A stretch of DNA of 64,000 bases from Stutzerimonas stutzeri (GTDB lineage Bacteria > Pseudomonadota > Gammaproteobacteria > Pseudomonadales > Pseudomonadaceae), in contig NZ_JAMOHY010000002.1 in NCBI RefSeq assembly GCF_024448695.1, forward strand, positions 62,001-126,000, in the 5' to 3' direction. Position 1 is the stretch's first letter. The number at the start of each line of letters is the position of its first letter. The translations under genes were made by a program, and so were the position numbers. Under the pieces are notes generated by a model. It did not search any database and was not told the origin of the DNA. It saw only the letters and a program-made list of their open reading frames with translations. This document shows, piece after piece, positions 1 to 64,000 of this stretch.

Positions 1-324
1 TTGACCAAACAGCCCGCAGAGATTCGCATCCGAAAGATGCAGGCAGCGCACCCCGGCCGGCTTGCCATGGGGCATGCCGGGCATTGCAGAGCTGATCGAA
101 GGGGCAATACAGCAGGCGCCGCAACCGGGGCGACATTCCATCCCTTGTCATCCGAGAAAAAACGGGCGGCGATAATAATCACTGTCACGGCAAAACGCAG
201 CAGACAAGACGCACCACGCATCGACTACTTGCAGACTATAGAAGCTTGCCAATAGCATCGCGCATCACCTTCAGGCCATCGAAAACCACCTGCGTTTTTT
301 CAACGGCTTGCCACGGAGTTGCCC
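1..324. other. Left-edge region, no confident gene
   Basis: No gene is supported here. On the minus strand an open frame begins with ATG at 221 and runs off the left edge (73 codons, hydrophobic start, then a CPAC segment). It lacks a convincing ribosome site and I do not recognise the product. A plus-strand frame at 1-255 is equally open and has no family resemblance. Either may be chance in GC-rich DNA. The stretch just before 325 should contain the promoter and ribosome site of the DUF486 gene. Confidence 0.3.
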
Positions 325-666
325 ATGCCCATCTGGCTCCAGACCGCTGCCCTGCTCTGCATTTCCAACCTGTTCATGACGTTTGCCTGGTACGGCCATC
401 TCAAGACGCTCAATGCCAAGCCCTGGCTAGTAGCGGCGCTGATCAGTTGGTGCATCGCCCTGTTCGAATACCTGATCATGGTCCCGGCAAACCGCATCGG
501 CTACACCGAGCTGTCGCTCGGCCAGTTGAAGATGATGCAGGAGATCATCACCCTCGCCATCTTCGTGCCCTTCAGCCTCTACTACATGCAGCAGCCGCTG
601 AAGCTCGACTATCTCTGGGCCGGGCTGTGCCTGCTGGGGGCGGTGTATTTTATCTTTCGCAGTTGA
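325..666 (+). CDS. DMT-superfamily small membrane protein (DUF486)
   Basis: The 113-residue protein has four hydrophobic segments and matches the DUF486 family of small inner-membrane proteins related to drug/metabolite transporters. Typical family features are the early NLFMTFAWYGHLK segment, a central YLIMVPANRIGY segment and a C-terminal YFIFR tail. Its substrate is unknown. I chose the ATG at 325 over the TTG at 319 because a GGAG sits at 315-318 with 6 bases of spacing. It appears to be a monocistronic gene. Confidence in the family is high; no function is established from sequence. Confidence 0.85.
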   Translation: MPIWLQTAALLCISNLFMTFAWYGHLKTLNAKPWLVAALISWCIALFEYLIMVPANRIGYTELSLGQLKMMQEIITLAIFVPFSLYYMQQPLKLDYLWAGLCLLGAVYFIFRS

Positions 667-804
667 GAGAGCGCTTACACATTATTCCGCTCAGCCACGC
701 CGTGTTGAAATCAGCCTCTGACAGCGCGCAAAAGCTGCGCTGATGACGCCACCGTAGCGCTTGGGCATACTTGCCAGCCTTTTTCCATTTTTCAGGTAAT
801 CCGC

Positions 805-1086
805 ATGTTCAAGGTCAACGAATACTTCGACGGCACCGTCAAATCCATCGCCTTCGACATGGCTGAAGGCCCCGCCACCATCGGCGTCATGGCGCCGGGC
901 GAATATGAATTCGGCACTGCTCAGCTGGAAGTCATGCATGTGGTCGCCGGCAGCCTGGACGTCAAACTGCCGGGTAGCGACACCTTTGAAACCTTCGCCA
1001 GCGGCAGCCGCTTCACCGTGCCGGCCAACAGCAAGTTCCAGTTGAAGGTCGCGACCGAAACGGCCTACCTGTGCGAATACCGTTAA
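805..1086 (+). CDS. ppnP: Pyrimidine/purine nucleoside phosphorylase PpnP
   Basis: This 93-residue protein matches the PpnP (formerly YaiE, DUF1255) family: a small single-domain cupin that performs phosphorolysis of several nucleosides to free base and ribose-1-phosphate in the cytoplasm. Family features visible are the N-terminal [13 protein letters not shown] segment, a [12 protein letters not shown] turn and the final YLCEYR. Length is the usual one. It sits between the DUF486 gene and rimO with its own upstream space, so it is probably transcribed alone. It would serve nucleoside salvage. Confidence 0.92.
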
Positions 1087-1192
1087 ACCCAATCCGCTGA
1101 ATGGAAGGCAGACAGGCCGGGTGAAAAGCTGAAAACCGCTATATAATCCGGCGCCATTTTTTCCCAGCTGTATCACCGAGGCCCGGCCTGTC

Positions 1193-2518
1193 ATGTCGAA
1201 AAAAGTCCCAAGCGTAGGGTTCGTCAGCCTTGGCTGCCCCAAGGCAACCGTGGATTCAGAGCGAATCCTGACCCAGCTGCGCATGGAGGGCTATCAGATC
1301 GTGCCGTCCTACGAGGACGCCGATGTGGTGGTCGTCAACACCTGCGGCTTTATCGACAGCGCCAAGGCCGAATCGCTGGACGCCATCGGTGAAGCCATCG
1401 CCGAGAACGGCAAGGTCATCGTCACCGGCTGCATGGGTGTGGATGAAAACAACATCCGCGGCGTGCACCCCAGCGTGCTGGCGGTTACCGGGCCGCAGCA
1501 GTACGAGCAGGTGGTCAACGCCGTACATGAAGTGATCCCGCCGAACATCGAGCACGATCCCTTCGTCGATCTGGTGCCGCCCCAAGGCATCAAACTCACC
1601 CCGCGCCACTACGCCTACCTGAAGATTTCCGAAGGCTGCAACCACAGCTGCAGCTTCTGCATCATCCCCTCGATGCGCGGCAAACTGGTCAGCCGACCGG
1701 TGGGCAGTGTATTGAGCGAGGCCGAGCGCCTGGTCAAGGCGGGCGTCAAGGAAATCCTGGTGATCAGCCAGGACACCAGCGCCTACGGCGTGGACCTCAA
1801 GTACAAGCTGGACTTCTGGAACGGCCAGCCAGTCAAGACGCGCATGCTCGAACTGTGCGAGGAGCTGGGCAAGATGGGCGTCTGGGTGCGCCTGCACTAC
1901 GTCTACCCCTACCCCAACGTCGATGACGTGATTCCGCTGATGGCCGCTGGCAAGATCCTGCCCTACCTGGACATCCCCTTCCAGCACGCCAGCCCCAAGG
2001 TACTCAAGGCCATGAAACGCCCGGCCTTCGAGGACAAGACCCTGGCGCGCATCAAGAAGTGGCGCGAAATCTGCCCTGAGCTGACCATCCGCTCCACCTT
2101 TATAGTCGGCTTCCCCGGCGAGACCGAAGAAGACTTCCAGTATCTGCTTGACTGGCTGACCGAAGCCCAGCTGGATCGCGTCGGCTGCTTCCAGTACTCC
2201 CCGGTCGAAGGCGCACCGGCTGAAGAAATGGATCTGCAAGCCGTACCGGACGAAATCAAACAGGCGCGCTGGGATCGCTTCATGGCACACCAGCAGGCCA
2301 TCAGCGCCGCACGTCTGCAGCTGAAAATCGGCAAGGAGATGGACGTACTCATCGACGAAGTGGACGAAGACGGCGCCATCGGCCGTTCCTGGGCCGACGC
2401 TCCGGAAATCGACGGCATGGTCTATGTCGACAGCGAACACCCGCTACAACCCGGTGAGAAAGTCCGCGTGCGCGTGACCCACGCTGATGAATACGACCTC
2501 TGGGCCGAAGTGATCTGA
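1193..2518 (+). CDS. rimO: Ribosomal protein S12 methylthiotransferase RimO
   Basis: RimO is a radical-SAM enzyme that adds a methylthio group to the conserved aspartate of ribosomal protein S12. The 441-residue product has the full architecture. The N-terminal UPF0004 domain carries cluster-binding Cys15, Cys51 and Cys80. The radical-SAM motif CNHSCSFC has Cys149, Cys153 and Cys156, and a C-terminal TRAM domain covers roughly the last 65 residues. Length is normal. The gene is followed at once by a strong terminator, so it ends its transcription unit. RimO is distinguished from its paralogue MiaB by the [11 protein letters not shown] start and the TRAM end. Confidence 0.97.
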
Positions 2519-2537
2519 CCGCCTCACCGCTCAAAAG

Positions 2538-2562
2538 AAGCCCCGCTCATGCGGGGCTTTTT
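2538..2562 (+). terminator. Rho-independent terminator of rimO
   Basis: AAGCCCCGC, a TCAT loop and GCGGGGC are followed by a run of five T, 20 bases after the rimO stop codon. Confidence 0.92.
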
Positions 2563-3299
2563 CATGCTCGGTCGAGCGGGCCAAGCATCCCTCCATCCAC
2601 GGCAGCCTTCTTCGCAGCACCAATATATTTCGGCGTACCACTCGGTTGCTCAGGAAGGCCCAACCTCGGGCACCATCTCCGACGGATAGCGATACTTGTG
2701 AAATCGAGTGAATGCCTCACCACTTCGGATAGACAATTTTGGTACGAATCGAATAATGTCGAAGGCAAATCTGCTCACGCACCTGATGGAGCAGCCTCGG
2801 CTTAACATCCATACCGCTATTGCCACTTGATATATGTCAAATATTTTTATGTGCTTTGCAGGCTGACCAGGACATTCATAAATGTCGGGATACTTTACGC
2901 GACACATGCAACGCAATTCTTTCGACATGTATTTTGTTTATCTTTTAAAGCATGCAATATCCAGCGCATTGAGCGGATTTTATTATGACTGACTCTCCCC
3001 ACCCAAAGAGCAGATTGATAAACATGGATCTTTGATAACTAAAAACGGAGCAACACTGGAGTGCCCAGTAAAAACCACACCAGAAAAATACTGCCCACCA
3101 GAATTACGAATTATGCGAAGACGAATAGTGTACAGCAGCGGGGATAACAAAATTCTATTAATTTCAGTAGTAAAAAATTCTGAAAGATCGAAAAGAACTC
3201 TGAAAAGCTAAACTGCTGGCCTGCGCTGATGCGCCTGAATATTTGCTTCGCTCACTGGAACATGGTTGTTACTCCAATATTTAAAAATGAGTAGTCCCG
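2563..3299. other. A/T-rich gap with only cryptic short open frames
   Basis: About 735 bases with no recognisable gene and clearly more A/T than the flanking rimO and trpB regions. The plus strand at 2993-3211 stays open for 72 codons in one frame and gives a basic, non-random-looking peptide (CPPELRIMRRRIVYSSG, ending KNSERSKRTLKS). It has no ATG near its start; a TTG at 3032 is the best candidate. Minus-strand frames at 2562-2768 and 2650-2928 are also open but resemble nothing I know. This could be a decayed or foreign gene remnant. The last ~60 bases probably hold the promoter of the following diguanylate cyclase. Confidence 0.4.
3032..3211 (+). CDS. Unrecognised small ORF (possible gene remnant)
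   Basis: This reading frame of 59 codons would start at TTG 3032 and end at TAA 3209. It is open further upstream to 2993 without an alternative start. The predicted peptide is Lys/Arg-rich with two cysteines and composition quite unlike the shadows of GC-rich genes. No ribosome site is convincing. It may be the 3' end of a truncated gene; I do not recognise a family. Confidence 0.22.
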   Translation: MITKNGATLECPVKTTPEKYCPPELRIMRRRIVYSSGDNKILLISVVKNSERSKRTLKS

Positions 3300-4754
3300 A
3301 TGAAACCAGCTGCTTCTCAACCGAACCACCATCAAGAAATTCGCGCACTGTTTGACGAGTATATTGAGCTTTACGCTTCACGCGATGATCGGCTTACAGC
3401 ACTTTTCAGCGAAGACTTCAGCGGTTATACCGCCGGTGGTCGTATTATGGTTACGGATCGCGACCAGTGGGTAAAAGTCATTCTTCAGGATTTTTCCGAA
3501 GTACCGGAGCGCATACGCATCGAAATGCGCGATATTTCGATGCAGAATCTAACAAAGCAGGTCGTCGCTGTGACGGCCTTTTTCCACATTCACCTGTCGG
3601 TTCCTGAGCCGGACTTTTCGCAAGAAGTCGTGCGATTACATCTGGTTTTTCGCCTCGAAGATGAAGTCTGGAAGATTGTCCACAGTGGCACTTCGTTTCC
3701 CTATCATCTGGTACAGAATGAAGAAGTTTATCCACTCAATAATCTGCAGGAGCGTAACCGGGCACTTGAAGCTCTGGTTGCAGAGCGCACCCTTGCGCTG
3801 AATGAAAGTGAAGCTTTCTATCGACTGCTTACCGAAGACACCCTGGATGTGCTGTGGCGGACTGATGACGAACTCAAGATCACCTATATCAGTCCGTCAG
3901 ATGAGCGTTTTCGTGGTTTCAGGGCAGACGAGGTGATCGGCCATCATGTATTTGAATTATTCAATGAAGAAGGCACCGTCATCGTTACCGAGGCATGGCG
4001 CAAGCGACAGGAAGCCGAACGGGAAGGAAAAGATCTTGGCTTTGTCAGTTTTGATGTCCCTCACCGCTGCAAAGACGGCAGCATAATTTGGGGAGAAGTA
4101 TTTTCAAAGGCAGTGCGGGACGAACACGGAAAAATCACCGGATTTCACGGCATCACACGGGAAATCACCAAGCGTAAGCAGCTGCAGGACCAGATACGGC
4201 AACTGGCGTTCTATGACACGCTCACCAAGCTCCCCAACCGCCGCTTGCTTATCGACCGATTGAACCAGACGCAGGCCAGCAGCAAGCGCACCGGCAAACA
4301 CGGGGCCCTGATGTTTGTCGATCTGGATAACTTCAAGCCATTGAATGACCAATACGGGCATTTTGCCGGCGACCTGTTGCTGATTGAAGTGGCAAACCGG
4401 CTTACAAGCTGTCTACGCGAAATGGATTCGGTAGCCCGTTTCGGGGGTGATGAGTTTGTGGTGTTGCTGGGTGAGCTGGCGACTGATCATGAGCAATCCA
4501 TTGCCCATGCGAAGGCCGTTGCAGAAAAGATCAGGGTCAGGTTATCCGATACCTACCAATTGAACGTCACGCGGGAGGGTGAAGCGGAGAGCATCATCGA
4601 ACACCGTTGTTCGGCAAGTATTGGCGTGTTTGTGTTTCTGGGTCATGACGTCAGTACGGATGAAATTTTGAAATGCGCAGATAAGGCTATGTATCAAGCC
4701 AAAGCCGCATCGCGAAATACGGTCCGGTTTTATGAAGCAGAAGAACAGACCTGA
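3300..4754 (+). CDS. Diguanylate cyclase with NTF2-like and PAS domains
   Basis: This 484-residue protein makes c-di-GMP from two GTP. Residues ~10-135 look like a SnoaL/NTF2-like domain (EIRALFDEYIELYASRD). A short coiled-coil linker leads to a PAS domain with PAC segment (~170-290), then a GGDEF domain (~315-480). The active site GGDEF is at residues 382-386, preceded exactly five residues upstream by the RxxD product-inhibition site (REMD), so it should be catalytic and feedback-inhibited. No membrane segment or signal peptide is seen, so sensing is cytoplasmic. The start ATG has only a weak ribosome site. Base composition is less GC-rich than its neighbours, suggesting transfer together with the A/T-rich gap upstream. 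Confidence 0.9.
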   Translation: MKPAASQPNHHQEIRALFDEYIELYASRDDRLTALFSEDFSGYTAGGRIMVTDRDQWVKVILQDFSEVPERIRIEMRDISMQNLTKQVVAVTAFFHIHLSVPEPDFSQEVVRLHLVFRLEDEVWKIVHSGTSFPYHLVQNEEVYPLNNLQERNRALEALVAERTLALNESEAFYRLLTEDTLDVLWRTDDELKITYISPSDERFRGFRADEVIGHHVFELFNEEGTVIVTEAWRKRQEAEREGKDLGFVSFDVPHRCKDGSIIWGEVFSKAVRDEHGKITGFHGITREITKRKQLQDQIRQLAFYDTLTKLPNRRLLIDRLNQTQASSKRTGKHGALMFVDLDNFKPLNDQYGHFAGDLLLIEVANRLTSCLREMDSVARFGGDEFVVLLGELATDHEQSIAHAKAVAEKIRVRLSDTYQLNVTREGEAESIIEHRCSASIGVFVFLGHDVSTDEILKCADKAMYQAKAASRNTVRFYEAEEQT

Positions 4755-4919
4755 TCCAGACCAACCGACGTTCACTCCTGAATTCTTACTCCGCTTGACG
4801 CAAGGCAATCATGCACAGTAACCACGCACTCTTTTGAAGCTGCGACCACCGCATGATTCCTGACGGCCATGGCAATGGGTAAGATGCCGCATCGCCTGAC
4901 CCTCCGATGGAATCCCACC

Positions 4920-6128
4920 ATGAGCAATACCCTCGATTTCGCCCCCATGCCCGATGCCCAGGGCTATTTCGGTCCTTACGGCGGTCAGTTGGTGCCGCCG
5001 CACCTGAAGCAGGCGATGGACGATATCAACCTGGCCTATGAGGAAATCCGCCAGCGCGAGGATTTTCAGCACGAGCTGGCCAGCCTGTTTGCCGACTACG
5101 TCGGTCGCCCTAGCCCTATCTTCCATGCCCGGCGCCTGTCGGAAAAGCTCGGCGGCGCGCAGATCCATCTCAAGCGCGAAGACCTGAACCACACCGGCGC
5201 GCACAAGATCAATCACTGCCTGGGCGAAGCGCTGCTGGCCAGATTCATGGGCAAGAAGAAAGTGATCGCCGAAACCGGTGCCGGCCAGCATGGGGTGGCG
5301 CTCGCCACCGCCTGCGCGCTGGTGGGCATTCCCTGCGAGATCCATATGGGTCAGGTGGATATCGAGAAGGAACACCCCAACGTCACCAAGATGAAGATCC
5401 TCGGCTGCACGCTGGTGCCGGTAACGCGCGGCGCCGCGACCCTCAAGGAAGCGGTGGACAGCGCCTTCGAGGAATACCTCAAGGACCCGCAGAATTTCAT
5501 CTATGCCATCGGTTCGGTGGTCGGCCCGCACCCCTTCCCGAAGATGGTGCGCGACTTCCAGTCCATCATCGGTCGCGAGGCCCGCGAGCAGTTTCTGGGC
5601 AAGCATGGTCGCTTGCCCGACCATGTGGCCGCCTGTGTGGGCGGTGGCTCCAATGCCATGGGTATCTTCACCGCGTTTCTCGGTGACGCAAGCGTTCGCC
5701 TGGTGGGCGTCGAGCCTGCGGGCGAAGGTATCGACAAGCCAGGCCGCCATGCGGCAACCATGTCGGTGGGCAAGCCGGGTGAGCTGCACGGCATGGCCTG
5801 CTACGTGCTGGAAGACGAACAGGGCAACCCGGCGGCAGTGCATTCCATTGCGTCGGGGCTTGATTACCCCGGCGTCGGCCCGCAGCACAGCTACCTGAAG
5901 GATGCCGGTCGCGTGGTCTACCAGTCGGTCACCGACCAGCAGTGTCTGGACGCCTTCATGAGTCTGTCGCGCACCGAAGGCATCATCCCGGCACTGGAAA
6001 GCGCACACGCCGTGGCCTGGGCCATGGCAACCGCGCTGACACTGGGCAAGGATGAGCACATTCTGGTCAACCTGTCCGGTCGCGGCGACAAGGATGCCGA
6101 CTACGTGGCGAAGCTGCTGGGGCTGTAA
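4920..6128 (+). CDS. Stand-alone tryptophan synthase beta-like protein (TrpB family)
   Basis: This is a PLP enzyme of the TrpB family, which condenses indole with serine to give tryptophan. The 402-residue product has the main catalytic signatures: the PLP lysine in [11 protein letters not shown], the catalytic Glu in AETGAGQHG, the phosphate-binding GGGSNAMG loop, [11 protein letters not shown], and LSGRGDKD near the C-terminus. It is divergent from ordinary Pseudomonas TrpB, for example HKINH where HKVNN is usual, and GGQLVPPHL near the start. No trpA or trpI lies nearby; the next gene, seven bases on, is trmO. It may be a second beta subunit for indole salvage. The start at 4920 fits the family N-terminus better than ATG 4869. 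Confidence 0.85.
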
Positions 6129-6134
6129 CGAACC

Positions 6135-6827
6135 ATGCGCCACAGCATCGAACCCATTGGCTATCTGCGGTCCTGTTTCAGGGAGAAGTTCGCCATTCCG
6201 CGTCAGCCTCGACTGGCGCCTGCCGCACGTGGTGTGCTGGAGCTCGTGCCGCCGTTCGACACAGGCGAGGCGGTTGAGGGACTGGAGCAGGTCAGCCATG
6301 TCTGGCTGCTGTTCCTCTTCCACCAGGCGCTGGAGGAAAAACCGCGCCTCAAGGTTCGACCGCCGCGACTGGGCGGCAACCGCATGGTCGGCGTCTTCGC
6401 CACCCGCGCCACGCATCGGCCCAATGGCATCGGTCAATCAGTGGTCAGGCTCGATCAGGTCGAACCAGGGCGCCTGCTGGTGTCTGGTATCGATCTGCTG
6501 GATGGCACGCCGATCATCGACATCAAACCCTACGTGCCCTATGCCGACGCCCTGCCCGAGGCCCGCAACGACATGGCCGCCGATGCGCCCGCCCTGATCG
6601 AGGTGCACTGGAGCGAAAGTGCCCTCGCCCAGGCCCACAGCGAGGCCCTGCGACTGGCCGAGCCGGTGGTGGAGCTGATCGAGCAGTGTCTGGCCCAGGA
6701 CCCGCGCCCGGCGTATCAGAAGCCCGACTCCGAACGACGCTACGGCGCGCAGTTCTGGGATCTCGACGTTCGCTGGCATTACCCCGAAGCCGGGCAAATT
6801 CGCGTACTGGAAGTGGTGCCCGCCTAG
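6135..6827 (+). CDS. trmO: tRNA (N6-threonylcarbamoyladenosine-37) methyltransferase TrmO
   Basis: TrmO (TsaA/YaeB) uses SAM to methylate the t6A base at position 37 of some threonine tRNAs. The 230-residue product carries the family pattern: IEPIGYLRSCFREKFAIPRQP at the start, then HVWLLFLFHQ, RPPRLGGNRMVGVFATRATHRPN (the beta-barrel SAM site), and DIKPYVPYAD. Length is usual. It starts seven bases after the trpB-like stop, so the two are probably co-transcribed, though no functional link between them is evident. Confidence 0.95.
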   Translation: MRHSIEPIGYLRSCFREKFAIPRQPRLAPAARGVLELVPPFDTGEAVEGLEQVSHVWLLFLFHQALEEKPRLKVRPPRLGGNRMVGVFATRATHRPNGIGQSVVRLDQVEPGRLLVSGIDLLDGTPIIDIKPYVPYADALPEARNDMAADAPALIEVHWSESALAQAHSEALRLAEPVVELIEQCLAQDPRPAYQKPDSERRYGAQFWDLDVRWHYPEAGQIRVLEVVPA

Positions 6828-6881
6828 CCCCCTGGTGGAAAAGCCTGCGGCGTTTTCCACCCTACGCCAGCCAAACGGCTT

Positions 6882-9419
6882 TCAGCGTTTCTCAGGTACC
6901 AGCCACAGACGCTGGTTGCCGTACACCTTGTCGATGTTCTGTGCCTTGAACGGGAAGCTCATGTAGCGGCCCTTCATCCACGCCTCGATACCATCGGCAT
7001 AATGCGGGCTGGCCGGGTTGCCGGACTGCCCCGAACTGTTCAGGCCGATCAGCGGCTCGTCACGCCCGAAATCGACAACGATGCGCATGGCCGGAATCAG
7101 CCAGGTATCGAAATCCTGTCCCCAGCGGTAGGCAGAAACATTCAGCGTGCTGTGATCGCCGCCCGCTGGATAGGGGCCGCGATCCAGGTAGTCGCGGATG
7201 GCATTGATGCCGCTGCGCTTGCTGGCCGGCATATAGGGCGCCAACTGGGTGGTGCCGGTAGCCCAGGTGTAGCGGTGCAACTTGCCCCACTGCCAGGCAC
7301 TGCTGTCGCCGCCCAGTTTTGTGCTCAGGTGATCAACTGCCGCCGCCAGGCTACGCGCCAGAATGGTCGGCTTGTCCTCTTTCTGCAGCGTGGTCACATC
7401 ATCCCAATAGGGACTGTCGTCACGTCCAAGCAGATGATCGGCCTGTGCAGAATAGGAGGCGTTGGCGGTCTGCACCAGCGCCTGCCAGGCAGGGCTGTCG
7501 TCCGGACCGAGTTCATCCAGGAAGGTCAGCCGGGCACTTTCGTGGAGGAAGGCCGAATAAAGCGCGGCATCGGCGGATGCCGCGTCCATCACACCATTAA
7601 ATTTCAGCAGCCGCGACAGCGCCATGTGGGCCTTGTCGCGCTCGCTGGCCGGCAACGCCGCGATTGCCTGCTGCAAGGGTTCGCCCATGGACGGCCCCTC
7701 GAACATGGCGGCCAGTTTGGCAGCGAACGGGGTTTTGCGGTCGTACTGCATGGCGATCATGCTGGCGGTGTCATGACGCCCCTGCCCGGCCAGCTCGGCC
7801 ATGCGCTCGGCACGCTCGGGGTAGTACCAGGAATTGGACAGCTGCATACCGTAACCTCGCGGCACCGTGCGCTGGTTGGCGGTGCCCAGCCAGCCTTGTG
7901 TCGGGTCCTGATCGTAGGGATGCAGCATGGGGTCGGCAAAACCATCCCAGTCGTATAACCCGTCCCAGCCCGGCGATGGCAACAGCCCCAGGCCACCACG
8001 GCGATTGGGATAACGCCCGGTAACCTGCCAGCCGATGCCCTGCTCGTCGGCAAACACCATGTTCAGCGCCATGGCGCGGATATCGCGGGTGGCCTCGAAG
8101 GCTTCATCGACATTTTTCGCCCGCGTCAGGTCGAAGAAGGCATCGAGCGACTTGTCCGCTTCCAGCTGGGTAGTCTTCAGCGCCAGCCCATAGCCACTGC
8201 TCAGTTGCTGGGGCTGCAACGGATGCTTGCGCTCGCCCAGCACGCTGTTAAGCAGCGGCCCGTTGCGCGTCTCGTAGATCGTCTCGCGAACGGGGCGCTG
8301 GCCCTTGATGATGAATGTCTCGTGGCGCTCGCGTGCCGCTACCCACTTGCCATCGGCCAGATACTGCAGGCGCCCGTTCTCGCGCCGGACCTTTTCCAGA
8401 AACAGGTCCTGATTGTCGCCCATGACCATGGTCATGCCCCATCCAAGCTTGCCGTTGAAGCCGGCCACCACCGCCGGAACACCCGCGACCGTGACCCCTG
8501 CCGCATTGAATTTTGGCGAGCGGATCTGCACGAAATTCCAGTATGAGGGCATCGACAGCGGCAGATGGGTGTCGTTGGCCATCAGCGGCTTGCCGCTGCG
8601 CGTGCGGCTTCCGGAAATGGCCCAGTTGTTGGAGGCCGCCACACCCAGCATGTTCAACCCGGCGACCTGCGCAGCGGCACGGTCGAGCTCGGCCAGGCCG
8701 GGAATCTGTCCGCTCAGTTGCAAGCCTTCGAGCTTGGCCGCCTCCTCGAAAGGCAGCGGCTCATCGGGATAGGTCGGCAGCAGCCAGGCGAGGTTGTCGC
8801 TGCCGACGCGCTGGGCCAGTATCAGGGCGGCGATTTCCTCCTGCAGGTTAACCGCCAGACCGAAGTTCAACAGGCAGAACACCAGCACCGAATCCTCGGG
8901 CTTCCAGTATTCGGGCGTGTAATCGGTAGCGGCCAGATCCATCGGCAGCTTGTTGCGATGCCTGTACAGGTAGGCGTTGACGCCACGCGCATAGACCTCG
9001 AAGAAGCGCTTCATACGTGGCGAGCTGTCGCGGTAGAGCAGTTCGGCACTCTTGCGCAGATTGACCGCACGCATGAAACGGTCGATCTCCAGCACGCCCG
9101 GCCCGGCCATCTCGGCCAGCCGTCCCTGGGCCATCAGGCGCAGGCTGACCATCTGACTCAGGCGGTCGGTGGCATGTATGTAGCCCAGGCCGAACAGCGC
9201 GTCGTGGAAGGTGCTGGTTTCGATCAGCGGCATACCCAGGGCGTTGCGCCGGATACTGACGCGCTCGGCCAGCCCGGTCAGCGGCTGTACGCCCTGCTTG
9301 GGCGGCAGGCTGTCGCTGTAGCGGCTGTCCAGATAGGCCTGACAGCCCGTCAGACTGACGACAGCGGCAGTGGCGCCGAAAATCAGGCGAACCAGATGAA
9401 ATGGCAGACGCAGTGACAT
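6882..9419 (-). CDS. quiP: Penicillin-acylase family lipoprotein, QuiP-like acyl-homoserine lactone acylase
   Basis: This N-terminal-nucleophile hydrolase of 845 residues resembles P. aeruginosa QuiP, which deacylates long-chain acyl-homoserine lactones. It has a lipoprotein signal with lipobox LTGC (Cys26), then the alpha-chain region, and the autoprocessing/catalytic serine at about Ser263 in ASNNWAISG. The beta chain continues with motifs such as [12 protein letters not shown] chose ATG 9419 because AGGAG lies seven bases upstream and it gives a proper signal peptide; the longer frame to 9590 does not. It should act at the outer membrane or periplasm. Substrate specificity is inferred only. 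No luxI/luxR genes are in the window. Confidence 0.8.
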
Positions 9420-9489
9420 CGACGGCTCCTTTGAGCTGAGCGCAACAGGGACAACATTCAGGATAGAGGGAAAGGCTGAGGTAGCCGAC

Positions 9490-9948
9490 TCAGGCGGCGC
9501 GCCGGGCCAGTGCTTCGTCCAGCAGCCAGCGTGCCGAACGACGTGCAGCAGCCTTGTGCTGCAGTTCAAGAGCGCTGAAATGCGCTTCATGACGGCGACG
9601 CTCAGCTTTGTCCAGAGCCTTCCAGGCGGCGTGGGTCGGCACCTGCGCGGTTGCTTCGTACAACGCCTGGAACACCTCGCAGTGGGGGTCCTGGCTCAGG
9701 TTCGCATCGTAGTTGTCGAGCAATACCTTGATGCGGATCGCCCCTTCGATCAGGGGGAGCTGTTCATCAAGCAGGCTGCTGGCCAGAATCCGCAGGTCCG
9801 CCGCAAGCTCGGCATGCTGTCGAGCCTGCTGCGCTGCCTGCTGCTGTTCGTGACGCCAAACCCTGCGCCACAGATACAGCGCGTAGCCAGCCATCGCCGC
9901 AATCAGCAGCAGGGCGAGGATTGACAGGACAATCGCGAGCGGCGTCAT
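9490..9948 (-). CDS. DUF2489 membrane-anchored protein
   Basis: The 152-residue protein has one N-terminal membrane helix (about residues 4-27) followed by an Arg/Gln-rich coiled-coil-like stretch and a helical cytoplasmic domain. It matches the DUF2489 family of uncharacterised gamma-proteobacterial proteins. The ATG at 9948 places the membrane helix at the very N-terminus; the upstream extension of the frame is low-complexity and lacks a ribosome site. It ends seven bases before the SEC-C gene begins its stop, and the two genes plus the LEA-like lipoprotein gene are likely one minus-strand operon. Function unknown. Confidence 0.75.
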
Positions 9949-9955
9949 CGGCGGC

Positions 9956-10150
9956 TCAGGCTCCGTGGCATTTCTTGAATTTCTTTTCGCTACCGCATGG
10001 GCAGGGGTCGTTGCGACCGACATCCTTCAGCGGATTGCGCACCGGATCATGGCTGTGGTTGCAGTGCGGGCCATGAACATGCCCGTGGCCATGATCATGC
10101 TGATGATCGTGATCGCAGTCGGGACCATGTACATGAGGTTCGTGATTCAT
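9956..10150 (-). CDS. His-rich SEC-C motif metal-binding protein
   Basis: A 64-residue protein with two parts. The N-terminal half is extremely rich in His and Asp, with two copies of an HVHGP(D/H)C(D/N)H motif. The C-terminal half is a canonical SEC-C zinc motif ([17 protein letters not shown]), as in the SecA tail. It probably binds zinc or nickel and may serve as a small metal buffer or adaptor; that is inference. The start ATG at 10150 is preceded by a GGAG-type site. A protein at 26694-26981 ends in almost the same HVHGPDC motif. Confidence 0.82.
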
Positions 10151-10157
10151 CGAGTCG

Positions 10158-10655
10158 CTACTCCGGAATAAAGGTGCCGGGGATTATCTCGCCATTGGTT
10201 GAAATGTGCACCTTCCGTCCCATCAACAGGCCGATTTTCAGCTCGCCGTCCAGACGATAGGCGATGGGCCGATCGGGCTTTTCCAACAAGCGCACGATGT
10301 ACTTCATATGCCGCCATAGGTTGGTGTACACCGGAACTTCGTAATAGTCGAAGCTGTTCGCCGGCACGGTCAGCCAGCCGCTGGATTCGCCACTGGCCAA
10401 CTGGACGTCATTGAGGTGAACGTTATAGCGCAGGCCGCGCACAGGCAGGCTGTGATCGTTGGGATTGTCGATGCGGAAACGCAGCATGAACTGCTGCTCC
10501 AGCAAGCGCGCCTTGATGATCTCGACCTTGGCCAACTGGACTTGCGGGTTCTCGAAATCGCTGCCCAGCCAGGTCGAACAACCCGACAGACCGGTCAGAA
10601 GGCTAAGTAACGCCATCGTTCTAAGTATTTTTATAGTGCGTTCCTGGCAAAGCAT
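10158..10655 (-). CDS. LEA-14/WHy-domain lipoprotein
   Basis: This 165-residue protein has a basic N-terminus, a hydrophobic stretch and a lipobox (LSGC), so it should be a lipoprotein. The mature part is a single LEA type-2/WHy beta-sandwich domain ([24 protein letters not shown] is characteristic), a fold found in desiccation-response and envelope proteins. ATG 10655 is chosen because GGAG lies eight bases upstream; an internal ATG at 10616 is possible but has no ribosome site and would lose the basic n-region. Function in Pseudomonas is unknown. Confidence 0.78.
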
Positions 10656-10761
10656 TCCGGTACTCCAAAGGACGGCCAAGTGTAGCAAGCGTCAAACCGT
10701 CTGCAACGGGCTGGCGCACGAATTTCGCACACCCGCGTTACACCTTGCTGACAGGTTTTTA

Positions 10762-12508
<1,747 letters not shown>

Positions 12509-12523
12509 AGTGAAAGTGAATCC

Positions 12524-13048
12524 TTAATTCAGTGTGGTGCCGGACCAGTGCGGACAGGCTTCTTCCTCTATCAGCACCGCACAACCAGCCGGCACAAGAG
12601 AAAAAAGATCAAGCAGGTCGGCATTGCGCAGCCTGATGCAGCCATGGGAAAGCGGTACGCCCATGGGTTCCGAATCGGGTGTGCCGTGCAGATAGATATA
12701 GCGGCGAAAAGTATCGACTGAGCCCATGCGGTTGTAGCCAGGCTCGCAACCACTGAGCCAGAGAATGCGGGTCAGAATCCAGTCGCGGCCCGGAAACTGC
12801 GCGTGCAGTTCGGGGCTCCAGACCTCGCCGGTCCAGCGCCGTCCACGCAGCACGGCGCCAACCGGCAGTCCTTCACCGATCCGCGCACGCACCCGATGCT
12901 GTCCGCGGGGCGTACAGCCGGAGCCGTTGCGCTCCCCGGGGCCATTCAGCGCGGTGGATACGGGCAAGCGAATGCGCAGTCTGCCGGCGCTAAAGCCGTA
13001 GAGCATCTGGTCGGCGATGGATATATGCAGCTGATCGAGATCGGACAT
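12524..13048 (-). CDS. L,D-transpeptidase (YkuD domain)
   Basis: A 174-residue protein dominated by a YkuD catalytic domain with the signature LSHGCIRLRNADL (catalytic Cys in SHGCIRL and the preceding histidine region HGTPDSEPMG). Such enzymes form 3-3 crosslinks or attach lipoproteins to peptidoglycan. No obvious signal peptide is present, which is odd for a periplasmic enzyme; the same short form occurs between nagZ and psrA in related genomes as far as I recall. The start MSDLDQL at 13048 is preferred over 13084. Its place next to nagZ suggests a role in murein metabolism. Confidence 0.85.
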   Translation of the reverse strand: MSDLDQLHISIADQMLYGFSAGRLRIRLPVSTALNGPGERNGSGCTPRGQHRVRARIGEGLPVGAVLRGRRWTGEVWSPELHAQFPGRDWILTRILWLSGCEPGYNRMGSVDTFRRYIYLHGTPDSEPMGVPLSHGCIRLRNADLLDLFSLVPAGCAVLIEEEACPHWSGTTLN

Positions 13049-13100
13049 GCTCGCCAGCTTACCGGGCAATCGGTGATCGCGCATCCAGGGCTATTACGAG

Positions 13101-13808
13101 CTAGCCCTTGGGGGTCATCGCCAGGGCATTGCGCCGCCCGATGGGATACGCCTGGGCCAGGGTCGAATCAGCCACGCCCGAGTCGGCACGCATGCCCGCT
13201 GCCAGAAACGGAACCATCATCCGCATGACCTGCTCGATGGACGTCCTCGCCCCGAAGTCATTTTCGGCGATGGCGCGCAATGCCTTGATACCGGACATAC
13301 TGAACGCCGCCGCACCCAGCATGAAGTGCACGCGCCAGAAGAGCTCGATCGGTGGTATCGAAGGTGCCGCCTCGTGCACCCGCAGCATGTAGCGGCGGAA
13401 CACCTTGCCGTACATGTCGTCCAGATAGCGGCGCAAGTGCCCCTGGCTCTGGCTGAACGACAAACCGAGCAGACGCATGAAGATCGACAGGTCATCGCCA
13501 CTTCGCGGCTTCACTGCCAGCGCCTGGTCAACGAGTATCTCCAGTAGCTCTTCGAGACTTTCCTTGCGGTCGGACTGAGCTTCGCGCCTGTCCAGCTCAC
13601 GCTCGAGACTGACGCAGAAAGGACCGAGGAAACGTGAGAAGACGGCCTGGATAAGCGCCTTCTTCGAGCCGAAGTGATAGTTGACTGCCGCCAGGTTGAC
13701 GCCAGCCTTGCTGGTAATCAGGCGAAGCGAAGTCTCGGCGAAACCTTTCTCTGCAAACAGCTGTTCCGCTGCATCAAGAATCCGCTCCACTGTTTCCGAC
13801 TGCGCCAT
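13101..13808 (-). CDS. psrA: TetR-family regulator PsrA
   Basis: PsrA is a TetR repressor that binds long-chain fatty acids and controls rpoS, its own gene and the fadBA beta-oxidation operon. The 235-residue product begins MAQSETVERILDAAEQLFAE and has the TetR helix-turn-helix TSLRLITSKAGVNLAAVNYHFGSKKAL at about 25-52; the C-terminal ligand domain follows. Start 13808 fits known PsrA; a few upstream residues in frame are unlikely. Two perfect palindromes of the PsrA type lie directly before the start codon, so autoregulation is expected. It is divergent from lexA. Confidence 0.96.
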   Translation of the reverse strand: MAQSETVERILDAAEQLFAEKGFAETSLRLITSKAGVNLAAVNYHFGSKKALIQAVFSRFLGPFCVSLERELDRREAQSDRKESLEELLEILVDQALAVKPRSGDDLSIFMRLLGLSFSQSQGHLRRYLDDMYGKVFRRYMLRVHEAAPSIPPIELFWRVHFMLGAAAFSMSGIKALRAIAENDFGARTSIEQVMRMMVPFLAAGMRADSGVADSTLAQAYPIGRRNALAMTPKG

Positions 13809-13823
13809 GCCCCCTCCAAACGA

Positions 13824-13850
13824 CAAACATCTGTTTGAAACTTACGTTTC
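13824..13850. promoter_or_regulatory. Tandem PsrA operator palindromes in the psrA promoter
   Basis: CAAAC-ATCT-GTTTG (13824-13837) and GAAAC-TTAC-GTTTC (13837-13850) are two perfect inverted repeats sharing one G. They match the published PsrA consensus of the form (C/G)AAAC-N2-4-GTTT(G/C) and lie 16 bases before the psrA start. Confidence 0.88.
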
Positions 13851-13953
13851 ATACGCGACCAAGTCAACCGCGACCATACGCCATCATACGCAACAGACTC
13901 ACTCCCGAGGCGACCTGCTACTGCACGAAACAACGATTGCCAAGCCACCTGCA

Positions 13954-13969
13954 CTGTATATAATCCCAG
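13954..13969 (+). promoter_or_regulatory. LexA (SOS) box 1
   Basis: CTGTATATAATCCCAG fits the CTG-N10-CAG SOS consensus. It lies 28 bases before the lexA start and should mediate autorepression. Confidence 0.92.
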
Positions 13970-13972
13970 TCA

Positions 13973-13988
13973 CTGTATAAAAGAACAG
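13973..13988 (+). promoter_or_regulatory. LexA (SOS) box 2
   Basis: CTGTATAAAAGAACAG fits CTG-N10-CAG and starts 19 bases after the start of box 1, giving the tandem arrangement typical of lexA promoters. Confidence 0.92.
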
Positions 13989-13996
13989 AGACCGCC

Positions 13997-14605
13997 ATGA
14001 TCAAGCTGACCCCACGCCAGTCGGAAATCCTTGCCTTCATCAAGCGCTGCCTGGAAGAGCACGGCTACCCGCCGACGCGGGCGGAGATTGCTCAGGAACT
14101 GGGCTTCAAATCGCCCAACGCCGCCGAAGAGCATCTCAAGGCGCTGGCTCGCAAAGGCGCTATCGAAATGACGCCCGGCGCGTCACGCGGGATACGTATT
14201 CCCGGTTTTGAACCCGCAGCTGAAGAAAGCGGCCTGCCGATCATCGGTCGTGTTGCCGCCGGTGCGCCGATCCTGGCTCAGCAGCATATCGAAGCGTCCT
14301 GCCAAATCAGCCCTTCCTTCTTTCACCCCAGCGCGGATTATCTGCTGCGTGTACATGGCATGAGCATGAAGGACGTCGGCATCTTCGATGGCGACCTGCT
14401 GGCCGTCCACACCACCCGTGAAGCACGGAACGGCCAGATCGTCGTGGCACGCATTGATGACGAAGTAACGGTCAAGCGCTTCAAGCGCGAAGGAAAAAAG
14501 GTCTGGCTACTGGCGGAAAACCCCGAGTTCGCCCCTATCGAAGTCAATCTTGAGCAGCAGGAACTGGTTATCGAAGGCTTGAGTGTCGGCGTCATCCGAC
14601 GCTAG
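13997..14605 (+). CDS. lexA: LexA SOS repressor
   Basis: The 202-residue LexA represses DNA-damage genes and cleaves itself when bound to RecA filaments. Residues 1-70 form the winged helix-turn-helix ([26 protein letters not shown] recognition region). The Ala88-Gly89 cleavage site lies in RVAAGAP. The S24 peptidase domain supplies Ser123 (HGMSMKD) and Lys160 (VTVKRFK). Length is normal. Two SOS boxes precede the gene and sulA follows 60 bases on, so both should be derepressed together. Confidence 0.98.
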
Positions 14606-14665
14606 CACACCGATGAAAAAGTAAGGCAGCGCAGGTTGTTTCAGCGACCTGCAAAGGAGAGGTTC

Positions 14666-15142
14666 ATGCAGTATCAACCCCAACCCACCGCCGGAAAACC
14701 ACCCCAACTTTCCCTGTTCGAAGGGCTTATCGCCCACCGCATGACGCCCTTTGCGGATATCACTCGGACGCCGACTCGAACGAACGATGATTGTCTGAGC
14801 GAAATGACCCTGAGTGGCAGCCATGACCACTGCCGCCTGCTGCTTGCACCCATCCTGCGTGAGCTCAGCGAAGCTGCAGATACCCGCTGGCTGACACTCA
14901 TCGCACCACCGGCATCACTTTCCCAGAACTGGCTGCGGGAAAGCAGCCTCAACCGTGACCGTATTCTGCTGTTGCCTGCCTGCGAGAATGCACTGGAGCT
15001 GGCCTGCAAGGCGCTGATGTCAGGCTGTAGCCACACGGTGATCACTTGGTTTACGCGCCTCGACCGGGCAAGCCGGTTGAAGCTGCGTGCCGCCGCTGAG
15101 CTTGGTCGCGCGCAAAGCCTGAACATACGTCTGGGTAACTGA
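14666..15142 (+). CDS. sulA: SOS cell-division inhibitor SulA
   Basis: SulA binds FtsZ and halts division during the SOS response. The 158-residue product has the SulA core LLLAPILRELSEAADTRWLTLIAPP, the conserved LLPACENALELACKALMSG region and TVITWF, and it sits directly after lexA, the standard Pseudomonas order. A strong AAAGGAGAGG ribosome site fixes the start at 14666. I see no separate CTG-N10-CAG box in the 60-base gap, so it is likely transcribed from the lexA promoter. Confidence 0.92.
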   Translation: MQYQPQPTAGKPPQLSLFEGLIAHRMTPFADITRTPTRTNDDCLSEMTLSGSHDHCRLLLAPILRELSEAADTRWLTLIAPPASLSQNWLRESSLNRDRILLLPACENALELACKALMSGCSHTVITWFTRLDRASRLKLRAAAELGRAQSLNIRLGN

Positions 15143-15218
15143 CGTTCGCGGCACACGGATGTGCCTTCCCCTGAAGTATTTCCGCCCTTCTCCCACAATC
15201 ACTCTCGTACCGCTGCAA

Positions 15219-15452
15219 TCAATGCAGCACGTGCGCAACCTCTTCCTGCGCGAACTCTCCCTCTACCATCTGCCCGGCCATCTGCACACCTACAGTGAAC
15301 ATCGCCTTGGCGATCTCGACATGCTGCCCTTGCAGAAACACTTTCGCGTCCTCGGAAAAATCCAGCGTGACCAGCACTCCCTCGTCCTCGGCACGACGCA
15401 ACACTATGCTGCCGTCGGGTAGCTCGACGATTTCCAGAAAAGACGTTGGCAT
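15219..15452 (-). CDS. Conserved hypothetical protein
   Basis: A 77-residue acidic protein (FLEIVELPDGSIVLRRAEDEGVLVTLDFSEDAKVFL..., then HVEIAKAMFTVGVQMAGQM) conserved at this position between sulA and topA in pseudomonads as I recall. GGGGAG lies eight bases upstream of the ATG at 15452. No signal peptide, membrane segment or known domain is visible. It ends 77 bases from the sulA stop, in convergent orientation. Function unknown. Confidence 0.75.
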   Translation of the reverse strand: MPTSFLEIVELPDGSIVLRRAEDEGVLVTLDFSEDAKVFLQGQHVEIAKAMFTVGVQMAGQMVEGEFAQEEVAHVLH

Positions 15453-15671
15453 GAATCTGCTCCCCGTGAAAGGCGCGCATTGTAACAGCCGACCGCCCCA
15501 GAGGCAGCCCTTGGGGGGATCGAACCGGCCAGTGGTGCTCGCAGGTGCAGATTCAAAAATGGCTGCAGCGTCGGTATTGGAGGTACGTTGCAGCATGACT
15601 GCGCTAGCATGCAGACCACACCGCAAAGCGCCGCCACTCGGGCGGTGCTTTCACAAAGGGAATTTGCGCGC

Positions 15672-16514
15672 ATGACCGCCCGCACTCTGCTGTTGATCAC
15701 GCTAGCCATGCTCGCCTTCGCCGGCAATTCGCTGCTGTGCCGCGTCGCACTGCGTGACACGAGTATCGACCCAGCCAGCTTCACCGCGCTGCGCCTGCTG
15801 GCCGGCGCACTGGTCCTTTGGCTGCTGCTGCGTTTACGAAAAAGCCATTCTGCACGCGCTGGCAGCTGGGCAGGCGCTTTTGCACTCTTTCTCTACGCAG
15901 CCGCCTTTTCCTGGGCCTACGTGCAGCTCGATGCAGGCGCCGGGGCGCTTCTGCTGTTCGCGGCAGTGCAGTTGAGCATGATCGCCTGGGGGGGTTTCAG
16001 GGGCGAGCGGCTCTCGCCCATGCAGACATTGGGATCAGCCCTGGCACTGGCCGGGTTGATCGGCCTGCTATTACCGGACGCCGATGCTCCTGCGCTGACT
16101 GCCGCGCTGTTGATGATTCTGTCGGGAGCGGCCTGGGGGGCCTATTCGCTGCTGGGCCGCAGCACCATTGATCCGCTGGCGGCAACTGCCGGCAATTTCG
16201 CCCGTGCAGTACCTATGGCGGCGGTGTTGTGTCTGGTGACATTGCCAGCGTTGGAATGGGACCTGGCGGGGGTGATCTATGCACTGTTGTCCGGTGGTTT
16301 CACCTCGGGCGTCGGCTATGCCCTCTGGTATGCCGTGCTGCCGCGCCTGGCGGCAACTCAGGCCGCCAGCATTCAGCTAAGCGTGCCACTGCTGACCGTT
16401 CTGGCAGGAAGCTTGATGCTGGGCGAGGCACTGACCAGCAGGCTGCTGATCACTGGCCTGGCGATTCTCGGCGGCATCGTACTGGTGTTGCGGGCAAGAC
16501 CAAGCGCTTCCTGA
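15672..16514 (+). CDS. EamA/DMT-family transporter
   Basis: A 280-residue inner-membrane protein with about ten hydrophobic helices in two five-helix EamA repeats (the second begins near LMILSGAAWGAYSLLGR). This family exports metabolites, amino acids or drugs; the substrate is unknown. The start at 15672 gives an N-terminal first helix with a short basic residue; in-frame upstream ATGs at 15588 and 15609 would add a hydrophilic extension and lack better ribosome sites. It is convergent with the next gene, ending 19 bases from its stop. Confidence 0.82.
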   Translation: MTARTLLLITLAMLAFAGNSLLCRVALRDTSIDPASFTALRLLAGALVLWLLLRLRKSHSARAGSWAGAFALFLYAAAFSWAYVQLDAGAGALLLFAAVQLSMIAWGGFRGERLSPMQTLGSALALAGLIGLLLPDADAPALTAALLMILSGAAWGAYSLLGRSTIDPLAATAGNFARAVPMAAVLCLVTLPALEWDLAGVIYALLSGGFTSGVGYALWYAVLPRLAATQAASIQLSVPLLTVLAGSLMLGEALTSRLLITGLAILGGIVLVLRARPSAS

Positions 16515-16533
16515 GACCCGAAAAGCTATCGCA

Positions 16534-17052
16534 TTACCATTCACTAAGCGCTTCGCGGTAGCGCAGTGCCAGGATTTTCAGCTGCTCTCGCCAGCCTTGC
16601 ACATCCGCAAGCGACAGTGGCGGTACCTCATCGCCCACGCCAACCGCCTCGATCAACGGCATACGCGGATCGGTCTTGGGCTTGACCGGTTCACGGGGCG
16701 GCTCGAACAAGGCGGCATACGCAGCCAGCAAATCCGCCACCCAGGACCCAGGCTGCCCAACGAGCTCCATAAGCTCGGCCAGCTCCGGGCAAGCCGGCGT
16801 ATCCTCAGGCGAGCGCATCAACAACAGCTCGACTCGGGGCGCATTGGCGCCTGGCAAGCGGTAGTAGCCGGTGATCTCGTGACAAAGTCCGAGCAGCGCC
16901 CCGTAAAGATGAAAAAGACTGGCCTCGCGCTCGGCCTGGATGAGACCCGACGAGTTCACCCCACCCTGCTTCTCGGCCTGCCGCCAGTTGTCCAGAGCCA
17001 GTCCGGCAAAGTAGAGCTTCTGATTGGTTCGGGTATATCGCTCGTGAGCCAT
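16534..17052 (-). CDS. Conserved hypothetical protein (DUF6586-like)
   Basis: A 172-residue soluble helical protein (MAHERYTRTNQKLYFAGLALDNWRQA at the start, LLGLCHEITGYYRLP in the centre). It resembles a Pseudomonas-specific protein family found next to topA, which I believe is DUF6586. No catalytic motif is visible. The ATG at 17052 is selected over a TTG at 17079. It lies downstream of topA on the same strand with a 130-base gap, so it may be read through from topA. Function unknown. Confidence 0.75.
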   Translation of the reverse strand: MAHERYTRTNQKLYFAGLALDNWRQAEKQGGVNSSGLIQAEREASLFHLYGALLGLCHEITGYYRLPGANAPRVELLLMRSPEDTPACPELAELMELVGQPGSWVADLLAAYAALFEPPREPVKPKTDPRMPLIEAVGVGDEVPPLSLADVQGWREQLKILALRYREALSEW

Positions 17053-17185
17053 GGCGGCGGTCTCGTGGGTCAGCTTCAAGATCAGTCTTCAAGCCTGAAG
17101 AAATGTATGCGACGCAGAGGTCAGCGCCGGACCATGAAGACTGCAGGCCGCTTCTCCTTTAGCCTGCAGCTTCTGGCACTTTTAC

Positions 17186-19795
17186 CTATTTGGTACTTTT
17201 GTCCTCAACCTTCCACTTGCCGCCGTCGAAGAATGCCTTCCAGCCCGTCGGTTTGCCGTTTACCTCGGTCTGCACATACTGCTCCTTGGTCTTTCGACTG
17301 AAGCGGATGACCGCAGGGCGACCTTCCGGGTCCTTCTTCGGCGCATCCAGCAGGAAGTGGTATTTGGGATCGATCTCTTCCTTGTGCGGGATCAGTTCCA
17401 GCACCAGCGGCGCGCGGGTTTCGCGATTCTTAGGAAACTGGCTCGCGGCCAGGAACAACCCCGAGGCACCGTCGCGCAGCACGTAGGTGTCGTCAACCTT
17501 CTCGCACTTGAGCTCGGGCATCTTCACCGCATCCATCTTCGGCGGCGCCGCCTCGCCACTCTTGAGCAGCTTGCGGGTGTTCTTGCACTCGGCATTGGTG
17601 CAGCCGAAGAACTTGCCGAAACGGCCTGTCTTGAGCTGCATTTCGCTGCCGCACTTGTCGCATTCCAGGCTCGGCCCTTCGTAGCCCTTGATGCGGTACT
17701 GACCTTCTTCGATCTCGTAGCCGGTGCAGTCGGGGTTGTTGCCGCAGATATGCAGTTTGTGCGTCTCGTCCAGTAGGTAGGCGTCCATTGCCGTGCTGCA
17801 GATCGAGCAACGCCGCTTGCCAAGCAATACCAGCGATTCGGACTCGCCTTCGTCATCGGCGGCGATCTCGTCGCCGGGAATCAGGTTGACTGTGGACTTG
17901 CAACGCTCTTTCGGCGGCAGGCTGTAGCCGGAGCAGCCAAGGAACACGCCGGTGGAGGCCGTGCGGATCATCATGGGCCGGCCACAGGTTTTGCAGGGAA
18001 TATCGGTCAGGGTCGGCTGATTGGCACGCATGCCATTTTCACCTGACTCGGCGATTTCGAGTTTTTTCTTGAAGTCACCGTAGAACTCGTCCAGCACGTG
18101 CTTCCACTCGCGCTCACCCTGTGCGACGTCATCGAGGTGCTCTTCCATGCCGGCGGTGAAGCCGTAGTCCATCAGGTTGTTGAAGCTCTCGGACAGACGC
18201 TCGGTGACGATGTCGCCCATCTTTTCGGAGTAGAAACGGCGGTTGTGCAAAGACACGTAGCCGCGATCCTGAATGGTGGAAATGATCGCCGCATAGGTGG
18301 ACGGGCGGCCAATACCGCGCTTTTCCATTTCCTTGACCAGACTCGCTTCAGAAAAGCGCGCTGGCGGCTTGGTGAAGTGCTGGCTTGGATCGAGCTTGAG
18401 CAATGCCATGGCATCACCCTTGTTCATGTCAGGTAGCACATCGTCCTCGCCGCTCTTGCTCTGCTGCGGCATGACCTTGGTGTAACCGTCGAACTTGAGG
18501 ATGCGGCCCTTGGCACGCAGCTCGAAGTTGCCTGCCGCCACCGTGACACTGGTAGACAGGTACTGTGCCGGCGGCATCTGGCAGGCGACAAACTGGCGCC
18601 AGATCAGGTCATAGAGACGCTCAGCATCGCGCTCCATCCCTGCAAGCTGTGTCGGGCGCAGATTGACGTCGGACGGGCGGATGGCTTCGTGCGCTTCCTG
18701 CGCGCCTTCCTTGCTGGAGTAGGCGTTGGGCTTCTCCGGCAGGTACTTGTCGCCGAACTCGTCCTGGATGAAACCGCGCACCATTTCGACGGCATCGGCC
18801 GAGAGGTTGGTGGAGTCGGTACGCATGTAGGTGATGTAGCCGGCCTCATACAGACGCTGCGCCATCATCATGGTCTTCTTCACGCCAAAGCCGAGGCGAT
18901 TGCTCGCCGCCTGCTGCAGGGTCGAAGTGATAAAAGGCGCGGACGGCTTGCTGCTGGTCGGCTTGTCTTCGCGCTTGCTGACGCTGTAGCTCGCACCCTG
19001 CAATTGCTCCAGCGCAGCCATGGCATGGCTTTCGTTCAGCGGCTTGAACGCCTGACCATTTTCCCGTGCAACCTCGAAGCGAACCTTGGCCTTGTCAGCC
19101 GTGGCCAGGTCGGCGTGAACTTCCCAGTATTCTTCCGGAACGAAGGCACGGATTTCCCGCTCGCGCTCGACTACCAGCTTCACCGCCACTGATTGAACGC
19201 GCCCAGCCGAGAGGCCACGGGCAATCTTCGACCACAGCAGCGGCGAAACCATGTAGCCCACCACGCGGTCGAGGAAACGCCGCGCCTGCTGCGCGTTGAC
19301 GCGGTTGATGTCCAGCTCGCCCGGCTTGGAGAAGGCTTCCTGAATCGCCTTCTTGGTGATTTCGTTGAACACCACGCGCTTGAAGCGGCTGTCATCACCG
19401 CCGATGGACTCGCGCAAGTGCCAAGCAATGGCCTCCCCCTCTCTATCCAAGTCGGTCGCGAGATAGATGGTGTCGGCTTCCTTGGCCAGGCGACGCAATT
19501 CCTCGATCACCTTCTCCTTGCCCGGCAGGATCTCGTACTTGGCCTTCCAGCCGTGTTCCGGATCGACACCCATGCGGGTGAAGAGCTGGCGCTTGGCCTT
19601 CTCCTTGGGCGACAACGCAGGCGCTTCGGCAGCTGCGGCCTTGCCACGCTTGACCGGCTCGCGGGAGGCAGAACCGCTGGTGGGAAGGTCGCGGATGTGG
19701 CCGATACTCGATTTCACCACGTACTGGTTGCCCAGGTACTTGTTGATTGTCTTGGCCTTGGCCGGTGATTCCACGATGACCAGCGATTTACCCAT
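17186..19795 (-). CDS. topA: DNA topoisomerase I TopA
   Basis: TopA relaxes negative supercoils through a transient 5'-phosphotyrosine bond. The 869-residue product begins [17 protein letters not shown] (Toprim domain) and includes the acidic cluster [14 protein letters not shown]. The catalytic tyrosine lies in [14 protein letters not shown]. The C-terminus has successive Cys4-type zinc ribbons (CKTCGRP...; CSICSTA...; CDKCGSE...FGCTNAEC). Length fits Pseudomonas TopA. The start at 19795 is fixed by the conserved N-terminus; the frame extends upstream to 19915 without homology. Confidence 0.97.
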
Positions 19796-20075
19796 GGAGA
19801 GGAGAGTTCCTGAATCGAGAGGTGAACTGAGAAGATTTGCTCCGCAGTGTCGAAATTTCGCACTGTCGGAAAGAAGCGACGCAGCGTTTTTCAAGCGCCA
19901 CACAGAGCATTCCATGCCCCGAAGATATTCATCATCCGCTGGCAGCCTGGCTGTCCAGCGAGTCTTGCATCAAGCCAATTCGGGCAGCATCGCCTTCGCT
20001 CTACCCCGAAAGCACCGCTATATATAGTGGCGAGCGAGCCGAGGTCAAGCGCAAGGGGCACACCCACCGGCAAGT

Positions 20076-20309
20076 TCAGCCGCCAAAAAGGCTGGATTCT
20101 TCTTCGATCAGCGCGAAGCGAGGTAGTGTCTCGCCATCGACTTCGACTGCTTCGGTGAACATCGAAAGCGGTCGGACCCAAAGCCCGAAGTCCCCATACA
20201 GCGCCTGATAGAACACCATGAACTCTTCCGTTTCCGAATGCTGGGCCACTGCGAATACCCGGTACTCGGGGCCCTTGTAATGTCGGTAACGCCCTGGGGT
20301 GATCTGCAT
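20076..20309 (-). CDS. DUF1653 domain protein
   Basis: A 77-residue single-domain protein with the DUF1653 signature (GRYRHYKGPEYRVFAVAQHSET near the start and VRPLSMFTEAVEVDGETLPRF). The family is widespread in bacteria and has no established function. The ATG at 20309 has a GAGG ribosome site; upstream frame extension runs through the fadA terminator and is not coding. It is placed between fadA and topA on the same strand. Confidence 0.85.
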   Translation of the reverse strand: MQITPGRYRHYKGPEYRVFAVAQHSETEEFMVFYQALYGDFGLWVRPLSMFTEAVEVDGETLPRFALIEEESSLFGG

Positions 20310-20348
20310 CTCGCTGCCTCTGAAAAAACATGTAGCCCTGCAAATAAA

Positions 20349-20371
20349 AACCGGGGCACAAGGCCCCGGTT
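20349..20371 (-). terminator. Rho-independent terminator after fadA
   Basis: On the minus strand AACCGGGGC, a 5-base loop and GCCCCGGTT are followed by TTTTATTTG, 19 bases after the fadA stop. Confidence 0.88.
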
Positions 20372-20389
20372 CTTCCTTGCTCGAACAGC

Positions 20390-24170
<3,781 letters not shown>

Positions 24171-26204
24171 ATGCCCACACCCATTGCCCGCGCCGATCAT
24201 GGCCAGGATCCGTACAAGTGGCTGGAGAACCGCGACGCACCGGAGGTACTCGATTACCTGAAGGCGGAAAACGCTTACCTGGAAGAGCAGTTGCTCGACC
24301 AGGCCGAGCTGCGCGACGTGCTGTTCCAGGAAATCAGGGGCCGCATCCGCGAAACCGACTTGTCACTGCCCTCCCCTTGGGGGCCGTGGCTTTATTATCA
24401 GCGCACCACCGCAGGCGACGAGTACCCCCGCCACTACCGCTGCCCGCGTCCTGCCGACGGCTCGTTCAGCGTAGACGAAACTGCCGAACAACTGCTGCTC
24501 GACCCCAACGCGCTGGCCGGCGGAGGCTTTCTGTCGCTGGGCGCCTTCAGTATCAGTCAGGATCACCGCAAGCTGGCCTACAGCCTCGACACCCAGGGTG
24601 ATGAAATCTACCGACTGTTCGTCAAGGACCTGGCCAGCGGCGAAGTCACCGCCCTGCCCTTCGACAATTGCGACGGCAGCATGGTCTGGGCCAACGACAA
24701 CCAGACGCTGTTCTTTGGCGAGCTAGACGACACCCACAGGCCACACAAAATTCATCGTCACCGTTTGGGCGACGAAGGCTGCCGCGAGGTCTACCACGAC
24801 CCTGATGGCCGTTACTTCGTGCATTGCTACCGCGCCAGCTCCGAGCGTCAGCTGGTGATCCTGTCCAACAGCAAGACCACCAGCGAAGCCTGGGTGCTGC
24901 CAGCCGACGAACCCGAAGGCCGCTGGAGATGCCTCGCCCCGCGCGAGGAAAATCACGAGTACTACCCCGACCACGGCCTGCAGGATGGCCAGTGGTGCTG
25001 GTTCGTGCGCAGCAACCAGGCCGGTATCAACTTCGCCCTGTACCTGGCAGCGGAAAACACTCCACAGCGTGAAAGCTGGAAGGAGCTGATCGCGCACCGA
25101 GGCGACGTGATGCTTGAAGACATCAGCCTGAACGCCAGCGCACTTACCCTCAGCCTGCGTGAGGCTGGTCTGCCCGTCATCGAAGTACGACCACAGGGCG
25201 GCGTTCCCTATCGACTGCAACTGCCAGACGCCGCCTACAGCCTGCATGTGCAAAACACCCTGGAGTTCGAGGGCGCGGTGATTCGCCTGCGCTACGAAGC
25301 GCTCAACCGCCCCGCGCAGATTCGTCAGCTGCAACTTGCCGATGGCGAGCAAAAGGTCCTGAAGGAAACCCCGGTGGAAGGTCCCTTCGACGCTGATGCC
25401 TACGAAAGCAGGCGCATCTGGGCCAGCGCAGCGGACGGCACCCAGATACCGATCAGCCTGGTAGGCCGACGCGAGAATTTCGGCAAAGCCGCGCCGCTCT
25501 ACCTTTACGGCTACGGCGCCTACGGCCACAGTCTCGACCCCTGGTTCTCCCACGCGCGACTATCACTGCTTGAGCGTGGATTCATCTTCGCCATCGCACA
25601 CGTGCGCGGCGGTGGCGACCTGGGCGAAGCCTGGTATCGCGCCGGCAAACTGGAACACAAGACCAACACCTTCAACGACTTTATTGCCTGCGCGCAAAAG
25701 TTGATCGCCGACGGCTATACCTCGCCAGCGCAACTGGCGATCAGTGGCGGAAGTGCCGGTGGCCTGTTGATCGGTGCGGTACTGAACATGCGCCCGGAGT
25801 TGTTCGGCGCCGCCATCGCCGAGGTGCCTTTCGTCGATGTGCTGAACACCATGCTTGATGAAGACCTGCCGTTGACGGTCACCGAGTACGATGAGTGGGG
25901 CAACCCCAATGAGCCGGATGTGTACGCCCGGATCAAGGCCTATGCGCCCTACGAGAACATCCAGGCGCAGGCCTATCCGGCAATCCTGGCTGTCGCCGGC
26001 TATAACGACAGCCGGGTCCAGTACTGGGAAGCGGCAAAATGGGTCGCCAGGCTTCGCGCCAGCAAGACCGATGATCACCTGCTGCTGCTAAAGACTGAGT
26101 TCGGCGCTGGCCATGGGGGCATGAGTGGCCGCTATCAGGCGCTCAAGGATGCTGCGCTGGAATACGCTTTCGTACTGAAGGTGTTCGGCCTCGCAAAGGC
26201 CTGA
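24171..26204 (+). CDS. ptrB: Oligopeptidase B-like serine peptidase (family S9A)
   Basis: This prolyl-oligopeptidase-fold enzyme (677 residues) cleaves peptides after basic residues. An N-terminal beta-propeller (~1-400) is followed by the alpha/beta hydrolase domain. The catalytic triad is visible: Ser528 in SGGSAGGLL, Asp613 in GYNDSRVQYWE, and His648 in GAGHGGMSGR. No signal peptide is present, so it is likely cytoplasmic. The start at 24171 has CAGGAG with six-base spacing; an upstream extension to 24105 has no homology. Its substrates here are unknown. Confidence 0.85.
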   Translation: MPTPIARADHGQDPYKWLENRDAPEVLDYLKAENAYLEEQLLDQAELRDVLFQEIRGRIRETDLSLPSPWGPWLYYQRTTAGDEYPRHYRCPRPADGSFSVDETAEQLLLDPNALAGGGFLSLGAFSISQDHRKLAYSLDTQGDEIYRLFVKDLASGEVTALPFDNCDGSMVWANDNQTLFFGELDDTHRPHKIHRHRLGDEGCREVYHDPDGRYFVHCYRASSERQLVILSNSKTTSEAWVLPADEPEGRWRCLAPREENHEYYPDHGLQDGQWCWFVRSNQAGINFALYLAAENTPQRESWKELIAHRGDVMLEDISLNASALTLSLREAGLPVIEVRPQGGVPYRLQLPDAAYSLHVQNTLEFEGAVIRLRYEALNRPAQIRQLQLADGEQKVLKETPVEGPFDADAYESRRIWASAADGTQIPISLVGRRENFGKAAPLYLYGYGAYGHSLDPWFSHARLSLLERGFIFAIAHVRGGGDLGEAWYRAGKLEHKTNTFNDFIACAQKLIADGYTSPAQLAISGGSAGGLLIGAVLNMRPELFGAAIAEVPFVDVLNTMLDEDLPLTVTEYDEWGNPNEPDVYARIKAYAPYENIQAQAYPAILAVAGYNDSRVQYWEAAKWVARLRASKTDDHLLLLKTEFGAGHGGMSGRYQALKDAALEYAFVLKVFGLAKA

Positions 26205-26284
26205 GGTACACATCCGACCTGCGGCTGGAACGCTCCAGAGCTGCGACAGTCATCCATTCAGACCATCCAGCTGGAGCGAGCATC

Positions 26285-26641
26285 ATGAAAAGAAACTCTT
26301 CGCAGACGACCCCCAACGTGCATGGCTGGGAGCGTGCAGCTTCCATTGCAGGCGGGCTTTATTTCATGGGCAAGGGCCTTGGCCGCGGCGGCCTGGGTGG
26401 AATCGTGCAACTGGCCATGGGCGGCATGGCGCTGGCGCGGGGCATCAGCGGCCATTGCGAGGCCAAGCGGGTGCTCTGTGAGCTGAACGAACATACGACA
26501 ATGGCCGAAGGCAGCTCGTGCAGCATGCCACTCCATCGCGAGCCCGACGAGCAGCAGCTCAAAACCAACGCCCAGGCTGCAACGGGCACGGCGACTGTGA
26601 CCGGTAACGACTCGCTGAACAATCCGCCAGCAGGCGTTTGA
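26285..26641 (+). CDS. YgaP-like membrane protein (DUF2892)
   Basis: A 118-residue protein with a hydrophobic hairpin between about residues 18 and 56 (WERAASIAGGLYFMGKG..., LAMGGMALARGISGHCE), the DUF2892 pattern ending in G-x-C. A hydrophilic Gln/Thr-rich tail follows. DUF2892 proteins are small inner-membrane proteins, some fused to rhodanese domains; their role is not known. It is a separate unit downstream of the peptidase gene. Confidence 0.72.
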   Translation: MKRNSSQTTPNVHGWERAASIAGGLYFMGKGLGRGGLGGIVQLAMGGMALARGISGHCEAKRVLCELNEHTTMAEGSSCSMPLHREPDEQQLKTNAQAATGTATVTGNDSLNNPPAGV

Positions 26642-26693
26642 GGGATATTGCACGACGGCTGCGCCATCAGGGCAGCCGCCGCTGAATCGTCAA

Positions 26694-26981
26694 TCAGTGA
26701 TTGTGGCCACAATCAGGGCCGTGCACGTGCTCTTCGTCGCCCGCTTCCATCGGCTCCATTTCCAGCTCAAGGCTGACCAGGTTGGTCGCCAGCGGGCGAA
26801 GCAGCAGATTGGCGTATTCGGTGTCGCCATCCTCGACGTCGACGCCAATCATCAGTTGATTGTTGCCGACCTGCTGTATCCACACTTCGCGCCCCTGCCA
26901 CATCACGGCGAAACGCGTGCAGGAAGTCTCCAGCTGGGTGCCATCCACGTCTTCAAGGATCAGTTGCAGGCTATCGCTCAT
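26694..26981 (-). CDS. Small acidic protein with HVHGPDCGH metal-binding tail
   Basis: A 95-residue acidic protein (MSDSLQLILEDVDGTQLETSCTRF start) with a beta-rich appearance and a C-terminal EHVHGPDCGHNH tail that should bind a metal such as zinc or nickel. The same HVHGPDC motif occurs in the SEC-C protein at 9956-10150. No catalytic motif is seen. It lies 57 bases downstream of the aminotransferase stop on the same strand and may share its transcript. Function unknown. Confidence 0.75.
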   Translation of the reverse strand: MSDSLQLILEDVDGTQLETSCTRFAVMWQGREVWIQQVGNNQLMIGVDVEDGDTEYANLLLRPLATNLVSLELEMEPMEAGDEEHVHGPDCGHNH

Positions 26982-27038
26982 ATCGGTTCTCTCTGTCTGG
27001 GAAATGCGGGCCGGCACAACCGCCCCGCGAAGGAAAAA

Positions 27039-28331
<1,293 letters not shown>

Positions 28332-28383
28332 TTAAACGCAGGAATGGCCGGAATGAGCGTCGACCGGAAAATTCTCTTCCAGC

Positions 28384-29073
28384 TCAGCCGAAATGCTGCT
28401 GGTCCAGCGCAATGGCCTGGTCCAGGGTTTCCAGCAGGGCCTTGCGCACCTTGCGCTTGGTGTTCTTGTGCGCAGTCATGTTGATCTTCTGCAGCTGCGC
28501 GGCTGTCGCCCGCGCCGCCGACATCAATTCCTCTGGGGCAACCACCTTATCGAGGAAGCCTGCATCCAGCGCGCCCTGCGGGTCGAACATCTCACCGTTA
28601 ATCACCGAGCGATGGAACGCCGACTTGCGCAGGCGATCACGCGCCAGCTCGATGCCGGCGTGGTGCATGGTCATGCCGATCAGCACTTCGTTTAGACCAA
28701 TGTTGAATGCGCCTTCGACACCGATGCGGTAATCAGCCGACAGCAGCAGGAAGGCACCCTTGGCGATGGCGTGGCCTGGGCAGGCCACGATGATCGGGAA
28801 TGGATGCGCGAGCATCCGGCGTGACAGCGTGGAGCCCGTGGCCACCAGCGCCATGGCGTTCTCGGGGCTGGAGGTCATCACTTTGAGGTCGTAACCGCCG
28901 GATAGAATGCCTGGCTGCCCCGTGAGGATCACCACGGCACGATCCTGCTCGGCACGATCCAGAGCCGTGTTAAGCGCCTCGAAAACCGCCGGAGACAGCG
29001 CATTGACCTTGCCGTTGTTCAGCGTCAGCGTGGCGATGCCGCCTTCAAGTTGGTAGGCAACCAGATCGCTCAT
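28384..29073 (-). CDS. Crotonase / enoyl-CoA hydratase family protein
   Basis: A 229-residue crotonase-fold protein. It has the oxyanion-hole segments (GILSGGYDLKVM and CPGHAIAKGAFLLLSADYRIG). The usual catalytic glutamates of enoyl-CoA hydratase are not both obvious: GLNEVLIGM carries one Glu and MHHAGIELARDRL follows. The exact reaction cannot be assigned. It is transcribed away from the tRNA-Ser gene and has its own terminator. Confidence 0.82.
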   Translation of the reverse strand: MSDLVAYQLEGGIATLTLNNGKVNALSPAVFEALNTALDRAEQDRAVVILTGQPGILSGGYDLKVMTSSPENAMALVATGSTLSRRMLAHPFPIIVACPGHAIAKGAFLLLSADYRIGVEGAFNIGLNEVLIGMTMHHAGIELARDRLRKSAFHRSVINGEMFDPQGALDAGFLDKVVAPEELMSAARATAAQLQKINMTAHKNTKRKVRKALLETLDQAIALDQQHFG

Positions 29074-29261
29074 GAGTCGATTCCTTGCTATAGAAGTGGG
29101 CCGACGTTACCCAGCACACCCGGTCACGTAAAGCGCCGTGACTGACTGGCAAGTCACAGATGTGCTGAGCACTTTCACCCAAACGGCGCTGAAAAATACG
29201 CTCCTGCTTCCGCCACCGCCGCACCAATAACCACTTAAGCGCATGAAAAACCAAAAAACTT

Positions 29262-29290
29262 TTGCCAACTGGAAAGTGTTCCGCTACATT
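29262..29290 (+). promoter_or_regulatory. Sigma-70 promoter of tRNA-Ser
   Basis: TTGCCA (29262-29267), a 17-base spacer and TACATT (29285-29290) lie 36 bases before the tRNA 5' end. A GC-rich discriminator (agcgcgcc) follows, as expected of a stringently controlled stable-RNA promoter. Confidence 0.7.
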
Positions 29291-29326
29291 AGCGCGCCTC
29301 GACGGACAGCACGCCCGTCGAGATCC

Positions 29327-29416
29327 GGTGAGGTGTCCGAGCGGTTGAAGGAGCACGCCTGGAAAGTGTGTATACGAGAAATCGTATCGTGGGTTCGAAT
29401 CCCACCCTCACCGCCA
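29327..29416 (+). tRNA. tRNA-Ser (anticodon GGA)
   Basis: Class-II tRNA of 90 bases with encoded CCA. The acceptor stem is GGTGAGG / CCTCACC with discriminator G and CCA at 29414-29416. The anticodon loop CTGGAAA gives GGA (serine, UCC/UCU). A long variable arm and the T-arm GTGGGTTCGAATCCCAC are intact. Its 3' end from 29390 is the attachment core of the element that follows, and the gene remains complete after integration. Confidence 0.95.
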
Positions 29417-29439
29417 CTTTCGAAACTTAAAGCCCTGAA
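29390..29439 (+). repeat. attL: 50-bp direct repeat of the integrated element
   Basis: The segment begins in the T-arm of tRNA-Ser (TGGGTTCGAATCCCACC), runs through its CCA end and on to GCCCTGAA. It recurs at 36342-36391 with a single mismatch (G at 29422, A at 36374). Integration at a tRNA 3' end is typical of tyrosine recombinases. Confidence 0.92.
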
Positions 29440-29464
29440 AACATTGAAGTTTTCGGGGATTTTT
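29433..29464 (+). terminator. Terminator after tRNA-Ser (formed with element DNA)
   Basis: CCCTGAAAAC and GTTTTCGGGG pair with one G-T wobble and are followed by ATTTTTG. The left half belongs to attL; the right half is inside the element. Confidence 0.72.
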
Positions 29465-29476
29465 GTTTTCCCTTTT

Positions 29477-30402
29477 TTAAAGTGTCGAAGAACTGTCGAA
29501 AAGCGGGTTTAGCCGTAAAGCATCCTGCAGATGATCCGGCGACAGGTGCGAATAGCGCATGGTCATAGCCAGCGAGGAATGCCCAAGGATTTTCTGCAAG
29601 GTCAGGATGTTCCCGCCACGTATCACGAAGTGACTCGCGAAGATGTGTCGCAACACGTGTGTAGCTTGCCCAGGTGGCAACCTGATGGACGTAGTTTCGA
29701 GAACCCGGCTAAAAGTCATCATGCAGTTACTGAAAAGCCCATGCCGCCGATAATGCGCGTGCAGCTCCTTTTCCAAATCCGGGCAAATCGGGATCGTCCG
29801 GATTTTCCGGGACTTTGTATTAGCGAAGGTCACCGCACCATTGCGTACCCTTTCAGGCGACAACGCTTGAGCCTCACCCCATCGACCCCCAGTCGCCAGA
29901 CAGACACGCGCCACCAGACCGATACCCGGCGTAGTCGTACGCGCATCAAGCGCATCGAGCAGTTCGGCAATCTGAGGCTGAGATAAGAAACAAATCGGTC
30001 GCTCCTGCAAACGCAACGGGCGCACATTGGCCAGCGGATTCGGATAGTCGATATCACCCAGGCGATGCAGCTCATTGAAAACCGCTTTCAGGTAGCCAAG
30101 GCGATTATTTAGCGACTTGCCATGAACGCCAGCTTCAAGCTGGACGCGCCGGATCTCACAGAACTGGTTACTGGTGAACTTAGTAGCCACCGGATCGCCA
30201 AGATCAGCAGCGAGACGAGCCAGGACAGCTTTTAAACGCTTGCTATCTGCCAAGAGCGGGTTTGACCATTTCGCGCCCGGACCAGCAGACAGCGCAAGCG
30301 CAATCCGATGCGGGGGGCATGCGTTGATAGTTCGGCTTCTGCATAGGTCGCCCCCCTGGCCTTCCATTTACGACGCGGATCATACGGAGCGCTCCTGTTC
30401 AT
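29477..30402 (-). pseudogene. int: Tyrosine integrase (P2-like), frameshifted
   Basis: The intact start is ATG 30402 (MNRSAPYDPRRKWKARG, then ATYAEAELSTHAP). The frame then switches within a run of six G (30312-30317; C on the coding strand) and continues as RIALALSAGPGAKWSN to the stop at 29477. One added base in this run would restore a 308-residue P2-type integrase. The catalytic half is whole: Arg in TGGRWGEAQ, HVLRHIFASHF, LGHSSLAMTMRYSH with the nucleophile tyrosine. It starts with an ATGA overlap on the Arc-like gene. A sequencing error in the homopolymer is possible. Confidence 0.85.
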
Positions 30403-30547
30403 TGGTGCTGGGCAACCTGGGCGAAGGACGACTCCAGGCGGATGACGATTTCGGCGTTCAGGGAGCGCCGTGCAGCCCAGGCGGACCGCTCGTCCTGGGC
30501 GCGGAGTGCAGCATACGCAGCTTGAATTGCTGGTCTGTGCGGCTCAT
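30399..30547 (-). pseudogene. Arc-like DNA-binding protein, frameshifted
   Basis: Reading from ATG 30547 gives MSRTDQQFKLRM, the usual start of Arc/MetJ-type ribbon-helix-helix proteins. After a lost base near 30505-30515 the other frame supplies LRAQDERSAWAARRSLNAEI and VIRLESSFAQ to a stop overlapping the integrase start (CAATGA). One inserted base would give a 49-residue Arc-like protein with the characteristic RSLNAEIV-RLE segment. It was probably a regulator of integrase or excision. Too short to be seen as a single open frame. Confidence 0.72.
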
Positions 30548-30551
30548 TGGT

Positions 30552-30692
30552 TCACCCCGGAAAACGCACCAGGCGGGTATTGCCCAGCTTCACGCTCTCG
30601 ACGGCGCCGGTCCTGACCCAGTTCGCAACCGTTTCCACGGGCACACCGGCCAGAGCGGCGAAGGCGACTTGCGTATAGATAGGAGGATTCAT
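30552..30692 (-). CDS. Small HTH protein (Cox/excisionase-like)
   Basis: An intact 46-residue product starting MNPPIYTQVAFAALAGVPVE and continuing TVANWVRTGAVESVKLGNTR. This is a MerR/AlpA-like helix-turn-helix, as found in phage Cox/Xis regulators. It overlaps the upstream HTH gene by ATGA and ends five bases before the Arc-like start. The order HTH - HTH - Arc-like - integrase suggests one early transcript for excision control. Its DNA target is not known. Confidence 0.7.
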   Translation of the reverse strand: MNPPIYTQVAFAALAGVPVETVANWVRTGAVESVKLGNTRLVRFPG

Positions 30693-30904
30693 GCGGTCCA
30701 CTCCTGCTCCAGCAGCCAGCTACGCAGCAGCGCACTGTTAATCATGCGGCGCTTACCGAGCTTTACGATGGGGATTACGCCCCGGTAGACCCAGGCGCGG
30801 GCCGTGTCGAAGGACAGGCCGTTTCACTCAGCCCGGGGCTCGACGGCTTCCACGTCCTGCTGTGGGGCGATCAGCTTTGAAGGCTCTAGCTCTTCCAGTT
30901 CCAT
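30689..30904 (-). pseudogene. AlpA-like HTH regulator with in-frame stop codon
   Basis: From ATG 30904 the frame reads MELEELEPSKLIAPQQDVEA and on to PRAE, meets TGA at 30826-30824 (codon 27), then continues in the same frame as NGLSFDTARAWVYRGVIPIV, KLGKRRMINSALLRSWLLEQ, ending EWTA and a stop that overlaps the next ATG. The second part is a clear AlpA/excisionase-type HTH. The TGA most simply replaces a TGG (Trp). Full length would be 71 residues. Translation could restart downstream, but no good start lies directly after the stop. Confidence 0.75.
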
Positions 30905-30947
30905 GCTCGTTCCGTCACTATTCGTGGCAATTTATGCATTAATTTAT

Positions 30948-30964
30948 TGACGAATAATTCGTCA
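30948..30964. promoter_or_regulatory. Operator dyad 1 of the element's genetic switch
   Basis: TGACGAATAATTCGTCA is a perfect 17-base palindrome with one central base. It lies in the divergent gap between the excision-type genes (minus) and the small regulator (plus). Confidence 0.75.
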
Positions 30965-30981
30965 CTGAGCGAAATGCTACA

Positions 30982-30996
30982 GACGAATATTTCGTC
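30982..30996. promoter_or_regulatory. Operator dyad 2 of the element's genetic switch
   Basis: GACGAATATTTCGTC repeats the GACGAA/TTCGTC half-sites of dyad 1. Centres are 33 bases apart, about three helical turns, so two bound dimers would lie on the same DNA face. A weaker half-site (ATTCGTG) occurs near 30919-30925. Confidence 0.7.
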
Positions 30997-31019
30997 AGTG
31001 CTTTTTAGAGCATTTGGGA

Positions 31020-31283
31020 ATGATAGAAGAGCGTTTAAGAACGCTTGTCCGGTACATCGGCCCGGCACGCCTCGCCCAAGCTTCGGCGATCAAGAATCGG
31101 CGGCGGTGGCAAACAGTGGCCACAGACTTGAAGGTGAAGACCCGTATTGAGGATATGGAGGAGTTGCTGAAGGCATTTCCTCAGTACGAGCTTTGGCTAT
31201 GGAAAGGAGAAACCGACTCCGCACGCGGACAACTCTCTCCTGATTCTGAAAAAAGCAAAGCAAAGCAAAGCCAACAGAAATAG
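31020..31283 (+). CDS. Small DNA-binding regulator (probable element repressor)
   Basis: An 87-residue basic protein (MIEERLRTLVRYIGPARLAQ, then KNRRRWQTVATDLKVKTRIE, DMEELLKAFPQYELWLWKGE) with a helix-turn-helix-like N-terminal half and a hydrophilic tail. The family is common in Pseudomonas prophages and islands as a repressor-like gene next to the integrase module. It is divergent from the HTH genes with two strong operator dyads between, the layout of a CI/Cro-type switch. A TTG six bases upstream (31014) is an alternative start. The TIR-STAND gene begins 49 bases after its stop and may be co-transcribed, which would tie defence expression to the repressor. Confidence 0.7.
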   Translation: MIEERLRTLVRYIGPARLAQASAIKNRRRWQTVATDLKVKTRIEDMEELLKAFPQYELWLWKGETDSARGQLSPDSEKSKAKQSQQK

Positions 31284-31332
31284 AACATTAAACCCAACAG
31301 CATCCCACTTTTTCATACAAGGACGTTTTCTG

Positions 31333-33885
31333 ATGAGTAAAAGAGTATTCATAAGCTACTCACATAAGGACGAGGCTCATCGCGAGGACTTAGAAGAACA
31401 TCTCACGATGCTAAAGCGTGAGGGAATCATTGAGGTTTGGCACGACCGAAAGATCACAGCCGGTAGCGAGTGGAAGAACGCTATCGACGAAAATCTAGAC
31501 TCTGCTCAAATAACAATTTTTCTAATTAGCCCTAGTTTCTTGGCCTCCGACTATTGCCATGACATCGAACTCAAGCGAGCGCTAGAACGGCACGAATCTG
31601 GACTAACAAAAATAATCTCAATCATCGTACGCGCTTGCAACTGGCAGAGCGCAGGCTTCTCCAAGTTTCAAGCACTCCCAAAAGATGCCAAGCCAGTTAC
31701 GCTTTGGACAGATCGGGACTCTGCCTGGCTTGATGCGGTGCTTGGCTTAAAAAATAATATTTTGGAAACGATAGAAGAAGAAAAAAAAAGCCTTAAGCTT
31801 ATTAGCTCAGAAAATGAAGCCAATACAGTAGTATCGCCAAAACAAGCAGCATGGCTAGATGACACAGAAATTGTTTTAACACACAGAAAAGTAGACAAAG
31901 TAAAGCTTGGCGACATCTATGTTTACCCAGATATAGAACTGGAATCAGAAAATCGGAAAAAGATAGAAATTGAGATAGTGGACTCTGAAAAACACTTAAA
32001 AAAAACCGGCCACTTTCTAGTTTTAGCTGAAGAGCAATCTGGCAAGACATCTTTGCTAAAGCGATTGTTTTCCACCCTTGCGTTAGAAGGAAAACTACCC
32101 GTTTACCTAGACTGTGAAAGTATCAATAAATCCGACCTTGAAAAGGTACTTGAAAAACAGCTATCCGAGCAATATATCAACTTAACGCTCGATCAGTTTC
32201 TAACCTTTCCGGAGAAGGTCATACTACTCGACAATTTAGATCGAATAGGACTTAACAACAAACATAGAAATATTTTTATAAGCCTGGCTTCTGAGAAATT
32301 TGATTACATCATTTCCACATGCCACTCCGCCTTTAACTATATCTCCTCCGAAATTCCTGCACTGTCTTCATTTGAAAGCTGCGAGCTATTGGGACTAGGA
32401 AACTTTAAACGAGAAGAAATAATAAAAAAGTGGATCAGTCTAGGTATTGAAGAGTCTATAGACGAATCCGCTCTCTACTCGAAGTGTGATGACTTAAAAG
32501 CTCAACTTAATAGCATTATCAAAAAAAATATCGTCCCACCTAAGCCGATATACGTACTGATGATAATGCAAATGTTTGAAGCTTATGCTCAGCAAAACAT
32601 TGAGCTTACCTCTTACGGCCACTGCTACCAGCAATTAATTTATCAGTCCTTAGAAAAAGCCAAGATAAACGGTAAGGACTACGAAAAATACCTTAACGTG
32701 CTCACCGAGCTAGCCTGGTGTATTTTTGTTAACGGGGGAAATCTAAACTCATTGGAAATTGATACTTTCTTTGATGATTACGGAAAGCTCTATCTTTCGG
32801 TCAACAAAGAAGAAATCTTAAGGAAGCTAATTTCACATTCAATTTTGACCGAAAAGCAAGGCAAGATCGGCTTTAAGTACCCTTACATATATTATTTCTT
32901 TGCGGGCAAAAAGTTTGCCGAAGGCTATACCGAAATTGAACTAGTCCAAAATAAATTGGAAAGCTTGTTGGCCGACCTGCACAGGGAAGACTATGCAAAC
33001 ATTCTTATCTTTATAACCCACCACACCAAAGACCCCTGGGTACTTAAAAAAATAAAGTCGGTACTCTCAGAACTATTTAAAGACCATAGCAAAGCAACTC
33101 TAACAAAAGAACAACTGAGCTTTATGGACGATTTCATGAAGCTTATTCCAGACCTGGTTCTTGAGCAACGAGAAATCCAGCAAGAGCGAGACGACCAGAA
33201 TCGAGCGCTGGATAAGATTGAGCGCTGCGAAAACGAGGAAGGCATTGAAAACCCTCCAGACATATTAGCCAATATAAATAAATCATTCAAAGGAATGGAG
33301 ATCGCCGGCCAAATCATCAGGAACAGGCATGCAACAATGACAAGAACAGCGCTATATGACTTGGCGTCAAGCGGAACAGCAACTGGGCTTCGCTTCCTAG
33401 ATTACTTCATTAAAATATCTGACAGCTCTAAGAACGAGATTATAAAATTTATTGGACAAGTGCTCGCTCAGCACCCAGATTTAACAAACAGACAAGTTCA
33501 GGAGCACGCAGAGGCAACCTACCTCCACCTAACCTACGGAGTAATCAATGGCGTAATTCGCAAAATTGCTTACTCTATAGGTTCAAAAGAGGCCCAGGAA
33601 GTTTACAAAGCACTTGAGGATGCTGAAGACACGCCCGCGTACACCCTTATAAATCAAGCTGTAGAACTACAATTTAAGCGAGTCCTTAATATATCATCAA
33701 TCGAGAAGACGACTGAGCGCTTAAAAAACAGTCCTGTATGCTTAAGAATACTCAAGGAAATGATCATTCAACACATCTATATGTTCCCAGTAGAATACAA
33801 ACAAAAACAGCAGCTTTCTGAATTATTAGATATTTCAGTGCAAGGCCAACGCTTTATGGACAGGAAAAAGCTTGGCAAAGGATAG
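31333..33885 (+). CDS. TIR domain - STAND NTPase protein (probable anti-phage defence)
   Basis: An 850-residue protein. Residues 1-135 form a TIR domain: VFISYSHKDE at the start, WHDRKITAGSEW, then SPSFLASDYCHDIEL, with Glu79 in the position of the NAD-cleaving glutamate. Residues ~215-480 are a STAND/NACHT-like NTPase: a Walker A-type loop AEEQSGKTS at 232-240 (Ala instead of the first Gly), Walker B VILLDNLD at 296-303, and a LLGLGNFKREEIIKKW segment. A winged-helix-like GFKYPYIYYFFAGKKFAEGY follows at ~520-540, then an all-helical C-terminal region, perhaps the sensor. By analogy with TIR-STAND systems, phage sensing would drive oligomerisation and NAD+ depletion; this is inference. The gene is A/T-rich. 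Confidence 0.85.
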   Translation: MSKRVFISYSHKDEAHREDLEEHLTMLKREGIIEVWHDRKITAGSEWKNAIDENLDSAQITIFLISPSFLASDYCHDIELKRALERHESGLTKIISIIVRACNWQSAGFSKFQALPKDAKPVTLWTDRDSAWLDAVLGLKNNILETIEEEKKSLKLISSENEANTVVSPKQAAWLDDTEIVLTHRKVDKVKLGDIYVYPDIELESENRKKIEIEIVDSEKHLKKTGHFLVLAEEQSGKTSLLKRLFSTLALEGKLPVYLDCESINKSDLEKVLEKQLSEQYINLTLDQFLTFPEKVILLDNLDRIGLNNKHRNIFISLASEKFDYIISTCHSAFNYISSEIPALSSFESCELLGLGNFKREEIIKKWISLGIEESIDESALYSKCDDLKAQLNSIIKKNIVPPKPIYVLMIMQMFEAYAQQNIELTSYGHCYQQLIYQSLEKAKINGKDYEKYLNVLTELAWCIFVNGGNLNSLEIDTFFDDYGKLYLSVNKEEILRKLISHSILTEKQGKIGFKYPYIYYFFAGKKFAEGYTEIELVQNKLESLLADLHREDYANILIFITHHTKDPWVLKKIKSVLSELFKDHSKATLTKEQLSFMDDFMKLIPDLVLEQREIQQERDDQNRALDKIERCENEEGIENPPDILANINKSFKGMEIAGQIIRNRHATMTRTALYDLASSGTATGLRFLDYFIKISDSSKNEIIKFIGQVLAQHPDLTNRQVQEHAEATYLHLTYGVINGVIRKIAYSIGSKEAQEVYKALEDAEDTPAYTLINQAVELQFKRVLNISSIEKTTERLKNSPVCLRILKEMIIQHIYMFPVEYKQKQQLSELLDISVQGQRFMDRKKLGKG

Positions 33886-33955
33886 GATAGAACTTCATAT
33901 ATAAAATGTAAGACCAAAAGCGAATTTTTAACGCTTTCAATGCAAGGATGCATCT

Positions 33956-34663
33956 ATGAGATCAGATTGGGATGATGCACCGGAGTATCTACGCAACAGA
34001 AAGAAACAGAGCCCCTGGCAGTTCCTGGCGATCCTGGGTATCGGTTCAGCGGTGCTTTCGGCACTTGCATTTACGTTCGGCAAGCCGGCCGTACTGGACG
34101 TAAAGCAGATCAAGCAAGGCATTCATGTCGGCGGCAAGCCTTGGTTTAACCAAGAGCCAGAACAGCCCATGCAGCCGGTTAGCCAGCCAGCCGTTGCAAG
34201 CTACGAAGCCCCAGCAGCAGAGCCAGCACCCGCGCACCAGCGACAATTGAGCCAGGAAGAAATCGAATGGTTCGAAGAAGGCACCGCGCGAGCGATACAG
34301 CAGCGGCAAACATCATTCAACGATAACAACTACACGCCCCACCCCGTCACCAACACGATGCAGCCGCCCCCAACCCGCTACTACGCAGCCAACTCCACCA
34401 ACAGCACGCAAAAGCGCTCCGTTTCCCGACAGACTCACGTCAGCAACTGGAGCTGGGAGAACGGCCACAACAAACAGCGCATCAGAGGTCAGCTTGAGTG
34501 GACAGTGGCAAATGGCCAGATCGACTACAACAGCGTGTGCCAAAACTACAAACGCGGCTCGCTGATCTACCGCGACTGCCGTAAAGGGGCAAAGGTCGCT
34601 TTTAAACAAATATGCAATCGTTACCAACCGGCATGTGCAGCAGAAAATAACTTCATGCCATAA
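33956..34663 (+). CDS. Membrane-anchored hypothetical protein with Cys-rich C-terminal domain
   Basis: A 235-residue protein with a cytoplasmic basic N-terminus, one membrane helix (~residues 20-42), a Pro/Gln/Ala-rich linker, and a C-terminal domain (~150-235) with four cysteines in VCQNYKRG, YRDCRKGAK, KQICNRYQPAC. These probably form disulfides in the periplasm. I do not recognise a named domain; similar proteins occur in Pseudomonas accessory regions. AAGG lies eight bases before ATG 33956. It begins 70 bases after the TIR-STAND stop and could be a partner or separate cargo. Confidence 0.7.
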   Translation: MRSDWDDAPEYLRNRKKQSPWQFLAILGIGSAVLSALAFTFGKPAVLDVKQIKQGIHVGGKPWFNQEPEQPMQPVSQPAVASYEAPAAEPAPAHQRQLSQEEIEWFEEGTARAIQQRQTSFNDNNYTPHPVTNTMQPPPTRYYAANSTNSTQKRSVSRQTHVSNWSWENGHNKQRIRGQLEWTVANGQIDYNSVCQNYKRGSLIYRDCRKGAKVAFKQICNRYQPACAAENNFMP

Positions 34664-34714
34664 CCACGGTATCGTCAGTCGCTAGAGCTTTGTTAAAGAC
34701 ATTTAGGAAATTCG

Positions 34715-35500
34715 ATGGATGTTTTAGGCTGGATTTTTGTTATCGGAATCGTTTTCTTCTTACTCAGCATCGGTAAGAGCAAATCCAAGAACAAGCGCTA
34801 CAAAAGGACTACACTCAGGGTTTGGGGAGAGCCGGCACAAAAGCAAGAGCCAACCGTTGGTTCACGCCCCACCCACCAGCCCGCCCCACAACAGCTAAAG
34901 CAGGCTTCACAGCCTAATCGGAAAATCGCTTCTGACGGATTCCGGTATGACCCCGACGGCGAATGGCCGTTTCAGAAACGGAAGTTGATAACCGCAACTG
35001 AGACAGTCCTGTTCGAGCGACTGCGGCAAGCATTACCGAATCACTACATCTTCACCCAAGTGCAGCTATCGCAACTGGTAGCAATAAAGAAGGGCCATAG
35101 CTTCAAAATGTGGTTTTCCCGCATCAGCCAGATGAGCGTTGATTTCGTGATCGCGGATGAGTTTTTAAATACGGTTGCCGCAGTCGAGCTGGACGACAAA
35201 TCACACTATTCAGATGAGGACCGGCATAAAGCCGATGCAAAGAAAGACAAAGTTCTAACGGCTGCTGGCATTCGTGTTATTCGCTGGCGTTGCGAGATCA
35301 TGCCATCAGCTGAGCAGATCGCCCTGGCGTTCCCCGAGTGCAAAACAGCGCTGCAGCCTTCGCAACAAGCAGAGCGGGAGCCAAGCGCCACGATGGTGGA
35401 GGCGATAGCCGAACTGGACAGCGCAGTAAGCCAGCGCACCGAGAGCATCGCGCACATTCTGCCGCAAACGCCAAGCGAGCCACACCAACGGGCTACCTAG
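34715..35500 (+). CDS. DUF2726 protein with N-terminal membrane anchor
   Basis: A 261-residue protein. Residues 1-20 form a membrane helix (WIFVIGIVFFLLSIG), followed by a basic linker, then a DUF2726 domain (~85-215) with the usual TATETVLFERLRQALP, VDFVIADEFLNTVAAVELDD, and AAGIRVIRWRCEIMP. DUF2726 resembles the nuclease-related PD-(D/E)XK fold; the acidic residues in D-FVI...VELDD and the nearby Lys residues are compatible with a metal site, though nuclease activity is not shown. Its C-terminal tail is low-complexity. It is 51 bases after the membrane protein gene. Confidence 0.78.
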   Translation: MDVLGWIFVIGIVFFLLSIGKSKSKNKRYKRTTLRVWGEPAQKQEPTVGSRPTHQPAPQQLKQASQPNRKIASDGFRYDPDGEWPFQKRKLITATETVLFERLRQALPNHYIFTQVQLSQLVAIKKGHSFKMWFSRISQMSVDFVIADEFLNTVAAVELDDKSHYSDEDRHKADAKKDKVLTAAGIRVIRWRCEIMPSAEQIALAFPECKTALQPSQQAEREPSATMVEAIAELDSAVSQRTESIAHILPQTPSEPHQRAT

Positions 35501-35519
35501 CGCATCGATTGCCAAAATA

Positions 35520-35532
35520 AACCTAATAGGTT
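35520..35532. promoter_or_regulatory. MqsA operator palindrome
   Basis: AACCT-AAT-AGGTT matches the known mqsRA operator, in which MqsA binds ACCT-N2-4-AGGT palindromes. It ends 11 bases before the mqsR start, fitting autorepression by antitoxin or complex. Confidence 0.85.
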
Positions 35533-35543
35533 ATTTTCTTTCC

Positions 35544-35840
35544 ATGGAAAAGCGCAGACCTCACTTCAAGCTGCCATTGGTGAAACAGGCTATTGTCGAG
35601 CAGCGTTATCGCTTCACCCGCGTAGCACTGGAAGGCGGTTCGGAGCTGGGACTAGACGAGGCCGGTATGCTGGCCGTTATCAATGCCCTGAGCAGTCGCG
35701 ACTTTTTCAAGAGCATGACCACCTATGCGGATCATACGGCCTGGCAGGATGTTTACCGGCCCTTCACTGAAGCTGGGCAGGTCTACCTGAAGTTCACGCT
35801 GGTGGCCGATCTGCTGATTGTTTCCTTCAAGGAGAAGTGA
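35544..35840 (+). CDS. mqsR: MqsR toxin (GCU-specific mRNA interferase)
   Basis: MqsR is a RelE-fold ribonuclease that cuts mRNA at GCU sites and causes growth arrest. The 98-residue product has the family pattern RRPHFKLPLVKQAIVEQ near the start, LDEAGMLAVINALSSRDFFKSMTTYADHTAWQDVYRP, then LVADLLIVSFKEK. Length is standard. As usual for this system, the toxin gene precedes the antitoxin and they overlap at the mqsR stop. A clear Shine-Dalgarno is absent, which may keep toxin synthesis low. Confidence 0.95.
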   Translation: MEKRRPHFKLPLVKQAIVEQRYRFTRVALEGGSELGLDEAGMLAVINALSSRDFFKSMTTYADHTAWQDVYRPFTEAGQVYLKFTLVADLLIVSFKEK

Positions 35841-35842
35841 CC

Positions 35843-36244
35843 ATGAAATGTCCGGTTTGTGGCCAGGCTGAACTGGTCCATGACACCCGTAACCTGCCCT
35901 TTACCTACAAGGGCCAGACCACCGAGATTGCCGACGTAACGGCAGACTGGTGCGATGCCTGCGGCGAGTGCCTGACAGGCCCTGGCGAAAGCGACCGCGT
36001 AATGAAGGCAATGACCGAGTTCCGCCAGCAGGTGAATGCCCAGGGCGGTAGCCAGGAGCTGATTCGCACCGTTCGCAAGCAGTTGCATTTAAGCCAGCGC
36101 GAAGCGGCTGAGCTGTTCGGTGGCGGACCCAATGCTTTCTCCCGTTACGAGCGGGGCAGCACGGAAGCACCACAGCCTTTAGTGCAACTGTTCAAAATCC
36201 TGGGGCGCCATCCCGAGCTGATCAAGGAATTGCGGACCAACTAG
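35843..36244 (+). CDS. mqsA: MqsA antitoxin
   Basis: MqsA binds MqsR through an N-terminal zinc domain and DNA through a C-terminal HTH. The 133-residue product has the zinc ligands CPVC (Cys3, Cys6) and CDAC (near residue 37-40), and an XRE-type HTH in LSQREAAELFGGGPNAFSRYERG. GGAG lies eight bases before the ATG at 35843. It is the last gene before attR, and it may stabilise the element by addiction. Confidence 0.96.
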   Translation: MKCPVCGQAELVHDTRNLPFTYKGQTTEIADVTADWCDACGECLTGPGESDRVMKAMTEFRQQVNAQGGSQELIRTVRKQLHLSQREAAELFGGGPNAFSRYERGSTEAPQPLVQLFKILGRHPELIKELRTN

Positions 36245-36341
36245 GTGTCGAAATCATTGTGACGAACTGAGACGAAACGAGCCGCCATGCTGGCTGGAAA
36301 GCGCGTGAGCGGTATTTCGATGGAACGAAACCCTGAAAAAT
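36245..36341. other. Right arm of the element between mqsA and attR
   Basis: No gene. Two GACGAA motifs occur with exact 10-base spacing at 36261 and 36271 (GACGAACTGA GACGAAACGA), possible arm-type sites for integrase or the excision regulators. Confidence 0.4.
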
Positions 36342-36391
36342 TGGGTTCGAATCCCACCCTCACCGCCACTTTCAAAACTTAAAGCCCTGAA
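36342..36391 (+). repeat. attR: 50-bp direct repeat of the integrated element
   Basis: This copy of the tRNA-Ser 3' end differs from 29390-29439 at one base. It marks the right boundary; chromosomal sequence resumes with the original tRNA terminator. Confidence 0.92.
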
Positions 36392-36414
36392 CCCGAACGG
36401 TTTCAGGGCTTTTT
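36383..36414 (+). terminator. Original tRNA-Ser terminator, now at attR
   Basis: AGCCCTGAA and TTCAGGGCT form a 9-base perfect stem followed by TTTT. The left half lies in attR, so this was probably the terminator of tRNA-Ser before insertion. Confidence 0.82.
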
Positions 36415-36750
36415 CGTTTTCGCGTCAGTCCGGCTTACACTCCTTCCGCTACCTCCCACGCTATTCAGGCCGCTGCGGCGTTACCCTCTATTGTTCCGTT
36501 TCCACCCGCTGCCCATCGAACAGCTGCGGCGCAATGGCAGCAGCATTAGCAAGCTTCGCGGCAAGACAGCTATCCAGCGCCTCACAGGTCGACAGCGTGG
36601 CCTGTTGGTCACTTCCCGCGCGCTGGTCTGCAATTTGCTTGTTTTCATGACAGGTAAGTCAGAGCGTTATGCAAGTCTCTGCAACTTTTAGCGGAGCACG
36701 AGAGTGCTGACGGAAAATCACCGTGTAATAACAATAAAAAGGGCGCCAGC
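36415..36750. other. Gap between the element and the small membrane peptide gene
   Basis: I see no supported gene. An open frame at 36491-36691 has no family resemblance. The stretch before 36751 is A/T-rich and probably promoter. Confidence 0.5.
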
Positions 36751-36846
36751 ATGTTCAAGCAGAAGAAGTTCAAACAGGCGACGCTGATCCTGATTGCCAT
36801 TACCATCATTCTGATCCTGCCAAACCTGAACCGTCTGGTCGGTTGA
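36751..36846 (+). CDS. 31-residue membrane peptide
   Basis: The frame reads [20 protein letters not shown] and on to [11 protein letters not shown]: a basic N-terminus and a single hydrophobic helix with an Asn-Pro break. AAGGG lies seven bases before the ATG. It ends 32 bases before the rhodanese start, suggesting co-transcription. Small membrane peptides of this type are often missed; function unknown. Confidence 0.6.
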
Positions 36847-36878
36847 ACGCCACGCACGAAGCCATCCGAGAAAACCCC

Positions 36879-37232
36879 ATGTATCGATTACTCGCTCTGC
36901 TCATGACATTCACCGGCGCCAGCCTGGCCGGCGAGATTGATCGGTCGGCAGCTCTTTCCGCCTTGCAGAACCCCGAAACCATTCTGATCGATGTGCGCAC
37001 GGCGCCGGAGTACGCACAGGGCGCCCTCCCCAGGTCCCAACGGATAGAAACCGGAAATCTTGCCGAACGCATTGCCAGTGTTGCGCCCGACAAGGATGCC
37101 ACCATCGTCCTCTACTGCCGCAGCGGTCGGCGCTCGTCAGCCGCCCAGGAGCTGCTGCAGCAACTGGGCTACTCTCAGGTCATCAACGCGGGTGGCTATG
37201 ACCAATTGCGCGAGCTCGTTCCCTCTCACTGA
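36879..37232 (+). CDS. Periplasmic rhodanese-like protein
   Basis: A 117-residue single-domain rhodanese (PspE-like) with a signal peptide ([17 protein letters not shown], cleavage likely before GEID). The active-site cysteine is in [20 protein letters not shown] and INAGGYDQL are the other family marks. Rhodaneses transfer sulfane sulfur, but the periplasmic substrate is unknown. The start at 36879 is set by the signal peptide; an upstream in-frame TTG at 36843 overlaps the small-peptide gene. Confidence 0.85.
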
Positions 37233-37366
37233 GGCCGCCCTGTCGTGGGCATCCACATGCCTCCCCCACCTTCCTGCCCCTCAACATGGAACTAATACGT
37301 GGCAATGGCTACTGAAAAAGTAGCCATTGCCTGGCGCTTGGCCGCGTCTGTCGTAGGAGTTGAATG

Positions 37367-38479
37367 ATGAACTGGGATGCGATCCTGAACGAAATACTAT
37401 GGATCAACATTGCCATCGTCGCTGGCGCCACTCTTGTCAGCTACCTGGTGCTGCAAACCGCTCTCAAGATCGTCACCAATCGTCTACGCAAACTGAGCAA
37501 GGGATCGCCAAGCGGCTTTACCGGCATGTTCGCGGAAATGCTCAGCCGCACCAGTCAGTTGCTGCTCATTGCCATGGCCTTGCTGATCGGCCTGAAGTTT
37601 GCGGAGCTGCCTGACCGCTGGGAATCGACGATGTCCCATGGCTGGTTCATCGCGCTGGCGTTCCAGATTGCGCTCTGGCTCGATACCGCCGTCCATTTGT
37701 GGATGGACAGCCTGACACGCGATGGCAAGGCGCGTAATCCGGTTACGACGACCATCATCGGCATCATGCTGCGTATCGTCGTCTGGACCATGATGCTGCT
37801 GTCCATCCTCGCCAACCTGGGCGTGGACATCACCGCGATGGTGGCAAGCCTGGGCGTCGGCGGCATCGCCATCGCGCTGGCGGTGCAGACGCTGCTCAGC
37901 GACGTTTTCGCCTCGCTTTCCATCGGTATCGACAAACCGTTCGAGATCGGCGACTTCGTGGTCTTTGGTGACATCGCCGGCAACATCGAACATATCGGTC
38001 TGAAAACCACACGCATCCGCAGCCTGAGCGGCGAGCAGGTGGTGTGCGCCAACGCCGACCTGCTGGCGCAGACGATTCACAACTACAAGCGCATGAATAC
38101 CCGGCGGATCGTCTTCAAATTCGGCATCAGCTACAAGACACCGGCCAGCAAGCTGCGCGAGGTCAGCCAGCTGGCGCGCCGCATCATCGAAGACATCAAA
38201 CTGGCCAAATTCGATCGGGCGCATTTTCTGGCGTTCGATAACAGCCAACTGACCTATGAGGTCGTCTACATCATGCAGACCGCCGACTACAACGCCTACA
38301 TGGACGTGCAGGAAGAGATCAATCTGCGCCTGCTCGAAGGCATTCACGAACTGGAGGTGGATTTCGCCCATCCCATACGGCAGGTGGAATTCATCGGCGG
38401 CAACCTGCCGGAAATGGTGGTCGTCCGCACACCAGAAGACGAACAACCGACGGCACAAGCGCCATCCCCGGCATCCTGA
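37367..38479 (+). CDS. MscS-family mechanosensitive channel
   Basis: A 370-residue inner-membrane channel protein with four or five helices. The MscS pore helix and following beta domain are plain: LGVGGIAIALAVQTLLSDVFASLSIGIDKPFEIGD. The cytoplasmic C-terminal part is typical. Such channels open under membrane tension to protect against hypo-osmotic shock. ATG 37364 and 37367 are adjacent; GGAG at 37356 favours 37367 (seven bases). It runs convergent to acsA. Confidence 0.9.
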   Translation: MNWDAILNEILWINIAIVAGATLVSYLVLQTALKIVTNRLRKLSKGSPSGFTGMFAEMLSRTSQLLLIAMALLIGLKFAELPDRWESTMSHGWFIALAFQIALWLDTAVHLWMDSLTRDGKARNPVTTTIIGIMLRIVVWTMMLLSILANLGVDITAMVASLGVGGIAIALAVQTLLSDVFASLSIGIDKPFEIGDFVVFGDIAGNIEHIGLKTTRIRSLSGEQVVCANADLLAQTIHNYKRMNTRRIVFKFGISYKTPASKLREVSQLARRIIEDIKLAKFDRAHFLAFDNSQLTYEVVYIMQTADYNAYMDVQEEINLRLLEGIHELEVDFAHPIRQVEFIGGNLPEMVVVRTPEDEQPTAQAPSPAS

Positions 38480-38525
38480 TTCAGGCCATTCGCGGCTGGC
38501 CGAGGCCGCCCGCCGCCCACTTCAA

Positions 38526-40481
38526 TCAGCTTCCTTGCATGGCCATGCGGCTATCGATCAGCTGCTGTACCACGCTCGGGTCGGCCAGCGTGGACAGGTC
38601 ACCCAGCGAGTCGAAATCATTCATGGCGATCTTGCGCAGAATGCGCCGCATGATCTTGCCCGAGCGTGTTTTGGGCAATGCCGCGGCCCACTGGAGGGTG
38701 TCCGGTACGGCAATCGGACCGATTTCCCGGCGCACCCACTGACGCAGTTCCTCACGCAGCGAATCGCTTGACTCCTCGCCCTGCAGGAGCGTGACGTAGA
38801 CATAGATGCCCTGCCCCTTCACCGGATGCGGCACACCGACTACGGCAGCCTCGGCGACCTTGCGGTGTGCGACCAGGGCACTTTCGATTTCTGCCGTGCC
38901 CATGCGATGGCCGGACACGTTAAGCACATCATCCACGCGCCCGGTGATCCAGTAATAGCCGTCCTCGTCGCGGCGCGCGCCGTCGCCGGTGAAATACATG
39001 CCGCGGAAGGTCTTGAAGTAGGTGTCGACGAAGCGGTCGTGGTCGCGATAGAGGCTGCGCATCTGCCCCGGCCAGGAATCGAGGATCACCAGATTGCCTT
39101 CGGTAGCGCCTTCGAGCAGGTTGCCAAGGTTATCCACCAGCCCCGGCACTATGCCAAAGAAGGGCCTCGTGGCCGAACCCGGTTTGAGCGCGGTGGCGCC
39201 GGGCAAGGGGCTGATCAGGATGCCGCCCGTCTCGGTCTGCCACCAGGTATCAACAATGGGGCAGCGCGACTTGCCCACCGTCTCGTAATACCAGTTCCAG
39301 GCTTCGGGATTGATGGGTTCGCCCACCGTGCCGAGCAGGCGCAGGCTCGAACCATCAGCCCCTGCCACTGCCGCATCGCCTTCGGCCATCATCGAGCGAA
39401 TCGCCGTGGGTGCGGTGTAGAGAATGTTCACCTGATGCTTGTCGATGATCCTGGCAATCCGCGTCACGTCCGGGTGGTTCGGTACGCCCTCGTACATCAG
39501 CGTGGTCGCACCGTTGGCCAGCGGACCGTAGATGATGTAACTGTGCCCGGTGATCCAGCCAACATCGGCGGTACACCAGTAGATCTCACCGGGGCGATAA
39601 TCGAAGACGCGCTCATGGGTCAGCGCGGCGTATAGCAGATAACCGCCCGAGGTATGCATCACGCCCTTGGGTTTGCCCGTGGAGCCGGAGGTATAAAGAA
39701 TGAACAACGGCTCCTCGGCGCCCATTTCCTTCGGCGCGCAGACGTCACCAGCCACATGCATCAGTTCGTGATACCAGACGTCGCGGTGCGGGTTCCATCT
39801 GATCTCGCCACCGGTGCGCCGCACCACGATGATCTTCTGCACGCAGCGGGTTCGGGGATTGGTCAGGGCATCGTCGACGTTAGCTTTGAGCGGCACAGCC
39901 TTGCCGCCACGCATGCCTTCGTCAGCGGTGATCACCACTTTGGAGTCGCCATCGATGATGCGCCCCGCCAGTGCTTCGGGTGAAAAACCACCGAAGACCA
40001 CCGAATGAATAGCGCCAATGCGCGCGCAGGCCAGCATGGCCACCGCCGCCTCTGGAATCATCGGCATATAAAGGGTGACCACGTCGCCGCGATGCACATC
40101 CTGGCCGCGCAGCGCGTTGGCGAACTTGCTGACTTCCTGGTGCAGCTCGCGATAGGTGATGTGCCGGCATTCAGACGGATCATCGCCCTCCCAGATGATC
40201 GCCACGGCATCACCGCGCGTCTCCAGATGGCGATCCAGGCAGTTGGCCGATACGTTCAGGGTGCCGTCGGCGAACCACTTGATGTCCACATGATGATCGT
40301 CAAAAGACGTCTGCTTGACCTTGGTGAAGGGCCTTATCCAGTCCAGTCGCGCGGCCTGCTCGCGCCAGAACCCATCAGGATTGACCACCGACTGCTGATA
40401 CAGAGCCTTGTATTCGGCCTCGTCGGTCAGCGACCGCGCCGCCGCTTCCGGCTGCACGGGATACAGGGACGCAGCGCTCAT
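38526..40481 (-). CDS. acsA: Acetyl-CoA synthetase AcsA
   Basis: AcsA activates acetate to acetyl-CoA via acetyl-AMP. The 651-residue product has the AMP-binding P-loop [35 protein letters not shown], and the acetylatable catalytic lysine in [11 protein letters not shown]. Length matches the family. GGTGA lies eight bases before the ATG. It is monocistronic on the minus strand. Confidence 0.97.
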
Positions 40482-40511
40482 GGGCTATCACCTCATGTGT
40501 GTCATGGCATC

Positions 40512-40654
40512 AGCAAACTGTTGAAAAACTACCTGCGTTGGCAATACGTCGTTAAAAACAGCCTCAAAATGCTCATTTACAACAGTAAACTCCGCTTTTT
40601 CGGCTGCTTTTGCCTCGTCTTGCCTGCCTCGCCTACGCTTTTCAACAGCCTGCT
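40512..40654. repeat. MITE-like imperfect inverted-repeat element
   Basis: A 143-base non-coding element bounded by inverted repeats: left AGCAAACTGTTGAAAAACTA, right the reverse complement AGCAGGCTGTTGAAAAGCGT. The interior (for example CGTTAAAAACAGCCTCAAAA) is A/T-rich. Sequences of this type recur in intergenic spaces of P. stutzeri/mendocina-like genomes to my recollection. No transposase is present. Confidence 0.7.
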
Positions 40655-40881
40655 AGTTGTCACTCCTGTCTCACAGGCGAAACCCTGTTCCCATCCACGC
40701 GCCTGGCAGACATTTCGTTTGAGCCCCGGCGGAGCGGTTGCGTTCAGTCACAACCCGCACGGGCTTTCACAAGCATAGACCCTCATCTGCCTGCCAACGC
40801 CTGAGCCAAGGTCTGGATTGCCCAAGCCGGTAGCGCTCAGTCATGCTCCCCCTCGAATGACCGCACACAGGCAGCACATGC
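40655..40881. other. Gap before the CoA-transferase gene
   Basis: No gene is supported. It should contain the acsA upstream promoter region (partly left of the MITE) and the CoA-transferase promoter. Confidence 0.45.
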
Positions 40882-42081
40882 ATGGAACAACACGACAGCA
40901 ACCTGCCCCTGCAGGGCATCAGAGTCATCGAAATGGGTCAGCTGATTGCCGGCCCCTTTGCCAGCAAGCTGCTGGGCGAATTCGGCGCCGAGGTGATCAA
41001 GATCGAGCCGCCGGGCGCCGGCGATCCGCTGCGCAAGTGGCGCAAACTCAAGGACGGCACCTCGCTCTGGTGGCATGTGCAGTCACGCAACAAGCACTCG
41101 CTCACCCTCGATCTCAGGGAGCCTGAAGCCCAGGACATCGTTCGCCGACTGGTGGCCGAGGCCGATGTGGTGGTGGAGAATTTCCGCCCCGGCACCTTGG
41201 AAGAATGGGGGCTGGGCTGGGATACGCTGTCGCAGCTCAACTCCCGTCTGATCATGCTGCGCATCTCCGGCTACGGCCAGACCGGACCCTATCGCGACCT
41301 GCCAGGGTTCGGCGTGATCGGCGAAGCCATGGGCGGCCTGCGTCATCTATCCGGTTATCCGGGTCAGCCGCCGGTACGCGTGGGTGTCAGCATCGGTGAC
41401 TCGCTCTCCTCGCTGTATGGTGTGATCGGCGTGCTACTGGCCCTGCAGGAGCGCAACCGCAGCGGCCTGGGCCAGGAAATCGATGTGGCGCTGTACGAAT
41501 CGGTGTTCGCCATGATGGAAAGCCTGGTGCCCGAATACGACGCCTTCGGCTACGTACGCGAGCCGGCGGGCAGCGCCCTGCCCGGTATCACGCCGTCCAA
41601 CTCCTACCTGTGCAAGGACGGCACCTGGGTGCTGGTCGCCGGTAATGGCGACAGCATCTACAAGCGTCTGATGACGCTGATGGGCCGCCAGGATCTGGCC
41701 GACGATCCGCGCTTCGCTCATAACGATGGCCGCGCCCGGCATGCCGAACTGATCGACACAGCCATCGGCGAATGGACCGCGCAGCACAGTCGTGACGAAG
41801 TAATCGAAGCCCTCAAGGGCGCCCGTGTGCCGGCAGGCTATCCATACACCGCCGCCGATATCGTCGCGGACCCGCACTATCTGGCGCGACAGATGATCGA
41901 GCAGGTCGAAACCTTTGCCGGGCCGCTGAAGGTACCGGGTGTATTACCCAAACTGAGCCGTACACCGGGCCGTATTGGCCAGGGCGGCCCACAGCTGGGT
42001 GAGCACACCGAAGACATCCTCGCCGGCCTCGGCCTGACCCAGGCACAACGCCAAGGGTTGCGCGAACGGGGAATCATCTGA
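40882..42081 (+). CDS. CaiB/BaiF family CoA-transferase
   Basis: A 399-residue family-III CoA-transferase, which moves CoA between carboxylic acids. Signatures are GIRVIEMGQLIAGPFASKLLGEFGAEVIKIE at the N-terminus, VVVENFRPGTLEEWGL, and the catalytic aspartate Asp173 in SIGDSLSSLYG. The substrate cannot be read from the sequence. Downstream lie a sodium symporter and, convergent, a CitE-like lyase; the combination resembles itaconate or C5-dicarboxylate degradation, in which a family-III CoA-transferase activates the acid and a lyase splits the acyl-CoA. Confidence 0.88.
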   Translation: MEQHDSNLPLQGIRVIEMGQLIAGPFASKLLGEFGAEVIKIEPPGAGDPLRKWRKLKDGTSLWWHVQSRNKHSLTLDLREPEAQDIVRRLVAEADVVVENFRPGTLEEWGLGWDTLSQLNSRLIMLRISGYGQTGPYRDLPGFGVIGEAMGGLRHLSGYPGQPPVRVGVSIGDSLSSLYGVIGVLLALQERNRSGLGQEIDVALYESVFAMMESLVPEYDAFGYVREPAGSALPGITPSNSYLCKDGTWVLVAGNGDSIYKRLMTLMGRQDLADDPRFAHNDGRARHAELIDTAIGEWTAQHSRDEVIEALKGARVPAGYPYTAADIVADPHYLARQMIEQVETFAGPLKVPGVLPKLSRTPGRIGQGGPQLGEHTEDILAGLGLTQAQRQGLRERGII

Positions 42082-42539
42082 CGAGGCTCTGCAGGCAGGC
42101 ACGCTACTACAGGGCAGTAGCTGCTTGCGACGCTGATGCGGGCCGTCATTGCGTGTGGAACTACTCAAAAAACATGCTGGAAAGGTGCCTTTTCAGCAAC
42201 TTCCGTAATAGCAAACCCCACCATGTTCGCCATACTTTACAGTCCGTGCTATATTCCGTCCGCTTGACGCGTCAGGCCATGCGCCAAAAGACGTGATTTC
42301 ATCTGTCGACTGACTGCCGGCACCCCTGGCGACAGGCCGGAGCACCGAAGCGTAAAACGCTTCGCCTATGCTCAGGATCGCAGCGTGCGATCTCTTCCTG
42401 TCTGCCTTCCTGCTCGCAACCCCCGAGCCAGTGCTCGACCATGCCTGCCCTGCGCAGTGACCGGGTTGCTTATAAACGCCTGCCGTAAATACGGCCCTGC
42501 GTCGCGCCGGCGGTGCTTGAGGCTATAAGAGGAGACCTC
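42082..42539. other. Long leader region before the symporter gene
   Basis: A 458-base gap with no gene. A possible promoter is TTCGCC - 18 bases - TATATT (about 42227-42256). Between there and the symporter are several short hairpins (for example GAAGCG-TAAAA-CGCTTC near 42348). A long untranslated leader is likely; I cannot assign a riboswitch class. Confidence 0.4.
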
Positions 42540-44213
42540 GTGTACCAACTCGCCCTACCCACCGTTCTGCTGTTGCTGCTGGGCTTCTACGGCCTGACGT
42601 TTCTGATGTCGACCCGCATCGGTCAGAAGAAAGAGAACGTGGACAGCTACATGGTTTCCAACAATTCGGTGGGTTTCGGCATGTCTGCCGCCAGCATGAC
42701 CGCCACCTGGATCTGGGCCGCCTCCTTCTACGCCGCAGCCAGCGCGGGCTACAAGTACGGTCTGTCGGGCGCGCTGCATTACGGATTCTGGGGCGCGCTG
42801 ATGATTCTGTTCATCTACCCCTTCGGTAAACGCTTCCGCCAGCTGGCGCCCAAGGCGCACACCCTGGGCGAGATCATGCACGCACGTCACGGGCGCTCCA
42901 GCCAGATGATCCTGGCCAGCTCCAACATCCTCGGCAGCTGCATCAGCCTCACAGTCAACTTCACCGCCGCCGGCGCACTGGTCGAAATCCTCTCGCCGCT
43001 GAGCTTCGTGCATGGCGTGCTTTTCGCGGGCTTCGGCGTGCTGTCATACACACTGTGGTCGGGTTTCCGCTCTTCGGTGCTGACCGACTTCGGCCAGTTG
43101 ATGGCGATGATCCTCGCGGCAGTCATCATCATTCCGATGATCTTCTTCCAGCTGGGCGGACCCGAGCTGTTCGAGGCGGGCATGCCACGCCTGGCGCCAG
43201 AGCAGGCAAGCTTTTATTCGCCCACAGCAATTCTTGAACAGGGCGCGCCCTTTTTCGTCGCGGTACTGGCCTACGCCATTGGCAACCAGACCATCGCCCA
43301 GCGCCTGTTCGCCGTGCGCGAAGACCTGATCAAACCGACCTTCCTCACCGCAACCGTCGGCTACGGCGCCATTGTCATCGGTCTCGGCATGCTCGGCCTG
43401 CTGGCGTTGCTGGCCGGCGTCGAACCCATCGACGGCGACCTGAACAACCTGATCCCGCAGATGGCCTCGAACTACCTGCCGCCGTTCATGATCGGGCTGC
43501 TGTTCATCATGGTGATCGGCTCGCTGTCGTCCACCGCCGACTCGGACCTGTCGGCGCTGTCTTCCATCGTCATGACCGACATCTATGGCAAGACGCTGGC
43601 GAAGAACAAACCCAACCCGACAGTGATGCTGCGCGTCGGTCGCCTGACCATGATCGTCGCGGCCATGATTGGTGTCGTCTTCGCCAGCCTCAAGCTCGAC
43701 ATTCTCACCATGCTGATCTTCGTCGGTGCGCTGTGGGGCTCCATCGTATTCCCGGTGATCGCCAGCCTGTTCTGGGATCGGGTCACCAACAAGGCCTTCA
43801 CCTGGGCGGCGATCTCGGCATTCGCCATGTTTCTCGTCACCCGCTTCGAGCTGGTTGCGATGGATGGCGTGCTGGCGGTGTTCTTCGAGCTCTGCGCGGC
43901 CGTTGGCGGCGGCGTGGTGATCGGCCTGATGGCCTTCGGTTTCTTCGGTCGCCGGGTCGGCATTCTGCTCGGCACGCTCACCGCGCTGACGCTGGCACCG
44001 TTCGCCGTGGGCTTCCTGCGTGACTACAGCGTTCTGCTCAGTTCGCTGACCGCATACGGAGTCAGCATGATCGTCTGCGTGGCCATCAGCCTGCGCAACC
44101 AGGAGCGCTTCGACTTTGACCGGATCGGCGAACAGATCACCGCCTTCCAGACCGCACAACCCGAAATCAAGACCAAAGAAAAGGAGAACGTCCCATGTCC
44201 AGTATCGCTCTGA
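42540..44213 (+). CDS. Sodium:solute symporter family transporter
   Basis: A 557-residue inner-membrane protein with about 13 helices and the SSS family core (SAASMTATWIWAASFYAAASAGYKYG, then GSLSSTADSDLSALSSIVMTDIY with the sodium-site serines). Substrate unknown; context suggests an organic acid. The GTG at 42540 is chosen because AGGAG lies five bases upstream. Its 3' end overlaps the small-subunit gene by 19 bases, so the two are translationally linked. Confidence 0.87.
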   Translation: MYQLALPTVLLLLLGFYGLTFLMSTRIGQKKENVDSYMVSNNSVGFGMSAASMTATWIWAASFYAAASAGYKYGLSGALHYGFWGALMILFIYPFGKRFRQLAPKAHTLGEIMHARHGRSSQMILASSNILGSCISLTVNFTAAGALVEILSPLSFVHGVLFAGFGVLSYTLWSGFRSSVLTDFGQLMAMILAAVIIIPMIFFQLGGPELFEAGMPRLAPEQASFYSPTAILEQGAPFFVAVLAYAIGNQTIAQRLFAVREDLIKPTFLTATVGYGAIVIGLGMLGLLALLAGVEPIDGDLNNLIPQMASNYLPPFMIGLLFIMVIGSLSSTADSDLSALSSIVMTDIYGKTLAKNKPNPTVMLRVGRLTMIVAAMIGVVFASLKLDILTMLIFVGALWGSIVFPVIASLFWDRVTNKAFTWAAISAFAMFLVTRFELVAMDGVLAVFFELCAAVGGGVVIGLMAFGFFGRRVGILLGTLTALTLAPFAVGFLRDYSVLLSSLTAYGVSMIVCVAISLRNQERFDFDRIGEQITAFQTAQPEIKTKEKENVPCPVSL

Positions 44214-44326
44214 CCGCCTATGTCCTCATCTGGCCGGCCCTGGCCGCCCTTGTCTTCGCCCTGCTCTGTACCGGCCTGGTGAACGACATCCGCGAAGCCA
44301 GGCGCAACGGAACAGACCTGGTCTGA
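44195..44326 (+). CDS. 43-residue transporter small subunit
   Basis: The frame starts MSSIALTAYVLIWPALAALV and ends NGTDLV: one membrane helix and a short basic tail (NDIREARRNG). Small proteins of this kind occur immediately after SSS-type symporter genes in Pseudomonas and are described as putative transporter small subunits. AAGGAG inside the symporter gene lies eight bases before the ATG, and the gene overlaps the symporter by 19 bases in another frame. Confidence 0.75.
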   Translation: MSSIALTAYVLIWPALAALVFALLCTGLVNDIREARRNGTDLV

Positions 44327-44337
44327 CCGCTGGCGCT

Positions 44338-44383
44338 GCAGTGACCCAAGGCCCGCAGCTTCGTGCGGGCCTTGGGTCACTGC
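44338..44383. terminator. Bidirectional terminator, 20-bp perfect stem
   Basis: GCAGTGACCCAAGGCCCGCA and its exact complement flank a six-base loop (GCTTCG). It sits between the convergent small-subunit and lyase genes. It is symmetric and should stop transcription from both sides, although T-runs are lacking. Confidence 0.85.
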
Positions 44384-44386
44384 CTC

Positions 44387-45214
44387 TCAGTTGATTGCCT
44401 GACCGGCCCGTTGCAACAGGCGTCGGGCTCGCCCGATGACAGGCGCGTCGATCATCTGATCATCCACCACGAAGACCCCTTCGCCACAGGCGCCGGCAGC
44501 CAGAACGCGCTGTGCCCAGGCCAGCTCTTCAGGGGTGGGCATCAGCGTTTCGTGCACCACAGCAACCTGGCTCGGGTGAATACACAGCAAGCCGCCAAAA
44601 CCCATGTCACGGGCGTCTGCCGTGGCTTTGGCAAGCCCCTGCAGATTCTTGATATCGGGAAAAATACTGTCCAGAGGCGGCGCCAACCCGGCCAGTCGTG
44701 ACTGCAACAGCAACGCATAGCGCGCCTGATCGAGCATACGTTCGGCCGCTGCGCTACCGTTGGCCAGCCCCAGGTCGAGCCCCAGGTCCAGCACACCGAA
44801 AGACAACCGTTCCACACCTTCAGCCGCAGCGATCTCGCTTAACGCAGCCAGCCCGCGCGCGCTTTCGAGTATGGGCCACACCGGCTTGCCGCAGGTTGCG
44901 ACAATCGCTACCTGGGACGGGTGTTCGACCTTGGGCAGCAGCACACCAATCACCCCGGCATGCCTTGCACAGAGGGCGATATCCGCCGCTTGCTGCTCAT
45001 GGCCGGGTGCATTGATGCGTACCAGCACGCGGGCGTCCGGATGGGTTACCAGGTAGTCGTCGAGGTGGGTCCGGGCCTCGCTCTTGAGACCCTGCGCCAC
45101 GGCGTCTTCCAGATCGACGATCACCGCGTCGGCGCCGGTGGCCAGCGCCTTGGGAATCCGCTCCGGGCGGGTTGCGGGAACAAAGAGTGCGCTGCGAATG
45201 ATGGCCGAATTCAT
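44387..45214 (-). CDS. CitE/HpcH-family CoA-ester lyase
   Basis: A 275-residue HpcH/HpaI aldolase-fold lyase of the citrate lyase beta / malyl- or citramalyl-CoA lyase type. Motifs are RSALFVPATRPERIPKAL, GADAVIVDLEDAVA (metal-binding acidic residues), VRINAPG, and GLLCIHPSQVAVV. It would cleave a 3-hydroxy-acyl-CoA to acetyl-CoA plus a keto acid. It lies convergent to the symporter and shares a terminator. The reaction is inferred from family only. Confidence 0.87.
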   Translation of the reverse strand: MNSAIIRSALFVPATRPERIPKALATGADAVIVDLEDAVAQGLKSEARTHLDDYLVTHPDARVLVRINAPGHEQQAADIALCARHAGVIGVLLPKVEHPSQVAIVATCGKPVWPILESARGLAALSEIAAAEGVERLSFGVLDLGLDLGLANGSAAAERMLDQARYALLLQSRLAGLAPPLDSIFPDIKNLQGLAKATADARDMGFGGLLCIHPSQVAVVHETLMPTPEELAWAQRVLAAGACGEGVFVVDDQMIDAPVIGRARRLLQRAGQAIN

Positions 45215-45436
45215 GGAGTGTTCCTTATCTGTCGTTCTGCGCAGGAGCAGCCTGGCCGGCTCTGTTATACCGCGCCGCGCTCATGCATGCGCTGGATATT
45301 GCCTGATTGAGGGGCAGGAAACCTGCCCTCGGACTGAATCCCGGCATCGCCTGATCCAGCCAGAAGCGAACGTTGGGTCGCGAATGCTGCCGAACAGCGG
45401 TAGCCCCGCTTCGGCGGACCACCGCAGGGAGCCACC

Positions 45437-46762
45437 ATGTCCGCACTGACCAACAGACTGTTTCGCCTGTATCACCGGGTGACCGGCAGCATCGCCTTTT
45501 ATCCCACCCTGATCGCCCTCGGCCTGGGCATTCTGTGCATTGTCAGCATCGTGCTGGAGATGACCTGGCTGCAGTCGTACAAGGAGAACCTCGACCTCGG
45601 TCTGGTGAAGAATGCCGAGAATGCACGTCTGATCCTCGGCACCCTGGTCGCGGGCGTCATTTCGCTGATGGTATTCAGCTTCTCGATGGTGATGGTGGTG
45701 CTCAATTCCGCCGCCTCGTCACTGTCACCGCGGGTGATTCCGGGACTGATCAGCAGCCGCAGCCATCAAGTGGTGCTGGGCGTCTACCTCGGCACCATCA
45801 TCAACTCGCTGATGCTCATCTCCACCATTCAGGAGGGCGACGACATCAACGTGCCCAGCCTGGGGATATTCTTCGCCCTGGGCCTGGGGATCGTCTGCCT
45901 GTGCCTGTTCGTCTATTTCATCCGCTCCATCTCACTGTCAATCCAGGTGGATTTCATCCTGGGTCGCGTCTACAAGCAGACGCTGGTGCAGCTCCAGCAG
46001 CGTCGCGAGCGGCAGGAACTGCACCCGGCGGCCGACTGGCCGAACGAAAGCGCCTGGGTGACGATATGCGCCCGACGTTCCGGCTATTTCAAGGCATTGA
46101 ACACGTCCGCGGCGCTGGCGCTGCTGGAAGAGCAGGATGCGCGTATGACCGTGCAGGTGCACTACGGCTTCTTCGTGATGCCCGGACACCCGCTGATACG
46201 GCTGGATCAGCCAATGGATGAGCGTTGCGTGGAGCAATTGCTCGACTGCTTCGATTTCTATGTCGAGGAATATGCGCATCGGCACTTCTTCTTCGGCTAC
46301 AAGCAGATCATCGAGATCGCCGTGCGCGCACTGAGCCCCGGCATCAATGACCCTGGCACGGCGATCAAGGCAATCGACATGATGGCTGCACTGTTCGCTG
46401 AACGCATGAACCTGCCGGATCATGACGTCGCCCCCGAGCAAGGCAAGCCACGCATCTACTTTCGCGAGCTGGACCTGCACCACATGCTGCAAATGGCCTT
46501 CGGTCCGCTACGCAGCTATGGCCGCAGCGATCTTCAGGTATTGCTGACACTGCTTCAGGCCTGCAAGAACCTGCTGTACTGCGCCCCCGATATTGAAAGC
46601 GAACGGGTGCTGCTACGCCATGCAAAGGCAATCGTGGAACAGGCGGAAGGTTCGCTGGAAGGCGCACTGGATCGGGCCGCAGTAGCCGAAGCTGTACAGC
46701 TGCTGAACCAGGCCGTATGTCATGCCGAGCCGTTGCAGAACAGTCTCATGCGGGAATCCTGA
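45437..46762 (+). CDS. DUF2254 membrane protein
   Basis: A 441-residue inner-membrane protein with four N-terminal helices (through about residue 165) and a soluble C-terminal domain. It fits DUF2254 (PTLIALGLGILCIVSIVLE; VAGVISLMVFSFSMVMVVLNSAASSLSPR; LSPGINDPGTAIKAIDMMA). The conserved SPGINDP segment is a family mark. Function unknown. GGGAG lies upstream of ATG 45437. It is a single-gene unit. Confidence 0.87.
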   Translation: MSALTNRLFRLYHRVTGSIAFYPTLIALGLGILCIVSIVLEMTWLQSYKENLDLGLVKNAENARLILGTLVAGVISLMVFSFSMVMVVLNSAASSLSPRVIPGLISSRSHQVVLGVYLGTIINSLMLISTIQEGDDINVPSLGIFFALGLGIVCLCLFVYFIRSISLSIQVDFILGRVYKQTLVQLQQRRERQELHPAADWPNESAWVTICARRSGYFKALNTSAALALLEEQDARMTVQVHYGFFVMPGHPLIRLDQPMDERCVEQLLDCFDFYVEEYAHRHFFFGYKQIIEIAVRALSPGINDPGTAIKAIDMMAALFAERMNLPDHDVAPEQGKPRIYFRELDLHHMLQMAFGPLRSYGRSDLQVLLTLLQACKNLLYCAPDIESERVLLRHAKAIVEQAEGSLEGALDRAAVAEAVQLLNQAVCHAEPLQNSLMRES

Positions 46763-46921
46763 GCGCTTATCGCTGCCCAAGCAGTCGGCAAGCCAGTACC
46801 CTTTTCATCCAGAAACCCCGCTCGCCACACCCCCGTACACCTCATCTGGCTCATCCAGCAGTCGACTCGCTGGAGGCGCCGCAACTTGCTTTCGGTAATT
46901 CAGTTACCTAGGGTGTCGTTA

Positions 46922-48256
46922 ATGAAGTCCTTGATCGCTCCCATCGGTTCGCTGCTCGCCGGCGTCGCCCTGCTCCTGCTGGGCCACGGCCTGCTCAATA
47001 CTCTGCTGACGCTGCGCGGGGTGGCCGAAGGCTACTCGACGGGCATGATTGGCCTGTTGATGTCCGCCTATTTCGCCGGCTTCCTGGTCGGCACCTGGCT
47101 CGCGCCGTCACTGATCCGCCGCATCGGCCATATCCGCACTTTTTCCTTCTACGCGGCGCTCGCCGCCACCGTCGTGCTGCTGCACGTGATGATCGTCAAC
47201 CCCTGGGTTTGGCTGGTACTGCGCCTGATGTACGGCATCGCTCTGGTGACGCTGTACATGGTCATAGAAAGTTGGCTCAACGCCCAGGTCAGCGGCGAAA
47301 AACGCGGCCAGGTCTTCGCCATTTACATGGCGGTCAACCTGGGCGCGCTGGCCGCTGCCCAGCAGTTGCTGAGCCTCGACAGCCCAATGGAATTCACCCT
47401 CTTCGCGATCGCAACCATGCTCATCGGTGGCGCCATGATGCCGATTACCCTGACCCGCCAGCCACAGCCGGCCCAGCCGGACGTGCCGCCCACCGATCTG
47501 CTGCAACTGGCGCGTATCGCGCCCATGCCGCTGATGGCGGCGGGTATCTCGGGGCTCGCGCTGGGTGGGTTCTGGGGCCTGGCGCCGGTCTATGCCGGCG
47601 AAGTGGGCTTCGATGCCGCCGGCATCGGCCTGATGATGAGCGTGACCATTCTTGGCGGTGCGGTCCTGCAGTGGCCCATCGGGCTCTTCTCGGACCGCCA
47701 TGAACGGCGCGTCGTACTGCTCTGGGTCGTGGCATTCGCGGCGCTGCTCGCCGCGGCCATGGCGCTTTTCAGTGCGGGCCCGCTGCTGCTCGGCCTGATG
47801 TTCGTCTGGGGCGGCCTGGCCTTTTCCATCTACTCCATCGCGGTGGCGCAGATGGTGGACCATCTGCAACCGGACGAGATCCTCTCGGGGTCCAGCGGCC
47901 TGCTGCTGGCCAACGGCTTTGGCGCCGCATTCGGCCCGGTGATCGCCGGCGGACTGATGCACCTGGCCGGGCCGGTGGCGCTGCCGCTGTTCTTCGCGGT
48001 CACGCTCGGCATCCTGGCCTGCTATGCCTTCTACCGGCCGCGCAGGGTCATGGATCTGGTGAGCGAACCCCACGGCCACTTCACGCCGATGCTGCGGACC
48101 AGCCCCACCGTCATGGAGCTGATGCCCGATGCGCCGGAAGTGACCGTCCAAGAGTCGGCCACCGAGGACGAGCTGGACGACATGCCAGCAGCCGAGCCAG
48201 AGTCGGAAACAGAAACAGAAACAGAAACAGAGCCGGAGCCACGCACAGGCACCTGA
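46922..48256 (+). CDS. MFS transporter (YcaD-like)
   Basis: A 444-residue major-facilitator protein with twelve predicted helices (GHGLLNTLLTLRGVAEGYSTGMIGLLMSAYFAGFLVGT at the start is typical of the YcaD subgroup). Substrate unknown. The hydrophilic C-terminal tail is unusual: Glu/Asp-rich and ending in alternating Glu-Thr encoded by four tandem GAAACA hexamers. The start at 46922 is preferred because the frame upstream to 46886 has no homology. Confidence 0.85.
   Translation: MKSLIAPIGSLLAGVALLLLGHGLLNTLLTLRGVAEGYSTGMIGLLMSAYFAGFLVGTWLAPSLIRRIGHIRTFSFYAALAATVVLLHVMIVNPWVWLVLRLMYGIALVTLYMVIESWLNAQVSGEKRGQVFAIYMAVNLGALAAAQQLLSLDSPMEFTLFAIATMLIGGAMMPITLTRQPQPAQPDVPPTDLLQLARIAPMPLMAAGISGLALGGFWGLAPVYAGEVGFDAAGIGLMMSVTILGGAVLQWPIGLFSDRHERRVVLLWVVAFAALLAAAMALFSAGPLLLGLMFVWGGLAFSIYSIAVAQMVDHLQPDEILSGSSGLLLANGFGAAFGPVIAGGLMHLAGPVALPLFFAVTLGILACYAFYRPRRVMDLVSEPHGHFTPMLRTSPTVMELMPDAPEVTVQESATEDELDDMPAAEPESETETETETEPEPRTGT
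48206..48229 (+). repeat. Tandem GAAACA hexanucleotide repeat
   Basis: Four exact copies in the coding region of the MFS gene. Gain or loss of a copy changes the protein by two residues without a frameshift. Confidence 0.85.
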
Positions 48257-48273
48257 TTACGGTCTCTGAAGCA

Positions 48274-48687
48274 TCAGAAGTCCACACGGCCTCGCCCGGT
48301 CTTGATCGCACCCCGCTTGGTCTTGCCCTCCAGCCTGCGTTTCTTCGAGGCAAGGGTCGGGCGTGTCGGCCGGCGAGTTTTCTCCACCTTGGTCGCACTG
48401 CGAATCAGCTCCACCAAGCGTTCCAGCGCATCGGCGCGGTTCTGCTCCTGGGTTCGATACTGCTGGGCCTTGAGGATGATCACGCCATCAGCGGTAATGC
48501 GGCTGTCGCGCAACCCCAGCAGCCGCTCCTTGTAGAAAACCGGCAGCGATGATGCGTTGATATCGAAGCGCAGATGCACGGCGCTCGAAACCTTGTTGAC
48601 GTTCTGCCCGCCGGCACCCTGCGCGCGGATCGCGGTCAGTTCGACCTCGCTGTCAGGCAGGTGCACGGTGTTTGAAATTTCCAGCAT
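48274..48687 (-). CDS. arfB: Ribosome rescue peptidyl-tRNA hydrolase ArfB
   Basis: ArfB (YaeJ) enters stalled ribosomes and releases the nascent chain. The 137-residue product has the catalytic GGQ motif in [19 protein letters not shown] and a basic C-terminal tail ([29 protein letters not shown]) that occupies the mRNA channel. Length is normal. It is convergent with the MFS gene. Confidence 0.95.
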
Positions 48688-48826
48688 TGCAGGCCTTCAT
48701 TGCAGATGGATGGGCTGCGGCATTGTCTTGTGCTCCGGCTATCGCCGACACGCTTTCACATGATTTCCCGCCAACATGTTCGGGCGCTTCAGCTAATGTG
48801 TCAGCCCGACGTAACAGGACCCATCC

Positions 48827-49867
48827 ATGGACTCGATCACCCAGGCCCTGCTGGGCGCCAGTGTACAGGCCTCGCTGCTCGGTCGCTGGCAGGGCCGCAA
48901 GGCATTGCTGTATGGCGCAATGCTCGGAACCCTGCCCGATCTCGATGTGGTTATCAATTACGGCGATGCCGTAGCCAACATGACCTACCACCGCGGCTTC
49001 AGCCATTCGCTGTTCGTGCTCAGCCTGGTCGCCGTGGTCCTGACATGGCTGGCACGACGAATACGGCCCCACCCAGACTATTCGGCCATGCGCCTGTTTT
49101 TCACCCTCTGGCTGGTGCTCATCACTCATGTGACGCTGGATGCCTTTACCAGTTACGGCACCCAGCTGTTCTGGCCCTTGCAGACAACACCCGTCGCCTG
49201 GTCCAGCGTATTCATCATCGATCCGCTGTATAGCGTGCCCCTGCTGCTGGGCGTACTGGCCGGGGCGATCCTTGGCTTGCAAGGCCGTACGCCACGCTGG
49301 CCCGCGCTCGCCCTGCTGCTGTCATCGCTGTACCTGGGCTTCACCCTGGCCGGCAAGCAGATGACGGAAAACCGGGTTGAAACAGCGCTGGCCAGCATGA
49401 GCATCCAGCCTGAGCGGACATTCATCACCCCTACGCCGTTCAATAGCCTGCTGTGGCGCGCCATCGTGGTGGACGGTGACGACTACTACGAAACCCTGGT
49501 GAGCTGGTTCGACAACAGTCCGCCACAGCTGGTGCGCCTGCCCCGTAGTGCTGAGCTTGCCAACCTTCTCGCCGACTCGCCGCAGCATGCCCGCCTGCGC
49601 TGGTTCAGCAATGGCGTGTTGCGTTACGACGAAGTAAACGATCAGATTCTGGTAACGGACCTGCGACTGGGCATGACCGGGTTTCATCCGTTCCGCTTCG
49701 CTTTGGCCGAACGCAACGGCGAAAGCTGGCGGCTTATACCCCATGTGGAACGACTACCCGCCGAGCGCGGTGACCTCGACCGTCTCAAACAGATCTGGCA
49801 GCGCATCTGGCAGCAGCACCCCGGTCTGCCGCTGGCCGAGTGGGCGGCAGACCTGGATAAACGCTAG
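48827..49867 (+). CDS. YdjM-like membrane-bound metal-dependent hydrolase
   Basis: A 346-residue protein of the YdjM/LexA-regulated hydrolase family. The metal-binding signatures are MDSITQALLGA at the start, GTLPDLDVV, TYHRGFSHSL, and ITHVTLDAFTSYG; several membrane helices follow, then a soluble C-terminal domain. Its substrate is unknown. No SOS box (CTG-N10-CAG) is visible upstream, so LexA control is not supported here. Confidence 0.85.
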   Translation: MDSITQALLGASVQASLLGRWQGRKALLYGAMLGTLPDLDVVINYGDAVANMTYHRGFSHSLFVLSLVAVVLTWLARRIRPHPDYSAMRLFFTLWLVLITHVTLDAFTSYGTQLFWPLQTTPVAWSSVFIIDPLYSVPLLLGVLAGAILGLQGRTPRWPALALLLSSLYLGFTLAGKQMTENRVETALASMSIQPERTFITPTPFNSLLWRAIVVDGDDYYETLVSWFDNSPPQLVRLPRSAELANLLADSPQHARLRWFSNGVLRYDEVNDQILVTDLRLGMTGFHPFRFALAERNGESWRLIPHVERLPAERGDLDRLKQIWQRIWQQHPGLPLAEWAADLDKR

Positions 49868-49917
49868 GGTCTGTTCCCGTTAGCTGTTGCAGGTACTTGA
49901 GGTGTGCAGAACCTTCA

Positions 49918-49963
49918 GTGGGAGCGGCTTCAGCCGCGAATTCGCGGATAAATCCGCTCCCAC
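49918..49963. repeat. REP palindrome, copy 1
   Basis: A 46-base element starting GTGGGAGCGGCTTCAGCCGC and ending ATAAATCCGCTCCCAC, a common Pseudomonas REP type. It lies between convergent genes (YdjM-like and chemoreceptor) and is followed by CAAAAACAGGC(T)TGCTC, also present after copy 2. Confidence 0.85.
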
Positions 49964-50125
49964 AAAAACAGGCTTGCTCCACCAACACGTAACCGGGACA
50001 TAGCCAACGGGATCCTAGTCATCAACTTTCGGAGCCTGCGACCCGCGATGGTGCTGGCCTGTAGGAGTGGGCCGCGCCTACGAACAGGACCTGCACCAGG
50101 CGTGGCCTTAAATTCGGCCCAACAG

Positions 50126-52075
50126 TCAGGTGCGGAAATGCCTCACCAAGCCTTGCAGCTCGACGCCCAGGCGCGCCAGCTCAGCGCTGGCGGCGGCGGT
50201 CTGTTCGCTGGCGCTGGCGCTCTGCTCGCCGATATCGTGCACCCGCGTCACGCTTTCAGAAATATTTTCCGCCACGGCGCTCTGCTCTTCGGCGGCAGCG
50301 GCGATCTGCTGGTTCATCTGCTCGATGGTGGAAACCGACTCGGTGATGCGCCCCAGCGCCGCGCCAGCCTCCTGGGCGAGCTCAACGGTGCGTTGGGTCA
50401 GGTCTCTGCTGCTCTGCATCTGCTCCACCGCCTGCTTGGCAACGCGTTGCAGATTGCCAATCAGGCCTTCGATTTCCTCGGTCGAATCGTGAGTACGGCG
50501 TGCCAGAGCACGCACTTCATCGGCCACCACGGCAAAGCCGCGGCCCTGCTCGCCGGCACGCGCCGCCTCGATGGCGGCGTTGAGCGCCAGCAGATTGGTC
50601 TGCTCGGCGACCGCGCGAATGACTTCCAGAACGCTGCCGATGCGCCCACTTTCGGCGTGCAACGCCTCGATGGCATTGGTTGACTGTTCAACCTCAACGG
50701 CAAGATTACCGACCTGCACCACGGCGTCCTGCACCACCAGATCGCCCTGACGCGCCTGCCGGTCGGCTTCGCCTGCCGCCAGTGAAGCCTGCTCGGCGTT
50801 CTGCGCCACCTCCTGCACGGTGGCCGACATTTCGTGCATGGCGGTCACTACCTGTTCGGTTTCGAGACGCTGGTTCTGCACACCGGCACTGGTCTGGGCA
50901 GTAACTGACGAAAGCTGCTCAGCAGCCGTGGCGATCTGTCCGATTCCGCCGCCGATGCGCCCGATCAGCGTGCGCAGGCTTTGCGTCATGTCGCTCATGG
51001 CCTGCTGGAGCTGACCCAGTTCATCCTGGCGGGTAACCCTCTGCGTCTGAGTCAGATCCCCGCCCGCGACCTGCTGAGCCAGCTGCACGGTGTAGCGCAG
51101 CGGCACCACGATCATGCGCGTGATCAACATGGCAGCGGCCATCCCGATCAGCACCGCCAGAGCGGTAATGACCGTCAACATCAGAAAGGCATTGCTGCGC
51201 TGGGTCTGCATGGCCCCTGTCGCCTGCGCCAACGCCTGGTCGGCGGCGTCGAGGATTCGCTGAGCCTGATTCTGCATCGCCTGTTCCAGCGCGATCCGCG
51301 TACCACGGTTGCCGCGAAACTCGGTAAACGCCTTTTCATAGTTACCGATGGCCGTCAGCGCGCCGTTCATCGTGGCCTGCTGTTCTTCGTTGAGCCAGCG
51401 CTGGAGACCATCTCCGATACTTTTCACCTCGGCGTAGGCCTCGTTCCAGCTATCGACCGCCGCCTGGGAGCTGTTGCCGATGAACATGCTCTCGAAGGTA
51501 CGCAGGTCGAGAATGCGCTTGGTCAGGCCCGAAGTCGCCTCGGCGACAGTCAGCGGATCGCTGCCCTGCAAACGCTCGCCTTCGATGCGCAGCAGCCGAA
51601 CAGCGTCATACATACTGAGCTCGATGAACTCGAATTCCTCTCGGCTCGACTGTGCCGCCTCGTCCATGTGCTCGCGCAGCTGCGCGCCCCGGTCGATCAG
51701 AAAGCCGTATTCGTTGAACTGCGTGGCATAGAGTTCGGCATCGCTGCGAATCTGCCGCAACTGCGCCTGTTCAGCGCTTGTGGACAGCGCTTCCAGCTCG
51801 ATCAGTTCCTGTTTGAGTCGGTCCAGCGTGCCGCGCAAGGCTTCAGCGGACGCTGCCTGTCGGGTCAGAGCGTAATCACGCTCCTGGCCACGGGCATCAA
51901 GAATCGCGGCATTGATGCGTGAAAGCTGGTTCATCTGCGCAGCGCGGGTGAGGATGGAATCCACCGCGTAAAAACCGGTGCCAGCAACACCCAGAGTCAG
52001 CAAAAGGACCATGGCAAAACCGAACAGCAGCTTTTTGCCCACGGAAAAGTTGGCGAAGATATCCACGGATTGCAT
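50126..52075 (-). CDS. Methyl-accepting chemotaxis protein with helical bimodular sensor
   Basis: A 649-residue chemoreceptor. TM1 is at about 13-33 ([18 protein letters not shown]), a long all-helical periplasmic domain of ~255 residues follows, then TM2 near 295-320, a HAMP domain, and the cytoplasmic signalling hairpin with the tip [19 protein letters not shown]. The size and helical character of the sensor fit the helical bimodular (HBM) class, as in P. putida McpS, which binds TCA intermediates. Ligand is inferred. It would control the flagellar kinase CheA. Confidence 0.88.
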
Positions 52076-52234
52076 CAGAAAAGCCCTACAAATGGGGTAT
52101 TACGAAGTCGCCGGGGGGGTTGCGACTGGAGCGAGGGCGAAATCATAGCCTTTTAGTCGGTCATTGGCAGCAAAACGTCAACAATCCATCGCCATAAATC
52201 AGACAAAGTGCATGCTCACACTGCGTTCAGTGGC

Positions 52235-54016
52235 TCAGTGCTGCTGCAAATGCCCATAGAGCCGCGCATAAAGCCCACCCTCGGCGATCAACTGCAGATG
52301 CTCGCCCTGCTCGGCGATCCGCCCGTCGTCGAACACCAACACCCGGTCGGCCTGCTTCACCGCCGACAGCCGGTGGGCAATGATCAGGGTCGTGCGACCC
52401 TTGAGGAAGCGGTTCAGTCCCTGATGCAGGGCATATTCGGTGGCACTGTCCAGCGCCGAAGTCGCCTCGTCGAGGATCACCACGCTTGGCTCGGCGAGGA
52501 TCATCCGTGCCACGGCCAGCCGCTGTCGCTGGCCGCCCGACAGGCGCACGCCAGAGCGCCCGACCACGCTGTCCAGCCCAGCGGGCAATTGGCGAATGGT
52601 GTCTGCCAGCTGGGCGATGTCCAGCGCTTCCCAGCAAGCCTGATCGTCACGTTCGCGGCCCATCAACAGGTTGGCTCGCACCGTATCGTTGAACAACGCC
52701 GGATGTTGCAAGACCACCGCCACATGTTCGCGCACGGTATCCAGCCCGATCTGCTCGAGCGTGGCATCGCCATAGCGAATCTCGCCTGTCTGAGCGCGAT
52801 ACAGCCCCAGCAGCAATTGCACCAGGGTGCTTTTGCCGCCACCGCTGGCGCCGACGATGGCGACCTTCTCGCCGGGTGCGATACTCAAGTCCAGACCTTC
52901 CAGCACCGGCTCGTCCTGATAGGAAAAACTCAGGCCGCGCACTTCGATACCCACCGTGCGACCCGCCGCGAAGGGGTTGCGACCACCTTCGTATTGCGGT
53001 TCGTCAGCCCGTGCCAGCAACTGGTTGATTCGCGTCAGCGCGCCACCGGCGGCATAGAAGGCGTATTGCAGGCTGAGCAGTTGCTCAACCGGTCCGATCA
53101 TGAACCACAGATAGCTGAACACCGCCAGCATCTGCCCGATGGACAGGTCCGAGAGCAGCACGGTGATCATCGCGGCAGCACGGAACACGTCGATGCCGAA
53201 TTGGAACAACAGACCGCTGGCGCGATTGGAGGCATCGGTTTTCCACTGCGAGGCCACGGCATGATCGCGCACCTCACGGGCCTTGTGCCCCAGCCGCCCG
53301 AGGAAGAATCCCTGGCGGTTGCCGGCGCGCACTTCCTGAATCGCATCCAGGGTTTCGGTGAGCGCCTGGGTGAAGCGCGAGGTGCTGTCGTTTTCCAGTT
53401 TTTTCAGATGCTTGACGCGCTTGCCCAGCTGCACCGTGGCATAGATCACCAGCGGATTGAACAGCAGGATCAGCAGCGCCAGCTGCCAGTGCATCCACAG
53501 CAGGATCGCCGCCGTGCCGGCAATCGACAGAATCGCCACCAGCAGGCGGCTAAGGGTTTCACCGATGAATTTGTCGATGGTTTCCAGATCGGTGACCAGA
53601 TGCGCCGCCACCGTACCGCCGCCGAGGCTTTCGTATTCGGCCAGGGCGATACGCTTGAGACGTTCGATCAGGCGGATGCGTATCCGGTAGACGATGTCCT
53701 TCGACAGCCGTGCGAACAGCCGCGCCTGCAACACGTTGAACACCAGCGCAGAGCCTCGCAGCAACAGCGTCAGGCAGAGCATCAGGCCGATATAGCCAAG
53801 CGCCGTCTGCCACTCGGCTGGCAGGAAGCGATCCATGATCTGCAGCGCCGTATTGCCGTCGCCAAGCAGCACTTCATCAACCAGCAGCGGCAGCAACAAG
53901 GGAATCGGCACGCTGCTGAGGGTCGCCAACACGGCAACCAGATTGGCCAGGATCAACGCCTTGCGGTGGTGCAGCGCGAGACGGCGGATTTCCGCCCAGC
54001 TGAGCTGGTCAGGCAT
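52235..54016 (-). CDS. ABC transporter, fused permease-ATPase
   Basis: A 593-residue half-transporter with six N-terminal helices (to about residue 310) and a nucleotide-binding domain with Walker A GASGGGKST, signature LSGGQRQR, and Walker B VVILDEATSALD. This is the MsbA/multidrug exporter type, active as a dimer. Substrate unknown. It overlaps the DsbA-like gene by eight bases, so they are co-transcribed. Confidence 0.9.
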   Translation of the reverse strand: MPDQLSWAEIRRLALHHRKALILANLVAVLATLSSVPIPLLLPLLVDEVLLGDGNTALQIMDRFLPAEWQTALGYIGLMLCLTLLLRGSALVFNVLQARLFARLSKDIVYRIRIRLIERLKRIALAEYESLGGGTVAAHLVTDLETIDKFIGETLSRLLVAILSIAGTAAILLWMHWQLALLILLFNPLVIYATVQLGKRVKHLKKLENDSTSRFTQALTETLDAIQEVRAGNRQGFFLGRLGHKAREVRDHAVASQWKTDASNRASGLLFQFGIDVFRAAAMITVLLSDLSIGQMLAVFSYLWFMIGPVEQLLSLQYAFYAAGGALTRINQLLARADEPQYEGGRNPFAAGRTVGIEVRGLSFSYQDEPVLEGLDLSIAPGEKVAIVGASGGGKSTLVQLLLGLYRAQTGEIRYGDATLEQIGLDTVREHVAVVLQHPALFNDTVRANLLMGRERDDQACWEALDIAQLADTIRQLPAGLDSVVGRSGVRLSGGQRQRLAVARMILAEPSVVILDEATSALDSATEYALHQGLNRFLKGRTTLIIAHRLSAVKQADRVLVFDDGRIAEQGEHLQLIAEGGLYARLYGHLQQH

Positions 54017-54641
54017 GCGCGTTGCGCTCCAGCCAGCGCGCCAGCAACGGACTCAGCGCTGCCAGGGGCTGGTAGCCATTATTCAGCAACGCCAATTGGC
54101 CATCGTGTTCGGCGAGCAAGGTGGGAAAGCCTGCGATGCCAAGATTGCACGCCCAGTCGAAATCGGCGACGGTCGCATCGCGAATGGCCTGGGAGTCGAA
54201 ACGGTCGGAAAACTCGCCACGCGGCAACCCTACGGATTCGGCCAGTCCCACCAGCTGCTGCGGCAGGGTGACGTCACAGCGCTCCACGTAGAAGGCCTGC
54301 TGGATACGCAGCGCCAACGGCCAGACGCTCTGCTCATCGAGGACACGCGCTGCCACCAGCGCCCGACAGGCGGGCTCGGTGTCGTAGATCAGCCCGTCGG
54401 GCAAGCCCTGCTCAAGATCGAAGGGTTGCGCGCTGGCTTCATGAACCGCGCGCCAATAGGACAGCGTGCGCTCGCGTCCGGCGCTGTCCATGACCAGGCG
54501 TTCGCGGCGCAGGCCGCCAACCACCAGCTGCATCCCGACGCCACAGGCGCGCGCCTGCTCCGCCAAAGCTTGCGCCACCGGCGCAAACCCCCAGCACCAG
54601 GAGCACATGGGGTCCATTACATAGATCAGTCGGGTGCTCAT
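54009..54641 (-). CDS. DsbA-family thioredoxin-fold protein
   Basis: A 210-residue protein with a CSWC redox motif at residues 13-16 (VMDPMCSWCWGFAP) and the DsbA/2-hydroxychromene isomerase helical insertion. GFPTLL carries the cis-proline. No signal peptide, so it acts in the cytoplasm; FrnE-like disulfide oxidoreductases have the same form. The start at 54641 gives the family N-terminus. It is directly upstream of the ABC exporter gene. Confidence 0.83.
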   Translation of the reverse strand: MSTRLIYVMDPMCSWCWGFAPVAQALAEQARACGVGMQLVVGGLRRERLVMDSAGRERTLSYWRAVHEASAQPFDLEQGLPDGLIYDTEPACRALVAARVLDEQSVWPLALRIQQAFYVERCDVTLPQQLVGLAESVGLPRGEFSDRFDSQAIRDATVADFDWACNLGIAGFPTLLAEHDGQLALLNNGYQPLAALSPLLARWLERNAHA

Positions 54642-54663
54642 CAGCGCTCCTGAATCGGTGCTG

Positions 54664-55599
54664 TCACACACCCTGTTTGCGGTAGTTGTGACCGATGGGA
54701 TGTGGCTGGTTGCGTTCGAGCGCCAGCTCGATCTGTTTTTGCCGTTCACGTGCGCTGGTGCGGGTTTTCTCGCTCAGCGTATTCCAGCAATGCGGGCAAC
54801 TGATACCGGGAACGTAGTGCTCGGACTCGCGCTCCTGCGCCGAAACAGGCGTGCGGCAGGCATGACACTGGGCGAAATCGCCCTTGCCGAGATCGTGGCG
54901 CACGGTCACCCGGTTGTCGAACACATAACAGTCGCCGCGCCAGCGAGTCTCGTCCTCGGGCACCTCCTCCAGGTATTTGAGGATGCCGCCCTTGAGGTGG
55001 TAGACCTCCTCGAAGCCCTCGCCCAGCATGTAGCTCGACGCCTTCTCGCAGCGAATACCGCCGGTGCAGAACATCGCCACCTTCTTGTGTTTGGCCGGGT
55101 CGTAATGCGCCTTGATGTACTCGGGAAACTCGCGAAAGGATTGGGTCTGCGGATCGATCGCACCCTCGAAGGTGCCGATCGCCACTTCGTAGTCGTTGCG
55201 GGTGTCGATCAGCAGCACTTCGGGGTCGTCGATCAGTGCGTTCCAATCCTTGGGTTCGACATAGGTGCCGACGCGCCGGTTGGGGTCGACACCCGGCACG
55301 CCGAGGGTGACGATCTCCTTTTTCAGCTTGACCTTGGTGCGATAGAACGGCGGTTCGTCGCAGCGGGATTCCTTGTGGTCGATATCAGCCAGGCGCGGAT
55401 CGGTGCCGAACCAGGCCAGCAGCGCATCGATACCTTCGCGGCTACCTGCAACGGTACCGTTGATGCCTTCCTCGGCGAGCAGCAGCGTGCCCTTGATACC
55501 GTTGGCTTCGAGGACGGCAAGCAGCGGCTCACGCAACGCGACGTAGTCCGGCAAAGAGACGAACTTGTACAGCGCCGCGACGACGATTTTCTGGGTCAT
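54664..55599 (-). CDS. trhO: tRNA uridine-34 5-hydroxylase TrhO
   Basis: TrhO (YceA) uses oxygen to hydroxylate uridine 34 of some tRNAs. The 311-residue product has an acylphosphatase-like N-terminal part, a rhodanese domain with the catalytic cysteine in [13 protein letters not shown], and a C-terminal zinc-like CHACRTPVS...CPHCWNTL. The start [14 protein letters not shown] at 55599 fits the family. It begins upstream of the DsbA-like gene on the same strand, 22 bases apart. Confidence 0.94.
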
Positions 55600-55688
55600 G
55601 AGGGATATTTCTCCAGTGGTCACCCTCGTAAAGGGCGGACCGGTAAAAGCGATTTCCAGCGGGTAGTCGAACGGGGCGAAGTTTACCT

Positions 55689-55735
55689 GTGGGAGCGGAT
55701 TTATCCGCGAATATCGCGGCTGAAGCCGCTCCCAC
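55689..55735. repeat. REP palindrome, copy 2
   Basis: A 47-base element whose reverse complement is copy 1 (49918-49963) plus a single base in the centre (GATATTC against GAATTC). It lies upstream of trhO and downstream of bolA. Confidence 0.85.
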
Positions 55736-55773
55736 AAAAACAGGCCTGCTCGGCCTCAGCGCCCAACGACTAT

Positions 55774-56070
55774 TTACTTATGCCCACCAGCACAGACGGG
55801 TGAAGCCGGCACCACGCTCTGTTGCTGCCATTCTTCCGGCGTGTAGGTGTGCAGCGCCAGGGCATGGATCTGCTGCATCAGTTCGCCCATTGCCGCATAA
55901 GCCTTCTGGTGACGCTTGACGGCGTTCAGGCCGGCAAACTGCTGGCTGACAATCACCGCCTTGTAGTGGGTTTCCTGCCCCCGGCTGTGCATATGGCTTT
56001 CATCAAGCACCTGCAGATGCTCGGGTTGCAGCGCCTGCAGGGCGTTTTCAATCATGTTCAGTCTGGTCAT
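55774..56070 (-). CDS. bolA: BolA-family protein
   Basis: A 98-residue BolA-domain protein. The family has a class-II KH-like fold and binds [2Fe-2S] clusters together with monothiol glutaredoxins. The segments VLDESHMHSRGQETHYKAVIVSQQFAGLNAVKRHQKAY and ALALHTYTPEEW are typical, with the conserved histidines. ATG 56070 is preferred; an internal ATG at 56055 lacks a ribosome site. It lies 15 bases after the DUF2059 gene, same strand. Confidence 0.86.
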   Translation of the reverse strand: MTRLNMIENALQALQPEHLQVLDESHMHSRGQETHYKAVIVSQQFAGLNAVKRHQKAYAAMGELMQQIHALALHTYTPEEWQQQSVVPASPVCAGGHK

Positions 56071-56085
56071 GCCTGGCTAACTCCG

Positions 56086-56595
56086 TCAGGGCTTCTTCTG
56101 GGTATCGAGTTCGGCGGTCATTTCGGCCAGCAGCTTGTTCACCTGAGGCACGGCGTTTTCCAGCCTGGCCTGGGTCAGCTGTGCCGAGCGCGCGTTGAGT
56201 TGCGGCAACCTGGCCAGCACTTTCTTGCCCAGTTCGGAAGCATAGAATTCATTCAACTCGGCCAGCTCCTGCTCGCTGAACACTTCGCTGTAGAGTGCTA
56301 TCAACTCTGGCTTGAGCTTGTCCCAGCCGATCTCCCGGTCAAGCACGGCATCGGCCTTGGACTGGTAGCTTTCCAGCAGGGCGCGCTTGCTTTCCGGTGC
56401 CTGCGTCTGGGCAAAGCGCTCGGCAAATCCCTGCTGGACCTGTGCATAGATCGGCACGGTCAGGCGATTGGCGCTGACCAGTTCAAGGAATCGCTCGGCC
56501 CGAGCGGCGTGGCCGGCATCGTCGGCGCTGACCTGCACGCTGAAGAGTGCCAGCGACAAGGCACTGCAAAGGCCGGCTATACGAAGAAAGTGCAT
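56086..56595 (-). CDS. DUF2059 exported protein
   Basis: A 169-residue protein with a Sec signal peptide (MHFLRIAGLCSALSLALFSVQVSA, cut before DDAG) and one helical DUF2059 domain (ERFLELVSANRLT; LIALYSEVFSEQELAELNEFYAS). DUF2059 proteins are periplasmic and of unknown role. The start at 56595 gives a proper signal peptide. Confidence 0.85.
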   Translation of the reverse strand: MHFLRIAGLCSALSLALFSVQVSADDAGHAARAERFLELVSANRLTVPIYAQVQQGFAERFAQTQAPESKRALLESYQSKADAVLDREIGWDKLKPELIALYSEVFSEQELAELNEFYASELGKKVLARLPQLNARSAQLTQARLENAVPQVNKLLAEMTAELDTQKKP

Positions 56596-56750
56596 TGAGT
56601 AATCCTTGGTGGGCGATAGATGAGCCTTAGTGGACACATTCTGCGCGCGGAGTTCCAATCACTCAAGGAACAGCAGGCCAGCCGATTGAACCCGTGCCGG
56701 TTCCGGGCGACCTAATGAGCTAGATACCATCATTCTCAATGGAGTACGGC

Positions 56751-58136
56751 ATGACCCGCACCGAAACCGACAGCCTTGGCCCCGTGGAAGTACCGGAACA
56801 GGCCTACTGGGGCGCTCAGACCCAGCGTTCGTTGAGCAACTTTGCCATCGGTGACCAGCGCATGCCCCTGGCCGTCTGCCACGCCCTGGCGTTGATCAAG
56901 AAAGCAGCCGCGCGGGTCAACGACCGTATCGGAGATTTGCCACCCGATATCGCCCGTCTGATCGAACAGGCCGCCGACGAGGTTCTCCACGGCCAGCATG
57001 ACGACCAGTTTCCCCTGGTGGTCTGGCAGACTGGCAGCGGCACCCAGAGCAACATGAACGTCAACGAAGTGATAGCCGGTCGCGCCAACGAACTGGCCGG
57101 CGGCACCCGCGGCGGCAAGAGCCCGGTGCACCCCAACGATCACGTCAATCGCGCGCAGAGTTCCAACGACTGCTTCCCCACCGCCATGCACATCGCGACC
57201 GCCCGGGCGATCCATGACCAACTGCTGCCGGCCATCGCCGAGCTGTCCGGCGGACTGGCCGAGCAGGCGGCGCGCCATGGCAAGCTGGTCAAGACCGGAC
57301 GCACCCACATGATGGATGCCACACCTGTCACCTTCGGCCAGGAGTTGTCGGCGTTCGTTGCGCAACTTGACATCGCCGAGCGCGCCATTCGCCAGACACT
57401 GCCGGCGGTGCTCGAACTGGCCCAGGGCGGTACCGCAGTCGGCACCGGACTCAACGCTCCACACGGCTTTGCCGACGCCATCGCAGCGGAACTGGCCGCG
57501 CTCTCGGGACTGCCTTTCATCTCGGCGCCGAACAAGTTCGCTGCGCTGTCCGGCCATGAACCGCTGGTGGCGCTCTCCGGCGCACTCAAGACCCTTGCCG
57601 TGGCGCTGATGAAGATCGCCAACGACCTGCGCCTGCTCGGCTCCGGCCCACGCGGGGGGTTTGCCGAAGTGCGTCTGCCCGCCAACGAGCCGGGTAGCTC
57701 GATCATGCCCGGCAAGGTCAACCCGACCCAGTGCGAAGCGCTGTCGATGCTCGCCTGTCAGGTCATGGGCAACGACGTGACCATCGGTTTTGCCGCCAGC
57801 CAGGGGCATCTGCAGCTGAACGTGTTCAAGCCGGTGATCATCCACAACCTGCTGGAATCGATCCGCCTGCTGGCCGATGGCTGCCGCAACTTCAACAGCC
57901 ACTGCATCAGCGGCATGGAACCAGACGCCGAGCGCATGGCCGAGCACCTGGAGCGCGGCCTGATGCTGGTGACGGCGCTCAACCCCCACATCGGCTACGA
58001 CAAGGCCGCGGAAATCGCCAAGAAAGCCTATGCCGAAGGCAGCACCCTGCGTGAAGCGGCGCTGGAGCTGGGCTATCTCAGCGATGAAGAGTTCGATCAA
58101 TGGGTGCGCCCGGAAACCATGCTGGAACCGGGCTGA
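56751..58136 (+). CDS. fumC: Class II fumarase FumC
   Basis: FumC interconverts fumarate and malate in the TCA cycle and is iron-independent, so Pseudomonas uses it under iron limitation and oxidative stress. The 461-residue product has the signature [11 protein letters not shown], the [15 protein letters not shown] substrate loop, and [16 protein letters not shown] 56751 has GGAG seven bases upstream; the ATG at 56739 overlaps that site and is unlikely. It converges on a thiolase gene with only four bases between stop codons. Confidence 0.96.
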
Positions 58137-58140
58137 GCGA

Positions 58141-59325
58141 TCAGCGTACCGCTTCGAACAGACCCGACGCTCCCATACCGCCGCCCACGCACATGGTCAC
58201 CACGCCGTAGCGCAGATTGCGCCGCTGCAGCTCGCGAAGCAGGTGGCCCGCCGTGCGCGAACCCGTCATGCCGAAGGGGTGGCCAATGGCGATGGAGCCG
58301 CCGTTGACGTTAAATTTCTCGTTGTCTATTTCCAGCCGATCGCGGCAGTACAGGCACTGAGAGGCAAAAGCTTCATTGAGCTCCCACAGGTCGATGTCCG
58401 CCACTTGAAGGCCCGCGGCCTTGAGCAGCTTGGGCACCGAGAAGACCGGGCCTATGCCCATTTCCTCCGGCTCGCAGCCGGCGACGGTGAAGCCACGGAA
58501 GAACGCCCGAGGCTTGAGACCGAGTTCGATGGCCTTGTCCAGGCTCATCACCAGCGTCATGGAGGCACCATCGGACAGCTGTGAGGCGTTACCGGCAGTG
58601 ACGGAGCCGTCCTCGGCGAACACCGGCTTCAGGCCCGAGAGGTTCTCAAGCGTGGTATCCGGGCGGTTGCAATCGTCACGGTCGACCACGCCTTCGTGCT
58701 CGGTACGCTCGCCGGTCTGCTTGTCTTCGGTGAAGTAGCGAACGCTCATCGGCACGATCTCGTCGCCGAACAGCCCTTGCGCCTGGGCCCGCGCGGTGCG
58801 CTGCTGGCTTTGCAGCGCATAGATGTCCTGCTGCTCGCGCGTGACGCTGTAACGACGCGCAACTAGCTCGGCCGTCTGGCCCATGCTGTGATAGATGCCC
58901 GGCACCTGTGCCTGGATGATCGGGTTGTACAGATGGTCGGTGTTCTGGCTTTTGGCCGTCAGGGTAATGGATTCGACCCCACCGGCAACGATCACGTCGC
59001 TACAGCCGGAAGCGATCTGATTGGCTGCGATGGCAATGGCCTGCAGGCCCGAAGAGCAGTAGCGGTTCAGGGTCATGCCTGGGCAGGCGATGCCCAGGCG
59101 GGACAACACGGCCACGTTACGCCCGATGTTGTAACCCTGCGCGCCTTCGTTGGAGCCGGCGCCGACGATGCAGTCATCCACCCGCGCGGGGTCCAGGTCG
59201 TTGCGCGACAGCAGCGCGTTCACACAATGGGCTGCCATGTCATCCGGACGGGTCATATTGAACTTGCCGCGAAACGACTTGGCCAGACCGGTCCGCACGC
59301 TGTCGACAATCACTACTTCACCCAT
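58141..59325 (-). CDS. Acetyl-CoA acetyltransferase family thiolase
   Basis: A 394-residue thiolase with the nucleophile cysteine in NRYCSSGLQAIAIAA, WELNEAFASQ, NVNGGSIAIGHPFGMTGSR, and the second cysteine in GVVTMCVGGGMG. It may act in biosynthetic acetoacetyl-CoA formation or in beta-oxidation of some substrate; neither is decided by sequence. It is distinct from FadA in the same window. The start at 59325 (MGEVVIVDSVRTGLAK) is the family N-terminus. Confidence 0.9.
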   Translation of the reverse strand: MGEVVIVDSVRTGLAKSFRGKFNMTRPDDMAAHCVNALLSRNDLDPARVDDCIVGAGSNEGAQGYNIGRNVAVLSRLGIACPGMTLNRYCSSGLQAIAIAANQIASGCSDVIVAGGVESITLTAKSQNTDHLYNPIIQAQVPGIYHSMGQTAELVARRYSVTREQQDIYALQSQQRTARAQAQGLFGDEIVPMSVRYFTEDKQTGERTEHEGVVDRDDCNRPDTTLENLSGLKPVFAEDGSVTAGNASQLSDGASMTLVMSLDKAIELGLKPRAFFRGFTVAGCEPEEMGIGPVFSVPKLLKAAGLQVADIDLWELNEAFASQCLYCRDRLEIDNEKFNVNGGSIAIGHPFGMTGSRTAGHLLRELQRRNLRYGVVTMCVGGGMGASGLFEAVR

Positions 59326-59435
59326 GGCATACCTCAGGGATCTTGTTGTTGAAGATATCCCCGAGAATAGTGGCGACAACGCGACCAGCGCGACGACCAT
59401 TCAGGCCGCATATGCACGGCCATGGTCCGACAGGA

Positions 59436-60926
59436 CTAGTTGGCGATAGCGGCTTCCAGCGCCTCGTTGAGCGTGCGCAGCACCTTGATCCGGGCAAAGC
59501 GCTTGTCGTTGGCTTCCACCAGCGTCCAGGGCGCAATTTCGGTGCTGGTGCGGTCGACCATGTCTGTCACCGCATTGCCGTATTCATCCCACTTCTCGCG
59601 ATTGCGCCAATCTTCCTCGGTGATCTTGAAGCGTTTGTGCGGGATGGTTTCGCGTTCCCTGAACCGCTCCAGCTGAGTCTGCTTGTCGATGGACAGCCAG
59701 AACTTGACCACCACCACACCGGCGTCGATCAATTGTTCCTCGAAATCGTTGATCTCGTTGTAAGCCCGCAGCCATTCATCCGCCGAGCAGAAACCCTCGA
59801 CCCGCTCGACCAGCACGCGGCCATACCATGAACGGTCGAAGATGGTGAACTGTCCTCGCGCCGGAACCCCACGCCAGAAGCGCCAGAGCCAGGGCTTGGC
59901 CCGCTCGTCCTCGCTGGGAGCGGCCACCTGCACGGTGCGGTACAGACGCGGGTCCAGCGCACCAGTGATGCGACGGATGGCACTGCCCTTGCCGGCTGCG
60001 TCATGCCCCTCGAAAAGCGCCAGCACGCCACGCTTGCGCAGACGGCGATCACGCAGCAAGCGGGAAAGACGCGCCTGCTCGTCGGCCAGTTGTTGCTTAT
60101 AAGCATCCTTGTCGAGCTTCTGCGAGAGATCCAGGCTACCGAGCAGGCTGATCTGATTCATGCTCATGTCCGCCTCGACCGGCGCGGAATGCGGCGCCAC
60201 GGCATGACCATCGACTGCATCCAGCGCCGCATTCAGACCACCGAGCAACAGACGCCCGGCAATCAGGCTGCGGTAGCGCTCATCCGCCCCCTCGATCACA
60301 TACCAGGGTGCGAAATTCCGGCTACTGCGACGCAGGATCAGTTCGCCATGCTGCACGAACTTGTCGTAAGTCTTGGACTGCTGCCAATCCAGTGGGCTGA
60401 TGCGCCAGCTATGCAGCGGATCGTCCTTGAGCGAATCAAGGCGCTTGAGCATGCGGTCCTTGGACAGGTGAAACCAGAACTTGAAGATCAACACACCTTC
60501 GTCGCAGAGCATGCGTTCCAGACGCTGCGCACGACCGATGGCCAGTTCCAGATCAACCTTGCGCGTGCGGCCATGCACGCGGTCTTCAAGCATCTTGCTG
60601 TACCAGTTGCCGAAGAAAATGCCGGTCTGCCCCTTCGCCGGCAGACGTCGCCAGTAGCGCCAGGCGGACGGACGCGCAAGTTCCTCGTCAGTCGGCACGT
60701 CGAAGCTGTCAACACGAATCAGGCGTGGGTCCATCCATTCATTGAGCAGCTTGATCGTCTCGCCCTTGCCCGCGCCTTCAATCCCGTTGATCAGGATAAG
60801 CACCGGAAAGCGCGCCTGTTCCCGAAGACGATTCTGGGCATTGAGCAAGGCTTCGCGCAGGATCGGCACTTCAGCGTCGTAGGTGGCCTTGTCGATGCTG
60901 TGACCGATTTCTGCAGACTCGAACAT
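59436..60926 (-). CDS. pap: Polyphosphate:AMP phosphotransferase (two-domain PPK2)
   Basis: Pap transfers phosphate from polyphosphate to AMP to make ADP. The 496-residue protein consists of two fused PPK2 domains. The first has Walker A INGIEGAGKGETIK (~48-60) and the second EGHDAAGKGSAIRR (~305-317); each has a later lid with PSAWRYWRRLPAKGQ or PWLWRFWRGVPARGQ. Double-domain PPK2 enzymes are the class II type described in P. aeruginosa. It is a single gene. Confidence 0.93.
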   Translation of the reverse strand: MFESAEIGHSIDKATYDAEVPILREALLNAQNRLREQARFPVLILINGIEGAGKGETIKLLNEWMDPRLIRVDSFDVPTDEELARPSAWRYWRRLPAKGQTGIFFGNWYSKMLEDRVHGRTRKVDLELAIGRAQRLERMLCDEGVLIFKFWFHLSKDRMLKRLDSLKDDPLHSWRISPLDWQQSKTYDKFVQHGELILRRSSRNFAPWYVIEGADERYRSLIAGRLLLGGLNAALDAVDGHAVAPHSAPVEADMSMNQISLLGSLDLSQKLDKDAYKQQLADEQARLSRLLRDRRLRKRGVLALFEGHDAAGKGSAIRRITGALDPRLYRTVQVAAPSEDERAKPWLWRFWRGVPARGQFTIFDRSWYGRVLVERVEGFCSADEWLRAYNEINDFEEQLIDAGVVVVKFWLSIDKQTQLERFRERETIPHKRFKITEEDWRNREKWDEYGNAVTDMVDRTSTEIAPWTLVEANDKRFARIKVLRTLNEALEAAIAN

Positions 60927-61136
60927 CGCATTCTCCAGCGTTGTTGCATTGATTTGAGGGTAGGCCTATGCCCGACAGTGGCCAAGTATCTCGCAAAAGC
61001 GTGGGCCTTAATTGACTGATGGCAGATAGCCGCAAGGTTTCCGGGCACTTGACGCAAAACAGGTTGCGACAAAGCGCGCCCGCAGTGCGTTTCGGTGGCT
61101 GCTAGAATCGCGCACCTCGATTTCCAGGACACCGCC

Positions 61137-63110
61137 ATGCCCGCCGACACGCCGACGCCTCTGCAGCACGCCGAACTCGACTGGGACGCCAATGGCCAGC
61201 CTCAATCGCGCCGCTACAGTGACGTCTATTTTTCGCGCGCCTCAGGGCTTGCCGAAACGGCACATGTGTTCCTGCAACCGAACCGACTGGCCGAGCGCTT
61301 CGCCGCTCTGGAGAAGGGGCAGCGGCTGGTCATCGGCGAGACAGGCTTTGGCACCGGGCTGAATTTCCTCTGTGCCTGGCGGCTCTTCGAGCAGCAGGCG
61401 CAGGCCGGCACTTACCTGCATTTTGTCAGCGTGGAAAAGCACCCGCTCAAGCCCGAAGACCTGCAACGGGCGCTGGCCTTGTGGCCGGAGTTGGACGGCC
61501 ATGCGCAGCAGTTACTGGAGCAGTACGTGGCGGTGAATCCGGGCTTCCAGCAATTTCGCTTCGGCCCTATCACTCTGACCCTGATGGTGGGCGACGCGCT
61601 GGAGTGCCTGAGCAGCCTGGACGCCAGAATCGATGCCTGGTTCCTCGACGGCTTCGCCCCGGCCAAGAACCCGGACATGTGGCAACCGGAGCTGTTCACC
61701 CAACTGGCGCGCCTGTCGGCACCGGACGCAACCCTGGCCACCTTCACCAGCGCCGGCGTCGTTCGCCGCGGCTTGCTGATGGCGGGGTTCGAGGTGGAGC
61801 GCATCCCCGGTTTCGGGCAAAAACGCGAAAGCCTGCAGGGGCGCTTTGATACCCAGGTGTCGCGGCCCGAAAAACCCTGGTTTGCCCGCCCCGGCTTCAA
61901 CCCGGCGCAACGCAAGGCACTGGTAATTGGCGCAGGACTGGCCGGCTGCGCCAGTGCCGCCAGCCTGGCCGCAAGGGGTTGGCAAGTGTCGCTACTGGAG
62001 CGCCACGCAGAGATTGCCGAGGAAGGTTCGGGCAATCCCCAGGGCGTGCTTTATCTCAAACTCTCGGCGCACGGTACGGCACTTTCACAGCTGGTGCTCA
62101 GCGGCTTCGGCTACACCCGCCGGTTGCTGCGCAATCTGCAGCAGGGGCGGGACTGGGACGCCTGCGGGGTCTTGCAGATCGCCTTCGATGACAAGGAAGC
62201 CGAGCGTCAGGCCGAGCTGGCCAGCGTGTTTCCAGCAACGCTGCTGCACCGGCTCGATTGCGCCCAGGCCGAACAACTGGCCGGCGTCGAGCTGCGCAAT
62301 GGCGGCCTGTTCTACCCGGATGCCGGCTGGGCGCACCCTCCTGCGCTCTGTCGCTGGCTGATCAAGGACCCGGCCATCAAACTGCTCAAGCATTGCAATC
62401 CCGTCGAGTTGCGGCGCAACGGCGAGCTGTGGCAGGCAATTGCGGACGGCGCGGTGCTGGCTGAAGCTCCCGTAGTCGTCCTTGCCGGCGCGGCGGATGT
62501 GGCTCGTTTCGAGCAGAGCGCCTGGCTTCCGCTCAAGCGCATTCGCGGGCAAATCACCGGCCTGCCGATGACCGGAAAGAGCAGCGCCCTGCGTACCGTG
62601 CTTTGCGCCAAGGGCTATGTCGCGCCCGCACGAGAGGGCCTGCATACCCTGGGCGCGAGCTTCAATTTCGCAGACACTGACCCGGCACCCAGCGCGGTCG
62701 AACATCGCGCCAATCTGCAGATGCTGGAAGAAATCTCTGCCAGCCTGTATCAGCGTCTGCAGGCAGACGACTACCAGATCGACCAGTTGCAGGGCCGTGT
62801 TGCCATGCGCTGCACCAGCCCCGACTACCTGCCGATCATCGGCCCGCTGGCCGAGGCCACGCTCTTTGCCGACGCCTATGCGGTACTCAGCCGTGACGCC
62901 AGGCAGGTGCCGCAAACGCCCTGCCCCTGGCTGGACGGGCTTTACGTCAACACCGCCCATGGCTCGCGCGGCATGATCAGCGCGCCACTGTCCGGCGAGT
63001 TGCTCGCCGCCTGGATCGACGGCAACCCTCTACCGGTGCCGCGCGCCATTGCCGAAGCCTGCCATCCCAACCGTTTTCTGCTGCGCAAGTTGATCCGCCG
63101 AAACGACTGA
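61137..63110 (+). CDS. mnmC: tRNA 5-methylaminomethyl-2-thiouridine biosynthesis bifunctional protein MnmC
   Basis: MnmC finishes the mnm5 modification of uridine 34: the C-terminal FAD domain removes the carboxymethyl group and the N-terminal domain methylates with SAM. The 657-residue product has GETGFGTGLNFL (SAM site, ~65) and DGFAPAKNPDMW, then the FAD-binding GAGLAGCASAASLA (~265) and a DAO-type C-terminus (RVAMRCTSPDYLPIIGPL). Start at 61137 fits the family. Confidence 0.95.
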   Translation: MPADTPTPLQHAELDWDANGQPQSRRYSDVYFSRASGLAETAHVFLQPNRLAERFAALEKGQRLVIGETGFGTGLNFLCAWRLFEQQAQAGTYLHFVSVEKHPLKPEDLQRALALWPELDGHAQQLLEQYVAVNPGFQQFRFGPITLTLMVGDALECLSSLDARIDAWFLDGFAPAKNPDMWQPELFTQLARLSAPDATLATFTSAGVVRRGLLMAGFEVERIPGFGQKRESLQGRFDTQVSRPEKPWFARPGFNPAQRKALVIGAGLAGCASAASLAARGWQVSLLERHAEIAEEGSGNPQGVLYLKLSAHGTALSQLVLSGFGYTRRLLRNLQQGRDWDACGVLQIAFDDKEAERQAELASVFPATLLHRLDCAQAEQLAGVELRNGGLFYPDAGWAHPPALCRWLIKDPAIKLLKHCNPVELRRNGELWQAIADGAVLAEAPVVVLAGAADVARFEQSAWLPLKRIRGQITGLPMTGKSSALRTVLCAKGYVAPAREGLHTLGASFNFADTDPAPSAVEHRANLQMLEEISASLYQRLQADDYQIDQLQGRVAMRCTSPDYLPIIGPLAEATLFADAYAVLSRDARQVPQTPCPWLDGLYVNTAHGSRGMISAPLSGELLAAWIDGNPLPVPRAIAEACHPNRFLLRKLIRRND

Positions 63111-63183
63111 AACAACAGTTCTTGCACTGGCTCTCAGGCGCGCTAACATACCCCACCCCGTATAGCGAACTCTGGAAGACCCC

Positions 63184-63738
63184 ATGAAAGCCATCACCCT
63201 GCTCAGTCTCGGACTCTTCTCGCTTGCTGCCAGTGCCGAACCCCTCACCCCTGAAGCGCTGCAGCAGGAAGCGAGCGCGCTGATCAAGCCATTTGCCGAA
63301 CAGCTGCTGGGCACGGTGAAAAAGGCCAAGGCCGAAGGCGGCCCTTCCCAGGCCATCGAAGCCTGCCAGTTGCTGGCGCCGGATATTGCCCGCCAGCACA
63401 GCCAGGCGCCTTGGCAGATCGGGCGCACTGCACTGAAAGTACGCAATCCGGATAATACCGCCGACGCCTGGGAACAGCAGGTGCTGGAACACTTTGCCAA
63501 GCAGGCCGCTGCCGGCACACCCTTGACCCAGTTGCGCCACGGCGAAGTGGTCGATGGCGAATACCGCTATATGCAAGCCATCGGCACGCAGGCTGATTGC
63601 CTTAGCTGCCACGGCGAGAAGATCGAACCGGCTCTGCTTGGCCTGCTCGATACGCGCTATCCCGAGGATCAGGCCCGCGGTTTCCGCGAAGGCGATCTGC
63701 GTGGCGCCTTCAGCCTGCGTCGCACCCTGCCGCAATAA
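63184..63738 (+). CDS. DUF3365 periplasmic haem-binding protein
   Basis: A 184-residue protein with a signal peptide (MKAITLLSLGLFSLAASA) and one DUF3365 domain. A c-type haem attachment motif CLSCH lies at ~139-143 (QADCLSCHGEKIEP). RYPEDQARGFREGDLRGAFSL is the typical end. Related proteins (Tll0287-like) are single-haem redox sensors or carriers; the role here is unknown. Confidence 0.87.
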   Translation: MKAITLLSLGLFSLAASAEPLTPEALQQEASALIKPFAEQLLGTVKKAKAEGGPSQAIEACQLLAPDIARQHSQAPWQIGRTALKVRNPDNTADAWEQQVLEHFAKQAAAGTPLTQLRHGEVVDGEYRYMQAIGTQADCLSCHGEKIEPALLGLLDTRYPEDQARGFREGDLRGAFSLRRTLPQ

Positions 63739-63803
63739 GCCTGCGGACCTGGTGTCGCCGGAGTTTCGCTGCTGATCTTGCACTAATCCGCCGCCGCACA
63801 GCG

Positions 63804-63843
63804 TTCAGCCCGGCCCGAAGCGATTCCTTCTCGCCGGGCCGGC
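63804..63843. terminator. Possible terminator hairpin
   Basis: CCGGCCCG and CGGGCCGG form an 8-base stem with a long loop between the DUF3365 gene and the amidotransferase gene. The following T-run is poor (CTTTGTC), so the call is tentative. Confidence 0.45.
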
Positions 63844-63931
63844 TTTGTCGCCCGCACAGCAGTCGGAAAAGCTGAACTTCAATGACCGCCTGCCAGTCAC
63901 ACTCCCCAACGGCTTAACCGGTAAGGAACCT

Positions 63932-64000
63932 ATGTGTGGCATAGCTGGCGAACTTCGCTTTGATAATCAACCGGCGGATCTGGCCGCCGTTGAACGCATC
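63932..64000 (+). CDS. Asparagine-synthetase-like amidotransferase, start only
   Basis: The window ends 23 codons into this gene: MCGIAGELRFDNQPADLAAV. MCGIAGE is the processed N-terminal cysteine nucleophile of class-II glutamine amidotransferases. The exact start resembles the N-acetylglutaminylglutamine amidotransferase that makes the osmoprotectant NAGGN in Pseudomonas. AAGGA lies six bases before the ATG. The rest is outside the window, so the specific assignment is tentative. Confidence 0.75.
   Translation, partial: MCGIAGELRFDNQPADLAAVERI

Follow-up and report, generated by a model that had tools for sequence, protein, structure and literature searches.

What kind of element occupies the tRNA-Ser(GGA) gene of this Stutzerimonas stutzeri genome, where defence-type genes lie between two direct repeats? 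The sequence-only reading of the window, meaning the whole stretch of 64,000 nucleotides that was analysed, had proposed a minimal defence satellite or an undescribed family. Our comparisons lead to a different answer, and we consider it highly probable (roughly 0.88) that the element is the remnant of a Pf-type inovirus prophage at tRNA-Ser(GGA), which lost its core by a large internal deletion and kept its defence-type cargo. The features on which this rests are collected in Table 1.

Table 1. Features of the element and its attachment site, in window coordinates.
Feature	Position	Strand	Basis or remark
tRNA-Ser(GGA), attachment site	29327-29416	+	ARAGORN; Rfam tRNA
attL, 50 bp	29390-29439	+	direct-repeat comparison; begins in tRNA T-arm
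Integrase remnant (Pf integrase residues ~75 to near end)	29477-30253	-	profile and homology searches
TGTCGAA twice, 11 bp apart; may be arm sites for the integrase	29483-29500	+	tandem-pair comparison with phage contigs
Deletion junction	30253-30254	.	alignment to fuller phages; L238 carries 6,452 bp here (865-7316)
5' part of DUF5447 (PflM)-like gene and Arc-family gene fragment	30254-30550	-	homology; reference protein DUF5447 by Pfam
Helix-turn-helix-like small gene (46 aa), flanked by xis and Arc	about 30552-30692	-	weak HTH_17, below cut-off
xis (excisionase), in-frame stop	about 30690-30910	-	77% to PfAC02b excisionase
Repressor gene, open frame	31014-31283	+	84% to PfAC02b DNA-binding repressor; phrog_147
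TIR-STAND defence-type protein	31333-33885	+	TIR_2, ThsB1, PDC-S60, DS8_antiphage
E_235, 235-aa accessory right-arm gene of Pf-type phages	33956-34663	+	phrog_7381
DUF2726 protein, putative nuclease	34715-35500	+	profile match
mqsR toxin	35544-35840	+	profile match
mqsA antitoxin	35837-36244	+	profile match
38-bp sequence near attR	36245-36282	+	matches in 12 other genus genomes
attR, 50 bp	36342-36391	+	direct-repeat comparison

The limits and inventory of the element were largely as first described. The two att copies agree at 49 of 50 positions and lie 6,952 bp apart from start to start, and the first 31 bp of attL are also present at both ends of the inovirus contig L238. The TIR-STAND gene has a G+C content of 0.38-0.41 against mostly 0.55-0.62 in the flanks. 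All of the reported cargo, namely TIR-STAND, a membrane protein (E_235), DUF2726 and mqsRA, was located (31333-36244), and the small regulator corresponds to the repressor. A scan of eight element proteins, the small helix-turn-helix-like one being re-scanned in frame, gave no match to genes for replication, coat or conjugation. Empty tRNA-Ser sites in relatives, which had been suggested as a check, were likewise found. Among 30 tRNA loci from 56 genomes, 29 of them from other genomes, a right-flank match on the rhodanese gene side lay <1 kb from the tRNA in 15 of the 29, and any match to the element was seen at one alone (L038). An AraC-type gene is the right-hand neighbour in G013 and G038 instead, which indicates that the flank has its own history. 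L236 has tandem TGTCGAA pairs close to each of its ends; L238 has a pair at its right end, and at its left one exact copy and one variant; two such pairs were absent in the five other contigs checked (L202, L231, L234, L235, L239).

The left arm is that of a Pf-type phage. A Pf-type tyrosine integrase adjoins the tRNA att site, and integrase, xis, Arc/DUF5447 and repressor follow the order and strand seen in Pf phages, with xis and repressor divergent and the Arc/DUF5447 fragments next to xis. The left-end integrase that had been noticed is indeed present, as an open reading frame on the minus strand (29477-30367), but it is not intact, since the N-terminal ~74 residues of the Pf integrase have been lost. 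Residues 1-35 of the frame were aligned by none of the 60 other rows in a genus-level integrase search (E <= 1e-30) because this stretch derives from the Arc/DUF5447 region. The xis gene was missing from the earlier list of left-arm genes. In frame (30555-30692), the small gene beside it matched weak helix-turn-helix families and nothing else in the profile scan, and a conserved version of its DNA is present in fuller phages of the genus. Searches for the Pf core proteins (rep, Zot, coat, ssDNA-binding) gave no significant match in 29301-31340 or among the scanned element proteins.

Comparison with fuller phages placed the loss at a single junction, 30253|30254, which fuses DUF5447 to integrase residue ~75. 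Across 20 loci examined, 30920-30254 aligned unbroken at 86-88% to five (L126, L127, L131, L132, L134), the alignment also ended at 30253/30254 in nine more, and of the remainder two aligned in the integrase alone and four had no alignment. One counterpart is L238, an inovirus contig of 11,073 bp. Its 35-bp terminal repeat begins with the att core, and it has a Rep-type protein, a coat match and, by Pfam, Zot (E 5e-19). Its match to the element runs to position 864 and resumes at 7317, and the intervening 6,452 bp, holding rep, Zot, coat and neighbours, are absent from our element. The element is thus what is left of a bigger prophage, the very case that the sequence-only reading had named as contradicting it. 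Between the two, integrase is 84% identical, E_235 73% and MqsRA 98/100%; at the DNA level, 35509-36373 is 96.6% identical to the L238 end, mqsRA 96.8% and the integrase end 76.9%. The relationship is mosaic, with no match at 30401-30685 or 30932-33938, where a different type of repressor and a PIN_8 gene are found in L238, and DUF2726 is absent from L238. In L236, E_235, DUF2726 and mqsRA stand in the same order behind a phage core. Relatives do carry other cargo between repressor and E_235, as the sequence-only reading had suggested looking for, although these carriers are mostly full phages. Overall, the element resembles Pf-type phages (PfAC02b, L238) in its integrase end, xis and repressor order, cargo beyond the repressor, tRNA attachment and E_235-type gene, whereas it lacks their replication and structural core and has a truncated integrase and an interrupted xis. 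Five Pf attachment sites of P. aeruginosa (Gly, Met, Sec, tmRNA and a direct repeat) are named in the available part of PMC7549136, and tRNA-Ser(GGA) is outside those five.

The right arm also has phage counterparts. E_235 has one predicted N-terminal hydrophobic helix, and its AlphaFold2 model is poor (mean pLDDT 55.5, pTM 0.30). DUF2726 also comes after E_235 in G045, L235 and L236, and mqsRA is phage-borne here as well as in L229, L232, L236 and L238. The mqsR and mqsA genes are adjacent and matched over nearly their full length, and nothing notable sets the pair apart from known MqsRA type II toxin-antitoxin systems. When the whole element was compared with plasmids, the integrase and mqsRA regions gave the best matches (best 20 of 133 records). 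At the same tRNA in G038, mqsRA is joined to what remains of the integrase gene, its final ~36 bp, and attR was not found in the 6.25 kb examined. Synonymous divergence between G038 and the element is 0.22 for mqsR and 0.61 for mqsA, with 0.43 and 0.59 for two flank genes, and dN/dS is 0.08 and 0.04 for mqsR and mqsA, respectively. This bracketing first suggested one old insertion common to both genomes; this was not demonstrated because the element's mqsRA is closer to L238 (96.8%) than to G038 (89.9%), the latter being equidistant from both.

In TIR-STAND, Pfam places TIR_2 at residues 5-122 (E 2e-18), and ThsB1 covers the same TIR part (residues 4-147, E 2e-51), a likeness to Thoeris ThsB; ThsA was not among the scanned element proteins. 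PDC-S60, itself a PADLOC candidate system, covers residues 153-844 (E 8e-81) and so begins past the TIR domain. DS8_antiphage (NF053861) matched with E 2e-170 and 568 bits, below its curated cut-off of 790, with residues 146-834 corresponding to model positions 289-994 of 994. Judging by its name, this model probably represents DS-8, the anti-phage protein of the DefensePredictor study (PMC13092281). As far as the accessible part of that source describes DS-8, TIR-STAND shares its STAND/NACHT and C-terminal module, whereas it has no metallophosphatase Pfam match and carries an N-terminal TIR instead; the 288 unmatched model positions are presumably the DS-8 metallophosphatase. This arrangement, the DS-8 model with TIR at its N-terminus, suggests that effectors are exchanged on a single sensor module. 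Matches to TIR-STAND were found in three of 398 family genomes including its own (E <= 1e-60), the others being G010 and G086. Neither a relative nor a phage carrying this protein was found in phage records and viral contigs, the viral-contig search being sensitive to close relatives only.

We propose the following course. Homology shows that a Pf-type (Inoviridae) phage used its tyrosine integrase to enter tRNA-Ser(GGA) and that accessory cargo sat beyond its repressor; TIR-STAND may have come with the phage or later. Alignment to fuller phages shows a deletion running from within DUF5447 to about integrase codon 75, with loss of the region for ssDNA-binding protein, coat, Ace, Zot and Rep, probably in a single event. 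The xis gene additionally carries an in-frame stop. Virion production would be impossible for such a remnant, and the xis stop together with the loss of the integrase N-terminus makes self-excision unlikely. It persists as a fixed island. By analogy with their families, the repressor probably confers immunity to like phages, TIR-STAND probably senses phage through STAND and depletes NAD+ through TIR in abortive infection, DUF2726 is probably also a working part, and mqsRA is probably a stabilising toxin-antitoxin pair.

Phage satellites such as PICI and P4-like elements are small, att-flanked and carry defence cargo, and our element resembles them in all three respects. A true satellite here would be a gutted inovirus moved by an intact Pf helper supplying integrase, excisionase, replication and coat. 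Both att copies are retained, another prophage of Pf type in the same genome (G000:C4) has rep, xis, an integrase and a coat match, and other core-less elements with an integrase exist, one at tRNA-Gly in G045 and one at tRNA-Ser, L155, with a 26-bp att copy, a full-length integrase and a repressor. We nevertheless regard this as very unlikely. The element's integrase is truncated and its xis stopped, the co-resident phage integrase differs (52% identity), the right end is missing one of L238's two TGTCGAA copies, and the eight scanned proteins include no satellite hallmark, helper-hijacking gene or replication module of its own; unlike those satellites, the element is a deletion product of a single phage type. 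Moreover, the junctions of G045 and the element differ, and the gutted form therefore seems to form independently instead of spreading.

The chance that the cargo gathered at the tRNA independently, with the phage pieces as incidental neighbours, is slighter still. It would fit the low G+C of TIR-STAND and its relatives in G010 and G086, around which no Pf reference protein was matched within the 19 kb and 12 kb examined, but it fits TIR-STAND alone, since E_235, DUF2726 and mqsRA come after the repressor region in the same order in phages and the right end is nearly identical to that of L238. A new family of active, compact integrative elements is hardly credible as an explanation, for all the clean att pair, integrase, regulator and missing phage core, given the one-junction deletion against many fuller phages, the interrupted xis and the truncated integrase; a satellite of a new family was rejected in view of the fuller phages with the same arms.

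Read as a Pf-type prophage remnant, the locus has company. In a census of 56 Stutzerimonas genomes, with E_235 as conserved right-arm marker and the replication gene as core marker, the latter was absent nearby in 12 of 23 resolvable loci, and 11 of these 12 adjoin a tRNA gene. Gutted remnants are thus common in the related bacteria examined, and the sites of filamentous phages seem to give rise to defence islands that last longer than the phage itself. Defence genes are described as accessory genes of Pf phages in the available part of PMC11878078, and the present pattern was not found in the portions consulted of the literature on Pf phages at tRNA-Ser, inovirus satellites, inovirus cargo and defence genes in remnants of filamentous prophages. 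A bolder reading, unlikely as a whole, is that filamentous phages routinely plant defence islands at tRNA genes, that their accessory zone from repressor to attR survives repeated independent core loss, and that forms without a core but with att flanks, some retaining a full-length integrase as L155 does, could still be mobilised by intact phages with the same att as inovirus-derived hitchhiking defence elements. The finding raises the question of whether gutted forms still travel. In this sample the Pf accessory zone is seen to outlast the phage, which offers a simple route to tRNA-side defence islands.

The att-flanked element at tRNA-Ser(GGA) lies in a genome of 63 contigs (3.70 Mb), and the features described for it in the sequence-only reading were all recovered, namely the tRNA gene, the two direct repeats and, by Pfam, matches to the integrase, TIR_2, DUF2726, MqsR and MqsA. 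Using blastn against phage records, the whole element retrieved Pf phages, and we compared it with the reference phage PfAC02b, which is ordered integrase, rep, Zot, Ace, coat, helix-destabilising protein, Arc/DUF5447 and excisionase, then repressor, small ORF, a 232-aa protein and Gabija. The match of the window integrase to that of PfAC02b begins at residue 75 (55% identity), Arc and a further protein, identified by Pfam as DUF5447 (PflM), survive in pieces, and the excisionase (77%) carries a stop, while the repressor is 84% identical and the conserved 235-aa right-arm protein, E_235, is 35% identical to its counterpart. By sequence the integrase is truncated and xis interrupted, with the repressor and cargo reading frames open. 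In the 56-genome genus sample the integrase gave 61 rows in 31 genomes (E <= 1e-30), and residues 1-35 of its ORF were reached by none of the 60 non-self rows.

Among the viral contigs compared, which were those fetched with the integrase and with E_235, inovirus contig L238 (11,073 bp, 35-bp terminal repeat) begins and finishes with the window att core. It encodes an integrase 84% identical to that of the window, a Rep-type protein (94% to its counterpart in genome G006; weak Rep_trans in Pfam), Zot (Pfam E 5e-19), an Ace-like DUF2523 protein, a coat A match, excisionase (78%), E_235 (73%) and mqsRA (98% and 100%), together with a PIN_8 protein and a repressor of a different type from the window's. 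Between the L238 positions matching window 30253 and 30254 there are 6,452 bp, and no clear microhomology was seen at this junction. Contig L236 has E_235, DUF2726 and mqsRA in the window order, behind a core in which Zot is split in two. Of 20 loci, five (L126, L127, L131, L132 and L134, of which two run into a contig end) align unbroken at 86-88% up to the junction and end there, and in nine further loci (L115, L116, L122-L125, L128-L130) matches end at 30253 or 30254; in L117 and L118 alignment is confined to the integrase, and L119, L120, L121 and L133 gave none. As judged from these alignments, the element is shown to derive from a Pf-type inovirus at tRNA-Ser and to have one deletion junction. 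Its origin is an ordinary one, a gutted prophage, where a minimal defence satellite had been proposed.

Coordinates of the element, its comparison segments and related loci
Feature	Sequence	Positions	Remark
att-flanked element	window	29390-36391	
tRNA-Ser(GGA)	window	29327-29416	
Left direct repeat	window	29390-29439	49/50 match to right repeat
Right direct repeat	window	36342-36391	
E_235	window	33956-34663	
Unbroken alignment to five loci	window	30920-30254	
Segment left of junction	window; L238	29390-30253; 1-864	
Segment right of junction	window; L238	30254 onwards; 7317 onwards	
No L238 match	window	30401-30685; 30932-33938	
38-bp stretch beside attR	window	36245-36282	matched in 12 other genus genomes
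TIR-STAND relative, G010	L120	8393-10939	
TIR-STAND relative, G086	L121	1088-3631	
Second Pf-type prophage, own genome	L085 (G000:C4)	about 2672-11709	
Integrase tail and mqsRA, G038	L066	about 3380-4163	
Two E_235 copies around a small ORF	L234	9448-11998	

Integrases of 79-81% identity lie <=2 kb from tRNA-Ser(GGA) in L154-L157 (Pseudomonas sp. R-28-1W-6, Pseudomonas sp. UBA2684 (MAG), P. peli and P. anguilliseptica). On a brief search, a second copy of att (26 bp) turned up in L155 but not in L154, L156, L157 or L158; the first two of these four are truncated where the flank stops, and L157 breaks off inside the core, so their right ends may lie beyond. Five P. aeruginosa Pf sites are reported in PMC7549136, tRNA-Ser not among them; tRNA-Ser is mentioned there once, for a Ralstonia phage whose recombinase is of the serine type. 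The motif TGTCGAA occurs as a pair with 11-bp spacing at the left end of the window element and as a single copy at the right, twice at the L238 right end and as pairs at both ends of L236; pairs at both ends were absent from five other contigs checked. These spaced pairs may be integrase arm sites. The 38-bp stretch beside attR lies, in many of its matched genomes, at the right end of a Pf-type element.

We assessed how often such forms occur using E_235, a query that favours elements with the right arm kept, and found 27 places in 24 of the 56 genus genomes, from 29 rows at E <= 1e-10 after the parts of two split genes had been joined. Taking rep as just one core marker, a match lay <=12 kb away at 11 places and at 12 there was none, with four at contig edges left unjudged (G028:C19, G027:C166, G028:C18, G022:C209); G026 and G047 also have fragmentary rep genes that do not lie at a contig end. 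A tRNA gene lay <=5 kb upstream in 11 of the 12 rep-less places (eight Gly-CCC and one each of Ser-GGA, Met-CAT and Sec-TCA), and none was seen within that distance in G039. Some rep-less places are themselves decayed, E_235 being broken in G039, G041 and G043. Counted from the integrase, 11 of 61 places had no rep match <=3.5 kb centre to centre, several of these being integrase fragments. The G045 junction falls at other points in DUF5447 and the integrase (residue ~146) than that of the window, making it a separate event. L155 retains the rep end only, with a full-length integrase, repressor and second att copy, and gave no excisionase match. In G038 the integrase tail at the same tRNA-Ser runs straight into mqsRA (90% identity) and no attR was observed, a remnant even shorter than the window's. 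The second Pf-type prophage in the own genome has rep, xis, a coat match, the start of an E_235-like gene and an integrase that differs from the window's.

In loci other than the window's, we surveyed one large ORF per locus between the repressor (or tRNA) and E_235, taking 20 and scanning 19. PADLOC matches stronger than 1e-30 were obtained for five: Drt4 (G006), PDC-M49A (G023), HEC-01A (G050), beta (G046) and RT_IV (G039), the last presumably, from its name, a retron-type reverse transcriptase. Two gave weaker matches (Helicase in G016, 4.5e-27; REase_II in L154, 1e-13) and 12 none at 0.001, two of which (G036, G028) are PIN_8 proteins by Pfam. On these results the zone is a variable cargo slot, partly for defence. 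The doubled E_235 around a small ORF in inovirus contig L234 suggests duplication or recombination around this zone. Defence systems on Pf phages are already known (PMC11878078, PMC11341870).

Pfam places TIR_2 in residues 5-122 of the TIR-STAND protein and nSTAND_NTPase4 in residues 474-524; the protein further matches ThsB1 (4-147) and PDC-S60 (153-844). Residues 146-834 also match positions 289-994 of DS8_antiphage, at 568 bits against a cut-off of 790. DS-8 is described in PMC13092281 as a validated single-protein defence system with metallophosphatase and NACHT domains, both needed for protection. Given the DS8 match and N-terminal TIR, the window protein looks like a TIR effector joined to the NACHT and C-terminal module of DS-8. 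Full-length relatives occur in two other genomes of the 398-genome family sample, G010 (67%) and G086 (64%), and the stretches read around them gave no match to Pf reference proteins.

The remnant would make no virions and would not excise itself; its repressor would mediate immunity, the TIR NADase would lead to abortive infection and mqsRA would stabilise the island. Two points are of interest, namely how often gutted, cargo-keeping forms occur in the sample, and what appears to be a TIR version of the DS-8 model.
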